Origin: a virus
Strand: one strand, 5' to 3'
IMG/VR virus record: IMGVR_UViG_3300025108_000070
Coordinates: 1-53,146 of that record
Length of the DNA: 53,146 nucleotides
This document shows, piece by piece, positions 1 through 53,146 of the stretch (position 1 is the first letter of the stretch; each line of letters opens with the position of its first letter). The notes below the pieces were generated by a model that ran no database searches, had not been told where the DNA came from, and worked only from the letters and a program-made list of their open reading frames with translations. A program made the translations under genes and the position numbers.

Positions 1-144
1 GAAGTAGTTAAAGAAAGCAAAGAACTAAATTCAGATGAAACATTTAAGAGTGTTGACTATGGTAAAATGGTAGCAGTCTTAATAAAGGCAGTACAAGAAC
101 AACAAGTTCAAATAGATGAACTTAAAACACAAATAGGAGAATAA
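1..144 (+). CDS. Tail fibre/tailspike C-terminus, S74-type chaperone end (5' partial)
   Basis: This is the last 47 codons of a gene that begins outside the window; the frame is open from base 1 to a TAA at 142-144. The peptide contains SVDYGKMVAVLIKAVQEQQ followed by a short coiled coil. That is the usual end of the intramolecular chaperone (peptidase S74) domain of phage fibres, where an SV-Y-KL-PLL-EA helix precedes a trimerising coiled coil. In this family the domain trimerises the fibre and then cuts itself off. The Ser-Asp cleavage site lies outside the window. It may be the end of the fibre gene that leaves the right edge, but a direct join of the two ends is out of frame. Confidence 0.7.
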   Translation, partial: EVVKESKELNSDETFKSVDYGKMVAVLIKAVQEQQVQIDELKTQIGE

Positions 145-145
145 C

Positions 146-385
146 ATGGCTAAAGTAATAGCAGAAAAAGCTAATGAAATTGAATCATCGCCAAAGCAAG
201 TTGAAATCAAACATACTAAAGTAATGCAGAATGCGTCAGGCAATAATGTTACTGTAATTGATTTCATTGAAACTAAAGGTGTTGATGAAGCAATTTCAGA
301 AGCAGAAGCACAATTAGTAACTGCAGAAGCAAGAGTAGCTGAATTAGAAGCAGACATTGTTGAATATAAAGCAATAAAAGGTTAA
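146..385 (+). CDS. Small acidic coiled-coil protein next to fibre gene
   Basis: A 79-residue protein that starts one base after the fibre stop, with AGGAG upstream of the ATG. The N-terminal half is polar. The C-terminal half (about 50-79) is a heptad-rich helix with Glu-Ala repeats, a likely coiled coil. I do not recognise a family. Its position between fibre and lysis genes suggests a fibre accessory or chaperone, which is inference only. Confidence 0.6.
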   Translation: MAKVIAEKANEIESSPKQVEIKHTKVMQNASGNNVTVIDFIETKGVDEAISEAEAQLVTAEARVAELEADIVEYKAIKG

Positions 386-389
386 TTAA

Positions 390-683
390 ATGCCAGTAAC
401 TGGTGCAGCACTAAACAATATTGGACCAATTAGAGTTAGAGGAAGTAGCGTTCCAGCAGATGACCAAACTTATACAGATGGTTTGTTTTACTGCGTACAC
501 GGAGATGCTCCTTTTGATGATGCTAATTTACCAAGTCAGACTACCAATTTTAGTTTAAGTACTTTAAATGGTCTGGTAAATAGCTTAGCAGTTAAACCAA
601 ACTATAGTTCGGGTTCAACTAATAAGGGGTTAAATGAATGTAGGGGTGCTATGCCACAAGCAAATGGTGGACCTGCACCATAA
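390..683 (+). CDS. Hypothetical protein
   Basis: A 97-residue protein 4 nt after the previous gene, with AAGG upstream. It is rich in Asn, Ser, Pro and Gly and has no membrane segment or recognised motif. The composition resembles small structural or fibre-associated proteins of environmental phages. No function can be given. Confidence 0.55.
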   Translation: MPVTGAALNNIGPIRVRGSSVPADDQTYTDGLFYCVHGDAPFDDANLPSQTTNFSLSTLNGLVNSLAVKPNYSSGSTNKGLNECRGAMPQANGGPAP

Positions 684-754
684 AGAGCACTTGAATAAAT
701 AATATTTATTTAATATATTCTAACAACTATTAATAGTAAATAAGGAGAAATAAA

Positions 755-919
755 ATGGCTAAAGAAAAAGTAGAGCAACAACAAGAAATGAATTTAGAAG
801 ACACTCTAAAATCTATTGAAGCTCAAATAGCTGAATTACGTGGTATGCACAACTATATTTCTGGTTTGAAAGAACAAGGATTTAAAGTTGTACCTCCTGT
901 AAAACAAGAGGAAAAATAG
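755..919 (+). CDS. Small coiled-coil protein (54 aa)
   Basis: A short gene from ATG at 755 to TAG at 917-919, with a strong AAGGAGAAATAAA leader. The protein is charged and helical: Glu/Gln-rich for 15 residues, then a short amphipathic helix (about 16-40) and a basic/acidic tail ending QEEK. No family is recognised. A GC-rich hairpin follows immediately. Confidence 0.6.
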   Translation: MAKEKVEQQQEMNLEDTLKSIEAQIAELRGMHNYISGLKEQGFKVVPPVKQEEK

Positions 920-927
920 AAGGGTGG

Positions 928-944
928 GGGGAGCTAGTCTCCCC
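928..944 (+). terminator. GC-rich hairpin after the 755-919 gene
   Basis: GGGGAG (928-933) pairs with CTCCCC (939-944) around the loop CTAGT, and a G-U pair can extend it. It sits 9 nt after a stop codon in otherwise AT-rich DNA, which fits a transcription or decay barrier. It lacks the T run of a standard intrinsic terminator, so the call is tentative. Confidence 0.4.
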
Positions 945-975
945 TACACTAACATTAAATTTGGAGTAAAAAAAC

Positions 976-1272
976 ATGGAAGTTGGAAAAGGAACAAAAC
1001 TAACATTCAGTATAGAAACTTTTGTGAGTATATCTGTAACTATATTCATGATAGTTGGTTTGTGGTTTAATCTTCAAGCAGAGATAGAACTTGCTAAAGA
1101 ATTACCAGAACCAGAAGTATCACGTATGGAATATGATTTGAAGGACCAAATGGTTCGTGATTCGATTATGAATACAGAAGAAAAGGTAGAAAAACTTGAA
1201 GAGAAAGTAGATTCAGTTAAAGATGACACAAGAAGTATTAATGAAACTCTTCTGAACATGAATAACAATTAA
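976..1272 (+). CDS. Single-pass membrane protein with cytoplasmic/periplasmic coiled coil
   Basis: A 98-residue protein with GGAG upstream of the ATG. Residues about 9-32 form one hydrophobic segment (FSIETFVSISVTIFMIVGLWF). The remainder is a charged heptad helix (about 45-98), rich in Glu, Lys and Asp. Holin- or spanin-like accessory proteins of lysis modules can have this form, and a holin-family gene lies 560 nt downstream. No family is recognised, so a lysis role is inferred from context. Confidence 0.6.
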   Translation: MEVGKGTKLTFSIETFVSISVTIFMIVGLWFNLQAEIELAKELPEPEVSRMEYDLKDQMVRDSIMNTEEKVEKLEEKVDSVKDDTRSINETLLNMNNN

Positions 1273-1281
1273 TGAGGTTTA

Positions 1282-1668
1282 ATGATGAACAACAAATTTA
1301 TATCATACTTGGTATTAACGCTTTTCTCGTCACTATCTTGTTTGCACTCACAATCTGTCAACTTAGATAATTTCGCAGAAATACAAGGGTTGAATATACA
1401 AAAGTGTGCTGTAATACAAGTTAATGCATCTTGGAATCACGCAAATCGAGTTCAGATAGAAAAATTAGCTGATTTGTGCTATGTAGCTGAAATAGATTTA
1501 ACTAATAAAGTAGTAGGTGCGGTTATCCAAAAAGAATGGAAAATCAAAGTAGTCCCTACTATTATTATTTTAAAAGAAGGAAAAGAAGTAATGCGTTATG
1601 AACCTGGTATTAGTATGAGGTTTGACGAACGTGAAGTTTTTGATAAGATTAAAAAAGAAATTAAATAA
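1282..1668 (+). CDS. Exported thioredoxin-fold protein lacking the CxxC pair
   Basis: A 128-residue protein with an N-terminal export signal (basic start, hydrophobic 8-19, Cys20 near a weak lipobox). It then follows the thioredoxin pattern: a beta strand AVIQVNASW, helix, strand, and VVPTIIILKEGKEVMRY with the typical cis-proline at Pro92. The catalytic WCxxC site is replaced by W51-N-H-A-N55, so it cannot act as a dithiol redox enzyme. Two ATGs lie at 1282 and 1285; the GAGG at 1274-1277 is better spaced for the second. A role in the periplasm or at the membrane near the lysis genes is inferred. Confidence 0.65.
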   Translation: MMNNKFISYLVLTLFSSLSCLHSQSVNLDNFAEIQGLNIQKCAVIQVNASWNHANRVQIEKLADLCYVAEIDLTNKVVGAVIQKEWKIKVVPTIIILKEGKEVMRYEPGISMRFDEREVFDKIKKEIK

Positions 1669-1679
1669 CAGGAGAAAAT

Positions 1680-1838
1680 ATGATAGAATTTATAATAGGA
1701 TTAGTTTTAGGATTTGGGTTGCATTATGCAATTTTTTGTTCAAAAGACCTTAAAAATAAATGTGTAAAATGTTATGATTTTATGCTATTAAAAAAGAAAG
1801 TTGTAAAAGCAAACAAGAAAAAGAAAGGTAAAAAATAA
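1680..1838 (+). CDS. Small membrane-anchored basic protein (52 aa)
   Basis: An ATG at 1680 preceded by CAGGAG opens a 52-residue frame that ends in TAA overlapping the next ATG by one base. Residues 2-20 are hydrophobic, then there is a CVKC pair (Cys28, Cys31) and a strongly basic Lys-rich tail (about 38-52). The form suggests one membrane pass with a positively charged tail. It belongs to the same cluster as the holin, but no family is recognised. Confidence 0.6.
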   Translation: MIEFIIGLVLGFGLHYAIFCSKDLKNKCVKCYDFMLLKKKVVKANKKKKGKK

Positions 1839-2209
1839 TGCCTAGACTAGATATAGTTGCTGGTATTATTGATAAGGTTGCAGGTCATGTAGACAAGTTT
1901 ACTTTAGACAAACAGGAGAAAGCTGAATTGATTGCAGAAATCAACAAAGCACAAATGGAAGTCAATAAAGTAGAAGCTGGTCATACAAGTATCTTTGTTG
2001 CGGGATGGAGACCCTTTACTGGGTGGATATGTGCCACAGCATTAGGGTATCATTTTATATTGCAACCTCTATTAACATTCGTGTTATATAGTTTTGGAAA
2101 TGAAATAGCATTACCAACCTTTGATATGGGAACTCTTACAACAGTACTTCTCGGAATGCTCGGGCTTGGTGGAATGCGCTCGTTTGAGAAGGTAAAGAAA
2201 AGTGCCTAA
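1838..2209 (+). CDS. Holin of the 3TM type
   Basis: A 123-residue protein. Residues 1-48 form an amphipathic, charged helix. Then comes the block AGWRPFTGWICATALGYHF (about 55-73) leading into a hydrophobic segment, and a second segment with LLGMLGLGGMRSFEK (about 104-118). The GWRPF-TGW and LGMLGLGG-R-FEK motifs are characteristic of a widespread phage and gene-transfer-agent holin family. It would sit in the inner membrane and open it at the end of infection. The ATG overlaps the upstream stop by one base and its own end overlaps the next gene by 8 nt. The endolysin is far away at 42080. Confidence 0.75.
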   Translation: MPRLDIVAGIIDKVAGHVDKFTLDKQEKAELIAEINKAQMEVNKVEAGHTSIFVAGWRPFTGWICATALGYHFILQPLLTFVLYSFGNEIALPTFDMGTLTTVLLGMLGLGGMRSFEKVKKSA

Positions 2210-3671
2210 AAAAGAATTAAATATAGTAGCTTTTCACGGAGGAATAAATGACAATGCTGACCCTAAGGATATACAAGAAATAGAGTTAGTTAGCGCTACT
2301 GGAATAAATTGTTCTAAAATTGGAAGAATAGTAGGCTTAGGAAATACTCATGCAACTTCAATAGAATCTCAACAATCATATGATATAGAAAAAGGATATG
2401 GTTTATTTTATTATTCTACGGACCACCAATATGATGGAAGTCTTGGAACTCAAGATTGGTTAACATATTTTCATAAAACTGATGGTAAAGTATATTTAAA
2501 GACTAAAGGAGCTTCAAATTTTCACAATTTTACTTTAGGAGCTGGAGCAAAACCTAATTATTTTGTAGGAGATGGGGCTTTGAGAGTTTCAGATAGTACT
2601 TTTACAAGAGATACAATGTGGAGAGGATTTGTAGATAGTAAATTGTTTCAATATGACTCAAATAAAACTGATTATTTGACTATAAATGAATGGGTTAATA
2701 CAGCTCAACAATTAAAAAGTTTTGATGATTTATCTGTAACTTTAACAACATTTGATGCTAGTTCTGCTAATCCAGGGACAAGTAATATAACTGATGTAAC
2801 TTTAGGTAGTGCTGGTCATATATGTTTATCATATTGGAAAAATGATGATGGAGATTGGAATGGTAATTATCAGTTTGCAGCAACTCCGATGTTTAAAGGA
2901 AATCAAGAAGGTCCTATGAGTGTTATAGCTCAAGGTATCAATTTTTACGACAATCAAGTGTCATTTCAAGTGTATGTATCTTTAGGAGACCAGACTTGGA
3001 GTGGTACAAATTTTACTCAATTATCAGATAATTCAGCCCATCCTTTAATAGATGATAGGATAATAGGAATTAATTGGTATTTTAGAAGAGACGCTGATGA
3101 CGATTGGGTGTTATTACAATACACTGATTTGTTAGAAGGAGATAAGTATTATTGGGGCGAATACAATACAACAGACCACCCTACTTATGGTATATTTTCT
3201 GGAAGCATTAATATAAAAAGTGGAAATAATTTAAATTTACACAAAGAAGATGATAGTGGAACTTTGTTAGGTGTAGATTTAAACGGAATAACTGTTCCAG
3301 CAGATGAAGTGGCTTCATATCAAAATGCTTTATTAAAAGTAACTGTTACAAACAATGCTACACCTGGATTTATTGGAAGAAAAGGATTTTTAAGAGCTTG
3401 GGGAGGTTTTATATCTCCAGTATATCTAAATGCAACTTCTAGTCATCCAAATGGTATTCCTTTAGATGACGCTTCAGAAGCTTATAATATACCTATTAAT
3501 ACTGGTGGAGCTGGAACAAGAGAATTTATGGTAGAATTATTAGACGAAAATTTATCTGTAATAGCCGCTAGTGATAAAGTAACTATTACAGTAACAGATG
3601 TAGGAACTGAACCTCCTCCTACATACGAAGAATCAGATGGTAGAAGCGGCGGAGGAAATCCTTATGGCTAA
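2202..3671 (+). CDS. Tail nozzle-like structural protein, N-terminal part
   Basis: A 489-residue protein with a GTG start overlapping the holin gene by 8 nt. It opens with a pattern (AFHGGINDNADPKDI, then GRIVGLG) seen in tail tube/nozzle proteins of environmental podoviruses. The middle has propeller- or Ig-like strands (AATPMFKGNQEGPMS, IDDRIIGINWYFRRD). The end (about 370-475) looks like an Ig/cadherin-type beta domain, followed by a Gly/Ser/Pro tail. The gene at 4104-5297 looks like the continuation of this protein, and a nucleotidyltransferase-like gene lies between them. I could not test this against homologues. It is probably a virion component at the tail tip or tube. Confidence 0.6.
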   Translation: MPKKELNIVAFHGGINDNADPKDIQEIELVSATGINCSKIGRIVGLGNTHATSIESQQSYDIEKGYGLFYYSTDHQYDGSLGTQDWLTYFHKTDGKVYLKTKGASNFHNFTLGAGAKPNYFVGDGALRVSDSTFTRDTMWRGFVDSKLFQYDSNKTDYLTINEWVNTAQQLKSFDDLSVTLTTFDASSANPGTSNITDVTLGSAGHICLSYWKNDDGDWNGNYQFAATPMFKGNQEGPMSVIAQGINFYDNQVSFQVYVSLGDQTWSGTNFTQLSDNSAHPLIDDRIIGINWYFRRDADDDWVLLQYTDLLEGDKYYWGEYNTTDHPTYGIFSGSINIKSGNNLNLHKEDDSGTLLGVDLNGITVPADEVASYQNALLKVTVTNNATPGFIGRKGFLRAWGGFISPVYLNATSSHPNGIPLDDASEAYNIPINTGGAGTREFMVELLDENLSVIAASDKVTITVTDVGTEPPPTYEESDGRSGGGNPYG

Positions 3672-4104
3672 AGATGTATTAAAATTAGTTGAAAAAGCTA
3701 AACAATCATTTCCTAGATTTAGATATTACGCAGCAGGTAGTTGGGTTAGGAATGAAAAAGATTTTAAAGATTATGATATGCAAATACTTCCTCCAAGTAA
3801 ATATATAACGGGAGATTGGGAAAAAGTTTTATCTATATTCCACAATCAAATAGCTGAAGATGGAAAACATATTGATGTTCATATTTTTCCGTCAATAAAA
3901 GAGTTGTTACATTTAGATGGTCCTGAAATTTTTAAAATAAAAGATATGATAGTTCCAAGATATTTTTATTCAGAAAATAATCCAAATATAGAAGGCGCTA
4001 AAAAACTATTTGACAATTTATGGGTAAGGAATAGAAAAATTATAATGGACAAACACCAATCAATAGGATTAGCTAATTCTAAATACATAGTGAGGGAATT
4101 GTAA
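3664..4104 (+). CDS. Nucleotidyltransferase-fold (pol beta superfamily) protein
   Basis: I chose the ATG at 3664 because GGAGG lies 7 nt upstream; an upstream in-frame start exists at 3637. The 146-residue protein has the minimal nucleotidyltransferase signature. It runs AAGSWVRN with Gly25-Ser26, then DYD (Asp36, Asp38) ten residues on, and a third acidic position in HIDVHIF (Asp71). These are the NTP-binding GS and the three metal-binding carboxylates of the fold. The substrate is unknown; relatives modify proteins, tRNA or small molecules. Its 5' end overlaps the upstream tail gene by 8 nt and its stop overlaps the next start by one base, so it is embedded in the tail operon. Confidence 0.7.
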   Translation: MAKDVLKLVEKAKQSFPRFRYYAAGSWVRNEKDFKDYDMQILPPSKYITGDWEKVLSIFHNQIAEDGKHIDVHIFPSIKELLHLDGPEIFKIKDMIVPRYFYSENNPNIEGAKKLFDNLWVRNRKIIMDKHQSIGLANSKYIVREL

Positions 4105-5297
4105 TGTCAAAAAGAACAGCATTAATGAATCCAGGGAAATATCATTTAGGTAATTTATTTATATTCCCCCCTGTGCAAAATAGAAAATATGTTGATGTAA
4201 ATTTAATAAAAAAAATTCAATGGAAAACAAGCGTTTTAATTAATAGAAGAGCTTATGTTGCTAATGTAAAAGTTGTAGACAAAGACAATACTTCTCATAT
4301 TTTTACTGATAGTATTTTTAAATCTAAATCCAATAAATTTGATGTTTTTACTATGGATAGAAGAATAGATGTAGCTGTTGGGGATGGAGAAGAAATTGTA
4401 AAATTAATAGGATATGCTGATAGATTATTGCAATTCAAGCAAAATACTTTACACGTTATTAATGTAAGTGGTCAAGCAGAATATTTAGAGGCTACCCACA
4501 AATATAAAGGAGTTTCTAACCCTAATCAAGTTTGTGAAACAGATTTTGGTGTTGCGTGGTGCAATAATAATGGAGTTTATTTTTACAATGGAGAAACTGT
4601 AACTGATTTATTTATAAAATCTGGAATAAAAGTTATATCACAAGAAAAATGGGATGCTTTTTATAACGACTCTAATGAAACTATGATAGGTTATTCTCCA
4701 GCTGAAAAACAATTAGTATTATTTCAAGATGTAACAAATGGTGACGATGTAATGGTTTATGATATGATTACAACGTCTTGGGTAGAAGGTGGCGGAAGAA
4801 CTGAAAATAAAGAAAAAACTAATTTTGTAAATATTTGGGATGGTAGATTAGCTTTTGGATATGAAAACAGTGCGGGAGCAACTACTATATCTCCATGGAA
4901 TCCTTCTCCTACTAGAGCAATTACTCCTTTTGCTATAGAGACAAAAAATCATAATTTTGGAACACAAGCCAACAAAAAAGTAACTAAAGTATATATTACA
5001 TATAAAGGAGGCAATGGACCTGATGATACTGAACAAGATGTTACTACAAAAATATTACCTAAATTTTCTACTAATGGTCAAGATTTTGATGGAACATTTA
5101 AAGATGCTGACGGAAATAATATAACTGATATACCAGGTAGCGTAAATTGGACTGAAATAGAAATGTTAACAGATGGTAATGCCAATAATGTAAAGTCTTT
5201 TGCTGTAAGATTAGAAGAAGTTTCTAGTCAAAGTGTTGTTAGTGATATACAAATTAACGATATAACTATAGTATATAGGACTAAGAGTGTCAAGTAG
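4104..5297 (+). CDS. Tail nozzle-like structural protein, C-terminal part
   Basis: A 397-residue protein with its ATG overlapping the upstream TAA. The sequence looks like a beta-propeller: repeated short blocks such as IKKIQWKTSVLINRRAYVANV, EIVKLIGYADRLLQFKQNTLH, CETDFGVAWCNNNGVYFYNG and DDVMVYDMITTSWVEGG. This is how podovirus nozzle/tail-closure proteins (P22 gp10, T7 gp12 type) read. The C-terminal 130 residues are a separate beta domain. It lacks the N-terminal part such proteins usually have, which may be the gene at 2202-3671. It is probably part of the tail that seals packaged DNA. Confidence 0.6.
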   Translation: MSKRTALMNPGKYHLGNLFIFPPVQNRKYVDVNLIKKIQWKTSVLINRRAYVANVKVVDKDNTSHIFTDSIFKSKSNKFDVFTMDRRIDVAVGDGEEIVKLIGYADRLLQFKQNTLHVINVSGQAEYLEATHKYKGVSNPNQVCETDFGVAWCNNNGVYFYNGETVTDLFIKSGIKVISQEKWDAFYNDSNETMIGYSPAEKQLVLFQDVTNGDDVMVYDMITTSWVEGGGRTENKEKTNFVNIWDGRLAFGYENSAGATTISPWNPSPTRAITPFAIETKNHNFGTQANKKVTKVYITYKGGNGPDDTEQDVTTKILPKFSTNGQDFDGTFKDADGNNITDIPGSVNWTEIEMLTDGNANNVKSFAVRLEEVSSQSVVSDIQINDITIVYRTKSVK

Positions 5298-8200
5298 AGA
5301 GAGACAACTTAGACATTTAGCTCAATCTAAACCTAAATTTAGAGAAGATATTCCTGACAATGATAGCGGTAGAGATGGGGATATTGTATATGTAAAACGA
5401 AACAATATTACTGAAAGCTACATTAAAGAAGATGGGGAATGGATAAATTTATTTACTGGTACTGATGTTCAAAGAACTGCGCAACAAGGTGGTTCTAGGG
5501 TAAGAATGATAGGGGGAATGTCTGTTGCTGTTCCGAGCGGTGGAAGCGGAAATCACAATTTATTATTAAACCTAGACGATGACGACCACACTCAATATGT
5601 ACACAACATAGCTCCTAGAACTATTACAGCTAATCATACTTTTTCAGGCAATCCATCTTTTAGCGGTCAACCAGCTTTTTCTAATATAGATATTAATGGT
5701 GGAGATATAGCAAGTGGAGTAGTAATTAACAAATCTCCAGTAGTTAATTTTAATAGTGGAGATGTTCAAGGTTCTATAACATTAAATAGTTTAGCTAGTG
5801 GAACTGGTTCATTAACTATACAAACCGATGCTGTAGAAGGTTCTATGATAGCTGATAATGCTGTAAGTCTTACTACTCACACAACAGGTAATTATATGGT
5901 CAATGTAACAGGTAATAGTCAAGTATCTGTTAGTCATTCTCAAGGCGAAGGTTCAACCGCTGCCTTAAGTATTACAAATGATTCTATAACAAACACACAA
6001 TTGCAATACAATACTGGACAACATTTAACTACAAGTTCTAATGTTCAGTTTGGAAACATAAGCGGTAGCGCCATTACTGGAACAACATTAAATACTGGTC
6101 ATGGAGCAAATGAATTATATCCAATGAATCAAGCGGTAAGAACTACTGACAATGTTCAGTTTGGTGATATAGTTGTTTCTGGAGACGATATAAGTTCAGA
6201 CCCTTATTCATCAGGTTTTGCTGGTAGTGGATGGAAAATAGACAATACATCTACAGCTGAATTTAGTGATTTGATATTGCGAGGAAGTTTAACAGTATAT
6301 GAACTATTAATACAACAAATAAGAGCAACCAATGGTAATGTATTTATTACTAGTAGCGCTAAAGTAGAAAGCTCTAATAGTTTAAGCGCTAGTGATGATG
6401 ATGGTACTATAACATTTGAAGCACCCCAAAACAATTTATGTCCTTTTGTAGCTAACGATATTATAATGATGCAAAAAGTTAAACCTGGAGCTGCTGCTTC
6501 TGGTGCAAATATAATTAAAAAATTAGTCTACAAGGTAAGTTCTGTTTCTAATAATGTAGCAACAGTAACTAATATAGGATACAACAATAGCAGTTTTCCT
6601 GAGGCTGGAGATGAATTTGTTCGCATAGGAAATACAAGTGTAGCAACTAGACAAGGAGCTATATATTTAACTTCAGATGATTCTAATGCACCCTTTATTG
6701 ATATTAAAGATGGTGTAACTAGTTATGCTGATTGGAATGACGCTACAAAAACTAAGGTGCGAATAGGTAAACTTGATGGCATCACAGACACTAACGCTGG
6801 ACTAAATGGTAGTCAAAGTGATTTATATGGATTATATAGTGAATCTGTTTATTTAAAAGGACACATATATGCTACTTCTGGTGAAATAGGAGGCATATCA
6901 ATTAATGCAGGAACTTTAACTATTGCAGCTTCAGATATATCTGATGTTAACGCTTACACCACAGGACAAGATAAACAAAAATTAACACAGCTTTTAAACG
7001 ATAGTCCTACTGGTAGCGGTTTCTTTTTAGATGCAAATAAATTAGGATATTATACAAATGGAGCTTTTAAAACATATATGGCTCGTAATGGCGATTTTGC
7101 ATTAGTACAAACTGGTGGGAGTGCTAATAATACATTAACATGGGATTCTAGTACTGGTACTTTAAATGTAACTGGAGTTATTACAGTAACTAATACTGGA
7201 GATTTTGCTCCTACAAATGCTGAAGCAAATGATTCTGCACAAAATAATCCAACTACATATTCTTTTGGAGGTAATAGCGGCTTTACTTTAACTACAAATG
7301 GAACTCCTACTACTGGGTTAAATATTACTTCAGATTTTATGGGGTATTATGATGGTGCTTGGAAAACTATGATAAAAAATAATGGAGATTTTTTCTTAGG
7401 AGGAACTAGTGGTTCTTTAGTATGGACTCACGCTTCAAACACTTTAGCGATAAAAGGTTCTTTAACAGCAGAACAAGACGCACAAAATAAAGTAGAGATT
7501 TTACCAAACGATAGTAGTAAAGCTACTCTTACAGTTAAAAGAGCTAATGTAGATATATTTGAAGTAGGTAGTTCTACTCAATCCTTTGCTTATAATGATT
7601 TTATTGTAGCTGATAGTGCTCCTAGTTGGGGTGGGGGAACAAGTGATTTATCTGGTTCTACTGATGTAGTCTATGCAAAAAGATTATCTTCTGAAGACCA
7701 AATAACTAATAATATTATAGCTAATAGATTTTTTAAAGTAGATAGCACAGATGCAACTAAAACTAATTTTTATGTAAAAATAAATGATGATGATTTAAAT
7801 GCTACCGCAGTAAACGCTACTCCAGTAAATGCAGTATTTAGTATACAAAAAGATTATATAAGCGATTTTAGTACTGATAAATACATTAAACAATCAATGT
7901 TGTTTGATACACAAATAGATTCTGGTCACGCAGATGCTAATAATATGAGGTTTACTAATTCTAGTGGAGTAGGAACAAGCATCTATCAATTCCAAGCAAT
8001 AGTAAAAGATACTGCTACTGGCGATAACTATGCAGACGGAGCTTTATGTTTAATGGGATTAGATGTAGATGTAAGCAATTTAAATTCATTAGATAGAGAT
8101 GATTTTGTGTTTATACAGGCTAAAAATGGGTCTACAAAGAAGTTTCAGGTCCAACACGATGGTGATGTAGTCTCAGCTGGAAATATCACCGCATTTGGCG

Positions 8201-8505
8201 CATCTGGTAATTTTTTAAATGTATCGGATATTAGACTTAAAAAAGACATAGAAAGGTTAAAAGATTCTTCTGAATTAGTTATGCAATTAAAACCTAGTAC
8301 ATATAAATGGAAAGAAGATAATTTAGAGGATGTAGGGTTTATAGCACAAGAAGTAGAAGAAGTATTACCTAATGTAGTTCATGTTACTCCTGGATTTATA
8401 GGAGATGATGAAAAGGTTAAAACTGTATCCTATATAAAGATTATACCTTATTTAGTTGATACAATACAAGAATTAACAAAACGCATAGAGGAGCTTGAAA
8501 AATGA
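5287..8505 (+). CDS. Long tail fibre with C-terminal S74 autoproteolytic chaperone
   Basis: A 1072-residue protein with a GTG start overlapping the upstream gene by 11 nt. The N-terminal part has the fibre motif LDDDDHTQY (about 96-104). The central 800 residues are Ser/Thr/Asn/Gly-rich beta repeats, including two copies of an NVQFG-I block. A helix before the receptor region (about 325-350) may trimerise. The C-terminus begins with SDIRLKKDIERL at Ser980, followed by KPSTYKW, VGFIAQEVEEVLPNVV and a final coiled coil. That is the S74 chaperone, which in known fibres cuts just before this Ser. The mature fibre would be about 979 residues. It is probably the main receptor-binding fibre. Confidence 0.85.
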   Translation: MSSRERQLRHLAQSKPKFREDIPDNDSGRDGDIVYVKRNNITESYIKEDGEWINLFTGTDVQRTAQQGGSRVRMIGGMSVAVPSGGSGNHNLLLNLDDDDHTQYVHNIAPRTITANHTFSGNPSFSGQPAFSNIDINGGDIASGVVINKSPVVNFNSGDVQGSITLNSLASGTGSLTIQTDAVEGSMIADNAVSLTTHTTGNYMVNVTGNSQVSVSHSQGEGSTAALSITNDSITNTQLQYNTGQHLTTSSNVQFGNISGSAITGTTLNTGHGANELYPMNQAVRTTDNVQFGDIVVSGDDISSDPYSSGFAGSGWKIDNTSTAEFSDLILRGSLTVYELLIQQIRATNGNVFITSSAKVESSNSLSASDDDGTITFEAPQNNLCPFVANDIIMMQKVKPGAAASGANIIKKLVYKVSSVSNNVATVTNIGYNNSSFPEAGDEFVRIGNTSVATRQGAIYLTSDDSNAPFIDIKDGVTSYADWNDATKTKVRIGKLDGITDTNAGLNGSQSDLYGLYSESVYLKGHIYATSGEIGGISINAGTLTIAASDISDVNAYTTGQDKQKLTQLLNDSPTGSGFFLDANKLGYYTNGAFKTYMARNGDFALVQTGGSANNTLTWDSSTGTLNVTGVITVTNTGDFAPTNAEANDSAQNNPTTYSFGGNSGFTLTTNGTPTTGLNITSDFMGYYDGAWKTMIKNNGDFFLGGTSGSLVWTHASNTLAIKGSLTAEQDAQNKVEILPNDSSKATLTVKRANVDIFEVGSSTQSFAYNDFIVADSAPSWGGGTSDLSGSTDVVYAKRLSSEDQITNNIIANRFFKVDSTDATKTNFYVKINDDDLNATAVNATPVNAVFSIQKDYISDFSTDKYIKQSMLFDTQIDSGHADANNMRFTNSSGVGTSIYQFQAIVKDTATGDNYADGALCLMGLDVDVSNLNSLDRDDFVFIQAKNGSTKKFQVQHDGDVVSAGNITAFGASGNFLNVSDIRLKKDIERLKDSSELVMQLKPSTYKWKEDNLEDVGFIAQEVEEVLPNVVHVTPGFIGDDEKVKTVSYIKIIPYLVDTIQELTKRIEELEK

Positions 8506-9101
8506 CATTACAACTTTCAGGACCTATAAGTTTTGGCGATATTAATGACGAAATGAATAATAATAATAACGATACATTAGATTTAAGAAGCGCATCAGCA
8601 GCTTTTAATTTAACAACTCCCGATAGTATGGATGAATTTTACGGGTTATCATTAGACCCTGAATGGTCAAGTGTATTTGGTAACTTTAGTTTTTCTACAT
8701 ATTATGATTCATCTGGAAGTACTTTTAATATATCTACTAGCAAGACAGCAGTATTAACTAATGGGAACAATGGAACTACTACAATTACTTGTGGAAATCC
8801 TGTATTTAGTGGTTTAGGTACTAATGTAGGGAATATGCGTGTTAGAGTAAGCACAAGCCCTATATCTAATGGAACTACAAATAACGGAAATGTTTCTGAT
8901 AGTGTAAGCATATCATTGTCTAGTAGTCCACAAACATTGTATATGAGATTTTATGTAGATTTTCCTAATGATACTGTAGATGCGAACTCCTATACTGGAA
9001 CTTCTACAATTACTTTATCTAACACTCCAAGTGGCGGTAGTACAGAATCTGTAACTAGAACAATTACTATATATGTACAGATGGATGAAGAAGGCGGATA
9101 A
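8502..9101 (+). CDS. Fibre/baseplate-associated beta protein
   Basis: A 199-residue protein joined to the fibre gene by an ATGA overlap. It starts with LSGPISFGDINDEM and continues with LDLRSASAAFN and DSMDEFYGLS. This head motif (SG-ISFSDI ... SMSDFYG) is common in cyanophage and marine phage structural proteins. The remainder is a Ser/Thr/Asn-rich beta domain. It is probably a virion protein attached to or capping the fibre. The exact role is unknown. Confidence 0.6.
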   Translation: MTLQLSGPISFGDINDEMNNNNNDTLDLRSASAAFNLTTPDSMDEFYGLSLDPEWSSVFGNFSFSTYYDSSGSTFNISTSKTAVLTNGNNGTTTITCGNPVFSGLGTNVGNMRVRVSTSPISNGTTNNGNVSDSVSISLSSSPQTLYMRFYVDFPNDTVDANSYTGTSTITLSNTPSGGSTESVTRTITIYVQMDEEGG

Positions 9102-9123
9102 AGTTGTTGAATTTTAATAATAT

Positions 9124-9138
9124 TAACTGTAAATTAGA
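9124..9138 (+). promoter_or_regulatory. Shared upstream motif, copy 1 (TAACTGTAAATTAGA)
   Basis: This 15-nt string occurs identically at 44724-44738. Here it lies 35 nt before the first gene of the ejection module; the other copy lies 29 nt before the scaffold/capsid genes. Matching position upstream of two late modules suggests a phage late promoter or regulator site. In AT-rich DNA a repeat of this length can also occur by chance. Confidence 0.3.
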
Positions 9139-9158
9139 TATAAAATCTGTGAGGAAAA

Positions 9159-10406
9159 ATGGCTAAAGTTAAATCAGCAAGAAGACGAGCTCAAGAATCA
9201 ATAGCAAATTATCAAGGAACTATGTACGATGCTATGGCTAATGAATATATATCAAATTTAGAACAAGACGATTACGTTCGTAAAGGTCAAAATATCTCCG
9301 ATACTACTAAATTGGTTGCTCAAGCTGGAAAGCTAATAGATAATTTTTATCAACAAAAAGAAGAAAACGTAGAATTTGAAGGTTATGTAGCAGATTTAGA
9401 AGGAGCTACTGGTGAAAAATTTAAATACGAACACGCTAGTTTTTTAGATGTGTTGTCTGGTAAGAATAAATTTGGTGAAATGTTCGAAGAAAAAATGACT
9501 TTCGGTGGAGAAAAAGTTACAAAAGGTCAAATAGAAGCAAGAGCTAAATTGCTAGACCCTGAAACTATTGATAGAAGTTTATCTTCTGGATGGAAATATG
9601 GAGATGAAACAAAAGCTTTGTCTGGAACTCAAAAAATAGGCTATAAAGCAGGTGCTTTAATGGACCGAGAAGTATCTAATACAGTAGGAAAAATGATTTA
9701 TGAAGGTCAAGGTTTTCAAGCATGGTCTACTAGAATGGCAGTATTAGACGATTTAATGCAAAGTGAACAAAATGCAGTTAATAATTGGTTCGACAAAGAT
9801 GAACAAAAATTGTTTTATCAACAAAAAGATATTTATGAAGCTGAAACTTCTACTGAGGCACAAAAAGATGCAGCTTCTGATGAATTAATGAAAATGTATA
9901 AATCTGTTAGCGAAGAAGTAAAAGGCACTAGAAGAGTACAATGGGATGATATAAAAAGTTTTATTGAAGCAAGAGAGTCTGAAACTAATTACGATATAGG
10001 TAAAAATTATACAGATGATGGAAAATTGGCAAGTTATGATATAGGTCCTTATCAAATTAATACTAATTGGATAATGCAAGGAGATGGTTCTTTTGAATTA
10101 ACTCAAGATAAAACTCCTTATGCCTTATATGATAATATAAATGAATATTTAGATACAATAACAGATTTTGAAACATTTGAAGACAGTTCTTTTTTTGGAG
10201 AGCGTGAAGGATTCTACGATAAAACTTTAAGTGCAAATCCATTAAAAAATATAGATTGGGCTGATTTAAAAGGAGATAGAAGTATATTTAAAAAATATAG
10301 AAATGAAGAAGTTATTGACCCGTTTGAAACAGATGAAGAGGGCAATAAAAGAAAAGAAGCTTTATTAAAAGCTGGATTAATTAACGAATATTGGGAGGTA
10401 TACTAA
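9159..10406 (+). CDS. Internal virion protein with lytic-transglycosylase-like segment
   Basis: A 415-residue protein with GAGG before the ATG and an intergenic leader of 57 nt, so it starts a new module. The first 260 residues are charged and helical. Around 268-305 the run SFIEARESETNYD, then SYDIGPYQINTNW, resembles the core of the lysozyme/SLT fold, with a catalytic-type Glu at E273 and a G-YQIN block. Virion-borne murein hydrolases that open the cell wall during DNA ejection carry this domain (T7 gp16 type). The assignment rests on short motifs only. Confidence 0.5.
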   Translation: MAKVKSARRRAQESIANYQGTMYDAMANEYISNLEQDDYVRKGQNISDTTKLVAQAGKLIDNFYQQKEENVEFEGYVADLEGATGEKFKYEHASFLDVLSGKNKFGEMFEEKMTFGGEKVTKGQIEARAKLLDPETIDRSLSSGWKYGDETKALSGTQKIGYKAGALMDREVSNTVGKMIYEGQGFQAWSTRMAVLDDLMQSEQNAVNNWFDKDEQKLFYQQKDIYEAETSTEAQKDAASDELMKMYKSVSEEVKGTRRVQWDDIKSFIEARESETNYDIGKNYTDDGKLASYDIGPYQINTNWIMQGDGSFELTQDKTPYALYDNINEYLDTITDFETFEDSSFFGEREGFYDKTLSANPLKNIDWADLKGDRSIFKKYRNEEVIDPFETDEEGNKRKEALLKAGLINEYWEVY

Positions 10407-10930
10407 TGCCTGCATGGTTAGCACCAGCATTATTTGGTTTACAAGTTGCTGGAACAATTGGTCAAGGAAGGAATACAGCAAGAGCTTCTAGAGCTAAGAT
10501 AGCAGCAGCTAAAGCTCAATTAGCTGACAATGAAACAGCTAGAAAAGAATTAAATATTGCTACGGCTCAACAAGTTGAAGCTTCTGAAGTAGATTATTTA
10601 TCATCATTTGAAAATGCTGGTTTTAAATCTAGAACATTGGCTCAAGAATTAGATAGAAATTATGAAGCTGGTTCTGGTGCGCAAGGATTTAGCTTTAGCG
10701 GTCAAGCTGCTGAAGAAAATAGATTAGGATTAGAACAAGTTAATGAAAATTTTACAAACACTAGAAGAGATATATTAAGAACTTTAGACAAAACACAAGC
10801 TGATATATTTGCTTTTGATTTAAAAGAGAAAGCTAGGTTGAGGGCAGAAGACACAAAACTAAAAGCTCAAATAGGTATGGCTAGTAAAACTAATAGCACT
10901 ATGTCGGCTTTAGGATGGGATATAATTTAA
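10406..10930 (+). CDS. Internal virion protein, T7 gp14-like type
   Basis: Start taken at ATG 10406, with GGGAGG upstream and overlapping the previous TAA. The protein has 174 residues. A short hydrophobic N-terminus (about 3-20, WLAPALFGLQVAGTIGQG) is followed by a long Ala/Gln/Glu-rich helix with coiled-coil character. Size, composition and position ahead of giant ejection proteins match the small internal core protein of podoviruses, which inserts in the outer membrane during ejection. This is by analogy; sequence similarity was not tested. Confidence 0.55.
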   Translation: MPAWLAPALFGLQVAGTIGQGRNTARASRAKIAAAKAQLADNETARKELNIATAQQVEASEVDYLSSFENAGFKSRTLAQELDRNYEAGSGAQGFSFSGQAAEENRLGLEQVNENFTNTRRDILRTLDKTQADIFAFDLKEKARLRAEDTKLKAQIGMASKTNSTMSALGWDII

Positions 10931-12388
10931 ATGGCACAGGGAGCAGAAGTATTAGCAGTATTAAACTCTATCTTTGAAAACAGAAGACAAGAGACAAGAG
11001 ATGATAGAGCTTTTGAATTGGATACTCTTAAATTTAGAGAAAGCCAAAAAATAGCTAAACAAGAATTAGCTTTTAAAAGTCAAGCTCAAAGCCTTGCAAT
11101 GCAAGAATTTGCTCTAAAGAAAAAAGCAGCATTTAGCAATGAAATAAAAGAAATACAAAAACCTCTTATAGCTGGTAGAAATTCAAGACTAGATTCTATA
11201 TTTAAAAGTCTTATATTGCCTGAATTAACAAACGAGGATAATGCTATTATAGAAATATCTGGTACTGGAGACAAGGCATCTACTACATATAGTTTAGAAA
11301 ATTTTAACAAACTTTATGTAAATAAATACGGATTTACTAAAGAACAATCTTCTGAATTATTTGGTCAATTAACAGGCTATCATCAAAATGAAACTAATTC
11401 GCAATTAATGGTTGATTATATGGAATCTATGATAAGATACAAAGGAGAATTGCCTCCAATGTTTGACGAAGTATTAGAAATGAATATGCAAGTTAAATTA
11501 TTAGACAAAGAACATTCTGATATGCAATTAGGCGATTATAAATTTAATGAATTAGCTCAATATTTGAATCAAGAAGATGTTGATGAATTAGTAGATATTG
11601 CAGAAGAAAAAGAAAAAGAATTAAAAGAAGAAGCGAATTATGTTAGCGATGATATAAATGTTAACAATGAAACAAAAGAATTATTAGATGCATATACTCA
11701 AAATTTAGGAATTAAATTAGATAAAGGTCCTGGAAGTGGAAATACTGGTAATTGGGTTTTAAATATGGATAATTTAAATTTTGATAAAAGCAATTGGGGA
11801 GAAATAGATAAGGGAATGACTTTTGGTGAAAAAGAAGCTATATTTGAAACTAGAATGAATGAAGTTAATAATGCTATATTGCAACAACAAGGCGGTATAA
11901 AAGATATTGTGGACTATAGAAATAATTTAGAAAATGATGCAAAATTAGGTGGACAAATACAATTAGATAAATTTAATCAAAGCTCCAAAGCGAAAGCGAT
12001 AGATGATGCTATAGAAAGATTAAGACATAATACACAAATATTACAAAGCGAACATTCAATGTTATCCGAACAAGAAGAATTATACGAATCTAAAAGACGT
12101 GGTGAAAATTTTGATAAGTTCTTAGAATTTGGTGACAAAACAGACTATTATTTAGGCTCTATAGTAAATATGTGGGGCGGTGCTACTGGAAATAAATATG
12201 AAGGAAAGCTTGGCTCAATCCCAGGCTTGCCAAGATACAATCCAGATACTGAAGTATTTAGATATGACAATGAACCAGATAAAAGAACTGCCGTTGGAGA
12301 TATAATGTATGGCGGGAAAAAAATGACTAATTTTCTTACGGATTGGTATGAAGATGTCACAGACTATCAAGAAAAGAAAAATAAATAA
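10931..12388 (+). CDS. Coiled-coil internal virion/ejection protein
   Basis: A 485-residue, mostly helical protein that follows the preceding stop codon directly. Residues 20-75 are a Gln/Lys/Glu-rich helix. The stretches around 215-235 and 300-390 also look coiled-coil. The last 70 residues are less helical and Gly/Tyr-rich. No enzymatic motif was seen. Its place between the gp14-like protein and the two giants suggests an internal core or ejectosome part. Confidence 0.5.
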   Translation: MAQGAEVLAVLNSIFENRRQETRDDRAFELDTLKFRESQKIAKQELAFKSQAQSLAMQEFALKKKAAFSNEIKEIQKPLIAGRNSRLDSIFKSLILPELTNEDNAIIEISGTGDKASTTYSLENFNKLYVNKYGFTKEQSSELFGQLTGYHQNETNSQLMVDYMESMIRYKGELPPMFDEVLEMNMQVKLLDKEHSDMQLGDYKFNELAQYLNQEDVDELVDIAEEKEKELKEEANYVSDDINVNNETKELLDAYTQNLGIKLDKGPGSGNTGNWVLNMDNLNFDKSNWGEIDKGMTFGEKEAIFETRMNEVNNAILQQQGGIKDIVDYRNNLENDAKLGGQIQLDKFNQSSKAKAIDDAIERLRHNTQILQSEHSMLSEQEELYESKRRGENFDKFLEFGDKTDYYLGSIVNMWGGATGNKYEGKLGSIPGLPRYNPDTEVFRYDNEPDKRTAVGDIMYGGKKMTNFLTDWYEDVTDYQEKKNK

Positions 12389-12394
12389 TAAAGT

Positions 12395-15300
12395 ATGCCT
12401 ACTTTAGAAGAAATACTAAAAAAGCGATTTGAAAGCAATGTAGCTGGTGTTAGTCAAAACACTAGAAATATTGTGCAATCTGATAATACAGCTCAATCTA
12501 ATACAAACCCACAAAATCGTGGAATGAATTTTTATTCTCAATCTCAACCAGCTCAAATAAAAGAAAAATCTATGTATCAAGGTTTAGGTGCAGGTATGTG
12601 GGACTTTACAAGAGAATTTGGTGAAGGTTTATTTGATACAGCTACTTTTGGAGCAGTTAGTGCGCTTTCAGATTGGGAACCAGAAGACGATAAAGTATCT
12701 GAAGCTGCGAAATGGGGTGGAGATATTGGTACCGCAGCTGGTTTCTTAATACCTTTTGGAGCAGGTAAAGCAGCTATTAGTAAAACTGTTCAAGCTGTTT
12801 CTAAAGCTAGTGGTGTAAAAATAGGTAAAAATATTGCAGACGATGTTTTTAAACAAAGTGATGATTTAGGTATTGCCTTTGCTAAGAAAAATCTTGATGA
12901 AGGCGCAAGTGTTGTTGCTGATGATGTTACAAAATTAGGTATTGCTGGAGCTTTTAAAAAACACGTTTTAGATGAAAAATTAATTAAACCTTTAGCTGGT
13001 TTTGATGATGCTTTAGCTGATGCAACAAAACGAAAAGCATTTTGGGAACAAGTTGATGATGAGGGAATGACTATTTTAAGAGAATTTGCTGAAGCAAAAG
13101 GTTTTACTGTTACTGAAAAAGCCGCTAATCAAATAAATAGCATTGTAGTAAATTCAATAGCAAAAGGTGGAGGTAGACCTGTTTCTAATTTAGCTGGGTT
13201 GGTTGCTAAGAAATTAGGAGATGGTAAAAAAGCATCTTTTTATTCTCACATGTTTGAAGAAGCTATGGTTTTTGCAGCAGTTGACAATGTATTGCATGGG
13301 ATAGACGCTGCAGCTGGAGAACACGATTGGGACCCACTTTCTACTACTACTCATGCATTAGCGTTAGGACACGCTTTAGGAGCTGTTAGATTTATACCTG
13401 GTGGTATCAAAGGTGGTACTATGGGTATTTTTAATTTAAAAGGCGTAGACAAAGTAAGAGCAATAATGAAAGGAACTAGCGCTAAAGGATATAATTTAGG
13501 CACAGATGCTGGTCAACAAGCTGTTGGTAGACAATTTAGCGTATTAGGAGGTATAAATAGCACCGAATTAGGGGGAGTAGAATTGAGTAGAATTGTTTCT
13601 AGCTATTTAACAAGAGGTGGAGCAAAACCTGGACAAAAAATTAGTAAACAACATATTGAAAGATTAAGAAAATTAGGTTTAGACGAACCAGACCCAGTAA
13701 GTATTTTGAATAAATTAGATAACGGGACTAAAGAACAAAAAAAAGCGGCAGCTGAGTTAATGAGAGATGTAATACAAAACGTTCACGGACAAGCTAGAAA
13801 TCAATGGAAATCAGAATTTAAAAAAGCATTAAAGCAAGATTGGTTAGGTGGAGGAGAAGCTGGTATAGGTAGTATGCCTCGTATGCTTATTGGTGGAATT
13901 ACTATGGCTGGAGGTCCTGGAATATTTATGGATGAAAATTTAACAATGGGAGATAAAGCTAGAGCGTTGTTAATTGGTGCATTCTTATTAAAACATGGAA
14001 AAGAATTAACTTATAAAGATTACAATACAAAAACTTGGGAAAGATATGAAGGAACTTTTATGGGTGGTCGTAAACCTATGGGTTCTTTTAGTGAAAGATT
14101 TAGAGATGCTGATGTTTTAGTTAGAGCCTTAGGTGGTAAAATGGAAAGCAAAAACAATTTAATGTGGGGTGCTTTGCAGTATCAAGTATATAATGATGCT
14201 AGACATGATAGACACATGAATCAGAATAGTGAAGGATATAGTAATCCTGAAGTTTTAGATGGTCTTAAAAAATTATGGGAATTTAAATCTAATGAAAAAG
14301 CCGATGATATGTTTAGAGTAGATTTAGAATCAGAAACTTCTCAAAGAACAATAGAAAAAAACAAAAGAGGTCCTCAGGTAGAAGGAGAACTTGGTTGGAA
14401 ATTGCTTTATCAAAGAATGGCTACAGACTCTAAATTTGATTCTATAGTAGGAGAAGGAAAAAGACCTAAAGATTGGAGCGAACTTACTGTAGGACAAAAA
14501 AAGGTTTATATAGAAAAAATGAAAGAAATGAATTTTAAGCCTGGTATGAGAGGAATTGTAAAAATGAATAAATTGTATCATTCAGCAAATCATGATTTAT
14601 TCGACCTGGTTAAAAGCAATTTAACAGATAACGTTAAAGAAATTGCTAATATTTTAAATAATGAAGGTAAAGTTCCTGATAAATTATGGGAATTTGATAG
14701 CGAAACAAAAACATATACTTTTAGAAAGATAGAAATTAGTGAAGTAATTGGTAAATTAAACGAAGTGCAACAATGGCAAGTTATTCAATATAACCACATG
14801 ATTAATGCTATAGCAAAACATGGACCGCATAAAATAGCTAAAGAAAAAATTAAATTCAATGACAACACTATGCCAGGTAAAGAAGCTTGGGATAGCTTTG
14901 CTAAAAAAACTATTTTAGCTAAACAACAAAGTAATAAAGATTTTGGTATAGGAAAAGAATCTCAATTTGAATATTCAGATATGTGGTTTCAAAGCGCTTT
15001 TAATTATCATGAATTTTATAGAGTAAATGAAGTTTCTATGAAAGAATTGGATAGATTTGTTGAAAAAAATCCTGAAATAATAGCTCTTTTAAGAACTACT
15101 GGTTCTGATATGGCTGATGCTTCTATTGCTTTAAAAATAAAAATTAAAGAAGCTAAAAACGATAAAAACGAATCAGCAAAAGATATGGAAAGTAATTTAA
15201 ATGATTTCTTGAAAGCTGTAAGGTTGACACAAAGAAGTGCTGGAACCTTTAGTGCTGGAGCAGTAAAAGAACTTACTATGAAAGATGCTAGAAAAATTAT

Positions 15301-18300
15301 GAAATCTTTAGAAAATCATAAAGAACCTATTTTAGCTTTTAAAAATTATAATGATAAATATATGGCTAAACAAAGTAGAGAAGCTGCTTTAAATTCCAAA
15401 AAGAATGAATTATTAGATGAAACTTTAGTTCTAGATAGTGAAGGTAAAAAACAGCCCTTAACTGATGAAGATTTTAGAATAATTGAAATGTTAGAAGCTG
15501 AAAATATTATTTTACCTGGAACATTTACAATAAGAAGTTGGGCTAGAGAACTTTTTGATATTTCAGATGCATTGAGCAAAAAAGGAACTCCATTAGAATT
15601 TAAAGATAACACAGAATTTTTGAAAATATTAAAAGAAAATGGAGCAGATGCAAAAACTATAGAATCTGTAGAAAATTTATTAAAACTTGAATCTTTTGCA
15701 GGCTCTCCAAAAGCTATTCAAGATGTTATAAAAGTATACGAAAATAGTATTAAAAGATATATGCGTAACGAAACTAATGGTACAGGTATTTTAGAAAATT
15801 CACCTGGTGAAAAAATAGCATTAACTGAAATTCAAATTAGAGAATTAGTTGACAATATTAATAATTTAGAAAACGGAGGACAATATACTTCTGAAAAACT
15901 AATGCTAGAAGCGCTCAGAAAAGAATTTTTAGAATCTGGTAGAGATTGGAGTGCTTTTGAAAATGAAGCTAAGGCTAAAAAATACATATTATCAGCTCTT
16001 ACCAGTGGAAATTTAAAAAGTAAAGATGCAGTAGACGTTGTTGCCTTGTCTATGGAATGGGGAATTTATGATTTTTATGGAAGTAAATTTAAAAAACTAA
16101 ACGAGACGCAATGGCAAGGTGTTTTTGAAAAAATGAAAAAAGCTGTTGATACTCAATGGGTAGATTCTGAATCTGTTATACAAAGAAGATATGAAGAGCT
16201 TTTAGACCAAAAAGGAATAGACCCTGGCGAATATAATAAATTAGATATAGAGCAAGTATTAGCAAATAATAAGTTTGATAAATTTGCCGTTCCTAAAGAT
16301 TCTAGATTAAGTCATAAAGCATATATACAAAACAAATTTATGAACGAATATAATTCAGATATAAATAAATTCACTACAGACTTTATGCAAGATTTTATAA
16401 AAAACAATAAAGATTCTAGAGTAACTGATTCTGAAATGGCGAATACTGTAATCAGTTTATTAGCTGAAAACAATAAAAGCATAAGAATTAGAAAATATAA
16501 ATTTAACGCAGAAAGTCCTAATAAAACAACGCACTCAAATGATACTGTTAGAAAAACTCATGTCATAGATAGAATAGAAAGAATGTTTGGTCAAAATGCT
16601 GAAATTGCAATTTTAGAAGGAACAAATGTTACTTTTGGCGGTATGCGTGCAAGTTTGTTTAATACAGATAATAGAATCCAGGTAGGAGATGCTATGTTGT
16701 CTGGACAATATAGAACTCAAAACGAAAAAATGGATTTGTATGGAGATGGATTTGAATTTGGAAATACTTCTTATTTTATGTATCAATATGGCGGAAATAA
16801 ATACGCTTATTTAATTGAAAAAAGTAACTCTTCTATAAAAACTATGACTACAGAATATAAAAATTATTTAAATAGATTAGAAAATGAAGGAGTCATATCT
16901 AAAGAGGAAAAAGCAGAAAGACTAGAAAAAACTGGATTTATTACAGATGGTACAGAAATAACTTACAAAGAAGGAGCAACATCAGAAACCACTAATAATA
17001 ATTTAAAGAAAATGTTAGACGACTATATTTTAGGTGACATATTAGGAGAATCTGCTTGGTGGGGAGGAATACAAAAAAGCAAAGGAAAGGAAGCTGCTAA
17101 AATATTTAAACGATTAAAACTTTTTGATAACATTTCGGCTAAAAGATTTGATACTAAAACAGTTAATGAGCTATCTGATTTTGTTTCTAAGAATCCTGAT
17201 TGGTTTGGAGGAGATAAACAAGTAGGTAAAGATTTAAAAAGGTTTGCTAATGGAGAATGGAAAGAAGTTATTCTTAGAGATGAAGGGGGTAATAATACTT
17301 GGAGTTACGGAGGTCAAGACTTTGGTATAGCCGACATACATTCTGTTATGAAACAAGAAATACAAAACCTTGCAGATAAAATGTCTGAAATAGAAATAGC
17401 TAAAGCAAATAAAAAAATAAATTCAAACGATGCAGATACTTTATTAAATGGTCTACAAATAGAAATTGACAACCTAACAGGAGATATAGCTAGTGGTAAA
17501 TTAGCAGACGCTTCTAATGTTAATGGAATTACATTTGTAAGCGATAGAGCATTTAAAGCATTGCAAGTATTAGCTGGACACACAGACCCTGGTATAGGTG
17601 GAATTAAACCTATAGTTTTACGTACTGGAGAAAATATGTATGTTAATAAAACAGCTTTTGCAAGAAAAAGTGAATTTGCTCAATTATTTGCTAGTAACAA
17701 AGTTGACTTTATAACATTTACTTCAGCTTCTAAAAAAATAGGAGAATATAAAGTTCCAACATATAGCTCTCAACAATTTTTCAATGGATTAAAACCAGAA
17801 GTTGTATTAAAAGGTGGACTTGATGTTCATACAATTAGACCAGAAGATATGCAAATCGTTAGTGTTAAAGCAGCTAAAAATGAAGCTTCAATAGGTATTA
17901 ATCATGCTAACGAACTAACTACAAGTAGAGATAGTTTTATGAATTATGTTTGGGGTAAAGAAGGAGAAAGTAAGTTAGGAGAATTTAGAAACAAAGGTAG
18001 TTTGTGGACAAATCCAAAAAGATGGATAGAGCAAATTTCTCAATTTAAATTATGGAGAAAATCAAAAAGCCAAGAAAAAGGTTCTCAAGAATTAGATAAT
18101 GCTGATTTTGCATTATTGGATATTATGGCTGAAAACAATATTCATCCAGATTTGCTAAGATTTGAAAAAGATAAAATGTGGTTTACAAATGAAGTTGAAC
18201 CCTTATTAAAACCTAAATTACCTGGTGGTCAAGCAGTTTTAGTGCCAGATATAGATATTTCAGGTAAAAAAACATTAAGAGATACTATTTTAGTTGGAGA

Positions 18301-21082
18301 TAGGATTTACGATGCTGGTGAAATATTATTACCAGATAGTGCAAAAAATACTACTATTGATGCAGACAATACAAGTGTTTGGTTAAGAGTGGATGCTGGA
18401 TACGATAAACTTATAAGATTAAGTGAAGTAAAAGGTATGAAAAAGAATTATAGAAAAATACAAACATTGGGCGAATTAGCTGAAGCGTTGCCAGAAAATT
18501 ACCAAGTAAATATAGTTTCAGAAAGACAGCCACATACAAAAACTTCTAGTATTATGCCTGTTGCGTTAAAAGGCTTTAAAGATAGTAGAGATGGTAATAT
18601 TGTAGCATTAAATCAATCGGATTTAAAAAGAGCGGCAGAAGGTGATTTTGACATTGATACAATCAATTATTTTGCAAGTATGCCACACGATGTTATGTTA
18701 GAATACGCAGTAAATAGAGCTAGGGTTAGAGATTCCGTAGACACTATTGGATTAGGTGAAGGAAATAATATGGCAAGTTGGAAAAATTTAGATATGGACA
18801 ATCCAAATAGCCAAATAAATTATTTAAGACAATTAGAAAAAGCTAAGATACAATTAGGAACTACGATGAAATCTCAAACTAATTTAGCTTGGTTTTTAAA
18901 CAATGCAAGTAAAGCAGATTCTCAGTATAGAAGAATAGTAGACCCTATTTATGGTTCTGATGGCGCAGTTATGGGAAGCAATGGACCAGGTGAATCTGTA
19001 GGAGGTATGTTATTAAAATTACCAGAAAATACATATATACACTTTAAAAAAGGTGCAGATATAAATCAAGTATATCAAGAAATTGCTAATATGAATCAAC
19101 ATATTGTAGATATGGACAATGGATTTAATACTGGTGTATTTAAAGATACAAATAGCGTTTATAATAGAATATTCTTTGGAGAAAATGGATTATTTGAAGT
19201 GTATAAAATGTCAGAATTTAAAGTAACTGAAACAATTAATGGGCAAGTTCGTCAAAGAAGCGATAAAATGCTTGTTAAGCAAGATAGTGAAATAGATATT
19301 AAATATAAAGAAGCTATTACAAATCGTTTAATTAGACCTTACACAGAATTGTTAAATGCTTCTCAATATATATTTGATAAAGGTCAACAACAATCTCCTA
19401 GTCTAAATAATTTAATGAGACAAATTAAAGAATATAATAGTAACATGAGACAAGCTGAATATTTAATAGCTAAAGACTTAGGTGTTAAATACGAAAAAGG
19501 AACAATACTTGCAGGGTTTGGAGACAATGCTCAAATTAAATCTAATAGAACAGGAGAAGGTTTTAGTAGAACTAACATGGTATACGATACTTTATTAGCT
19601 CAAATATTACACGTAGGGGAATTAAAACTAAAAAATACTAGAGATAGCATTGTTGATAAAAGTGAGAATTTAGATGGGAGCTTAGATAAGTTTTTAATGA
19701 GTCAAGATATGATGGGAGATTTTAGTAGAAAAATTAAAAAAGATTCTGAAAAATGGGATTATGCAAATGCCTTAGAAAACAAAATTAGAGAATTGAAAAA
19801 ATTAAGAAACAAGACTATGTCTAATTTTACAAAAACTCAACTTTCTGAAAAAATTAAAAATTTAGAAGAATTTAAAGATAATATTAAAGAAGAAATAGAT
19901 ATTGGTCCAGATATCAGGAATCAAATAGTAGAACACAAAATGAAACAAGCTGAATATGAATATTATAAAGATAATCGTAAAGCAATGGATTCAGATACTA
20001 GAAAGAAAAAAAGAAAATTATTTGAAGAACAAGTTAAAAAAGGTAAAAATGTAGTAGAAGAAATAGGTTACGACCATGAAGTTGTAAGAGCTATGGCTTT
20101 AGTAGAAGGTTTTGGTAAATATACTAATATGAGTTTCTCAGAATTGGGAATGGATAGAACTAATTTTGCAGAATTAAGTAAAGCTGCTAGTGCTACAAGA
20201 CGTGATTTTGGTATTGCATGGAGTGCTTTTAGAAACGGAGAAACAGCACAATTAAGTCACCGTGATGGACAAGCTGGCGAAAAAATAGCTTTTGTAAATG
20301 AAGCACATATATATCAATATTTTACTAATAGAATGAGAGAAGAATCTGTAGGTTTTAATACTATGCAAGAACAAAATATTTATATTGCAAAAATTATGAC
20401 TCCTAAAGTAGATTTTACTAGAGTTATTAAATATAAAGACTTATATTTTCCTACTCCAGAATCTAAAAGAATTGAAAAATACATAAAACTTGGATTAAGA
20501 TATAATTCACAATTTTTTGGAAATCAAATGCAACTTAATTTCTTGAAAGGTATGTCTAAGTCTTATGAGATGTCATTACAGTATTTAACTACTGGGCATC
20601 CAAATTCTTTTGAATCTAATTCAATTTTAGGAGAAAGATTAAAACAGTCAAATGAAGGAGGATTTTATTTTGACCCATTTACTTACGCAGCTAATCACGG
20701 TAAAATAGATTTGATAAACGCTTTAAATCCTAATGCAACTGAATATTCTAGATTAAGCGGCTATCATCAAATGCATAAATTGTTTGGTACTGGATTAATT
20801 AAAGATACAGTTAATATGCACGTAATGAATGCAATACCTGTTGGTATGATAGGAAATGTTGGTAGACATTCTAGGGCAATATCTTTAAATGGACAATCTG
20901 ACTTGCAAAAAATGAATGAAATAGATAATAGTGTATTTATAATGAGCGGTAATCGAGGTTCTGTGTTTGATGTTGGTCAACAACTATATAATTTAAACCC
21001 TTACAAATCAGAACGCTCTAAATATTCTCCTAGTGAATGGACTGCTGAAAAAAATAAAGAAAACAATAAATGGTGTGACTAA
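12395..21082 (+). CDS. Giant ejection protein, candidate single-chain virion RNA polymerase
   Basis: A 2895-residue protein. The N-terminus has Gly/Ala-rich hydrophobic stretches (about 109-128 and 490-520) typical of large ejected phage proteins. Residues 2044-2088 read R-Q-P-H, then SSIMPVALKGF, then GNIVALNQSDLKRAAEGDFDID, with D2084, D2086 and D2088. This copies the order of the beta-prime catalytic barrel (R-P-H-x-S-I ... NADFDGD), and the DFDID form is the one I recall from crAss-like virion RNAP. A Lys-rich block at 1777-1787 (SASKKIGEYK), after IKPIVL near 1737, could be the partner beta-type barrel. A polymerase in an ejection module would enter with the DNA and transcribe early genes. 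Other regions look like a large polyvalent protein. No T7/N4-type polymerase motif was seen. The call is strong but motif-based. Confidence 0.6.
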   Translation: MPTLEEILKKRFESNVAGVSQNTRNIVQSDNTAQSNTNPQNRGMNFYSQSQPAQIKEKSMYQGLGAGMWDFTREFGEGLFDTATFGAVSALSDWEPEDDKVSEAAKWGGDIGTAAGFLIPFGAGKAAISKTVQAVSKASGVKIGKNIADDVFKQSDDLGIAFAKKNLDEGASVVADDVTKLGIAGAFKKHVLDEKLIKPLAGFDDALADATKRKAFWEQVDDEGMTILREFAEAKGFTVTEKAANQINSIVVNSIAKGGGRPVSNLAGLVAKKLGDGKKASFYSHMFEEAMVFAAVDNVLHGIDAAAGEHDWDPLSTTTHALALGHALGAVRFIPGGIKGGTMGIFNLKGVDKVRAIMKGTSAKGYNLGTDAGQQAVGRQFSVLGGINSTELGGVELSRIVSSYLTRGGAKPGQKISKQHIERLRKLGLDEPDPVSILNKLDNGTKEQKKAAAELMRDVIQNVHGQARNQWKSEFKKALKQDWLGGGEAGIGSMPRMLIGGITMAGGPGIFMDENLTMGDKARALLIGAFLLKHGKELTYKDYNTKTWERYEGTFMGGRKPMGSFSERFRDADVLVRALGGKMESKNNLMWGALQYQVYNDARHDRHMNQNSEGYSNPEVLDGLKKLWEFKSNEKADDMFRVDLESETSQRTIEKNKRGPQVEGELGWKLLYQRMATDSKFDSIVGEGKRPKDWSELTVGQKKVYIEKMKEMNFKPGMRGIVKMNKLYHSANHDLFDLVKSNLTDNVKEIANILNNEGKVPDKLWEFDSETKTYTFRKIEISEVIGKLNEVQQWQVIQYNHMINAIAKHGPHKIAKEKIKFNDNTMPGKEAWDSFAKKTILAKQQSNKDFGIGKESQFEYSDMWFQSAFNYHEFYRVNEVSMKELDRFVEKNPEIIALLRTTGSDMADASIALKIKIKEAKNDKNESAKDMESNLNDFLKAVRLTQRSAGTFSAGAVKELTMKDARKIMKSLENHKEPILAFKNYNDKYMAKQSREAALNSKKNELLDETLVLDSEGKKQPLTDEDFRIIEMLEAENIILPGTFTIRSWARELFDISDALSKKGTPLEFKDNTEFLKILKENGADAKTIESVENLLKLESFAGSPKAIQDVIKVYENSIKRYMRNETNGTGILENSPGEKIALTEIQIRELVDNINNLENGGQYTSEKLMLEALRKEFLESGRDWSAFENEAKAKKYILSALTSGNLKSKDAVDVVALSMEWGIYDFYGSKFKKLNETQWQGVFEKMKKAVDTQWVDSESVIQRRYEELLDQKGIDPGEYNKLDIEQVLANNKFDKFAVPKDSRLSHKAYIQNKFMNEYNSDINKFTTDFMQDFIKNNKDSRVTDSEMANTVISLLAENNKSIRIRKYKFNAESPNKTTHSNDTVRKTHVIDRIERMFGQNAEIAILEGTNVTFGGMRASLFNTDNRIQVGDAMLSGQYRTQNEKMDLYGDGFEFGNTSYFMYQYGGNKYAYLIEKSNSSIKTMTTEYKNYLNRLENEGVISKEEKAERLEKTGFITDGTEITYKEGATSETTNNNLKKMLDDYILGDILGESAWWGGIQKSKGKEAAKIFKRLKLFDNISAKRFDTKTVNELSDFVSKNPDWFGGDKQVGKDLKRFANGEWKEVILRDEGGNNTWSYGGQDFGIADIHSVMKQEIQNLADKMSEIEIAKANKKINSNDADTLLNGLQIEIDNLTGDIASGKLADASNVNGITFVSDRAFKALQVLAGHTDPGIGGIKPIVLRTGENMYVNKTAFARKSEFAQLFASNKVDFITFTSASKKIGEYKVPTYSSQQFFNGLKPEVVLKGGLDVHTIRPEDMQIVSVKAAKNEASIGINHANELTTSRDSFMNYVWGKEGESKLGEFRNKGSLWTNPKRWIEQISQFKLWRKSKSQEKGSQELDNADFALLDIMAENNIHPDLLRFEKDKMWFTNEVEPLLKPKLPGGQAVLVPDIDISGKKTLRDTILVGDRIYDAGEILLPDSAKNTTIDADNTSVWLRVDAGYDKLIRLSEVKGMKKNYRKIQTLGELAEALPENYQVNIVSERQPHTKTSSIMPVALKGFKDSRDGNIVALNQSDLKRAAEGDFDIDTINYFASMPHDVMLEYAVNRARVRDSVDTIGLGEGNNMASWKNLDMDNPNSQINYLRQLEKAKIQLGTTMKSQTNLAWFLNNASKADSQYRRIVDPIYGSDGAVMGSNGPGESVGGMLLKLPENTYIHFKKGADINQVYQEIANMNQHIVDMDNGFNTGVFKDTNSVYNRIFFGENGLFEVYKMSEFKVTETINGQVRQRSDKMLVKQDSEIDIKYKEAITNRLIRPYTELLNASQYIFDKGQQQSPSLNNLMRQIKEYNSNMRQAEYLIAKDLGVKYEKGTILAGFGDNAQIKSNRTGEGFSRTNMVYDTLLAQILHVGELKLKNTRDSIVDKSENLDGSLDKFLMSQDMMGDFSRKIKKDSEKWDYANALENKIRELKKLRNKTMSNFTKTQLSEKIKNLEEFKDNIKEEIDIGPDIRNQIVEHKMKQAEYEYYKDNRKAMDSDTRKKKRKLFEEQVKKGKNVVEEIGYDHEVVRAMALVEGFGKYTNMSFSELGMDRTNFAELSKAASATRRDFGIAWSAFRNGETAQLSHRDGQAGEKIAFVNEAHIYQYFTNRMREESVGFNTMQEQNIYIAKIMTPKVDFTRVIKYKDLYFPTPESKRIEKYIKLGLRYNSQFFGNQMQLNFLKGMSKSYEMSLQYLTTGHPNSFESNSILGERLKQSNEGGFYFDPFTYAANHGKIDLINALNPNATEYSRLSGYHQMHKLFGTGLIKDTVNMHVMNAIPVGMIGNVGRHSRAISLNGQSDLQKMNEIDNSVFIMSGNRGSVFDVGQQLYNLNPYKSERSKYSPSEWTAEKNKENNKWCD

Positions 21083-23805
21083 TGGGAAATTGTATACAAA
21101 CTGAACAAGAAAGAATTAATAAAAAAAACTTTTTAGAAATGGCTAAAGAATTTGAAACTCTTCCTGGTATAGAACAATATGGTAATCACGCTACTGGTAT
21201 GTGGAAACGAATTGTTCAAATGACTAAAGAAGCTAGTGAGGGTTATGATACAGTTAAAGGTGCAAAAAATAATGCTCCTACTGTAGAACAATTAAAGCTT
21301 ATGAGAAGAATTATGGATAGAGAAGTTAGGAAACTAACTAAAACTAGAGGCGGATTTGCTAAATGGCTATACCTTCCACAAGAAATATTTGGTGATGTAG
21401 ATTTTGTAGATAAATGGTACGTTGATGTACAGAAATCTAATGAAACATACAAAGGTCATACGCAATATTTTAATACACAGCTTAACAACATGATTACTGA
21501 ATTAACAACAGCTTCTGCTAACGCTGGTGCAAAATTTTCTAAATCTGAAAAAAAATTAAGAAAACATTATGCTAATTACAACAGAGAGAGAGTAAAAGGA
21601 AATCATGATAAAGCAAATGAAATAATGACAAACGAAATAGACCCTTTTATTAAAAGTAAAGAAGGAGAAGTGTTATCTGATTTTCATAAATTAGTTTCTG
21701 GAGGTAAGAAAAATTTTGAACAAAATAGTATAGGTAAAGATATAAATTTGAAAAGAGCTGCTGAAATATATTTAAATAAAGTTCAACCTAAGGCTACTGA
21801 AATTATGGTTCAAGGATTAAGAAACTATAGATGGTCTTTACAAAGAAATAATAGTATCTTAAAAAACTTTGAAAATTATTCTAAACTTACTAATAAAAAT
21901 AATACTGGTGTTTTAGATTCTATTATAGAAAGATTTGAATCAGGAAATTTACAAAAAGATGGATATTTTCCAGTATTAAGTTTTGATGTTATGCCTACAC
22001 TAGCTAGAGCATCAGAAAATATTTTTGCTTATGGAAATGGTAAAAAAAATCAAAGCGATTTTAATAAAGGCTATGATACTATTAAAAATTTAGACAAGAT
22101 AATAAATGAAAATATGTATATAAATAAACATTTAGGTAAAAGAACATTAGATATAGAAGGTCCTATAGATTACAATGTTATACCAATTATAGATTCTTAT
22201 GTTAGAAGTGCAACAAGATTTAATTATGTATCTTACAACAACGGTAAATATATTGATGTTATGAAAAATATAACAGATACATATAGTAAAGGTAAAAAAA
22301 CAGCGTTAGACAAAAAATTAAGCTTTTTAGAGTCTTATGTTTCTGACCACTATAATTTAATAACTGGTGAAAAAGTAAATAATAGTCCTGTAGCAAGTCA
22401 AATTGCTAGAAGTATAACAGCAGTTCAATTTGCTAGTAAACTAGGGTTAAATGTTAGAGGTGCAGCTAGAAACGCTACACAAAGTATGTTTAATTATATA
22501 TGGTTTGGTGCTAACGGAATGAATGAGCATAGAACTTTTAAAAAAGACGCTCAAATGCAAGAAAGATTAACTAACGGATTAGCAAATAATGGTATTTTGT
22601 TTCCAGAAATACAGGAAGTATATGGAAACTTAGCTTTAGATACAGTTTACGATGCTGGTACTGGTACATATAAATTAAAAATAGATAAAAGCATAGGAGA
22701 TAGAATAGGAGATGCTTTATCTAAAGTAGCTGAAAAAAGTGGTACTTTAATGACTTTAGTAGAAAATAAAGTTAATCGTAGATATACTTTTGAATTAGGT
22801 TACGCAATGCAATGGAAACTAGATAATGCAAATCCTAGATTAGAGGCTGAATTTCAACAATCTTTAAAAAGAGATTTAAAAAGAGAAGGTAAAAAAAGAA
22901 CTGTTGAAGAATTAAAAAGACCTGATGCTGAAAGAGATTTTCAGATATTTGAAAAAAATGATGCTACTGAATATCAGTATAGAATGGAAATGTGGAGAAG
23001 AAAACGTGCAGAAAATCATGGAAACAGTACTGTTAATAATCTTCATTACGACTATAGTATTACAGGTAAATCTAAAGTACTAACAACTCCTACAGGTTCG
23101 GTATTAGGACAATTCCAACATTATGGTTTAAACTTTTTTAATATGCAAAGAAAAATTGTAAGAGATGGTAAAGATGCTATGTTATCTGGTGATTGGAATA
23201 GTGCAGCTGGATGGAGAATGTATAGATTAGGTTCTATGTATGCTGTTATTAATGCAATAATTTCTCCTTTAACCAATGCAAACTGGGGAAATTTAGTACA
23301 AAACGACACTTATGAGCGTATACAAAATTATGTTGATGCAGCTTCTAGTGACCCTGAAAAAGCTAAAAAAGCATTCTTTGGTAAAGGTCCAGTATTAGGA
23401 ACTGTAGGTGGTCCAGCTATTGCAGATTTAGTTAGCTTAGGAAATCTATCTGGTCTGTATGAAATGAAAGAAGGAACTTGGGCTTCTTATCTTGCTGGTT
23501 ATCAGGATTGGACCGATACATCAGGAACAAGAAAAATGCAAGAACTTGTAAGAATTTTGAATACTCAGTTACATAGAAGTATATATTCTACTTTGCCTAA
23601 ATTTAGAGATGGAGTTAATCTTGGTGTTATTACTCAAGGAGAATTAGGATTATTTCCTACTAGTGAAACTAGAGATGCTAAAGAACGTTTACAGAAAATA
23701 CCAGGATTGGGACCTATGATAACTCCTAAAAATAAAGATAAGAAAAAATCTAAAGCTCCTAGAAACTTCAATGAAGAAGTCTTAAAAGCTTTAGATAATT
23801 TTTAG
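21082..23805 (+). CDS. Large ejection/internal virion protein, companion of the giant
   Basis: A 907-residue protein whose ATG overlaps the giant's TAA (TAATG), so the two are translationally coupled and may once have been one chain. It is mostly helical and basic. A block ASKLGLNVRGAARNATQSMF (about 452-471) resembles a motif near the C-terminus of large polyvalent and ejection proteins. Later hydrophobic stretches near 715-735 and 770-790 may enter membrane. It ends with a Lys-rich segment, then LLKALDNF-like helix. The stop is flush with the convergent gene at 23806. It is probably a virion protein delivered with the DNA. Confidence 0.55.
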   Translation: MGNCIQTEQERINKKNFLEMAKEFETLPGIEQYGNHATGMWKRIVQMTKEASEGYDTVKGAKNNAPTVEQLKLMRRIMDREVRKLTKTRGGFAKWLYLPQEIFGDVDFVDKWYVDVQKSNETYKGHTQYFNTQLNNMITELTTASANAGAKFSKSEKKLRKHYANYNRERVKGNHDKANEIMTNEIDPFIKSKEGEVLSDFHKLVSGGKKNFEQNSIGKDINLKRAAEIYLNKVQPKATEIMVQGLRNYRWSLQRNNSILKNFENYSKLTNKNNTGVLDSIIERFESGNLQKDGYFPVLSFDVMPTLARASENIFAYGNGKKNQSDFNKGYDTIKNLDKIINENMYINKHLGKRTLDIEGPIDYNVIPIIDSYVRSATRFNYVSYNNGKYIDVMKNITDTYSKGKKTALDKKLSFLESYVSDHYNLITGEKVNNSPVASQIARSITAVQFASKLGLNVRGAARNATQSMFNYIWFGANGMNEHRTFKKDAQMQERLTNGLANNGILFPEIQEVYGNLALDTVYDAGTGTYKLKIDKSIGDRIGDALSKVAEKSGTLMTLVENKVNRRYTFELGYAMQWKLDNANPRLEAEFQQSLKRDLKREGKKRTVEELKRPDAERDFQIFEKNDATEYQYRMEMWRRKRAENHGNSTVNNLHYDYSITGKSKVLTTPTGSVLGQFQHYGLNFFNMQRKIVRDGKDAMLSGDWNSAAGWRMYRLGSMYAVINAIISPLTNANWGNLVQNDTYERIQNYVDAASSDPEKAKKAFFGKGPVLGTVGGPAIADLVSLGNLSGLYEMKEGTWASYLAGYQDWTDTSGTRKMQELVRILNTQLHRSIYSTLPKFRDGVNLGVITQGELGLFPTSETRDAKERLQKIPGLGPMITPKNKDKKKSKAPRNFNEEVLKALDNF

Positions 23806-24000
23806 TTATAGACTTTTACAAACTTCTGTAACTATTTTTAATTGATTTTTTACTTCTGTAAGTTTTTCTTGTTGTTCTTTTGTTAAACCTGTTTCAAAAT
23901 TATCCATTTCTATTTGTTTTGCAAATGCTTTCATGTCTTTTAGTGTTTTCCAAGCATAATTTCTTGTTGACCATCTAGTCGGTTTTTTAGTTTTTATCAT
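23806..24000 (-). CDS. Small basic hypothetical protein
   Basis: A 64-residue protein, last in the leftward operon, overlapping the resolvase gene by 4 nt. A basic N-terminus (KTKKPTRWSTRNYAWKTL) is followed by two Gln/Glu/Lys helices. No family is recognised. Its stop codon abuts the stop of the rightward 907-residue gene with no spacer, so a terminator would have to lie within coding DNA. Confidence 0.55.
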   Translation of the reverse strand: MIKTKKPTRWSTRNYAWKTLKDMKAFAKQIEMDNFETGLTKEQQEKLTEVKNQLKIVTEVCKSL

Positions 24001-24440
24001 TTTTCCTCCATTAATGCGTACATTCCAATACAGATTGCGTCTGCATTTTTTAATGTAACTTTGTGATTATTACTTGCCCAATCTTGAGCAACTTTCTTAA
24101 AATATCTTTTTCGTTCTGCATAGTCTTTTGGTATCTCTCCTCCAATGAACTGTTGCCATACTTTAGGCAATACATCTACTCTTTCTAGTTTTAATGACGC
24201 TATAATACCTAACCAAACGCCATAATTTTCACCAAAAGTAAAAGCACCTCTTTCGTAAGGTCTAGCCCACACTCTTTCTATGTATACTTTAGGTTTCTTA
24301 CGACCTATAGCATTTCTTATAACTTTAACCATATCTTCAGGTTCCCTGGAAGTAGGACAATTGGTAGTGAATTGGAGGTTCGTTGAGTCGAAGAAAGCAA
24401 CTGCCCCACTCCATCCAGGGTCTATAGTTATAATTTTCAT
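23997..24440 (-). CDS. RuvC-like Holliday-junction resolvase
   Basis: A 147-residue protein with the RNase H-fold resolvase pattern: IITIDPGWSGAVA with Asp7, KVYIERVWA with Glu55, and KNADAICIG with Asp134. These are the metal-binding acids of RuvC-type enzymes. In phages these enzymes resolve recombination and replication branches before packaging. The length is normal for the family. It overlaps the helicase gene by 4 nt and belongs to the replication/recombination set. Confidence 0.8.
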   Translation of the reverse strand: MKIITIDPGWSGAVAFFDSTNLQFTTNCPTSREPEDMVKVIRNAIGRKKPKVYIERVWARPYERGAFTFGENYGVWLGIIASLKLERVDVLPKVWQQFIGGEIPKDYAERKRYFKKVAQDWASNNHKVTLKNADAICIGMYALMEEK

Positions 24441-25789
24441 TTATTCATCATTCTAATTGCTTCATTTCGGTCAAAGTATACGCTACATTTATCTCCATTA
24501 AAGCCCATATTATAAGAGCCTAATTGTCCATATCTAGCTTTTTGACATATTACTTCAATCTCATACCTATCATTGTCTCTATTGTCTACCGCATAAGGAT
24601 AGTATACAAAGAACGCCGCTTCAGCAGTTTGTTCAATTACACCACTTTCCGCAAAGTCTGATAACTTAGGTCTAGGGTCTAATCTTCTTTCAATTTCTCT
24701 ATTTAATTGTGATACTAATATAGCACTACACTTAATTTTCTTACAAATCCACTTATAGTCAAGCATTATATCTTCTATTTCAAACCTTCTGTCCTTATTA
24801 CCTCCATCTGTACGAATAAGTTGGATATAATCATCAAGGACTACATCTGGTTTTTCTTTGCTTATCTCTTTCATGGCATCTGCGAGTGTTTTACAATCAT
24901 CTAACATAATTAAGTTCTTGTATTTTTCACCAAGAGCCTCTTTCTTTAAATTGATTTGTGTAATCTCTTTGCTAATATCAGATGCTTTTCTAATTCGTTC
25001 ATAACTAAACTCTTGAAATTCCATTACTAAAATCTTTTTCATCATTTCAACATTAGTCATCTCACGATTAAATAACATAACTTTCTTACCTTGTTCAAGT
25101 AATCGTTTAACAATATTAATAATCATAGTAGTTTTACCATGTCCTGGTCTACCACCTACAACTGTAATCTCACCTCTAGTCATACCACCAGCTGCTTTAT
25201 CTAGCTGTTCAATACCAAAGGGTATTAAGTTAGTCCCTTCTTTTAATGCTTCTACTGTATTGGTTAATATGTCTTTAGTTTCAACTACTTTACTTGGAGC
25301 AAAATCTTTTAAATCCTGTATAATCTTTTCATGTTGATGTAAGACTTCTACAATATCATCTGTATTTTGTAAAGTTAAGTTATATAATATCTGGGAACTC
25401 TTTACCGCTTTACGTTGTATAAACTTATACCAAATGTTCTTAGCGTAAGTTTCAGCGTTCGCAGTAGTAGGAACTCCATTAGCCATTCCAGTTAAATAAT
25501 ATGTAGTTAAAGTATGGTCTGTGCAATTATCTCTTAAATCTCCGAATACTGTTACCGTATCTATTGGAACATTGTTTTTATAAAGCCTTGAAAACGATTT
25601 CCACAACTCTTGATGCTTAGTGGTATAAAATGCTTTCTCTTCCCTTATAATAGATTTTGCTTTTTCATAGATTTCATCACCTTCTAACAAAATACTTCCC
25701 AATAAAGCTATTTCTGCTTCTTCATTCTTGGGCATAGGTTCCATACTATTTGTCTGTTTAAGTTTTCTTTTATCTGTTATCTCTTTCAT
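24437..25789 (-). CDS. dnaB: Replicative DnaB-like helicase
   Basis: A 450-residue protein. Residues about 19-125 match the DnaB N-terminal helical domain (PMPKNEEAEIALLGSILLEG). The RecA-like ATPase domain starts near 188 (LIPFGIEQLDKAAGG). It has Walker A GRPGHGKTT (213-221), Walker B VVLDDYIQL (about 316-324), and the later SQLNREIERR and L-DFAESGVIEQ-A motifs. It should unwind DNA ahead of the replisome. No primase or loader gene was recognised nearby, so host primase is probably recruited. It overlaps neighbours by 4 nt on both sides. Confidence 0.9.
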   Translation of the reverse strand: MKEITDKRKLKQTNSMEPMPKNEEAEIALLGSILLEGDEIYEKAKSIIREEKAFYTTKHQELWKSFSRLYKNNVPIDTVTVFGDLRDNCTDHTLTTYYLTGMANGVPTTANAETYAKNIWYKFIQRKAVKSSQILYNLTLQNTDDIVEVLHQHEKIIQDLKDFAPSKVVETKDILTNTVEALKEGTNLIPFGIEQLDKAAGGMTRGEITVVGGRPGHGKTTMIINIVKRLLEQGKKVMLFNREMTNVEMMKKILVMEFQEFSYERIRKASDISKEITQINLKKEALGEKYKNLIMLDDCKTLADAMKEISKEKPDVVLDDYIQLIRTDGGNKDRRFEIEDIMLDYKWICKKIKCSAILVSQLNREIERRLDPRPKLSDFAESGVIEQTAEAAFFVYYPYAVDNRDNDRYEIEVICQKARYGQLGSYNMGFNGDKCSVYFDRNEAIRMMNK

Positions 25790-26619
25790 AACACCTCCGA
25801 TTCTGTAAATAAACTAATTTGTCTTTCTTTTGGAATATAGTTTGTAATAACTAACTCATTCTTTTTTTCATCACTATGTAATTGACCAGCATATTTAATA
25901 GGTATTATATCTATAAAATAAAATCTATACATTTGCCATATTTCAGGTCTATCATCATAAGACACCATAAACTTTCCCCCGCCTGCATCAATTTCATCGC
26001 AAACTTCTTTTAAGCCTAAGTGGTCGTCTTCTGTAAATGAATGTATATAGTAATCATTTCTATCTGTAGCTGCAAAGTAAGGAGGGTCTAAATACCACAT
26101 ATCTCCTTTTTTTGGCTCATACTTTTCAATTAACTTTCTAAAATCCATATTTTCAATAAATACATTATTTAGTTTTTTTCTACTTGGTTCTAAATCAGCC
26201 AGAATATCATCATTCCATTTAGCAGCGCTACTAATTGGCAAGAAAGGGCTTTTGTTAAACGCCGTTTTCAATACAAAGAAGTACATTGCCGCTCTTTTAT
26301 AATCTGGTATGTCTACTTTTGAATTACTATGTATTAGTTTTCTATAGTCTTCGTGAAGAGTTCTAGACAATAGTATATGTTTACAATAATGTCTAAACTT
26401 ATCGAAATCCTCCGCTACTGAAATATACAAATTTATTATATCATTATGCAAGTCATTTAATATGTTTACTTGTGCTTTGTCTTTTCTAAAGAACATACTT
26501 CCTCCACCAAGAAATACTTCAATATATCGTTCATGACTATGAAGCTTAGGAACAAGTTGTCTTGATAAACTATATTTACCTCCATAATAAGGGAATATAG
26601 TTGGACAATCATTCTTCAT
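25786..26619 (-). CDS. dam: DNA adenine-N6 methyltransferase, Dam (D12) class
   Basis: A 277-residue protein from the ATG at 26619; an in-frame GTG at 26631 would add 4 residues. It has the AdoMet motif FPYYGGKYSL (about 9-18), then EVFLGGGSMFF (34-44) and the catalytic DPPYF (about 178-182), in the order of Dam/T4 Dam enzymes. It should methylate adenine in a short site, possibly GATC. In a phage this protects against host restriction or marks the phage DNA. It overlaps the helicase gene by 4 nt and the next gene by 11 nt. Confidence 0.88.
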   Translation of the reverse strand: MKNDCPTIFPYYGGKYSLSRQLVPKLHSHERYIEVFLGGGSMFFRKDKAQVNILNDLHNDIINLYISVAEDFDKFRHYCKHILLSRTLHEDYRKLIHSNSKVDIPDYKRAAMYFFVLKTAFNKSPFLPISSAAKWNDDILADLEPSRKKLNNVFIENMDFRKLIEKYEPKKGDMWYLDPPYFAATDRNDYYIHSFTEDDHLGLKEVCDEIDAGGGKFMVSYDDRPEIWQMYRFYFIDIIPIKYAGQLHSDEKKNELVITNYIPKERQISLFTESEVL

Positions 26620-26911
26620 TTTTTGGTCCACTTCGGTATGTAGAGAGATAATGTTCTACTTTTGGTCCGCTACCAAATGTTTTCCAAAATATTAAATCGT
26701 GTGCATTTTCATAATATTTAAACATCCATTTATCTACAACACCACCAGCATAGTCTGGATGATATTCATTATTTAAGCACATATTAGACATCATTTGATG
26801 ATATACAGCTGTATAAAACATTTTATCACTAAGATAATCACCAATTACCCACCAAGGGTCATCTCCATTTTCATATATATCGCATAGTTCTTCAAAATTA
26901 TATCTCTTCAT
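26609..26911 (-). CDS. Hypothetical protein, Trp/Tyr-rich
   Basis: A 100-residue protein with GGGGAC ahead of its ATG. It is rich in Trp, Tyr, Asp and His (for example DDPWWVIGDYLSDKMFYTAVYH). Such aromatic acidic proteins are common in the middle operons of environmental phages. No catalytic motif was seen and no family is recognised. It overlaps both neighbours, so it is part of the operon. Confidence 0.6.
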   Translation of the reverse strand: MKRYNFEELCDIYENGDDPWWVIGDYLSDKMFYTAVYHQMMSNMCLNNEYHPDYAGGVVDKWMFKYYENAHDLIFWKTFGSGPKVEHYLSTYRSGPKNEE

Positions 26912-27254
26912 TTTTGTCCCCTTTTACTTGCTTATATAAATCAATAAATGAATCATTGCTTTCTACGCCAACTGGTAAAACATGAGAACAAAGCCCAGCT
27001 TTCTTAAATCCTTTTCTACGTGCATCAGTCATTCCAACGTGTAAAGCACCTGGACCATTTCCTTCATCATCCATTCCAATAAAGAAAGTATCACCTTCAT
27101 CTGTTTGAAAACAAAGCCCAGTACCTTCTTCTGGATAATCTCTATCCCATTCTTGCCACCAAACATCTGTTATTGTTCTATTTTTTAATAGCATTTGTGC
27201 TGATTGATACCACATTTTAGTTCTATCGTATTTCTTTTGTAAACTTTCTTTCAC
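26898..27254 (-). CDS. Hypothetical protein
   Basis: A 118-residue protein with a GTG start one base after the upstream stop and a strong GGAGGG. The sequence has VWWQEWDRDYPEEGTGLCFQ and a Gly-rich FIGMDDEGNGPGALHVGM segment. No family is recognised. It overlaps the next gene by 14 nt. Confidence 0.6.
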   Translation of the reverse strand: MKESLQKKYDRTKMWYQSAQMLLKNRTITDVWWQEWDRDYPEEGTGLCFQTDEGDTFFIGMDDEGNGPGALHVGMTDARRKGFKKAGLCSHVLPVGVESNDSFIDLYKQVKGDKNEEI

Positions 27255-27452
27255 TTAACCCTCCATATGTTTAAGTCTTAAATGTTCATCTCTTAAGTGA
27301 TTTAATTCAGATATATCATCTTCTATTTCACCTAATCTTGACATAAATTCATCTGTTATACCTTCTGTATCTAAATAATATCCTGTTTCTTCATCAAAAG
27401 AATAATATATATTTACACTTATAGTGTCATCTATTTGTTTTTCTTTTTCCAT
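27255..27452 (-). CDS. Small acidic hypothetical protein
   Basis: A 65-residue protein with AGAGGG upstream. It has a short beta-like N-terminal part (TISVNIYYSFDEETGYYL) and a Glu-rich helix at the end. No family is recognised. Its start overlaps the 50-residue gene at 27427-27579 by 26 nt. Confidence 0.55.
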   Translation of the reverse strand: MEKEKQIDDTISVNIYYSFDEETGYYLDTEGITDEFMSRLGEIEDDISELNHLRDEHLRLKHMEG

Positions 27453-27579
27453 AATCCCTCTTTCTTCTTATTGAGCTTATATTGTTAAAATACATATATT
27501 CAAATCCAAGCTCATCTAGTTTATCTATTAAATTTGCTATTTTTTCTTGCAATTTAAATGCTTTTTCAGCGTCACTCAT
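27427..27579 (-). CDS. Small helical protein (50 aa)
   Basis: An ATG at 27579 with AAGGAG 6 nt upstream opens a 50-codon frame ending in TGA at 27427-27429. The ATG overlaps the upstream stop by 8 nt (ATGAGTGA), the same coupling seen across this operon. The peptide begins MSDAEKAFKLQEKIANLIDK, a good amphipathic helix, and ends with a basic stretch. No function is known. Confidence 0.5.
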   Translation of the reverse strand: MSDAEKAFKLQEKIANLIDKLDELGFEYMYFNNISSIRRKRDYGKRKTNR

Positions 27580-27844
27580 TTCTATGCTCCTTCAATTTAT
27601 CATCAACTTTTTTAACGTTTTGGTAAAGTTCTTGATATTTATTATCATGGAAGATAATATTATTTTTATTCAAGTGTCCCTCGTGTTTAATACTCCAAGT
27701 AGTATCTTGTTTAGTATCTTCTATTTCTTCTTCTGTAGGTATATGGGGCATAGGATACTTGTCTACTCCGTCTTCAAAGTCTTCTGCGTATCTAAGTTTA
27801 TAATCATCCATTTTTTCTATTTCTTTTTTCTTAAAATATCCCAT
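27572..27844 (-). CDS. Hypothetical protein
   Basis: A 90-residue charged protein whose ATG overlaps the preceding TAA by one base (TAATG). It is rich in Lys, Asp and Glu; the middle has YPMPHIPTEEEIEDTKQDT. No domain is recognised. Confidence 0.6.
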   Translation of the reverse strand: MGYFKKKEIEKMDDYKLRYAEDFEDGVDKYPMPHIPTEEEIEDTKQDTTWSIKHEGHLNKNNIIFHDNKYQELYQNVKKVDDKLKEHRNE

Positions 27845-28149
27845 TACATTCTACTCCCTGCTGTAATTTTATCGTATTTATCTTTATTGCCTCCGCATTC
27901 TTCAGCAATTTTCTCACACCAATCAAAGTATGTCATAGGTGCTACTTCATCATTACAAATATTACACCAACGTGGAGTATCATCAACACATTCTGTTACT
28001 TCAAGTGTGTTCATATTAACCCACGCTTTTTCATCTACTTCTTCTGTACCACAATAATCACATACCCACATATCATCCATATCTATTTTTGAAACTCTTT
28101 TTGCATATTCTGAATCAGTTTCTACGTGTGCTTTAATATCTTTACTCAT
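27844..28149 (-). CDS. Small zinc-ribbon-like protein
   Basis: I take the ATG at 28149, with GGAG 6 nt upstream and an 8-nt overlap with the previous stop; an in-frame ATG at 28161 would add 4 residues. The 101-residue protein has WVCDYCGTE (Cys30, Cys33) and PRWCNICNDE (about Cys62, Cys65), the two knuckles of a zinc ribbon. The remainder is acidic. It may bind nucleic acid or protein; no family was identified. Confidence 0.65.
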   Translation of the reverse strand: MSKDIKAHVETDSEYAKRVSKIDMDDMWVCDYCGTEEVDEKAWVNMNTLEVTECVDDTPRWCNICNDEVAPMTYFDWCEKIAEECGGNKDKYDKITAGSRM

Positions 28150-28384
28150 TTGTTTCTCCATCCATAACTCTAAATTGTTCTATCCAACTATCTTTATATT
28201 TTGCTATTACTGATACTCCACAAAATACCCACCAAGCTCTACCGTGTTTTTCTGCAAACTCTTCACTAATTCTATCGTGCTCTTTTGTATAAGCATGTAA
28301 AGTTTTATGTTTGCTAAGTCTTTCTTTAAAGTTGCTTTCAAACTTCAAAGGATTATTATTTTTATCATGTAAACTTAAACTCAT
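28142..28384 (-). CDS. Hypothetical protein
   Basis: An 80-residue protein with a strong AAAGGAG leader, the first gene after structured island A. It contains ISEEFAEKHGRAWWVFCGVSVIAKY. No family is recognised. The hairpin at 28409-28465 ends about 24 nt before its start codon, so the leader RNA may control it. Confidence 0.6.
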   Translation of the reverse strand: MSLSLHDKNNNPLKFESNFKERLSKHKTLHAYTKEHDRISEEFAEKHGRAWWVFCGVSVIAKYKDSWIEQFRVMDGETNE

Positions 28385-28830
28385 TCTTTCTCCTTTTTTT
28401 TCAGAACTGAGATAGCAGAGGTATAGAATGCACAGCTGATACCTTTAACTATACTATACTATCTCTATTCTGATTTAAGCAACTCACCCCTTGCAACCAT
28501 AGGTTATATAGCTTTAGTTAACCTAAATTTATCGCTATAAATGGCACTAAGGGTGTATTGTCACTAATTAATAACTTAGGAGTAGCTAGTTTTGGCTTCT
28601 ATAGACTTTAAGTAAGACTCACCTTCTGTTGCTACTCCTAATGATTAAGCAGCTTATAAACTCTAGAGTCTACTGGCTAATCCATCACCGCTCAAATTAC
28701 TAGCAAGAGAATAAACTTTGAAGAGAGGGTCACGCTACGTTCTCTATATGACTTCTGTACAGTAGCCAGTCTCTATCAAGTGGTTTATATCTCAGGGACC
28801 TTTATTAAGAAGCTATCTCCTTTTAGGAAC
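28385..28830 (-). ncRNA. Gene-free island A: candidate structured RNA (leftward)
   Basis: About 445 nt with no convincing reading frame on either strand and several inverted repeats. In leftward order: a helix of CTCTA+TAGCCAGT (28763-28775) with ACTGGCTA+TAGAG (28664-28679, 3-nt bulge), 13 bp in total; TTAGGAGTAGC (28576-28586) with GCTACTCCTAA (28631-28641), 11 bp; a hairpin ATTTAT-CGCT-ATAAAT (28527-28542); AGGTTA/TAACCT (28501-28524); and GAGATAG/CTATCTC (28409-28465) enclosing AGGTAT/ATACCT. No tRNA signature was seen. It could be a stand-alone RNA or a long leader of the 28142-28384 gene. Confidence 0.5.
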
Positions 28831-29616
28831 CTACGCTCTTGCTAATCTTGTTATTGTTGGATAAATCTGATTCTCCATAATGTGAATAGACTCTCTATCT
28901 CTATGTGCAACGTGTGTCGCTACATAAGTACAAGCATTCAATAAATCCCAATATGTATTCATATTATTATTTAAACAATACCTTGTAAAGTCTTCCATAT
29001 ATTGTTGTGGAATCAGTTTAGCCATATCAACTAAATGTTTACCTCTTAACTTAGTTTTTGTTAGTCTTGGAAATTCTGTTTCAAACATTTGAACTAACAT
29101 AGAAACTGTATCAGTAATAGTACTATCTATTTGATTAATGCTAGTATTATTATTCTTATGTACAGCTTTCTTTTTTGTTAAGACATTACCAATTGTCAAT
29201 CCATTCAAGCATACAAGCCTAAATGCACCACCCATAACATTAACAGATGTGCTACCATCGTAACTATTTGCTACTATTAATTGTGGATTTATTAAATCAC
29301 CTTTCTCAACCTTAACTTCGGTTTTAGGAAAATTCCATTTCCAAATAGCTTTTGAACCATTGGAAAATGTTCTAGCTTCTGATAATTCAGCACCAGAACC
29401 TTTTAATACTTTTTGAACTTTATCAACAACTGATTTGTTGTCAACTACTTTGTATTCATCAGTCATACAAGACAATACATCTCCTGTATCTTCTCTTATG
29501 ATGAATTTATGACCTGTACCAGCTACTAAAGTTCTTTTTTTACCTTCAGCTTTCATAAATGTTGCTGGAACTTCTTTAACTGGAAATAGAGTCTCCTCCA
29601 TTGCTACTATAGACAT
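28831..29616 (-). CDS. DUF932-type phage protein
   Basis: A 261-residue protein with GAGGAG before its ATG. It follows the DUF932 pattern: an early FIIREDTGDVLSCMTDEYKVVDN, then VANSYDGSTSVNVMGGAFRLVCLNGL (about 114-140), and a helical end. The N-SYDGS and R-VC-NGL blocks are the family hallmarks. Members are common in phages and plasmids next to recombination genes; their molecular role is not established. It lies next to structured island A and overlaps the upstream gene by 41 nt. Confidence 0.7.
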   Translation of the reverse strand: MSIVAMEETLFPVKEVPATFMKAEGKKRTLVAGTGHKFIIREDTGDVLSCMTDEYKVVDNKSVVDKVQKVLKGSGAELSEARTFSNGSKAIWKWNFPKTEVKVEKGDLINPQLIVANSYDGSTSVNVMGGAFRLVCLNGLTIGNVLTKKKAVHKNNNTSINQIDSTITDTVSMLVQMFETEFPRLTKTKLRGKHLVDMAKLIPQQYMEDFTRYCLNNNMNTYWDLLNACTYVATHVAHRDRESIHIMENQIYPTITRLARA

Positions 29617-30010
29617 CTTTATACTCTCCTCTTTCTACTTTTACTTTCTTTGGTGTTCTACCAAACTTTTTTATTTCGTTTTCTAACATCTTATCTTCAT
29701 TTTCATATCCAGATATAATCATCTGTTTTAAATATGCAAATCCTTTACCTTGATACACGTGTTCACTTATATTGTATTGATGAATTGTTCTCGTTACAGA
29801 TATAGCTGGTATCTGAGATATTGCTTGCAGGAAATAGAATGTTTTTTGATTATCTTTATCAGAACTAATGTTGCTGCGAATTAATTTTATAACTCGTTTC
29901 AACATTTTTTGACAGATTGAACCGTCTCCTCTTTTTTCCAAGAGAGAAATGATACGCTTTGTTGGATTGTACTTTCTTCCCGTTTCGTGTCCACAAGCCT
30001 CGCATTTCAT
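29576..30010 (-). CDS. Hypothetical protein with N-terminal CxxC
   Basis: The start is set at ATG 30010, where GGAGG lies 5 nt upstream; the frame extends further but without a ribosome site. The 144-residue protein opens MKCEACGHETGRKY, a single zinc-knuckle half, followed by basic helices (RIISLLEKRGDGS, QKMLKRVIKLIRSN). It may bind nucleic acid. No family is recognised. It overlaps the DUF932 gene by 41 nt. Confidence 0.55.
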   Translation of the reverse strand: MKCEACGHETGRKYNPTKRIISLLEKRGDGSICQKMLKRVIKLIRSNISSDKDNQKTFYFLQAISQIPAISVTRTIHQYNISEHVYQGKGFAYLKQMIISGYENEDKMLENEIKKFGRTPKKVKVERGEYKDVYSSNGGDSISS

Positions 30011-30210
30011 TGTTCCTCCACTAATGTACCAGCTGACCAACTATGTTTTCCTTTATAATAACTTTCGTTAGTTTTAAAGTGATGACTATCTGGTATACTG
30101 TACACCATTACTTCTGCATTAATACCAACGCTCAATAAAACACCTTCTGTTCCATTTTGATTAAATCTTGCACCTGGTTTTAATGTTCTTATTTCTACTT
30201 TTTTACCCAA
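30007..30210 (-). CDS. Small beta-rich hypothetical protein
   Basis: I choose the TTG at 30210: GAGAGG lies 7 nt upstream and TTGGGTAA gives the 8-nt overlap seen throughout this operon. An upstream in-frame TTG at 30231 lacks a ribosome site. The 67-residue protein reads GKKVEIRTLKPGARFNQNGT and then short strands, like a small SH3-type barrel. No function is assigned. Confidence 0.5.
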   Translation of the reverse strand: MGKKVEIRTLKPGARFNQNGTEGVLLSVGINAEVMVYSIPDSHHFKTNESYYKGKHSWSAGTLVEEQ

Positions 30211-30406
30211 TTGTAACCTCTCTACTTTCAACTAGTTTTTTCATTCTTCTTTTAGCTGCTACATTTTCCATTATACCTTCAAAATCTCCTTGCAATCTAG
30301 CTAAAGGTTCTTTCATAGTACCGTTTAATGTAGTATTTCTTAGTGTTTCAATCATAAGATTCAGTTCACTATCTGTTATTTTTAATGTAATTACTGCTTC
30401 ATTCAT
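30203..30406 (-). CDS. Small helical hypothetical protein
   Basis: Start set at ATG 30406, which overlaps the preceding stop by 8 nt (ATGAATGA); the frame also extends 6 codons upstream to 30424. The 67-residue protein begins MNEAVITLKITDSELNLMIE, a pattern of a beta strand and a helix, and ends with a basic helix. No family is recognised. Confidence 0.5.
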   Translation of the reverse strand: MNEAVITLKITDSELNLMIETLRNTTLNGTMKEPLARLQGDFEGIMENVAAKRRMKKLVESREVTIG

Positions 30407-30554
30407 TTTCTTTTTCCCATTCATCTTTCACAATATAATCTATCATATCTTTTGCGCTGGAACCTATTTCTAAGTTAATTTTTATACGTTGTATAATTTT
30501 ATTCCAGACAGTATTAATACGCAACAATTCTTGTGCTTGTTTAAGTTTATCCAA
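30399..30554 (-). CDS. Small helical protein, TTG start (51 aa)
   Basis: A TTG at 30554 follows AAGGAGG at 30559-30565 and opens a 51-codon frame to TGA at 30399-30401. The TGA overlaps the next ATG by 8 nt, supporting translation. The peptide starts with a charged helix (DKLKQAQELLRINTVWNKII) and has an acidic end. It is the first gene downstream of structured island B. Confidence 0.5.
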   Translation of the reverse strand: MDKLKQAQELLRINTVWNKIIQRIKINLEIGSSAKDMIDYIVKDEWEKENE

Positions 30555-30566
30555 AATTCCTCCTTA

Positions 30567-30862
30567 TATATGCGGACTTAGTAGCCAACCTTTCTACATT
30601 GATTTTCCATGGAACTACGGATTTCACGTAGATTTAGTCCTGGACCACAATGCCGAAACAAGTCCGCATATAATTTACTAATTTAAGACTAGAAAACAAA
30701 GAGAAATAGTAAACCCACTGACTTATTTTACTTGTTTTGTACGGTGGAGTTGCGCTACCATAGAAGCTTTCTCTTTATTTTCCAATATTATAAGCTGAGT
30801 GCCTACAAATCTAGTAGATAACCGAATGTTTTAAACTAGACGAGGCACCGCCGCTTGGTTAA
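30567..30862 (-). ncRNA. Gene-free island B: candidate structured RNA(s) (leftward)
   Basis: About 300 nt between the SSB-like gene and the next gene, with three structured parts. Nearest the SSB gene, GTGCCT (30799-30804) pairs with AGGCAC (30843-30848), enclosing TCTAGT/ACTAGA. Next is a 15-bp helix of 30692-30706 with 30768-30782; its only imperfect pair is U-G in the leftward transcript and C-A on the other strand. Last is a perfect 13-bp helix TATATGCGGACTT (30567-30579) with 30660-30672, enclosing CTACG/CGTAG and GTAG/CTAC hairpins and the palindrome TTCCATGGAA. The last unit is 106 nt. It ends 12 nt before the TTG gene, covering its ribosome site region. Confidence 0.55.
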
Positions 30863-30881
30863 TTACCATTTAGAATGGTAA
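30863..30881 (-). terminator. 8-bp hairpin overlapping the ssb-like stop codon
   Basis: TTACCATT (30863-30870) and AATGGTAA (30874-30881) form a perfect 8-bp stem with a 3-nt loop that contains part of the TAA stop. No T run follows leftward, so an RNA-stability or pausing role is as likely as termination. Confidence 0.4.
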
Positions 30882-31433
30882 ATCATCAACACTTACTTCA
30901 TCTGAAGATAATTTATCTCCGTCATCCCACTTAAATACATTAGTTACTTTAAGTGATTTACGTTCTTTACCTTCTGAATTAGTAAATGAAGTTTCTTTTA
31001 ATTCAATTAAACAAGGAAATCCTACAACATCCTTTTCTTCTACTTCAGCTAGTGTTGTATCTCCAGCATCATTGCTTGGAAATGCTACGCCTAACCCTTC
31101 AAAGAACTCTTTGTATCTTCTGTTCTTCCATCCTTCACCCTCTGCTGGGCTAGGAGTCAACCAAACACCTTTATCTACACGATATGTGTTTCCTGATACA
31201 AAACCAGCACTAACAACATCACCTGTAGGTACATAATTACCATTAGAGTCTTTAGTTAGTTTTGGTATTTCAATTTCCTTTGCTTCTTCTGCAACTTTAA
31301 AAGTAAGATTAAATACAATGCTACCATTATATTCATTTGATTCAAACTTGCTTACGTGTGCAGGATAAGTTCCTTCTGCTACTGGTACAAATCCGTCTTC
31401 TTTTTCGTTGTATGTCGCTTTAGTTTCTTTCAT
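30870..31433 (-). CDS. Single-stranded-DNA-binding-like protein
   Basis: A 187-residue protein with GGGGAG before its ATG. It reads as a single beta-rich domain (GTYPAHVSKFESNEYNG, SIVFNLTFKVAEE, VVGFPCLIELKE) and ends in an acidic tail closing with DDLPF. That ending is the protein-interaction tip of SSB proteins. Family length and position fit phage SSB-like (DUF669-type) proteins. It should coat ssDNA at forks and during annealing. It is in one operon with the DUF1071 annealing protein and the Cas4-like nuclease. Confidence 0.7.
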   Translation of the reverse strand: MKETKATYNEKEDGFVPVAEGTYPAHVSKFESNEYNGSIVFNLTFKVAEEAKEIEIPKLTKDSNGNYVPTGDVVSAGFVSGNTYRVDKGVWLTPSPAEGEGWKNRRYKEFFEGLGVAFPSNDAGDTTLAEVEEKDVVGFPCLIELKETSFTNSEGKERKSLKVTNVFKWDDGDKLSSDEVSVDDLPF

Positions 31434-31699
31434 TTAGTCTCCCCTTCAGTGTACTTTTCAATTACTTGGTTAACTTCCATTTTAAGCTTAGTCATTTCTT
31501 TAGAATACTTAGCTCCTTTTAATCCCGCAAAATATAACATAGGTGATACCCAAGTGTTATCTCCTGTTTTAACATATCTACGAGTTGTGCCTCTACCTGC
31601 ACTAATTAGACCATCATCTTGCATTTTCTCAAGGTCTTCTTGTGTAAAGACACCATCTTTTACAAGCTCTTCTGCTTGTTTAAGTGTAAGTTTACCCAT
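31430..31699 (-). CDS. Small DNA-binding-like hypothetical protein
   Basis: The start is set at ATG 31699, where GGAGG lies 6 nt upstream and ATGGGTAA overlaps the previous stop by 8 nt; the frame extends 8 codons further. The 89-residue protein has an N-terminal helical pair (LTLKQAEELVKDGVFTQEDLE) resembling a SAP/HTH fold, then a basic GRGTTRRYVKTG. It may bind DNA; this is inference. Confidence 0.55.
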   Translation of the reverse strand: MGKLTLKQAEELVKDGVFTQEDLEKMQDDGLISAGRGTTRRYVKTGDNTWVSPMLYFAGLKGAKYSKEMTKLKMEVNQVIEKYTEGETK

Positions 31700-31946
31700 T
31701 TTCATCCTCCATAGGTTCTTCAATACTATAGGACAAATAACTTTGATTAATATTTAAATTAATATGTTCATTGTTTGTTTTCATAACAAATGTTAGCATT
31801 GGCTTTCCATGATATAATTTAGTTCCTGTAAATATTGCATTACGAAACTCTTTACCGTCATTTACTCCAATAGTATAACTATTATTTGTCTGATATAGTT
31901 CGTCTCTATAGTTTTCTTTTGGTTTATTTATTTCACTTAGTTTCAT
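31692..31946 (-). CDS. Hypothetical protein
   Basis: An 84-residue protein starting at an ATG that overlaps the annealing-protein stop by 4 nt. The middle (GVNDGKEFRNAIFTGTKLYH) looks beta-stranded and the end is acidic. No family is recognised. It is in the recombination cluster. Confidence 0.6.
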   Translation of the reverse strand: MKLSEINKPKENYRDELYQTNNSYTIGVNDGKEFRNAIFTGTKLYHGKPMLTFVMKTNNEHINLNINQSYLSYSIEEPMEDENG

Positions 31947-32542
31947 TTAGACGCTCTCTTTTCATCAAGTTCGTCTATGGCTTTTTTTACTTTATCCGCT
32001 TTACGCTTCAATTTCGCAAAAGCCGCTTTATAGTTAGCATCATTAATTGTTTCGTCTCCAATTTGTGCAACTATTTTAGCCTCAAACTCTTTATCGCCTA
32101 TAATAGCAAGTAAATCTAACATTGATTTGTATTGCTCTTTATTCAACGCATCTGGAGGTTGAGGTAAATCTTCACCAGCATAGATATACAATCCTAATCC
32201 GTGTAATGCTATTGCTTTTGCTAAACAACGTTGTATTGAATTGTTTATTTGAAAAGCATTAGGTTCAGCTACAGTTTTATTCATGTGGTCTAATACTGGA
32301 TGTACTTGTGTTCTTCTTACTGAATCTATACTTACTGTTACTTGTACAAATGCACCAGCTTCAGTACGCATATAAGGTGTTTCTAAACTATTATCAAAGA
32401 AGGTATGTACCTCCCAAGTAGCTTTAGGAAATTCCTCAAGTAATACTTTTACAGCCCAAGCCCAAGAAAGATATGTAAATTTACCTTTCTTTTCTGTATG
32501 CTCACTTACATCTATTTTACTTAATACACTAAATGCACTCAT
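31943..32542 (-). CDS. Single-strand annealing protein, DUF1071 (Sak/Rad52-like) type
   Basis: A 199-residue protein with GGGGGGA before its ATG. It carries the DUF1071 signature: FSVLSKIDVSEHTEKKGKFT, YLSWAWAVKVLLEEFP, then QINNSIQRCLAKAIALHGLG and LYIYAGEDLP. The family is a phage single-strand annealing protein. The C-terminal 50 residues are a Lys-rich helix. With the SSB-like protein, Cas4-like nuclease and RuvC-like resolvase it makes a recombination set that could build concatemers for packaging. Confidence 0.8.
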   Translation of the reverse strand: MSAFSVLSKIDVSEHTEKKGKFTYLSWAWAVKVLLEEFPKATWEVHTFFDNSLETPYMRTEAGAFVQVTVSIDSVRRTQVHPVLDHMNKTVAEPNAFQINNSIQRCLAKAIALHGLGLYIYAGEDLPQPPDALNKEQYKSMLDLLAIIGDKEFEAKIVAQIGDETINDANYKAAFAKLKRKADKVKKAIDELDEKRASK

Positions 32543-32762
32543 TTAAATCCCCCCATCTTTCATACAAATTGTCAAAATTTTTCATAATTTGTTTCCAAGT
32601 AACTTTATCTAAGTTTGCACTATTTCTAGCTTCAGGACTATACATATTATGTTGTGCATCTTGTCTAACTTCAAGAAATGCTATCCATTCGTCTTTGTAT
32701 ATTTTGTTTATTGGATTGTTATCTTTTCCGTCTCCAACTATTGCATAATTATCTTTTAACAT
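32529..32762 (-). CDS. Hypothetical protein
   Basis: A 77-residue protein overlapping its neighbours by 7 and 14 nt. It contains DKVTWKQIMKNFDNLYERWGD. No domain is recognised. Membership of the recombination operon is the only functional hint. Confidence 0.6.
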   Translation of the reverse strand: MLKDNYAIVGDGKDNNPINKIYKDEWIAFLEVRQDAQHNMYSPEARNSANLDKVTWKQIMKNFDNLYERWGDLNECI

Positions 32763-33385
32763 ATTGAAAACCCTCCTGATTGTTCTGCAAACTCAGCAAA
32801 GTGTTCTATGTTATCTCTGTTAATAGGATAACTAGCTGCCCAATTTCTTTCTTCAAGCAATTCATCAAATTGTTTCTTCAAATCTTTAGGATAATTCATA
32901 GGAACAATGTCCTCGTCTCCCGTCATTGTTATAGCAATTTTATTTAAAGCTTCTTTTTGTTCATTAAGCTTTTCATTATCTTTTTTTGCTTGTTGCATAG
33001 CTTTTGCATGATTATCAAGATATTCTTGAGTTTCAGGAGTTTCTAAAGCTTCCTTTAATCTTTCAGCTATTGCTACTGCTTTATCTTCAGTAATGACATA
33101 GTTATCATTGTAACATCCAGCATTCATGTCATCTTCTGTTAATATATCTTCACAATGTTCACAAGTGAATGTCCATAAAGGTCTCCACCACCAAACATTA
33201 TTTCTAAAATAATTTCCTGGATTATTAGTTTCCCATTCATCATTTAATTTCCAATACTCATCATTAAGTCCTTGTTTTTCTCTAAGTTCATAAGACATAG
33301 CACATAACTCTTCATATCGTTCGCTCTTCTTATCTGAAAAGGCTTTTACTACTTGCGGATTTTCTCCATATAAATCGAATCCCAT
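32756..33385 (-). CDS. Conserved-looking hypothetical phage protein
   Basis: A 209-residue protein. The opening MGFDLYGENPQ and the motif YFRNNVWWWRPLWTF (about 58-72), followed by CEHC, occur together in a hypothetical protein common in environmental phages. The C-terminal half is a charged helix (about 118-150). The family function is not known to me. A CxxC and a later Cys might bind a metal. Confidence 0.6.
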   Translation of the reverse strand: MGFDLYGENPQVVKAFSDKKSERYEELCAMSYELREKQGLNDEYWKLNDEWETNNPGNYFRNNVWWWRPLWTFTCEHCEDILTEDDMNAGCYNDNYVITEDKAVAIAERLKEALETPETQEYLDNHAKAMQQAKKDNEKLNEQKEALNKIAITMTGDEDIVPMNYPKDLKKQFDELLEERNWAASYPINRDNIEHFAEFAEQSGGFSIC

Positions 33386-33388
33386 TTG

Positions 33389-33595
33389 TTATTCCTCCAA
33401 CTTTCTTTGTTTGATTTGTTTTACTATCATTTCTGTTACTTGTTTACCTTTATCAGCAAACATTAATCTAATCCTTGTAGGCAAGACTATATCGAAATTA
33501 CAAACTGCACAACATCTACCATCATTAATAGGTTCTGCATTATGTCCATAAGGGTCGTCATGCTCCTGTCCACATATACTGCATTCTAGTTTCAT
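33389..33595 (-). CDS. Small zinc-finger protein
   Basis: A 68-residue protein with ECSICGQEHDD at the N-terminus, then AEPINDGRCCAVCNFDIVLPTR. The two Cys pairs (CxxC and CCxxC) with the PINDGRCC-C block are a recurrent small phage zinc-finger protein. The C-terminal half is a basic helix. It probably binds nucleic acid or protein. The next gene, a Cas4-like nuclease, lies 23 nt upstream in the operon. Confidence 0.65.
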   Translation of the reverse strand: MKLECSICGQEHDDPYGHNAEPINDGRCCAVCNFDIVLPTRIRLMFADKGKQVTEMIVKQIKQRKLEE

Positions 33596-33618
33596 TTAGT
33601 TCCTCCGTATTATATAGT

Positions 33619-34347
33619 TTAGATACTATATAGACCAGGACAATATTTGCCCTGAAATTCACAATACTTACATTCCCAATTATATACAGGAACATTAGCG
33701 CTACCTGGCTTTAACTGCTCAGGTTCATTGTCTACCTTCTCTTGCACTTCATTAAGTTCAGTCCAGTAGTCAAATGCTTCTTCTATGTAAAAGTCAGATA
33801 TTTTTTCTTCTCTCATCATAGAACTATCTTTATTATACCACATTATAGATAAGTTTACATCAGTAATATCATATTCATTACCTAAACCCATTCCATAAGT
33901 AGCTAATTGCAATTCATAGTTAATTGAAGGATTCTTGTCTGGATTTCTACCAAACTTCATTCTCCATTTCCAAGCTCCTGCAGTCTTTATATCATACACG
34001 TGTATACTATCTGTTTGTTTGTCTACAACTCCTACATCCAAATGTCCTACTACGTTGAGTTCAGGCATCTCTATGCGGTGTTCTGTAACTACATCTAAAC
34101 CTTTAGCTTTATAATCTACAAATGCTTCTTCAAAGTCTGCGTGCACTAGAGTTCCAAGTCTTAATAATCTATTAGATTTTTCATCCATTGGTTCTAGTGG
34201 TAAGTCTTGAGTTCTATGTAATTGCTTTCTAAAACAACTACCAGCTGCACTAGCTGAGAACCAACCACGATGTTCTGAATATTTTTCTCTATTCTTATGT
34301 CGTAGTTTTTCTAAGTAATCGTTATATATTTTAGGTATATTTATCAT
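33619..34347 (-). CDS. Cas4-like PD-(D/E)XK exonuclease with Fe-S cluster motif
   Basis: A 242-residue protein with GGAGG before the ATG. It has the RecB/Cas4 layout: an N-terminal SASAAGSCFRKQLHR with one Cys (about 38), GTLVHADFEEA with His69, VVGHLDVGVV with Asp104, VYDIKTAG (Asp119, Lys121) and QLATYG. The C-terminus has CKYCEFQGKYCPG, giving the other three Cys of a 4Fe-4S cluster. It should resect DNA ends. With the annealing protein it fits end processing for recombination. No CRISPR array is present, so a role in spacer acquisition is unlikely. Confidence 0.82.
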   Translation of the reverse strand: MINIPKIYNDYLEKLRHKNREKYSEHRGWFSASAAGSCFRKQLHRTQDLPLEPMDEKSNRLLRLGTLVHADFEEAFVDYKAKGLDVVTEHRIEMPELNVVGHLDVGVVDKQTDSIHVYDIKTAGAWKWRMKFGRNPDKNPSINYELQLATYGMGLGNEYDITDVNLSIMWYNKDSSMMREEKISDFYIEEAFDYWTELNEVQEKVDNEPEQLKPGSANVPVYNWECKYCEFQGKYCPGLYSI

Positions 34348-34407
34348 TGATTCCTCCGACTACAATATAAACATATTTCAGGTTAAATACAACACCTATT
34401 CAGGCTA

Positions 34408-34492
34408 AGGCTATCGGGACATTTTTGATAATATCAATACAAGGAAATATTATTAAATCGGATGAATACACGACCATCCTAGTCCCGTGCCT
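34408..34492 (-). ncRNA. Gene-free island C: candidate three-way-junction RNA
   Basis: This lies in a 150-nt gap in the leftward operon. CGGGAC (34415-34420) pairs with GTCCCG (34482-34487), and the helix continues with AGGC/GCCT (34408-34411, 34489-34492) across a small loop. Inside are two hairpins, ATAATAT/ATATTAT (34428-34453) and GGATG/CATCC (34460-34479). The core is 73 nt, tRNA-sized, with UA after the first helix, but it lacks a T-arm and I do not call a tRNA. Confidence 0.5.
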
Positions 34493-34497
34493 AATTA

Positions 34498-34755
34498 TTA
34501 TACAATCCTTCTATAATTATAAAATAGTTTATCATTATTTTCAGTATCTAGCATGACATATTTACCAAAGTTTGCTTCTTTGTGTTGTATTCTTTTAGTA
34601 TCAATATCAAAACCTTCTTCTCTAAGTCTAAATATAATAGCACTTAGCCTTGTTGCACGATAATGTTCAAACGCATCTAAGCTTGTAATGTTTCCATAAG
34701 TTTTTAAATGCCTTAATATTTTTAATGTCTGAGTATTCTTTTTAGTATAAAACAT
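34498..34755 (-). CDS. Helix-turn-helix (HTH_39-like) DNA-binding protein
   Basis: An 85-residue protein reading TLKILRHLKTYGNITSLDAFEHYRATRLSAIIFRLREEGFDI, a winged-helix pattern of phage HTH proteins (IT-x-x-x-A ... RL-x-x-I-x-LR-x-x-G). It should bind DNA. It may regulate the operon, and structured island C follows its stop by 6 nt. Its start overlaps the upstream stop by one base. Confidence 0.7.
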   Translation of the reverse strand: MFYTKKNTQTLKILRHLKTYGNITSLDAFEHYRATRLSAIIFRLREEGFDIDTKRIQHKEANFGKYVMLDTENNDKLFYNYRRIV

Positions 34756-34988
34756 TAGTTCCTCTCAATCTTAATAGTTATTCTTTTCTTAAAGAATGAA
34801 CGAGTGTCTTGCATTAATCTAACAAGCCAATGTGTTCTTCTGTAATTATTTAAGCCGCTCAATATAGCTACAGCCTTGGGATTATTATTAACCTTATAAC
34901 CGTAAGGATGTGTGTATTCCCATTCACCATTTTCTTCGTACTCTCTATTAACTCTATTTCTATATTCTACCATCTCAAATTTGTTCAT
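34755..34988 (-). CDS. Hypothetical protein
   Basis: A 77-residue protein from the second of two adjacent ATGs; AGAGG is better spaced for 34988 than 34991. It is charged and Tyr-rich at the N-terminus (YRNRVNREYEENGEWEY) with a basic tail (FFKKRITIKIERN). No family is recognised. Confidence 0.55.
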   Translation of the reverse strand: MNKFEMVEYRNRVNREYEENGEWEYTHPYGYKVNNNPKAVAILSGLNNYRRTHWLVRLMQDTRSFFKKRITIKIERN

Positions 34989-35493
34989 CATTTTCCTCTT
35001 CTTCTTTCTTTTTAGTTTGTGATAAGTATTTCATTTTACTTCTACCTTTAAGAACAATTCTACTTCTCCAGTCAAACGCTTCTAAGTATTTAATATGTTC
35101 TTTATAATCTTTAACAACTTGACAATTAATATCAGAACTATTGTCAAAGTTACTTAATAAGTCTGGACTAAGCTTGCTATATTTACTTTTGATTATATAT
35201 CTTTTTCTAGCTTCTATAATCTTTTGTTTCTTATCATCAGCTTCATCATACTCTTGTTGCCACTTAACTAATAAAACACATTCTGCTACATATTTATATT
35301 TAATTCTAAATCTTTTTAAATCTCTATAATGTTTAGGCTCGTGTTTAAATCTTTTATCAATATTATAAATCTTTTTTATGTCTTTTCTACTACGTTGATA
35401 ATGATATTTACATAGTTTGAGCTTCTTATTATATCTTTTATTCTTACAATTCTGTTTACTACAGTTATATGTCTTCCAATCTCTTTTCTTCAT
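34975..35493 (-). CDS. Basic zinc-finger protein
   Basis: A 172-residue, strongly basic protein. The N-terminus NCSKQNCKNKRYNKKLKLCKYHY (residues about 10-32) is the Cys-Cys-Cys-His zinc knuckle that often precedes HNH nucleases and DNA-binding domains. No HNH catalytic motif follows. The middle is Lys/Tyr-rich helix, and the C-terminus ends in an acidic run. It probably binds nucleic acid. Confidence 0.55.
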   Translation of the reverse strand: MKKRDWKTYNCSKQNCKNKRYNKKLKLCKYHYQRSRKDIKKIYNIDKRFKHEPKHYRDLKRFRIKYKYVAECVLLVKWQQEYDEADDKKQKIIEARKRYIIKSKYSKLSPDLLSNFDNSSDINCQVVKDYKEHIKYLEAFDWRSRIVLKGRSKMKYLSQTKKKEEEENDEQI

Positions 35494-35546
35494 ATCTACC
35501 TCTTTTCTACTTTGGTTTATTATACAAATATTAAAATACGTCTATA

Positions 35547-35832
35547 GTAGGATTACGCATTGGGAAGCTATCCCCCTACAATACCTATATGATACATCTG
35601 CGCGTTTCGCATTTTGTAGGTATCTTGATTGACATAGGTTTGCTCAGTCATTTGACCATTGCCTAACTACTCAGATATACATTAGATATCTAATTGCCTC
35701 AAGGTGGATTATGCATGATGTTACATTGTTATCCACTAATATAGCCGTATTCTAATTCTTTAAATTAAAGGGACAAGACGAGGTAAATGAGATATACTAC
35801 TAACTGATATTAAGTAGAGTCTCGCCCCTTAA
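35547..35832 (-). ncRNA. Gene-free island D: candidate structured RNA (leftward)
   Basis: About 340 nt separate two leftward genes. In leftward order: TTAAGGGG-CGAGAC pairs with GTCTTG-CCCTTTAA (35765-35832), 14 bp with a bulged U and two G-U pairs that would be A-C mismatches on the plus strand, capped by CTACT/AGTAG (35797-35817); GTGGAT/ATCCAC (35704-35736); ATACCTA/TAGGTAT (35581-35623) enclosing TGCG/CGCA; and GTAGG/CCTAC with GGGA/TCCC inside (35547-35579). The first unit begins 5 nt after the stop of 35837-36028, so it may also act as a 3' end element. Confidence 0.5.
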
Positions 35833-35836
35833 ATAT

Positions 35837-36028
35837 TTAATCGTGTAATTCTAATAACATTCTTAAAGCTTTGATACGTATTTTTAAATCTTTATCGGTT
35901 ATATTATTAATTAATAACCTACGCATCTTTAAATCACTCATAGATATTCCATAGTATTGTTTATATAGTATTCTATAATCACTAAACAATCTATCTCTAC
36001 GTTCATATCCTAATTCATAATAAGTCAT
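35837..36028 (-). CDS. Small hypothetical protein
   Basis: A 63-residue protein with AAGAGG before its ATG, flanked on both sides by structured gene-free islands. It opens TYYELGYERRDRLFSDYRIL and ends with basic/Leu helices. No family is recognised. Confidence 0.55.
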   Translation of the reverse strand: MTYYELGYERRDRLFSDYRILYKQYYGISMSDLKMRRLLINNITDKDLKIRIKALRMLLELHD

Positions 36029-36053
36029 ATTTACCTCTTTTCTATTTATCTAG

Positions 36054-36391
36054 TTTATCTAATTTATCTAATGGCTACACTTATACATTAATGCCTGGAT
36101 TTACATGTTCGATTTGTGCAAATATTTCATTCGTCTTACATCTCCCGTAACTGGACTTAAGCACCCTGTGCTAAATCTAAGACTCTTTACGTTTCAACTA
36201 CTTCACATAGTCTACGAACGCCCATAAGAGGTATAAGCTTCACCTAATTTTAACCAGAATAGATATCCCTTACGGACACTAACGCCCACGTCTGGGAATT
36301 GTGGAAGGCCGCTAAGCCTAAAACCCTATCCTGATTAAACTTTAATTCTCTATTTTCTTTAGCCCTTCAGTTACGAAAGGCTATGACTCTC
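36054..36391 (-). ncRNA. Gene-free island E: candidate structured RNA (leftward)
   Basis: About 340 nt without a credible gene. The main unit is AATCAGGATAG with CTATTCTGGTT (36252-36262 and 36326-36336): 11 bp in the leftward transcript with two G-U pairs, which are C-A mismatches on the other strand. It encloses CCCA/TGGG (36285-36296) and AGGC/GCCT (36306-36319), making a three-way junction. Other hairpins are AGCCTTT/AAGGGCT (36361-36382, one G-U leftward), GCAC/GTGC (36161-36171), and AGACT/AGTCT (36180-36213). It lies between the 53-residue gene and the 35837-36028 gene. Confidence 0.5.
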
Positions 36392-36553
36392 TTAATAATC
36401 TTTAAGAAAGTGTAGGACTACATCAATCATAGTCCAGGTATCAACATTATCATCTGGGCATAACCCGCTCAAACGATAATACCACATACCATTGCCCTCG
36501 TAGCTTATCCTAAGATAAGGACCACTTAAGGACTTCTCTAATCGTATATACAT
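36392..36553 (-). CDS. Small hypothetical protein (53 aa)
   Basis: An ATG at 36553 lies 5 nt after GGAGG (36559-36563) and opens a 53-codon frame to TAA at 36392-36394. The peptide reads YIRLEKSLSGPYLRISYEGN, then a Trp/Tyr-rich beta segment, and ends with a helix. Another ATG at 36557 is out of frame and soon stops. No family is recognised. Confidence 0.55.
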   Translation of the reverse strand: MYIRLEKSLSGPYLRISYEGNGMWYYRLSGLCPDDNVDTWTMIDVVLHFLKDY

Positions 36554-36599
36554 ACATACCTCCATGTAGTTTATAGGTTAAAGTAATTCTAATTCTAGT

Positions 36600-36686
36600 T
36601 TATCCCCATGTTATACACATATCTCTATATATATAGGGTGTTATATCTCTATGTATCTACATTATATCCACATATTATACACATAT
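36600..36686. other. Candidate replication origin: DnaA-box-like cluster and direct repeats
   Basis: Two exact TTATACACA boxes (36611-36619 and 36675-36683) match the DnaA consensus TTATnCACA. TTATCCCCA (36600-36608) is one base off TTATCCACA, and TATATCCACA lies at 36664. Each exact box is followed by AT and later by CTATGTAT-CTAC-type repeats, giving two ~65-nt units. The DNA is very AT-rich and lies next to the point where transcription diverges. No phage initiator gene was recognised. Confidence 0.4.
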
Positions 36687-36723
36687 TGCTATGTATTCTA
36701 CTGTAATTAATGGATGGAAGTGT

Positions 36724-36765
36724 AAAAAAGAGTAAGAAAGGGAGTTTCTGTTTCAGGTACTCCCT
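36724..36765 (-). terminator. Intrinsic terminator (leftward)
   Basis: AGGGAGT (36739-36745) and ACTCCCT (36759-36765) form a perfect 7-bp stem. In the leftward transcript it is followed by TTTCTTACTCTTTTTT. It sits 13 nt after the stop of the 36778-37077 gene, so that gene is probably a separate transcript. Confidence 0.7.
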
Positions 36766-36777
36766 AGACCTAGACGA

Positions 36778-37077
36778 TTAGTCTTTTGGTGTAAGTGCAT
36801 CAACTAAAGTCTGAACGCCTGATAATAGCGCGTCTAACTTAGCATCCGTATTAGAGCTAGCTCCTGGAGCTGTGAATCCAGACTGACCTGCAACCTGTGC
36901 TGCATACTGTGGGTCTTTCATCAATGACTCATGTACTTGTGCTTCAGACTCAAACTGAAGTAAGCTTCTACCATCTTGTATAATCTGATAGTTCTGTACT
37001 TTAGTTCTTACACCAGCCATCTTAAGCCTAGTGTTAGTCTGAATAGCTGACCTTACGTGTTCTATAGTATTACTCAT
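36778..37077 (-). CDS. Small hypothetical protein, first leftward gene
   Basis: The start is set at ATG 37077, with GGAG 6 nt upstream; an in-frame TTG lies at 37089. The 99-residue protein starts MSNTIEHVRSAIQTNTRLKM and has a Gly/Ala/Ser-rich linker (about 69-80) before a C-terminal amphipathic helix with DALLSGVQTLVDAL. It has its own terminator at 36739, so it forms a one-gene transcript at the divergence point. A regulatory or early role is possible but unproven. Confidence 0.6.
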   Translation of the reverse strand: MSNTIEHVRSAIQTNTRLKMAGVRTKVQNYQIIQDGRSLLQFESEAQVHESLMKDPQYAAQVAGQSGFTAPGASSNTDAKLDALLSGVQTLVDALTPKD

Positions 37078-37153
37078 TGATTTCTCCAATCATTTGATTT
37101 TCAACGTAAATTCATATATCAACAACCACAACTTAGGGGGTAGGGTGTGTGTA

Positions 37154-37186
37154 TGTAGGGCTACTTCAAAATCCTACAATTTTTTG
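37154..37186 (+). terminator. Terminator-like hairpin upstream of the rightward operon
   Basis: TGTAGG (37154-37159) pairs with CCTACA (37173-37178) and is followed by ATTTTTTG. It lies in the 160-nt divergent region, 52 nt before the first rightward gene. It could attenuate a promoter further left. The stem is short. Confidence 0.35.
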
Positions 37187-37215
37187 TTGCAAATAACATG
37201 GGGTATGCTTAGATT
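37187..37215 (+). promoter_or_regulatory. Possible sigma70-type promoter
   Basis: TTGCAA (37187-37192) and TAGATT (37210-37215) are 17 nt apart, 23 nt before the start of the first rightward gene. Both hexamers match consensus at only four of six bases. Confidence 0.25.
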
Positions 37216-37237
37216 AGATGTAAACAAAGGAGTCTGT

Positions 37238-37405
37238 ATGACGATAACTAGTAAAGATTTAAAAGGTGGCGGTGGTTTAACTGGAGTAGCTAGAAAAGAA
37301 GCAGAAAAAGCCCAGATGAATCAGAAGCTACTTGAAAATGCTATAGCGCAGGTTCAAGAAAATTTAAAGAAAAAGAAAGAACCAAAGAAAAAGAAATCTA
37401 CATAA
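37238..37405 (+). CDS. Small basic protein, first rightward gene
   Basis: A 55-residue protein from ATG 37238, with AAAGGAG upstream; the frame extends further left but without a ribosome site. It has TSKDLKGGGGLTGVARKEAEK, a helix, and a Lys-rich end. A nucleic-acid-binding role is plausible but not shown. A repeat array begins at its 3' end. Confidence 0.55.
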   Translation: MTITSKDLKGGGGLTGVARKEAEKAQMNQKLLENAIAQVQENLKKKKEPKKKKST

Positions 37406-37431
37406 TCTACTATATCTACTAGTATCTACTA
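37396..37431. repeat. Iteron-like ATCTACTA array
   Basis: Copies at 37405-37412, 37414-37421 and 37424-37431 are identical, and ATCTACAT at 37396-37403 is a near copy. Spacing is 9-10 bp, close to one helical turn. This suggests cooperative binding of a regulator or initiator between the first two rightward genes. Confidence 0.45.
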
Positions 37432-37490
37432 TAGCTACGTAGACTGCTCAAAGATAAAGTGTTTTGTAGTACAAGTCAAGGAAAAAATGT

Positions 37491-37772
37491 ATGGGTACAT
37501 CAATAAATTGGTTAGCAAGACTATCTCAAAAGGACCAGGAACGAATCTTGGGACATATTGAGCGCTTGGTTAAGCTAGAAAGGAAGTTGTCTAAACAAAT
37601 CTTAGAAGATGAAGAGATGACAATGGAATATGTAGAAAATGATGGCGATGCTGACGAAGGAATCGAAAGTGTACCCATAGAAATTAATGGAATTAAACAT
37701 TGGGTTCATAAGGATGTTATGTATTTGATTGAATCCTTGCATAAACAATTAGCGAAGCAACGTGGAAAGTAG
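37491..37772 (+). CDS. Hypothetical protein
   Basis: A 93-residue protein with AAGGA upstream of the ATG. N-terminal helices (QKDQERILGHIERLVKLERKL) are followed by an acidic stretch (YVENDGDADEGIESV) and a short beta/helix unit. No family is recognised. It overlaps the TerS-candidate gene by 11 nt, so it may be part of the packaging set. Confidence 0.55.
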   Translation: MGTSINWLARLSQKDQERILGHIERLVKLERKLSKQILEDEEMTMEYVENDGDADEGIESVPIEINGIKHWVHKDVMYLIESLHKQLAKQRGK

Positions 37773-38544
37773 AAAAATTAAACATACAAGACATTACGTT
37801 TATGATACAAACAAAGAGTTTATGAAGGACCATCCCAAAGGGATACTTCACTCCGAATGGAGAGATGCAAAGGAAGGTGATTGGGTAAAGAGTGATGATG
37901 GTCGTATTGTTCAACTTCTTAAAGTCTCCGAAAATCTATCGCATCCAAAAGATTCTAAAAATTATAAACAATCTAAAGGCTATGTAAGAACTGTAGTTGG
38001 CACATTTATCAACTCTAAGAAAACTTACATGGACACAGACTTTGAAAAACACCCAAATCGCTACACATTTAGCACCAAAATCAAGAATACTTCTTCTAGG
38101 GTAAAGGAGAGGTCCAATTGTACAAACAGAGAAAAAATTTTCGCCACGAGCGTGGCAGTAGGAAAAGATGCTGTGAGTGCTTATATGAAAGCATTTACTG
38201 AAAAAAATCGTAACACGGCTAGGAAAAAAGCTGTAATTTTACTTAAACAGGAGCGAGTAATGACTGAAATAGAAAAAACTTCAAAAGAGATAGCTAAAGA
38301 GCTAGGTATTGACCATTCATACATATTAGGTTCTTTAAAACAACTAGCTGATACAAGCGAAGACGAAAATATAGCGTTGCAATCCTTAAAAGAACTAGGA
38401 AAAGCAATCGGTACATTGGGTAATCAAGTTAAAAAAATAGAAACTGGAGTCGTAGGTATGTTCCAAGGATTTAGTCCAGACGAAATCGAAGGAGCGTCAA
38501 GAGCTATACTACCAGAAACAACTTCCGAGGAGGAAAGCAAATGA
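37762..38544 (+). CDS. Candidate terminase small subunit
   Basis: A 260-residue protein with a GTG start inside the preceding gene. Residues about 120-200 read NREKIFATSVAVGKDAVSAYMKAF, NTARKKAVILLKQERVMTEI and KELGIDHSYILGSLKQLADT. This is the helix-turn-helix plus helical layout of TerS proteins (A-x-x-A-Y-x-x-A ... A-x-x-LL). It would recognise the packaging site and dock TerL. The N-terminal 110 residues look like a separate basic domain. It lies upstream of the phosphoesterase and TerL. Confidence 0.6.
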   Translation: MESRKIKHTRHYVYDTNKEFMKDHPKGILHSEWRDAKEGDWVKSDDGRIVQLLKVSENLSHPKDSKNYKQSKGYVRTVVGTFINSKKTYMDTDFEKHPNRYTFSTKIKNTSSRVKERSNCTNREKIFATSVAVGKDAVSAYMKAFTEKNRNTARKKAVILLKQERVMTEIEKTSKEIAKELGIDHSYILGSLKQLADTSEDENIALQSLKELGKAIGTLGNQVKKIETGVVGMFQGFSPDEIEGASRAILPETTSEEESK

Positions 38545-39425
38545 TATGTCCACATTGTAGTAGTATGTTGACAAAAAAAGAAGGTAAGAAAAGAAACAAA
38601 GATACTGTTAAGCAACAATTTAGCTGTAAGTCTTGCGGTAAATGGTTTTCTATTCCTATTCCTTCTAATGTAAAAGAATACGACAAGAAACACATTGAGC
38701 CAGGAAAGTTATTTCAAATAAAAAGCGATGAAAAATTACGTGTACACGGATTAACTGATATACATGTTGGAGCTCACGAGTTTGACTTAAAGAAATTTCA
38801 GGAAGCAATTAAAGTTATATATGAAGACCCAAACGCACGATGGTTTGGTAACGGAGATATGATAGAACTGATTCCCCCTAATTATAACATAAATCAACGA
38901 GGACAGGCAATTCCACCAGAAGAACAATATCTTTCGTTCTTAAAGCTTGTTCAACCCATACAAGATAAGTGTTTATTTATAAGAGGAGGGAATCACGACT
39001 ATCTAAGAAGTTTTAACATATTAGATTTTGATGTATGTAAGACTTTAGCAAGTGAAATGGATGTTCCATATTTTAGATTGCCTGGATACGCACAAATCAC
39101 TATTGGTGACAAAGATTGGTTTCTTGTTAGTGGACACGGAAAAAGTGGAGCTAAAAACGGAGACACAGAATTAGATAAAATGGCTTCGGTTTATTCTGAT
39201 GGCGATGTATACTTTTTAGGACATAATCATCAGTTGTATTGTAAGCCAATTGATTCATTGACAATAGAAGACGGAGAAGAAAGTCTAAAACGTAAATGGT
39301 ATGTAAGAGGAGGGTCGTTCCTCAGATACGCAGACTATGCTCGTTATAGCTTTTATGGGATTCAACGTACGGGTTGGATTACTATGGAATTTACTAAAGA
39401 TAGAATAAATTGTTGGGAGAACTAA
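38541..39425 (+). CDS. Calcineurin-like metallophosphoesterase with N-terminal zinc ribbon
   Basis: A 294-residue protein. A zinc ribbon with CPHC (Cys3, Cys6) and CKSC (Cys29, Cys32) is followed by the full metallophosphoesterase set: DIHVG (Asp73, His75), GNGD (Asp106), GGNHD (Asn151, His152), SGHG (His199) and GHNH (His228, His230). These bind two metals and cleave phosphodiesters, of nucleotides, DNA or RNA. It lies between TerS and TerL. A packaging or DNA-end role is possible. The gene overlaps the TerS gene by 4 nt. Confidence 0.85.
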   Translation: MICPHCSSMLTKKEGKKRNKDTVKQQFSCKSCGKWFSIPIPSNVKEYDKKHIEPGKLFQIKSDEKLRVHGLTDIHVGAHEFDLKKFQEAIKVIYEDPNARWFGNGDMIELIPPNYNINQRGQAIPPEEQYLSFLKLVQPIQDKCLFIRGGNHDYLRSFNILDFDVCKTLASEMDVPYFRLPGYAQITIGDKDWFLVSGHGKSGAKNGDTELDKMASVYSDGDVYFLGHNHQLYCKPIDSLTIEDGEESLKRKWYVRGGSFLRYADYARYSFYGIQRTGWITMEFTKDRINCWEN

Positions 39426-39426
39426 A

Positions 39427-39618
39427 ATGGCATACGGAACAGGAACTACAAAAAAAAAGAAAAAGAAAAAGAAAAAGAAAATGAAAAGATTACTGCCTCA
39501 AGCAAAAAGAACTAACGGAAAAAAGAAGACTCGTCAGGGTCAAAGTAAAAATACAAAGTTTGGAAATAAGCTTAGTCCTAAGCACTATAAAAAAAGAAAG
39601 GTAGGTCAAGGTGGCTAA
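39427..39618 (+). CDS. Poly-lysine-rich small protein
   Basis: A 63-residue protein with a run of ten lysines (residues 9-18) and Lys/Arg/Gly throughout. It starts one base after the previous stop with GGGAG upstream. The coding DNA has a long A-rich tract (about 39449-39480), where transcriptional or ribosomal slippage could occur. It may neutralise DNA charge or bind nucleic acid; no family is recognised. Confidence 0.55.
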   Translation: MAYGTGTTKKKKKKKKKKMKRLLPQAKRTNGKKKTRQGQSKNTKFGNKLSPKHYKKRKVGQGG

Positions 39619-39853
39619 AATAAATAAAAAAACATTATCTAAACATGATTTAGTAAGAGGAATAAAAGAACTTACTATGCAATTGCAAATGTTGCACAGT
39701 CATGTAATGTTAATGGATAGCGTCTTAGATAAATACATACGTATGAATAAAGACGAAGATAAATTAAAAAAATACATGGAAAAAGAATCTAAAAAAGATG
39801 CACAAGATACAGAACATAAGCAAAGCGGAAGAAGCACTTCAGTTAGCAAGTAA
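39611..39853 (+). CDS. Small coiled-coil protein before TerL
   Basis: An 80-residue protein with a GTG start overlapping the previous stop by 8 nt. A helix (LVRGIKELTMQLQMLHSHVM) and a charged tail suggest a small oligomer. It overlaps TerL by 56 nt. No family is recognised. Confidence 0.5.
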   Translation: MAKINKKTLSKHDLVRGIKELTMQLQMLHSHVMLMDSVLDKYIRMNKDEDKLKKYMEKESKKDAQDTEHKQSGRSTSVSK

Positions 39854-41369
39854 GGATATGATTGCTTTTGGTAAATTATTTTTACCAGACGATTTTATGC
39901 GAAGTGAAACACCTCCATTTCATTACGAGATGGCTGATGCTATTGATAACCCAGAAGTAAAACAATTAGCGGTTATTTTGCCTCGTGGTCATGGAAAAAC
40001 TGTGCTAACTAAATGCTCGATTATCAAAGATTTTTGTTTTTGCCCTAAAGACGATATGCTATTTTATGCGTGGGTGTCTGCAACGCAAAAGCTTAGTACT
40101 GGTAATATGGACTATATTAAATACCACTTTGAATACAACGATAAAATCAAATATTATTTTGGTAATTTGAAAGGAAAAAAATGGACAGAAGAAGATGTGG
40201 AGTTAAAAAATGGATGTAAACTCATTAGTAAATCGAATGTTGCGGGAATTAGAGGTGGTGCTAAACTACATAAAAGATACGACCTTATCATCCTTGACGA
40301 TTTTGAACACGAAGCTAACACTATCACAGCTGAAGCAAGGGCTAAAAACAGTAATCTCGTTACTGCTGTTGTTTATCCTGCTATCGAGCCTCATACTGGT
40401 AGGCTTAGGGTTAACGGTACTCCTGTTCACTTTGATAGCTTTATCAATAATCTTATCGTCAACTATGCTCGTCAAGGAGAAAATCAAAAAGATTTTGCAT
40501 GGAGAGTAATTACATATAAGGCTATATTGCCCGATGGAACTTCTTTGTGGCCAGGATGGTTTCCATTAGAAAAGTTAGAAGAGAAGAAAAAATTCTACCA
40601 AGATAGTGGAACTCCTTCTAAGTTTTACCAAGAATATATGATGCAAGTTCAATCAGAAGAAGATTCTATTTGGACTCAAAAACATATAAAATATTGGGAA
40701 GGTTTTTATGAATATGATGAAAACGATAAAATGGGTTATATAGTTAATGACGGAGATAGAACTCCAGTTACTACTTTTATTGGTTGTGACCCAGCTACCG
40801 ATATTGATACTAAAGAATCTGATTTTAGTGTAATAATGGTTATTGCAGTTGATGCAAATAATAATCGCTATGTTTTAGAATATGAAAGACATCGTAGTAT
40901 TCCTACATTAGGAGCAAAAGACAACAATGGTAAAATATTTGATAAGAAAGGAGTAGTAGATTATATTATTGAATTGTACAATAAGTATCATTGTAGTAGC
41001 GCAACAGTAGAAGATGTCGCTATGAATCGTAGTGTATTCCAAGCACTTAATGACGAAAGGAGGAGAATTAATCGTTATGATATTAGTGTAATTCCCGAAA
41101 AACCAGGAGGAACACAAAAAAGAAATAGAATTTATTCAGGTTTATCTGGTATCTTTAGTGTAGGTTCTTTATATTTTAGAGAAAATATGTTTGATTTAAT
41201 TAACGAAATCATTACATTTGGACCAAGAATGGCTCATGATGATACAATTGAGGGACTATATTATGCTAATTTACACGCTTTTCCCCCTAATTATAAACAA
41301 AATGGGACAAAAGATAAACCAAAATGGTATAAACCTAAAAGAAAAGCTAAAAATTGGTTAGTTGCTTAA
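39798..41369 (+). CDS. terL: Terminase large subunit
   Basis: A 523-residue protein. The ATPase domain has Walker A PRGHGKT (62-68), Walker B DLIILDDFE (about 162-170) and the coupling motif RVNGTP (about 204-209). The nuclease domain has FIGCDPATD (Asp331), ATVEDVA (Glu405) and AHDDTIEGL (Asp481/482). It is the packaging motor and DNA-cutting enzyme, acting at the portal. The start is uncertain: the long overlap with the upstream gene and weak ribosome site would also allow a later start, but all motifs lie downstream. Confidence 0.93.
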   Translation: MHKIQNISKAEEALQLASKDMIAFGKLFLPDDFMRSETPPFHYEMADAIDNPEVKQLAVILPRGHGKTVLTKCSIIKDFCFCPKDDMLFYAWVSATQKLSTGNMDYIKYHFEYNDKIKYYFGNLKGKKWTEEDVELKNGCKLISKSNVAGIRGGAKLHKRYDLIILDDFEHEANTITAEARAKNSNLVTAVVYPAIEPHTGRLRVNGTPVHFDSFINNLIVNYARQGENQKDFAWRVITYKAILPDGTSLWPGWFPLEKLEEKKKFYQDSGTPSKFYQEYMMQVQSEEDSIWTQKHIKYWEGFYEYDENDKMGYIVNDGDRTPVTTFIGCDPATDIDTKESDFSVIMVIAVDANNNRYVLEYERHRSIPTLGAKDNNGKIFDKKGVVDYIIELYNKYHCSSATVEDVAMNRSVFQALNDERRRINRYDISVIPEKPGGTQKRNRIYSGLSGIFSVGSLYFRENMFDLINEIITFGPRMAHDDTIEGLYYANLHAFPPNYKQNGTKDKPKWYKPKRKAKNWLVA

Positions 41370-41584
41370 TGTGGAAAATATTTAAAGACGAAAACGAATA
41401 TAACGAAAAGAATATCATAGGATTTCTTTCATTTACACTTATGTGCGTATTTGGTATTGTTGATTTAGCTATGGGAATTATTGGAATTGAACTTATGGTT
41501 AACGACTATATTTACAATTCATTTGTTTGGGTTACACTTGGTTCATTTGGAATTTCAGCATCAGAAAAAACTTTTAAAAAATAA
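41369..41584 (+). CDS. Small two-pass membrane protein, holin candidate
   Basis: A 71-residue protein from the ATG that overlaps the TerL stop (TAATG). Two hydrophobic segments (about 16-40 and 48-66) separated by a short polar turn (VNDY) fit a small holin or antiholin. It is followed by a peptidoglycan-binding protein and the endolysin, which supports a lysis role. The 3TM-type holin at 1838 is separate. Confidence 0.55.
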   Translation: MWKIFKDENEYNEKNIIGFLSFTLMCVFGIVDLAMGIIGIELMVNDYIYNSFVWVTLGSFGISASEKTFKK

Positions 41585-41594
41585 GGAATAAGTT

Positions 41595-42077
41595 ATGCCA
41601 CAAGTAGGAAATAAAAAATATCCATATACAAAAGAAGGTATTCAACAAGCTAAACAAGATACTGCAAAATATGGAATTACAGACCAAATGGCAGATGAAT
41701 GGTTAAAAAAGAATCCAGTAAACACAAAACATGGAGGGTACATAAAAAGAGATACTGTTCGTGAAATGATGAAGGATAGTCAATCTATGAAACCAATAAC
41801 TGTTACGCCAAATGATGGGCAATTGCCTAAAGGGCTGCAACACGATATGTCAAAAGAAAATGTGTTTGCGCATCAAAGAGATTTAAAAAAATTGGGTTTT
41901 TACGAAGGAGAGCTAGATAGTATTTGGGGACCAAAATCTCAAGCTGCTTATGAAATGTATCTTAAAAATCCTCCAAAAACTAAACAAGAACTTTCAGTAG
42001 AAAAGTTGAAAAGCGGTGGGGCGTTTGGTAAACAAGGAAAACGTATATTTGACTATATAAAAAGTTTAAGAGATTAA
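41595..42077 (+). CDS. Peptidoglycan-binding-domain protein
   Basis: A 160-residue protein. The opening VGNKKYPYTKEGIQQAKQ is a recurrent N-terminus in environmental phages near packaging/head genes. Residues about 92-122 read HQRDLKKLGFYEGELDSIWGPKSQAAYEMYL, the PG_binding_1 repeat (LQ-x-x-L-x-x-LGFY-G-x-D-x-x-WGP-x-x-x-A). It lies just before the endolysin, which lacks its own wall-binding part, so the two may act together. Confidence 0.65.
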   Translation: MPQVGNKKYPYTKEGIQQAKQDTAKYGITDQMADEWLKKNPVNTKHGGYIKRDTVREMMKDSQSMKPITVTPNDGQLPKGLQHDMSKENVFAHQRDLKKLGFYEGELDSIWGPKSQAAYEMYLKNPPKTKQELSVEKLKSGGAFGKQGKRIFDYIKSLRD

Positions 42078-42079
42078 TA

Positions 42080-42472
42080 ATGCCAAGTTTTGGAAAAAAA
42101 TCACAAGAAAAATTAAATACTTGCGACCCAAGATTAGTAGAACTATTTGAAAGAGTAGTTGAAGATTTTGATTGTACTGTTTTACAAGGACATAGAGGTC
42201 AAGCAGAACAAGATGCATTATTTGTAGAAGGATTTAGTAAATTAAAATATCCAAAAGGAAATCATAACAAATACCCTTCATTGGCTGTAGATGTAGCTCC
42301 GTATCCTATAGATTGGAAAGATAGAGAGCGATTTACATATTTTGCTGGATTTGTAATGGGTATTGCAGCTTCAATGGGACTTAATATTCGTTGGGGTGGA
42401 GATTGGGATAGAGATAAAGATTTAAAAGATAATAACTTTGATGATTTACCACACTTTGAAATAAGGGATTAA
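42080..42472 (+). CDS. Endolysin, M15-family peptidoglycan peptidase
   Basis: A 130-residue protein with HNKYPSLAVDVAPYP (His62, Asp71), then WGGDWD (about 105-110) and LPHFEI (His125). These are the zinc ligands and WGGDW signature of VanY/M15 D-Ala or L-alanyl-D-glutamate peptidases, including T5-type endolysins. It should cut peptidoglycan cross-links or stems at lysis. No signal peptide is seen, so it needs a holin to reach the wall. Confidence 0.85.
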   Translation: MPSFGKKSQEKLNTCDPRLVELFERVVEDFDCTVLQGHRGQAEQDALFVEGFSKLKYPKGNHNKYPSLAVDVAPYPIDWKDRERFTYFAGFVMGIAASMGLNIRWGGDWDRDKDLKDNNFDDLPHFEIRD

Positions 42473-42473
42473 T

Positions 42474-44726
42474 ATGGCTAAACGAGGAAGAAAAAATAAA
42501 GCTGACGTAAATAAGCATTTGTTTCAAAAAGCAAATAATTATTTTAGAAAAAAATGGTTTACCGATTCTCAAAAAGGTATGGATTTTTATCTGAACGAAC
42601 AATTATCAGCAGAAGAATTAGAAGATTTAAGAAATGGAGGTATGCCTGATTTTATTATCAATAGAATAACTCCAGCTATTGATATTATGAAATTTTTTAT
42701 TACCGCTAACAATCCTAGATGGCAGGCGATTGGAGTAGAAGGTTCAGACGCTGATATTGCTCACGTACATAGTATGATTGCTGAATATTGTTGGCATTTA
42801 TCAAATGGTAAAAGTTTATTTGGTCAAGTAATACAAGACTCTTTAGTCAAAGGAGTTGGATATTTTAGAGTAGATGTAGACCCTAATGCAGACCAAGGAA
42901 TGGGAGAAGTTATATTTTCTACTATAGACCCTTACGATGTTTATGTAGACCCTCTTAGTAGAGATTTTTTATTTAGAGATGCTAACTATATAATTATACA
43001 AAAAAATCTTTCTAAAAGCTCTTTAATGCAAATGTTGCCTCAATTTAAAACAAAAATATCTAAAGCTTCAGGTTCAACAGAAAGTAAACAATACAGTCTT
43101 AGAGATGTTCATGAATCTGAAACAATATTGCCAGGAGACGTAGAGAATGAAGCGTTTAAATTAGATGGAGAGCAAGATGAAATCTTAGACTATTATGAAG
43201 TTTATAGTAAAGAAAAAATTCCTTTTGTAAATGTTTGGTTAAAACAACCCCCAACAGACCAACAATTAAAAGCTATTCAATCTCAAGCAGAAGAAGAAAT
43301 GCAATCTATGATAGAGGAAATGTCTGTTGGTATAAAAGAAAAAGAATTAGAATTAATGCAATTAGTTAATGAAGGCGAAATGTTGCCAGAAAGAATGCAA
43401 TTAGAATTAGAAAAATTTTCTAAAGAAATGCAAATGAGAATAGAAGAGCAACGAGCTTTAATGGAAGCTCAATTAGTTCAAGCTCAAACCAAAACTGTTC
43501 AAAGTGTAATAGATAAAAGTTCTTTTGATATACAAATGAAATCTGATACATTTGCAGAGTCTGTAGTTGAATATGTAGAATTTTTTAAAACTCAAGTAAA
43601 GGTATGTGCTTCAATTGGAGATATGTATTTATACGAAAGTTTATTGCCTATAGAAGATTATCCAATTATTCCAGTTATGTATACTCATACAAACACTCCT
43701 TACCCAGTGAGCGCCGTAACTCCTATGATTGGTAAACAAAGAGAAATAAATAAAGCGCATCAAATTATGTTACATAATGCTAATCTTGCTAGTAATTTAA
43801 GATGGCTATATACAGAAGGCGCTATTGACGAAGAAGAATGGGAACAATATTCAAGTTCTCCTGGAGCTTTATTAAAATACAGACAAGGATTTGATGTTCC
43901 TAACGCTATACAACCTTTGCCTATTAACAACGCTTTTTATACTGTTACTCAACAAGGTAAAAGCGACATAGAACATATCAGCGGTATTTCATCTAGTATG
44001 CAAGGAGTAGGAGAAGATAGTCACGAAACATATCGTGGTATGTTAGCTATGGATGAATATGGAACGAGAAGAGTAAGACAATGGGTAAATAATGTAGTGG
44101 AACCAGCTTTAGAACAAGTAGGTAGAGTCTTTAAAGAGATAGCTCAATTTACATATACTAGTCAAAAAATATTTAGATTAGTTCAACCAGAAGCTGGTCA
44201 AGGAGAGGGAGAAATTCAAGAAGCTTCTATTAATATTCCTATTTATAATGATTTTGGTGAAGTTATAAAAAGATATAATGATTACAATTCAAGTAAATTT
44301 GATGTTAGGATTGTATCTGGTTCAACTCAGCCAATTAATAGATGGGCTTTGCAAGATGAATATTTTAAATGGTTTCAAGCTGGATTAATAGATGATATAG
44401 CTATGATAGAGCAAACTGATATAAGAAACAAAAAACAATTATTGCAAAGAAAAAGCGTATACTCTCAAATGCAACAACAAATTGCTGGAATGGAAGAGCA
44501 GATGAAAGACCAAGAGGGAACTATAGAAACATTAGAAAGACAATTAGTTCAAGCTGGTATTAAAGATAAAATTAACCAAGCTGAAAAAACGATTGATAGA
44601 CAAGTTACTCAGACCCAAATGGAACAAAGACTTTTAGGCGGTAGAATGAAAGATACCGTTGATTTAGCAAAAAAAGAATTAGCACTAGAAAAGAAAAAAA
44701 TTAGTGTTGATAAACAGAAAAAATAA
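42474..44726 (+). CDS. Portal protein, P22-like
   Basis: A 750-residue protein. Its N-terminal half has the P22-portal style: FYLNEQLSAEELEDLRNGGMPDF, NRITPAIDIMKFFITANNP, QDSLVKGVGYFRVDVD, STIDPYDVYVDPLS. Length is close to the P22 portal (725). A Glu/Gln/Met coiled coil (about 264-350) is inserted in the middle, and a second coiled coil (about 655-750) forms the C-terminal barrel. It makes the dodecameric ring through which DNA is packaged and ejected. It is preceded by TerL and lysis genes and followed by scaffold and capsid. Confidence 0.85.
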   Translation: MAKRGRKNKADVNKHLFQKANNYFRKKWFTDSQKGMDFYLNEQLSAEELEDLRNGGMPDFIINRITPAIDIMKFFITANNPRWQAIGVEGSDADIAHVHSMIAEYCWHLSNGKSLFGQVIQDSLVKGVGYFRVDVDPNADQGMGEVIFSTIDPYDVYVDPLSRDFLFRDANYIIIQKNLSKSSLMQMLPQFKTKISKASGSTESKQYSLRDVHESETILPGDVENEAFKLDGEQDEILDYYEVYSKEKIPFVNVWLKQPPTDQQLKAIQSQAEEEMQSMIEEMSVGIKEKELELMQLVNEGEMLPERMQLELEKFSKEMQMRIEEQRALMEAQLVQAQTKTVQSVIDKSSFDIQMKSDTFAESVVEYVEFFKTQVKVCASIGDMYLYESLLPIEDYPIIPVMYTHTNTPYPVSAVTPMIGKQREINKAHQIMLHNANLASNLRWLYTEGAIDEEEWEQYSSSPGALLKYRQGFDVPNAIQPLPINNAFYTVTQQGKSDIEHISGISSSMQGVGEDSHETYRGMLAMDEYGTRRVRQWVNNVVEPALEQVGRVFKEIAQFTYTSQKIFRLVQPEAGQGEGEIQEASINIPIYNDFGEVIKRYNDYNSSKFDVRIVSGSTQPINRWALQDEYFKWFQAGLIDDIAMIEQTDIRNKKQLLQRKSVYSQMQQQIAGMEEQMKDQEGTIETLERQLVQAGIKDKINQAEKTIDRQVTQTQMEQRLLGGRMKDTVDLAKKELALEKKKISVDKQKK

Positions 44727-44738
44727 CTGTAAATTAGA
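44724..44738 (+). promoter_or_regulatory. Shared upstream motif, copy 2 (TAACTGTAAATTAGA)
   Basis: Identical to 9124-9138. It lies 29 nt before the scaffold gene, first of the capsid genes, and overlaps the end of the portal gene by 3 nt. A late promoter or regulator site is possible; chance is not excluded. Confidence 0.3.
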
Positions 44739-44752
44739 AGGAGAAATACAGT

Positions 44753-45622
44753 ATGAGTGAAATAACACAGGATAACCTACTTATGGATGATGCCGAAAGA
44801 GCAGAACAACAAGTAGCCCCTATAGAGCAAGATACTGTGGCTGAAGATTTTTTTTCTCAGCTTGATAAACAAGTTATGGGTGATGTTATATCCCAGCCAA
44901 TAGAAGAAGCTCAAGAACAACAGATAACTTCCCCTGAAGGGAACCCTGAAGTCGAGCAACAATCTACTCAAGAAGTAGATAATTTAGAAAAGAGATATAG
45001 TGATTCATCTCGTGAAGCTAAAAGACTTAACAGTCAATTACAAGAGATTGAACCTTATATGCCTTTACTAAATGCAATGAAAGAAGACCCGAATTTAATT
45101 AATCATGTGAGAGATTATTTTCAGGGTGGTGGCTCAGCACCCGAAAGTGTGAAAGAGCGCCTTGGCTTAGACGAAGATTTTGTTTTTGATTATGACGAAG
45201 CTTTGTCAGACCCTAAATCTTCATCTGCAAAATTGTTTAATGCAACTGTGGATGGAGTAGTGCAACGAAGATTAGGTGATTTTGCTCAACAACAATCTAT
45301 ACAATCACGTAAAGCTTTAGAAGAAAGTGCTTTTAAAGATAAGTACAAAGTTTCTAATGAAGATTACTCTGATTTAATGGATTATGCAAAATCGCATAAA
45401 CTAACATTAGAAGATGTTTATTATTTGAAAAATAGAGATAACCGTGATGCTCAAGTAGCTGAAGGTGCTCGACAAGAAATAGTACAACAAATGAAAAATG
45501 TTAGAACTATGCCACCTAGCGTTGCTTCGGCTGGGAACGAACAAAGAGATGAACAATCAGTAGACGATGCCGTTTTTGACAAGCTGCTATCACAAGGTGC
45601 AGGGCTAGATGAGTTAATGTAA
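44753..45622 (+). CDS. Scaffold/capsid assembly protein
   Basis: A 289-residue acidic protein rich in Glu and Gln, with predicted coiled coil at about 70-105 (EVDNLEKRYSDSSREAKRLN) and long helices after. Such acidic helical proteins just ahead of the major capsid gene are scaffolds that template the procapsid. AGGAG precedes its ATG. The assignment is from position and composition. Confidence 0.65.
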   Translation: MSEITQDNLLMDDAERAEQQVAPIEQDTVAEDFFSQLDKQVMGDVISQPIEEAQEQQITSPEGNPEVEQQSTQEVDNLEKRYSDSSREAKRLNSQLQEIEPYMPLLNAMKEDPNLINHVRDYFQGGGSAPESVKERLGLDEDFVFDYDEALSDPKSSSAKLFNATVDGVVQRRLGDFAQQQSIQSRKALEESAFKDKYKVSNEDYSDLMDYAKSHKLTLEDVYYLKNRDNRDAQVAEGARQEIVQQMKNVRTMPPSVASAGNEQRDEQSVDDAVFDKLLSQGAGLDELM

Positions 45623-45648
45623 ATAAAACAAACCCTTAGGAGGGAAAC

Positions 45649-47205
45649 ATGCCTAGTACACCTTTAGCATTGTCGACTTCTACTGGTTTACTTAACAGAG
45701 GGAGAGAAGTTGGTGGAGTTAATCCAACAACAGCATACCCTACTGGTGATTTACGTAGACGTTATGACTTTGGTGATAGATTTTCAGAACTTGCCATAGC
45801 TCAAACACCGTTCTTTAGACTTGTTTCTACAATGGCTAAAAAACCTACGGATGACCCAACTTTTAAGTTTACCGAGAAGAGACATTCATTCATGAAGCGT
45901 TATGTATATATCGTTGGAAGTATTAAATCTGCTTCAACCGATGTATTTGCAGACGCAACCCTAGCACAAGCAGCAAACACTTCAGCACCCGTTGTTGGAA
46001 GTGAAGTAAAGCTTTATGCAGGAACAGACTATTACTCAGCTGGAAACATTCAAAATGTTCAAGGCCAAAGTAATGGACAAATTAAAGTAGGAGTTGATGG
46101 TACAAGACCACAATTTCTACAACCTAATCAAATCCTTAAAGTACCTATGACTGACGCAGCTGGAAATGCAGTTAACGATTATATGTTAGTTCGCATTACA
46201 GCAGTAGCAGACGCAGCAGACAAAGACCTTAGTGGAGCTGGCGGTGCATCCGCTTCTAAACTATCTCTAATTACTGGTAAAGTTCTTAGAATGTCTAGTG
46301 GAGCTGAATTAGCATCTTTCTTAGCTAACAATAAACCTGACGTAGAAGTATACGCAGAAGATATTGCTGAAGCATTAGAAGGAAAACGTTCATATGTTGT
46401 TGGTACATCATATGGAGAAGGTTCTGAATTACTTGGACAATCTTGGAAAGATAACCCATACTCAACTGGTTACGGACAAACTCAAATCTTTAGAGGCGAG
46501 TTTGGTATGACTAATACTGCAAGAGCAACAGCTCTAAAGTATGAACCAAATGAGTGGGCTAGAACATGGAAAGAAAAACTTATTGAACACAAATGGGACA
46601 TTGAATGGGCTGGATTATTTAGTTCACAAGTTGCAGATGGTTCAGTTAACCACACTCAAGGTGCAATTGATTACATCTTGAATTTTGGTAATATCTTTAC
46701 ATTAGACCTAGCTACAAAAAGTATTGATGACTTCTTACAAGATATGTCACAATATTTTGACCCTAGATACAATCAAGACGGAGCAACAGTATTCTTATGT
46801 AGTACTGCTGTGTTTACTTGGTTGCATAAACTAGGTGGGTTCTTTAAGAATAACATTGCTATTGGCGATAATGGTAATAACTTTAATCGCTTTGGAGCAG
46901 ACTTAGCCGTTACTGGTAGAAAGAAAGTAATGGGATTAGACGTAACAGAAATACAAACAGTATACGGTAAAATGAACGTAGCTAGATGTATTGCCTTAGA
47001 TGGTTCACACGTTAAAATCGCTGCTATCAACATGAACAATGTTGCTTACAGACCACTAGTTGGTAATGGAGTTAATAGAGATACCTCAATTTACGTAGGA
47101 GTTAAGAATTTAGAAAACTCAGGTACGGATAAGAGAGTCGATATGATTCTAACTGAAGCTGGTTTCGAATATAAGATGCCAGAATCACACGCTATTTGGA
47201 AATAA
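45649..47205 (+). CDS. Major capsid protein
   Basis: A 518-residue protein directly after the scaffold gene, with a strong AGGAGG. It reads as a HK97-type capsid: an N-terminal arm (GLLNRGREVGGVNPTTAYPTGDLRRRY), long beta/helix domains, and a C-terminal NLENSGTDKRVDMILTEAGF. The codons use more C-ending forms than in the fibre genes, as expected of a highly expressed gene. Position is the main support. Confidence 0.75.
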   Translation: MPSTPLALSTSTGLLNRGREVGGVNPTTAYPTGDLRRRYDFGDRFSELAIAQTPFFRLVSTMAKKPTDDPTFKFTEKRHSFMKRYVYIVGSIKSASTDVFADATLAQAANTSAPVVGSEVKLYAGTDYYSAGNIQNVQGQSNGQIKVGVDGTRPQFLQPNQILKVPMTDAAGNAVNDYMLVRITAVADAADKDLSGAGGASASKLSLITGKVLRMSSGAELASFLANNKPDVEVYAEDIAEALEGKRSYVVGTSYGEGSELLGQSWKDNPYSTGYGQTQIFRGEFGMTNTARATALKYEPNEWARTWKEKLIEHKWDIEWAGLFSSQVADGSVNHTQGAIDYILNFGNIFTLDLATKSIDDFLQDMSQYFDPRYNQDGATVFLCSTAVFTWLHKLGGFFKNNIAIGDNGNNFNRFGADLAVTGRKKVMGLDVTEIQTVYGKMNVARCIALDGSHVKIAAINMNNVAYRPLVGNGVNRDTSIYVGVKNLENSGTDKRVDMILTEAGFEYKMPESHAIWK

Positions 47206-47220
47206 TCTAAATAGTTAATT

Positions 47221-47277
47221 TGCATTGGGTCCTTGTAGGTTCTTTACCTCCTTTCTCCCTACGGGGACCTTAATGCA
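47221..47277 (+). terminator. Long hairpin after the major capsid gene
   Basis: 47221-47239 pairs with 47258-47277: TGCATT/AATGCA, a small G/TT loop, GGTCC/GGACC, two U-G pairs, and GTAGG/CCTAC, around an 18-nt pyrimidine-rich loop. About 18 pairs in AT-rich DNA is strong. No T run follows, so it may attenuate or protect the capsid mRNA. Confidence 0.55.
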
Positions 47278-47291
47278 TACGGAGAATAGAT

Positions 47292-49061
47292 ATGAAATTA
47301 TGGGAAAAAGTAAATAATATAACTGGTAACGATACCAAGGCTAGATATTTAGTAGAGTATATCAATGCTGGAGCTAAATTTATAGTAGCATCATTACCTG
47401 AAAAGTTTTTATGGACTATTGCTTCTGAAGTAGAAGTTACAGGTTGGAATAGTGCTGGTACTGACATTTTAGGAAACGGTTCTTCATTAGCGTATGATAA
47501 AATATTAGCAGTTTATCGTTTAGATAGTGGGAAAAAAAGAGTAGCTGTTGAAGCTCCTGATAATAGTATACATATATTTGACGAAGCTGATAGTTTGTTA
47601 ACGGCTACTGAAATGTTTCCAAAATACTATAAACTAAGTGGTAAAATTTATATTAAACCAGACCCTGATTATAATTCTTCAGGAGCAAATAAAACATATA
47701 CACCATTAGGGGGCAGTTCTACAACTGTTAATGCTGGTACTGGAGATAAAGGAGTGATTGTTTATTCAGCTCCCCCAATAATTGATGAAAATACAGATGA
47801 TTGGATTCTTACAGAATATGAAAATATTGCTATACTATATGCTTCTTCTTTAGATTATATGAGATTAGCACAATATTATAGAGGATTATGTAAAACAGAA
47901 ATAGATAAAATATTTAACACGACTATAGAATCTTTTTCTAGTGAATTGCCTAGTTCTACTCCTATATTTAATTTTAGCGATAGTGTTCCTTCTGGATTTA
48001 GCATAACAAGCACTTTGCCAAGTTTTAATTTTGCTGGAATTTTACCAACTAACATTAGCTTAACAAATTCTTTGCCTAGTTCTATAAATGTAACAAGTTC
48101 TTTACCTAGCGGATTAGTTTTAAGTAAATCGCTAGAAGATGACTATAACACATTAACTTCTTTACCTTCATACGATTCTGAATCTTTAGTTTTAAATTTA
48201 AGTAATTCTTTTGGAGATATAAATAATGCTGAATCAATACTAGAAAGCGGTTTTACTTCAGGAGATACTAGCGCCAAAGTAAGTAAATCAGCTATACATT
48301 GGTTGCAAGACGAAGACCCAGAAATGGCAAAAGCTACAACTGAAATTACTGAAATGGAATTAGGTATAGCAAAAGGAAGGTTGGATGTTGAAAGAACTAA
48401 CATAGAATCGTTTGCTCAAAAAGTAAATCAAAATACTAGTGTTTTTAATAGCAATTTAACTAAATATGCACAAGAATCTAGAACTGAATCTGAAAGAATA
48501 TCTTCTGGAGTAGCTAATTATCAAGCTGAAATACAAAAAGAAACACAAAGAATTAATTCTGATTTAGCTAAGTATACTAATGAATTACAAAAAGAAGTAC
48601 AAAGAATACAAACAGATATTTCTAAATATCAATCTGAGCTACAAAAAGAATCAGCAAATAAAAATATTGATACACAAAATTTTTCAGCAAAATTAAATGA
48701 AGCAATGCAAAGATTTCAATCAGATATTGCTAAATATCAATCTGAAATACAAAAAGAAGGTCAAAGAGTTCAAATAGATTTACAAAATTATTCGGCTAAA
48801 TTAAATGAAGCTAATATTAGATACCAAGCAGATTCTAATGTTTTTCAATTAAAAATTGCTAAAGCTAACACTAAATTACAAGAATCTGGTATTAGATTAA
48901 ATACAGCTAGTGCTTATACTCAAAAAAGTAGAGATAGCATTCAAACATCTCAATTATTTTTTCAAAGAGCTATAGGTGAATTACAAGCAATTACTGGCGC
49001 TATAGTAGCTCCTGAACAACAACAACAATCTCAAAGAAGAGAGCAAGGAGCAACATCGTGA
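47292..49061 (+). CDS. Connector-like protein with LP repeats and long coiled coil
   Basis: A 589-residue protein. Residues 1-210 look like a head-tail adaptor: LWEKVNNITGN, YINAGAKFIVASLPEKFL, KIYIKPDP, TEYENIAILYASSLDYMRLA. Residues about 219-293 hold seven LP/VP-S units at 9-13-residue spacing. Residues about 365-560 form a long coiled coil with repeats of the type SDIAKYQSEIQKEGQRVQ. The adaptor part should bind the portal; the coiled coil may reach into the tail or fibres. It overlaps the next gene by 4 nt. Confidence 0.6.
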   Translation: MKLWEKVNNITGNDTKARYLVEYINAGAKFIVASLPEKFLWTIASEVEVTGWNSAGTDILGNGSSLAYDKILAVYRLDSGKKRVAVEAPDNSIHIFDEADSLLTATEMFPKYYKLSGKIYIKPDPDYNSSGANKTYTPLGGSSTTVNAGTGDKGVIVYSAPPIIDENTDDWILTEYENIAILYASSLDYMRLAQYYRGLCKTEIDKIFNTTIESFSSELPSSTPIFNFSDSVPSGFSITSTLPSFNFAGILPTNISLTNSLPSSINVTSSLPSGLVLSKSLEDDYNTLTSLPSYDSESLVLNLSNSFGDINNAESILESGFTSGDTSAKVSKSAIHWLQDEDPEMAKATTEITEMELGIAKGRLDVERTNIESFAQKVNQNTSVFNSNLTKYAQESRTESERISSGVANYQAEIQKETQRINSDLAKYTNELQKEVQRIQTDISKYQSELQKESANKNIDTQNFSAKLNEAMQRFQSDIAKYQSEIQKEGQRVQIDLQNYSAKLNEANIRYQADSNVFQLKIAKANTKLQESGIRLNTASAYTQKSRDSIQTSQLFFQRAIGELQAITGAIVAPEQQQQSQRREQGATS

Positions 49062-49336
49062 AGCTTTTAGAATTAATGGAAAGAGCAAATACTAGAGATA
49101 CAAAATTAGTCATTGCTTACGTTAAAGACGCAATAAACAAAATACAATCATCAAATGAAATTACTACAACAAGCGCTAAACAAAATATAGTTAAAAATCA
49201 AAGAGATTATAATTTGCCTGCTGATTTAATTGCAATTAAACATATTAGTGTTTTAGATACCGAAGATGATAATAAGTATAAAATTATTAGAAGATTAGCA
49301 AACGAACCTGTAGTTAGCGAGGATACAAACCCATGA
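49058..49336 (+). CDS. Head-tail adaptor-like protein, N-terminal part
   Basis: A 92-residue protein with a GTG start overlapping the previous stop. It ends RDYNLPADLIAIKHISVLD and KYKIIRRLANEP, a pattern (YNLP-D-x-x-x-I-x-x-I) common at the start of podoviral connector proteins. It stops early for the family, and the next gene reads like its continuation, joined by ATGA. Confidence 0.5.
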   Translation: MKLLELMERANTRDTKLVIAYVKDAINKIQSSNEITTTSAKQNIVKNQRDYNLPADLIAIKHISVLDTEDDNKYKIIRRLANEPVVSEDTNP

Positions 49337-49794
49337 GTTATGACACAGATAGAACTTATGCTTATATACAAAGCGGAAAAAAATTAAGACTTTATAAAAT
49401 TAGAAGAAGTTCTGGTAGAATTATTGATAATCAAGGTAGAGTCAAAGGCGGAGAATTTGATGATATTATATATCCAGATGAAGCAATTACTTTAGGATTA
49501 AGAGTAGAATATACAGCTATAGTAGACCCTTTTGTAGCTGAAGACCCTGAAACTACTTCAGTAGGTAGTTTAACTACAGTATCTTCTCCAATTGAATCTA
49601 CTCATATAAATTTAAATAGAATGTTAAGTCTAGCAGTTGTAGATTATGTACGTGCTATGATGGCTGAAAGACAAGGAGATATACAGGCAAAAGAGTATTA
49701 TTTAAGAGAATTTCATAAAAAGGTTGCTGACAATGAAAGCAACAGAAACAAAATGTATATCGCAAATACGATAAAAACGTATGCGGTAAAATAG
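49333..49794 (+). CDS. Head-tail adaptor-like protein, C-terminal part
   Basis: A 153-residue protein. YAYIQSGKKLRLYKI, then LGLRVEYTAIVDPF, and a helical LNRMLSLAVVDYVRAMMAERQGD with a final basic helix resemble the latter part of podovirus connectors (a beta barrel, then helices). It overlaps the preceding gene by 4 nt. The pair may be one adaptor split in two. Confidence 0.5.
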   Translation: MSYDTDRTYAYIQSGKKLRLYKIRRSSGRIIDNQGRVKGGEFDDIIYPDEAITLGLRVEYTAIVDPFVAEDPETTSVGSLTTVSSPIESTHINLNRMLSLAVVDYVRAMMAERQGDIQAKEYYLREFHKKVADNESNRNKMYIANTIKTYAVK

Positions 49795-49803
49795 GGGAAT
49801 ATA

Positions 49804-50244
49804 ATGGCAAGAATAGATTATGCAACAAGCGTATCAGTAATACAAAGTACTACATTAGAAGGAAATACAGTAGAAGCTATTGATGCTGAAATTGGTAGAA
49901 GTTTAGGTGGAGGAAACTCTAGTTTAACTTGGGCTGGTTCAAATATTGATGCTTGGGCTGGTGGAGTTATGACACATATAGAAGCAACTACCACTCCAAC
50001 TCAAGTAGCGGCTAGTGGAGATGATGGTGTTTGGATAAAACACACGGGCTTAGAACATGTAACTGCAGCTCCTCATTTAGGTACGGCTGCTAATAATGAC
50101 GCTGTAACTATAAAATTAGCTTCAGCAAGTCTTTGCACACTAAATAGCGGAGATTGTATTTTTATACCAAAACCTTTGGGAGCTATTAATGTAGTAGGAG
50201 CAGATAATACTGGTCCAGCAATTGAATACGCAAAATTAACTTAA
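49804..50244 (+). CDS. Hypothetical structural protein
   Basis: A 146-residue protein, Ala/Thr/Gly/Asn-rich and beta-like, with no membrane segment. It has GVWIKHTGLEHVTAAPH and a late CIFIPKPLGAINVVG. AGGGG is near the start. It is probably a minor virion protein, from its position between connector and fibre genes. Confidence 0.5.
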   Translation: MARIDYATSVSVIQSTTLEGNTVEAIDAEIGRSLGGGNSSLTWAGSNIDAWAGGVMTHIEATTTPTQVAASGDDGVWIKHTGLEHVTAAPHLGTAANNDAVTIKLASASLCTLNSGDCIFIPKPLGAINVVGADNTGPAIEYAKLT

Positions 50245-50256
50245 CAGGAGAATAAA

Positions 50257-50493
50257 ATGGCAAAAGGACTTAATGATTACGCAGTACAAGAAAGTGTTGC
50301 TCCGTATATCAAAGCAGTAGTTGCAACGGGAAGTGACCAAGACGCTTGTAGAGCTGTGCACATGAAGGGCACATCAGCAAACGTTAATTTAACAGTAAAT
50401 GGTGTTGTAGTAGCATTTCATTTGTTAAAAGGACACACATATCCAATTTGTGCAACAAAAAGTAGTTCAACAGACGTAGTACTTTTATATTAG
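50257..50493 (+). CDS. Small beta-barrel-like virion protein
   Basis: A 78-residue protein with CAGGAG upstream. It is a compact beta pattern (CRAVHMKGTSANVNLTVNG, VVVAFHLLKGHTYPI). This resembles small head decoration or spike-type barrels. It sits in the structural cluster. The family is not recognised. Confidence 0.5.
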   Translation: MAKGLNDYAVQESVAPYIKAVVATGSDQDACRAVHMKGTSANVNLTVNGVVVAFHLLKGHTYPICATKSSSTDVVLLY

Positions 50494-50502
50494 GAGTATA
50501 TA

Positions 50503-50850
50503 ATGATTACCGCAGAACAATATCAAGATATACAAATAATGCAAAATACTGATTTTGAAAACACTATTACATTTACAGCGCCACATGATACTGGTGATTA
50601 TGACTATAGAGTAATAATAGCTAAAGATTTTTCTTCAAGTGCTGATATTACATTAACTGTTGGTGCTGGATTAACTAAAACAAGTGCTACAGTTTTAACT
50701 ATGACAATAGCAGATACAGTTACAGATGATTTAGCTGATAATTATGAAGGTGTTTGGGAATTAGTATCTAAAAAAACTAGTGGTGGTAAATTAACAAGAG
50801 AAATACAAGGCGATGTTGTAGTTTCTCCTGGATTGGTAACGGCTTGGTAA
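50503..50850 (+). CDS. BppU/Ig-like fibre-associated protein
   Basis: A 115-residue protein opening MITAEQYQDIQIMQNTDFENTITF, then DYRVIIAKDFSSSADITLTV and GVWELVSKKTSGG. A D-F-x-x-x-x-x-F start with A-x-I and W-L-V-x-x-x-G strands is like the N-terminal beta domain of phage baseplate/fibre adaptors. Its stop overlaps the next start by one base. Confidence 0.5.
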   Translation: MITAEQYQDIQIMQNTDFENTITFTAPHDTGDYDYRVIIAKDFSSSADITLTVGAGLTKTSATVLTMTIADTVTDDLADNYEGVWELVSKKTSGGKLTREIQGDVVVSPGLVTAW

Positions 50851-51242
50851 TGGCTATTAGTGCAAAAGTATCAACTCCTGTAGAGGTTAAGACTAATGTT
50901 GACAATCAAAGTGTTAACAAGTCCGTAGGCGTACAAAATGCGTCTAAAACCGATGATACGTTTACAATTAATGCTACTGAGATACCTATATCACTTACAG
51001 GCACAACAGCGGCTAATTTGCAAGATGCGGTGCAAGAAAATGTAGATGGTAGTGGAATTATTTCATCTTCAAATGTAACAACTACAGATTTAACAAAATT
51101 AAAAAATATTACGGCTACTGCTTCTGAATTGAATCAGTTAGACGATAAAGTAATAGGGGGAACTAATAACGATGATATTGTAGACGTAGGTTCTAATCAA
51201 ACGTTATCAGGAAAGACAATAGAGAGTAATACTTATACTTAA
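50850..51242 (+). CDS. Small tail-fibre protein
   Basis: A 130-residue protein from ATG 50850 (TAATG overlap). It has a fibre-like Ser/Thr/Asn composition and the motifs NLQDAVQENVDG and ATASELNQLDDKV, common in phage fibres. It lacks a chaperone domain and may be a fibre base or linker piece. Confidence 0.6.
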   Translation: MAISAKVSTPVEVKTNVDNQSVNKSVGVQNASKTDDTFTINATEIPISLTGTTAANLQDAVQENVDGSGIISSSNVTTTDLTKLKNITATASELNQLDDKVIGGTNNDDIVDVGSNQTLSGKTIESNTYT

Positions 51243-51258
51243 TAAAAGGTAAAATAAA

Positions 51259-52188
51259 ATGGCGAATACATTTCAAATAAAAAGACACTCAAGTAACACT
51301 AATAGTAGTGCCCCTGGAACTTTAGCAAATGGTGAGTTAGCATTAAATCAAGCGTCTAAAAAGTTATTTGTTGGAAGACATAATAATTCTAGCGTAGAAG
51401 TGTTTCACTTACCTACATTGCAAGATTTAACTTATGGTGCTGGTATTAGCGGTACAGTAGCTTCTGGTTCAGACAACAATGCATCTACAATAGCGGTAGA
51501 TTTAACTGACTCTAACATTTTTGCATCAACAAGTGCAAAAGGTATTGCTTCGTTTGCAAGTGCAGACTTTTCAGTATCTAGTGGAGTAGTATCTATTGGT
51601 TCAATAGGAACTTCGCAAATTGATGCTGATGCAATTACTGGTGCTAAAATAGCTGATGACCAAATTAATAGCGAACATATTGTAGCTGATTCTTTAGATG
51701 CTGAACATTATGCAGCTAGTTCTGTAGATACTACAGCTTTAGCTAATAATTCAGTTACTTCCGCAAAAATAGTTGATGGAACTATAGTTGCTGGAGATAT
51801 AGCTAACGATACTATTACAGCGGCTAAATTAGCGCATGATTTGACGCTACCTGGAAATATAACATCTGGTGGTAATCTAACAGTTACTGGTAATTTAACA
51901 GTACAAGGTGATACTACTACTTTAAATACAGCAACATTAACTGTAGAGGATAAAGAGATTGTTATAGCTAACGGAGCAGCAGATTCAGCGGGAGCAGATG
52001 GAGCTGGTATTAGAATAGACGGAGCAAGTGCAACATTATTGTATGACGATACTGGAACTCAATGGGAAATGAATAAACCCCTAGAGATTACTGGTACATT
52101 AGCGGTATCTAGCACATCTACATTTACTGGAGCTATTACAGCATCAGGTGGATTTACTAATACTACTTTTGATTGTGGTACTTATTAA
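51259..52188 (+). CDS. Tail fibre protein
   Basis: A 309-residue protein opening with IKRHSSN, GTLANGELALNQASKKLFVG (about 18-38), the usual N-terminal domain of environmental phage fibres. Next come repeats of A-x-I-x-x-x-x-I-x-x-x-x-I (about 118-180, like a beta-helix or trimeric coil), then VEDKEIVIANGA and GAGIRIDGA blocks. No S74 chaperone is visible at its C-terminus. A second fibre gene follows. Confidence 0.75.
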   Translation: MANTFQIKRHSSNTNSSAPGTLANGELALNQASKKLFVGRHNNSSVEVFHLPTLQDLTYGAGISGTVASGSDNNASTIAVDLTDSNIFASTSAKGIASFASADFSVSSGVVSIGSIGTSQIDADAITGAKIADDQINSEHIVADSLDAEHYAASSVDTTALANNSVTSAKIVDGTIVAGDIANDTITAAKLAHDLTLPGNITSGGNLTVTGNLTVQGDTTTLNTATLTVEDKEIVIANGAADSAGADGAGIRIDGASATLLYDDTGTQWEMNKPLEITGTLAVSSTSTFTGAITASGGFTNTTFDCGTY

Positions 52189-52199
52189 TAGAGGGTTGA

Positions 52200-53146
52200 G
52201 TGGCAAATATAATAAAAATTAAGCGTGGTTCTGGCGAACCTGGAACTTCAGATTTAGCTTATTACGAGTTAGGTTATAGAACTGGTACAGAAGAGCTATA
52301 CATTAACGATGGCGGAACAATTCGTCAAGTTGGTAGCGGTAGTAGTGGAGGTGGAGCTGTAGATTCTATAGCTAACTTTGCTGACAATAGACTTCTTACA
52401 GCATCTGACGCTGATTCTATTAACGGAGAAGCCAATCTTCTTTTTAGTGGTTCTACTTTAGAAATAAACAATACTGGAGATTGGAGTTATATTCTTAACA
52501 ATACTAATTCAGGTGGACTAAGATTTGGAAGTAAAGATTCAGGTGGAACATTAGCATATCAAATAGAAATATCTAATACTGGTAATTATGTAAAACTAAA
52601 TGAAGATGTACAACTACCAGCTACCAAAAAACTTTACTTAGATGGTGGTGGTGATACTTATTTACACGAAGATTCAGCAGATTCAGTTTATATGGTTGTT
52701 GGTGGTGTAAATGTAATGAGATTTTATGAAACCAGTAGTGCAGGGTATGCTTATGCTCCTGATAACTTTTATGTTGGTGTTGGTAATGGAATTGATTTTA
52801 CTATGCGACACGATGGTAATAATAGTTATCTTAAAAACACAACTGGTAATTTACATATAAGAGGTAGAGATGATGGATATGTTACTATTGATAGCAACGA
52901 TGGAACTGAAAGCATTGTTTGTGATTTAAAATCTGAGGTAAAAATTAAACACGCAGGAACAACTGTGTTTGAAACAAATAGTTCTGGATTTCAAATGCCA
53001 GCAACTAAGAAATTTTACCTTGATGGTGGTAATAATACTTACTTTACAGAAACAGCATCAGACTTAGTAGATATGTATGTTGGTGGAGTTCTGATGATGA
53101 GATTTGAAGAATCAGGAACAGATTCAGTATTTACCAATGACAATGT
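52200..53146 (+). CDS. Tail fibre protein (3' partial)
   Basis: A GTG at 52200 with GAGGG upstream opens a frame that runs off the right edge after about 315 codons. It begins with the same N-terminal fibre domain (NIIKIKRGSGEPGT, YYELGYRTGTEELYIND). It holds two copies of a LPATKKLYLDGGGDTYL-type block followed by VGGV-x-MRFYE (near 140 and 261), a beta-repeat typical of marine phage fibres. The C-terminus, expected to hold a chaperone, is outside; the S74-type peptide at 1-144 may be that end. Confidence 0.75.
   Translation, partial: MANIIKIKRGSGEPGTSDLAYYELGYRTGTEELYINDGGTIRQVGSGSSGGGAVDSIANFADNRLLTASDADSINGEANLLFSGSTLEINNTGDWSYILNNTNSGGLRFGSKDSGGTLAYQIEISNTGNYVKLNEDVQLPATKKLYLDGGGDTYLHEDSADSVYMVVGGVNVMRFYETSSAGYAYAPDNFYVGVGNGIDFTMRHDGNNSYLKNTTGNLHIRGRDDGYVTIDSNDGTESIVCDLKSEVKIKHAGTTVFETNSSGFQMPATKKFYLDGGNNTYFTETASDLVDMYVGGVLMMRFEESGTDSVFTNDN

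Follow-up and report, generated by a model that had tools for sequence, protein, structure and literature searches.

The window, by which we mean the whole analysed stretch of 53,146 nucleotides from an uncultured phage, carries a giant open reading frame of 2,895 codons on the plus strand (12395..21082). The frame is intact and open throughout. From its relatives and from Ka/Ks values we annotated the product as a predicted single-chain, two-barrel virion RNA polymerase. The gene is part of the late tail operon, and its synteny is conserved in relatives. Upstream in the same operon, also on the plus strand, we found a tail fibre gene with an S74 endosialidase-type chaperone domain (5287..8505; PF13884, E 1.3e-16, and PHROG tail families) and, directly before the giant gene, a 485-aa ORF (10931..12388) without a family match in Pfam or PHROG. 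The downstream plus-strand gene (21082..23805) overlaps the polymerase stop codon and is retained in 57 of 63 relatives. It encodes a 907-aa protein whose segment 640-736 matched a DarB-like polyvalent protein with an hhalign probability of 95%; no match was observed to the phi14:2 neighbours gp76 and gp78. This protein is probably a co-ejected virion protein. The minus strand carries a replication/recombination block (23997..35493) with a DnaB helicase, an adenine methylase, a resolvase, a Sak annealing protein, an SSB-like protein and a PD-(D/E)XK nuclease.

The genome differs from that of phi14:2 in its size of 53 kb, its P22-like portal, its SU10-like capsid genes and its SD-type translation. 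A comparison of the window proteins with those of phi14:2 gave no significant BLASTP match at E 0.01 and one trivial phmmer hit, so by sequence the genome is not detectably crAss-like. The SD-type ribosome-binding sites noted in the preliminary description were recovered in 26 of 45 genes, against a background of 7%, which suggests a host outside Bacteroidota. Neither the polymerase core nor the 907-aa protein had relatives in bacterial genomes, and hence this route gave no prophage and no host. The window yielded no tRNA and no promoter motif, and a search of the minus-strand block for recurring promoter-like motifs gave no convincing family.

Active-site motif and domain layout

The preliminary description had reported an RNA-polymerase-type DFDID motif inside the 2,895-residue product, and our translation confirmed it. 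Residues 2043-2088 read ERQPHTKTSSIMPVALKGFKDSRDGNIVALNQSDLKRAAEGDFDID and are encoded at 18521..18658 (plus strand). This active-site block consists of R2044-x-P2046 (R2044 codon at 18524-18526) followed by D2084, D2086 and D2088, all within 18644-18658. The motif lies where it had been placed, and only the start residue had to be corrected, since position 18521 belongs to E2043 rather than to R2044. The order of the elements had been likened to the beta-prime active-site loop, and the same layout is indeed found in E. coli RpoC (NRAPTLH...NADFDGD) and in phi14:2 (YRIP...GSDFDID). The link drawn there between DFDID and the crAss-like phage polymerase was also right. In the phi14:2 polymerase, which we took as KC821624 Phi14:2_gp077, GSDFDIDK occurs at residue 1361 of this 2,180-aa virion protein.

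DxDxD occurs only once in the 2,895-aa protein, as DFDID. A bare DxDxD proves nothing: it appeared in 53% of shuffles of the protein, R-x-P followed by DxDxD in 2.3% and DFD[IG]D in 0.5%. We rated the motif above chance because it is conserved among relatives.

The following regions are all encoded on the plus strand. Residues 1-1557 (12395..17065) form an N-terminal region with Gly/Pro-rich conserved blocks at about residues 60-130 and 285-345. Domain-family searches (Pfam, PHROGs) matched no known domain in it, and a transmembrane scan of the N-terminal part gave no strong segment. It is possibly the packaging or ejection part. The polymerase core (residues 1558-2400; 17066..19594), supported by AlphaFold2 and Foldseek, contains a first, beta-type double-psi barrel (DPBB) region at residues about 1700-1840 (17492..17914), assigned from conserved lysines and hhalign, and a second, beta-prime-type one at residues about 1940-2095 (18212..18679), assigned by hhalign. 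DSSP of the model gave a long helix at residues 2137-2169 (model residues 580-612; 18803..18901), which is a candidate bridge helix. Downstream of the barrels lies a conserved Q2235...D2239 pair (19097..19111).

Relatives and conservation

On its own, the 2,895-aa protein matched nothing in Pfam, PHROGs, PDB sequences or named phages, and single-sequence searches with it reached no known RNA polymerase. The whole-protein search for relatives found one contig and the active-site stretch alone 12 more. Relatives were gathered from IMG/VR through the polymerase gene and the downstream neighbour gene, which yielded 63 non-redundant relatives, giant ORFs mostly of 2,760-3,120 aa. The conservation of the motif was counted in a non-redundant set of 64 ORFs no shorter than 1,100 aa, whose loci had been reached either via the active-site stretch or via the gene next downstream; the motif itself was not required. 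DxDxD stands at the homologous position in 63 of these 64. The sole ORF without it (L227) is a different protein, a DarB-like/LPD39 polyvalent protein.

In the core alignment (63 rows, the window and 62 others) the three aspartates D2084, D2086 and D2088 are invariant, as are K1738, K1752 and K1780 (codons 17606-17608, 17648-17650 and 17732-17734), P2046, D1629, G1728 and D2239. R2044 and Q2235 are each present in 58 rows and G2155, within the long helix, in 61. Most rows are 16-38% identical to the window, and the residues between the aspartates vary freely across the family (DFDID, DYDAD, DHDYD, DMDTD, DFDGD). Since DxDxD is conserved in all but one of the ORFs and the three aspartates are invariant, the motif goes beyond chance. 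We also compared the ORF with an 82%-identical copy (L002) and obtained a Ka/Ks of 0.31 overall and 0.13 at the catalytic block. Selection on the giant ORF is purifying, and it is strongest at the catalytic block.

Profile and fold comparison with known polymerases

When the family profile was compared with crAss-like RNA polymerases, hhalign gave a probability of 95.1% (P 3e-8). A longer alignment brought 343 columns into register across both barrels (P 9e-9) with a score of 82.5, while 40 column-shuffled controls scored at most 16.4. The same comparison with full-length rows gave P 6e-8. The first barrel region alone matched the crAss first barrel (P 2.7e-4), and the piece with the second barrel (residues about 1937-2117) matched the crAss second barrel (P 5.7e-9). 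K1738, K1752 and K1780 correspond to K63, K78 and K116, which are invariant in the crAss alignment. The region past the active site gave P 0.47, so the profile similarity does not extend into the C-terminal part, even though the structural alignment described below spans 861 columns. A profile of 11 close sequences reached only P 0.008 against crAss, and hmmsearch of the PDB found no match with this profile or with the deeper one. The family profile did not match RpoC, RpoB (both of E. coli), YonO or P23-45 gp96/gp64, each compared as a single sequence. Relatives of this kind are reached only by profile-profile and fold comparison.

AlphaFold2 modelled residues 1558-2400 (843 residues) with a pLDDT of 85.6 and a pTM of 0.86. 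The fold became confident because the alignment had been deepened; a run with 11 sequences reached a pLDDT of 55.7, and the resulting model had no match to this type of RNA polymerase in Foldseek. With the deeper model, the first-ranked Foldseek match in the PDB was 6VR4, the crAss-like phi14:2 virion RNA polymerase (E 1.2e-10, probability 1.00, 861 alignment columns). This structure is dated 2020-07-29, and the AlphaFold training set closes on 30 April 2018 (PMC8371605). The remaining 49 of the 50 matches listed were Pol I/II/III and archaeal RNA polymerase chains, with E values of 5e-5 to 1e-3 for the cellular polymerases; P23-45 gp96 and gp64 were absent from these best 50. In BFVD the best named matches were crAss-like phage proteins, and giant-virus RNA polymerases were also found. 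The superposition on 6VR4, with an rmsd of 10.3 A and a TM-score of 0.41 by query length, was loose, as would be expected for a mobile, divergent enzyme, though it is no tight match. The preliminary description had proposed a search for double-psi barrels in a predicted structure, and in the nearest available form this search came out in its favour. The 50 matches listed are all two-barrel RNA polymerases, and an RNA polymerase fold is virtually certain. By both profile and fold, the crAss-like polymerase is the nearest known relative of the family.

Predicted role and alternative readings

The crAss-like polymerase is part of the virion and transcribes early genes (PMC7886860, PMC10172136). 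It shares with the window protein both barrels in a single chain, the DFDID box and the same invariant order (three lysines in barrel 1, Gly-Gly before barrel 2, R-x-P, D-x-D-x-D), and its gene also sits among virion protein genes. However, the two have no single-sequence similarity and their profile match ends after the active site. The window protein is also unlike it in its length of about 2,900 aa, in having its core behind a 1,550-residue N-terminal region and in the much more variable fillers of DxDxD. The earlier suggestion of a separate lineage of virion polymerase gains support from the 63 relatives and from the lack of detectable similarity to phi14:2 hallmark genes. P23-45 gp96 is another two-barrel polymerase with a DxDxD active site fused to a giant virion protein (PMC10770324). 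There the polymerase occupies the N-terminus of a tape measure of 5,002 aa, whereas the window core lies in the C-terminal half. Cellular polymerases have the R-x-P and DxDxD layout in common with the window protein, which differs from them in being a single chain.

We conclude with considerable confidence that the product is a virion-borne, single-chain, DNA-dependent two-barrel RNA polymerase like the crAss-like enzyme. Its conserved residues indicate that it is very probably an active RNA polymerase. The beta- and beta-prime-type barrels, normally in separate subunits, would be combined in one chain, where D2084, D2086 and D2088 would hold the catalytic Mg2+ ions and the three lysines of the first barrel would face the same active site. 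We infer a virion role because of the position in the tail operon and the conserved synteny; by analogy with the crAss-like enzyme, the polymerase is probably packaged in virions. It would be produced late, together with the tail proteins, and enter the head; from there it would be ejected with its neighbours, such as the 907-aa protein, before the DNA and refold in the host. The same analogy makes a role in early transcription likely, if somewhat less so than packaging. The injected enzyme would transcribe the first phage genes without host sigma factors, and the minus-strand block is the probable early target.

A real two-barrel polymerase might instead remain unpackaged and be used for transcribing middle or late genes, as with YonO or the non-virion enzyme of P23-45. 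This would fit with the protein having no clear transmembrane segments and with the ORFs searched giving no sign of a sigma factor or of a further phage RNA polymerase. YonO, from Bacillus phage SPbeta, is itself a single-chain two-barrel RNA polymerase (PMC5467207). It has a DNDGD box without R-x-P before it and is encoded away from tail genes. The giant gene, however, belongs to a tail/structural operon and directly precedes the DarB-like-related protein in nearly all relatives. Moreover, the family proteins greatly exceed YonO (839 aa) and P23-45 gp64 (616 aa) in length, and their closest fold relative is a virion enzyme. We consider an unpackaged polymerase unlikely.

It is very unlikely that the protein is a degenerate polymerase fold acting as an ejection or structural part. 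Its place among structural genes and the wide drift around the aspartates would agree with a loss of catalysis, but the three aspartates, the three lysines and P2046 are unchanged in rows of such low identity, and selection is strongest precisely at the catalytic block.

A two-barrel enzyme with another product, for example a PolD-type DNA polymerase or a primase for replication start, seems slightly less probable still. PolD also has the two-barrel fold (PMC10770324), and none of the ORFs searched could be recognised as a DNA polymerase; against this, the search covered only part of the smaller ORFs and the contig may be incomplete. All 50 PDB matches listed are RNA polymerases. Many phages of about 53 kb rely on the host DNA polymerase.

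The N4-type virion polymerase is likewise giant, is injected and makes the first transcripts, but it has a T7-like fold unrelated to the window protein. Such an enzyme, or a chance DFDID in an ejection or tape-measure protein, is ruled out by the conservation, the profile match, the two-barrel fold and the lack of any T7-type RNA polymerase family match in Pfam or PHROG, for all the frequency of DxDxD in shuffles.

To our knowledge, virion-packaged two-barrel polymerases are experimentally known from few phages, namely the crAss-like, the P23-45-like and the multisubunit jumbo-phage enzymes. The family described here, with its 63 non-redundant relatives, is new in being unannotated in Pfam, PHROGs and the named phage collection, and it lies outside Crassvirales and probably outside Bacteroidota. 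Tentatively, it could be the third main branch of virion polymerases, or a third origin of them, no less diverse than the crAss enzyme and carried by a widespread uncultured group of non-Bacteroidota phages. A promoter class of its own, or entry in single-stranded form, would then allow transcription to begin while the phage DNA is still on its way in. Sigma-independent transcription during DNA entry also becomes directly testable for such enzymes. With this family, single-chain two-barrel polymerases can be aligned at much greater depth, which is relevant to the origin of the beta/beta-prime split. Its DHDYD, DYDAD and DMDTD forms, next to the canonical DFDGD, could show how a two-barrel active site drifts.

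The giant reading frame and its relatives

The IMG/VR record of 53,146 bases is classed as linear. Within it, the frame at 12395-21082 (+) encodes 2,895 residues without interruption. The preliminary description had read a DFDID motif in this protein as a virion RNA polymerase active site, and we located the motif in the intact frame at 18644-18658 (+), inside the active-site block of residues 2043-2088 (18521-18658, +). It is the sole DxDxD in the protein. Since DxDxD alone appeared in 53% of shuffles of the protein, the bare motif is uninformative; DFD[IG]D appeared in 0.5% and R-x-P...DxDxD in 2.3%.

The giant protein had no match in Pfam, PHROGs, PDB sequences or named phages. Querying with the active-site stretch brought up 12 divergent contigs in addition to the 82%-identical copy in the related IMG/VR locus L002. 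Full-length identity of the protein across these contigs is 25-34%, with residues 1701-1800 and 2051-2100 best conserved, and the downstream 907-aa gene (21082-23805), which has no Pfam or PHROG match, is syntenic and better conserved than the polymerase. The family was enlarged by scanning IMG/VR with the 907-aa protein and its divergent homologues, after which redundancy was removed. This collection was made without a motif requirement. It comprises 64 ORFs no shorter than 1,100 aa, and in 63 of them a DxDxD stands at the homologous position. The lone ORF without it, L227, was rejected as a family member, being instead a DarB-like/LPD39 polyvalent protein. The 907-aa neighbour was located beside the polymerase in 57 of 63 relatives. 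No relatives of the polymerase core or of the 907-aa protein were found in the genome collection.

In the core alignment (63 rows, the window and 62 relatives) D1629, G1728, K1738, K1752, K1780, P2046, D2084, D2086, D2088 and D2239 are invariant, and R2044 (58/63), Q2235 (58/63) and G2155 (61/63) nearly so. The positions between the aspartates vary: 2085 can hold Y, F, H or M, and 2087 any of A, I, V, Y, T, F, L or G. Three fixed aspartates with drifting residues between them are what one would expect to see at a metal site. Compared with the L002 copy, the window gene has a Ka/Ks of 0.31 across its length, 0.25 within the core and 0.13 at residues 2030-2100.

Two sub-clades were also seen. 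One (L107, L112, L116, L157, L160, L161, L162) has a longer insert ahead of the active site and boxes of the DADYD/DSDYD type, e.g. QDADYDFDK, and the other (L101, L104, L164, L169) has P-A-P in place of R-x-P. The C-terminal tail is variable apart from a cysteine at residue 2894 (21074-21076), kept in 47 of 49 aligned relatives 1-2 residues from the C-terminus.

Comparison with known RNA polymerases

The virion RNA polymerase of the crAss-like phage phi14:2 (gp077, 2,180 aa) reads YRIPNQGQSSND...GSDFDIDK at residue 1361. In an 11-sequence Crassvirales alignment D13, K63, K78, K116, G286, R373, P375 and the three aspartates are invariant. The window family has the same order of invariant residues except for the first aspartate, which is D13 in Crassvirales, whereas its counterpart D1705 is present in only 36/63. 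With 11 window-family sequences hhalign matched the crAss profile in exact register (P 0.008), and with 63 sequences the probability was 95.1% (P 3e-8). A looser alignment setting gave 343 columns spanning both barrels (P 9e-9). The score was 82.5, compared with at most 16.4 for 40 column-shuffled crAss profiles. Taken separately, the two barrel regions matched at P 2.7e-4 (first) and P 5.7e-9 (second); the region downstream of the active site did not match. Unrelated control profiles gave no match to the family profile, nor did RpoB, RpoC, YonO, gp96 and gp64; these five were single sequences and so test the relationship less well than the crAss profile does.

AlphaFold2 with 11 sequences reached pLDDT 55.7, and a Foldseek search with that model returned nothing relevant. 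With 63 sequences the 843-residue core was predicted confidently (pLDDT 85.6, pTM 0.86), and Foldseek ranked 6VR4, the phi14:2 enzyme, first in the PDB (E 1.2e-10, probability 1.00, 861 columns). It led the next matches, large subunits of Pol I, II, III and archaeal enzymes, by more than 5 orders of magnitude. Global superposition on 6VR4 was loose (TM-score 0.41, rmsd 10.3 A). Because 6VR4 became available only in July 2020, after the April 2018 end of the AlphaFold training set (PMC8371605), the match does not reflect prior exposure of the network to that structure. In BFVD the top two matches were unnamed viral proteins (TM-scores 0.76 and 0.67), and the named matches ranked below them were mostly crAss-like. 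By computation, the giant protein has the fold of a two-barrel RNA polymerase and belongs to that family, which bears out the polymerase reading; catalysis is strongly implied.

Proposed role of the giant protein

The phi14:2 enzyme is a virion component that is translocated along with the DNA and transcribes early genes (PMC7886860). RNA-polymerase cargo proteins are present in crAss001 virions and are thought to unfold during ejection (PMC10172136), and for virion RNA polymerases fused to large proteins a coupling of DNA entry to transcription was proposed (PMC10770324). By analogy, the giant protein is probably packaged in the virion and ejected into the host, where it would transcribe the first phage genes. 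No published description of the family turned up in the literature searched, mostly openly readable papers without the 23-family set of PMC10770324; some members are apparently present in BFVD/UniProt as unnamed proteins.

Genome context and host

The polymerase gene lies downstream of genes for the tail fibre and structural proteins, and the 907-aa gene begins within its end. A segment of 97 columns (residues 640-736) is common to the 907-aa family and the polyvalent protein L227 (hhalign probability 95%). Phage P1 injects its DarB protein. The surroundings of the GQFQHYG motif in the 907-aa family are a possible conserved ejection domain.

The portal encoded in this genome is P22-like and the capsid protein SU10-like, a terminase of its own is present, and BLASTP gave no significant match to phi14:2 for any window protein. 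Genes for DnaB, an adenine methylase, a resolvase, a Sak annealing protein, an SSB-like protein and a nuclease are on the minus strand. Among the window ORFs searched, which left out some small ones, none could be recognised as a further RNA polymerase, a DNA polymerase or a primase. The window gave no tRNA either; the contig is possibly incomplete. SD-like sites precede 26 of 45 window genes against a 7% background, whereas phi14:2 structural genes have 0/6. This supports, without proving, the suggested host outside Bacteroidota.

The DnaB helicase and adenine methylase (24437-26631) are 71-96% identical in the related loci L008, L004, L005 and L012, whose polymerases are only 25-34% identical to that of the window; for L008 the values are 96% for DnaB and about 25% for the polymerase. 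Such conservation beside divergent polymerases suggests that the replication block has been exchanged as a module. At 36601-36696, in a gene-poor stretch, two 32-nt near-repeats 64 nt apart each contain the DnaA-box-like TTATACACA and are a possible replication origin; DnaA-box-like 9-mers are not enriched across the whole window. The S74-type tail fibre (5287-8505) aligned with its L002 counterpart over 356 of 1,072 residues (91% identity there), and its flanking genes are mostly 83-97% identical to L002, so that the fibre is probably a receptor-binding hot spot.
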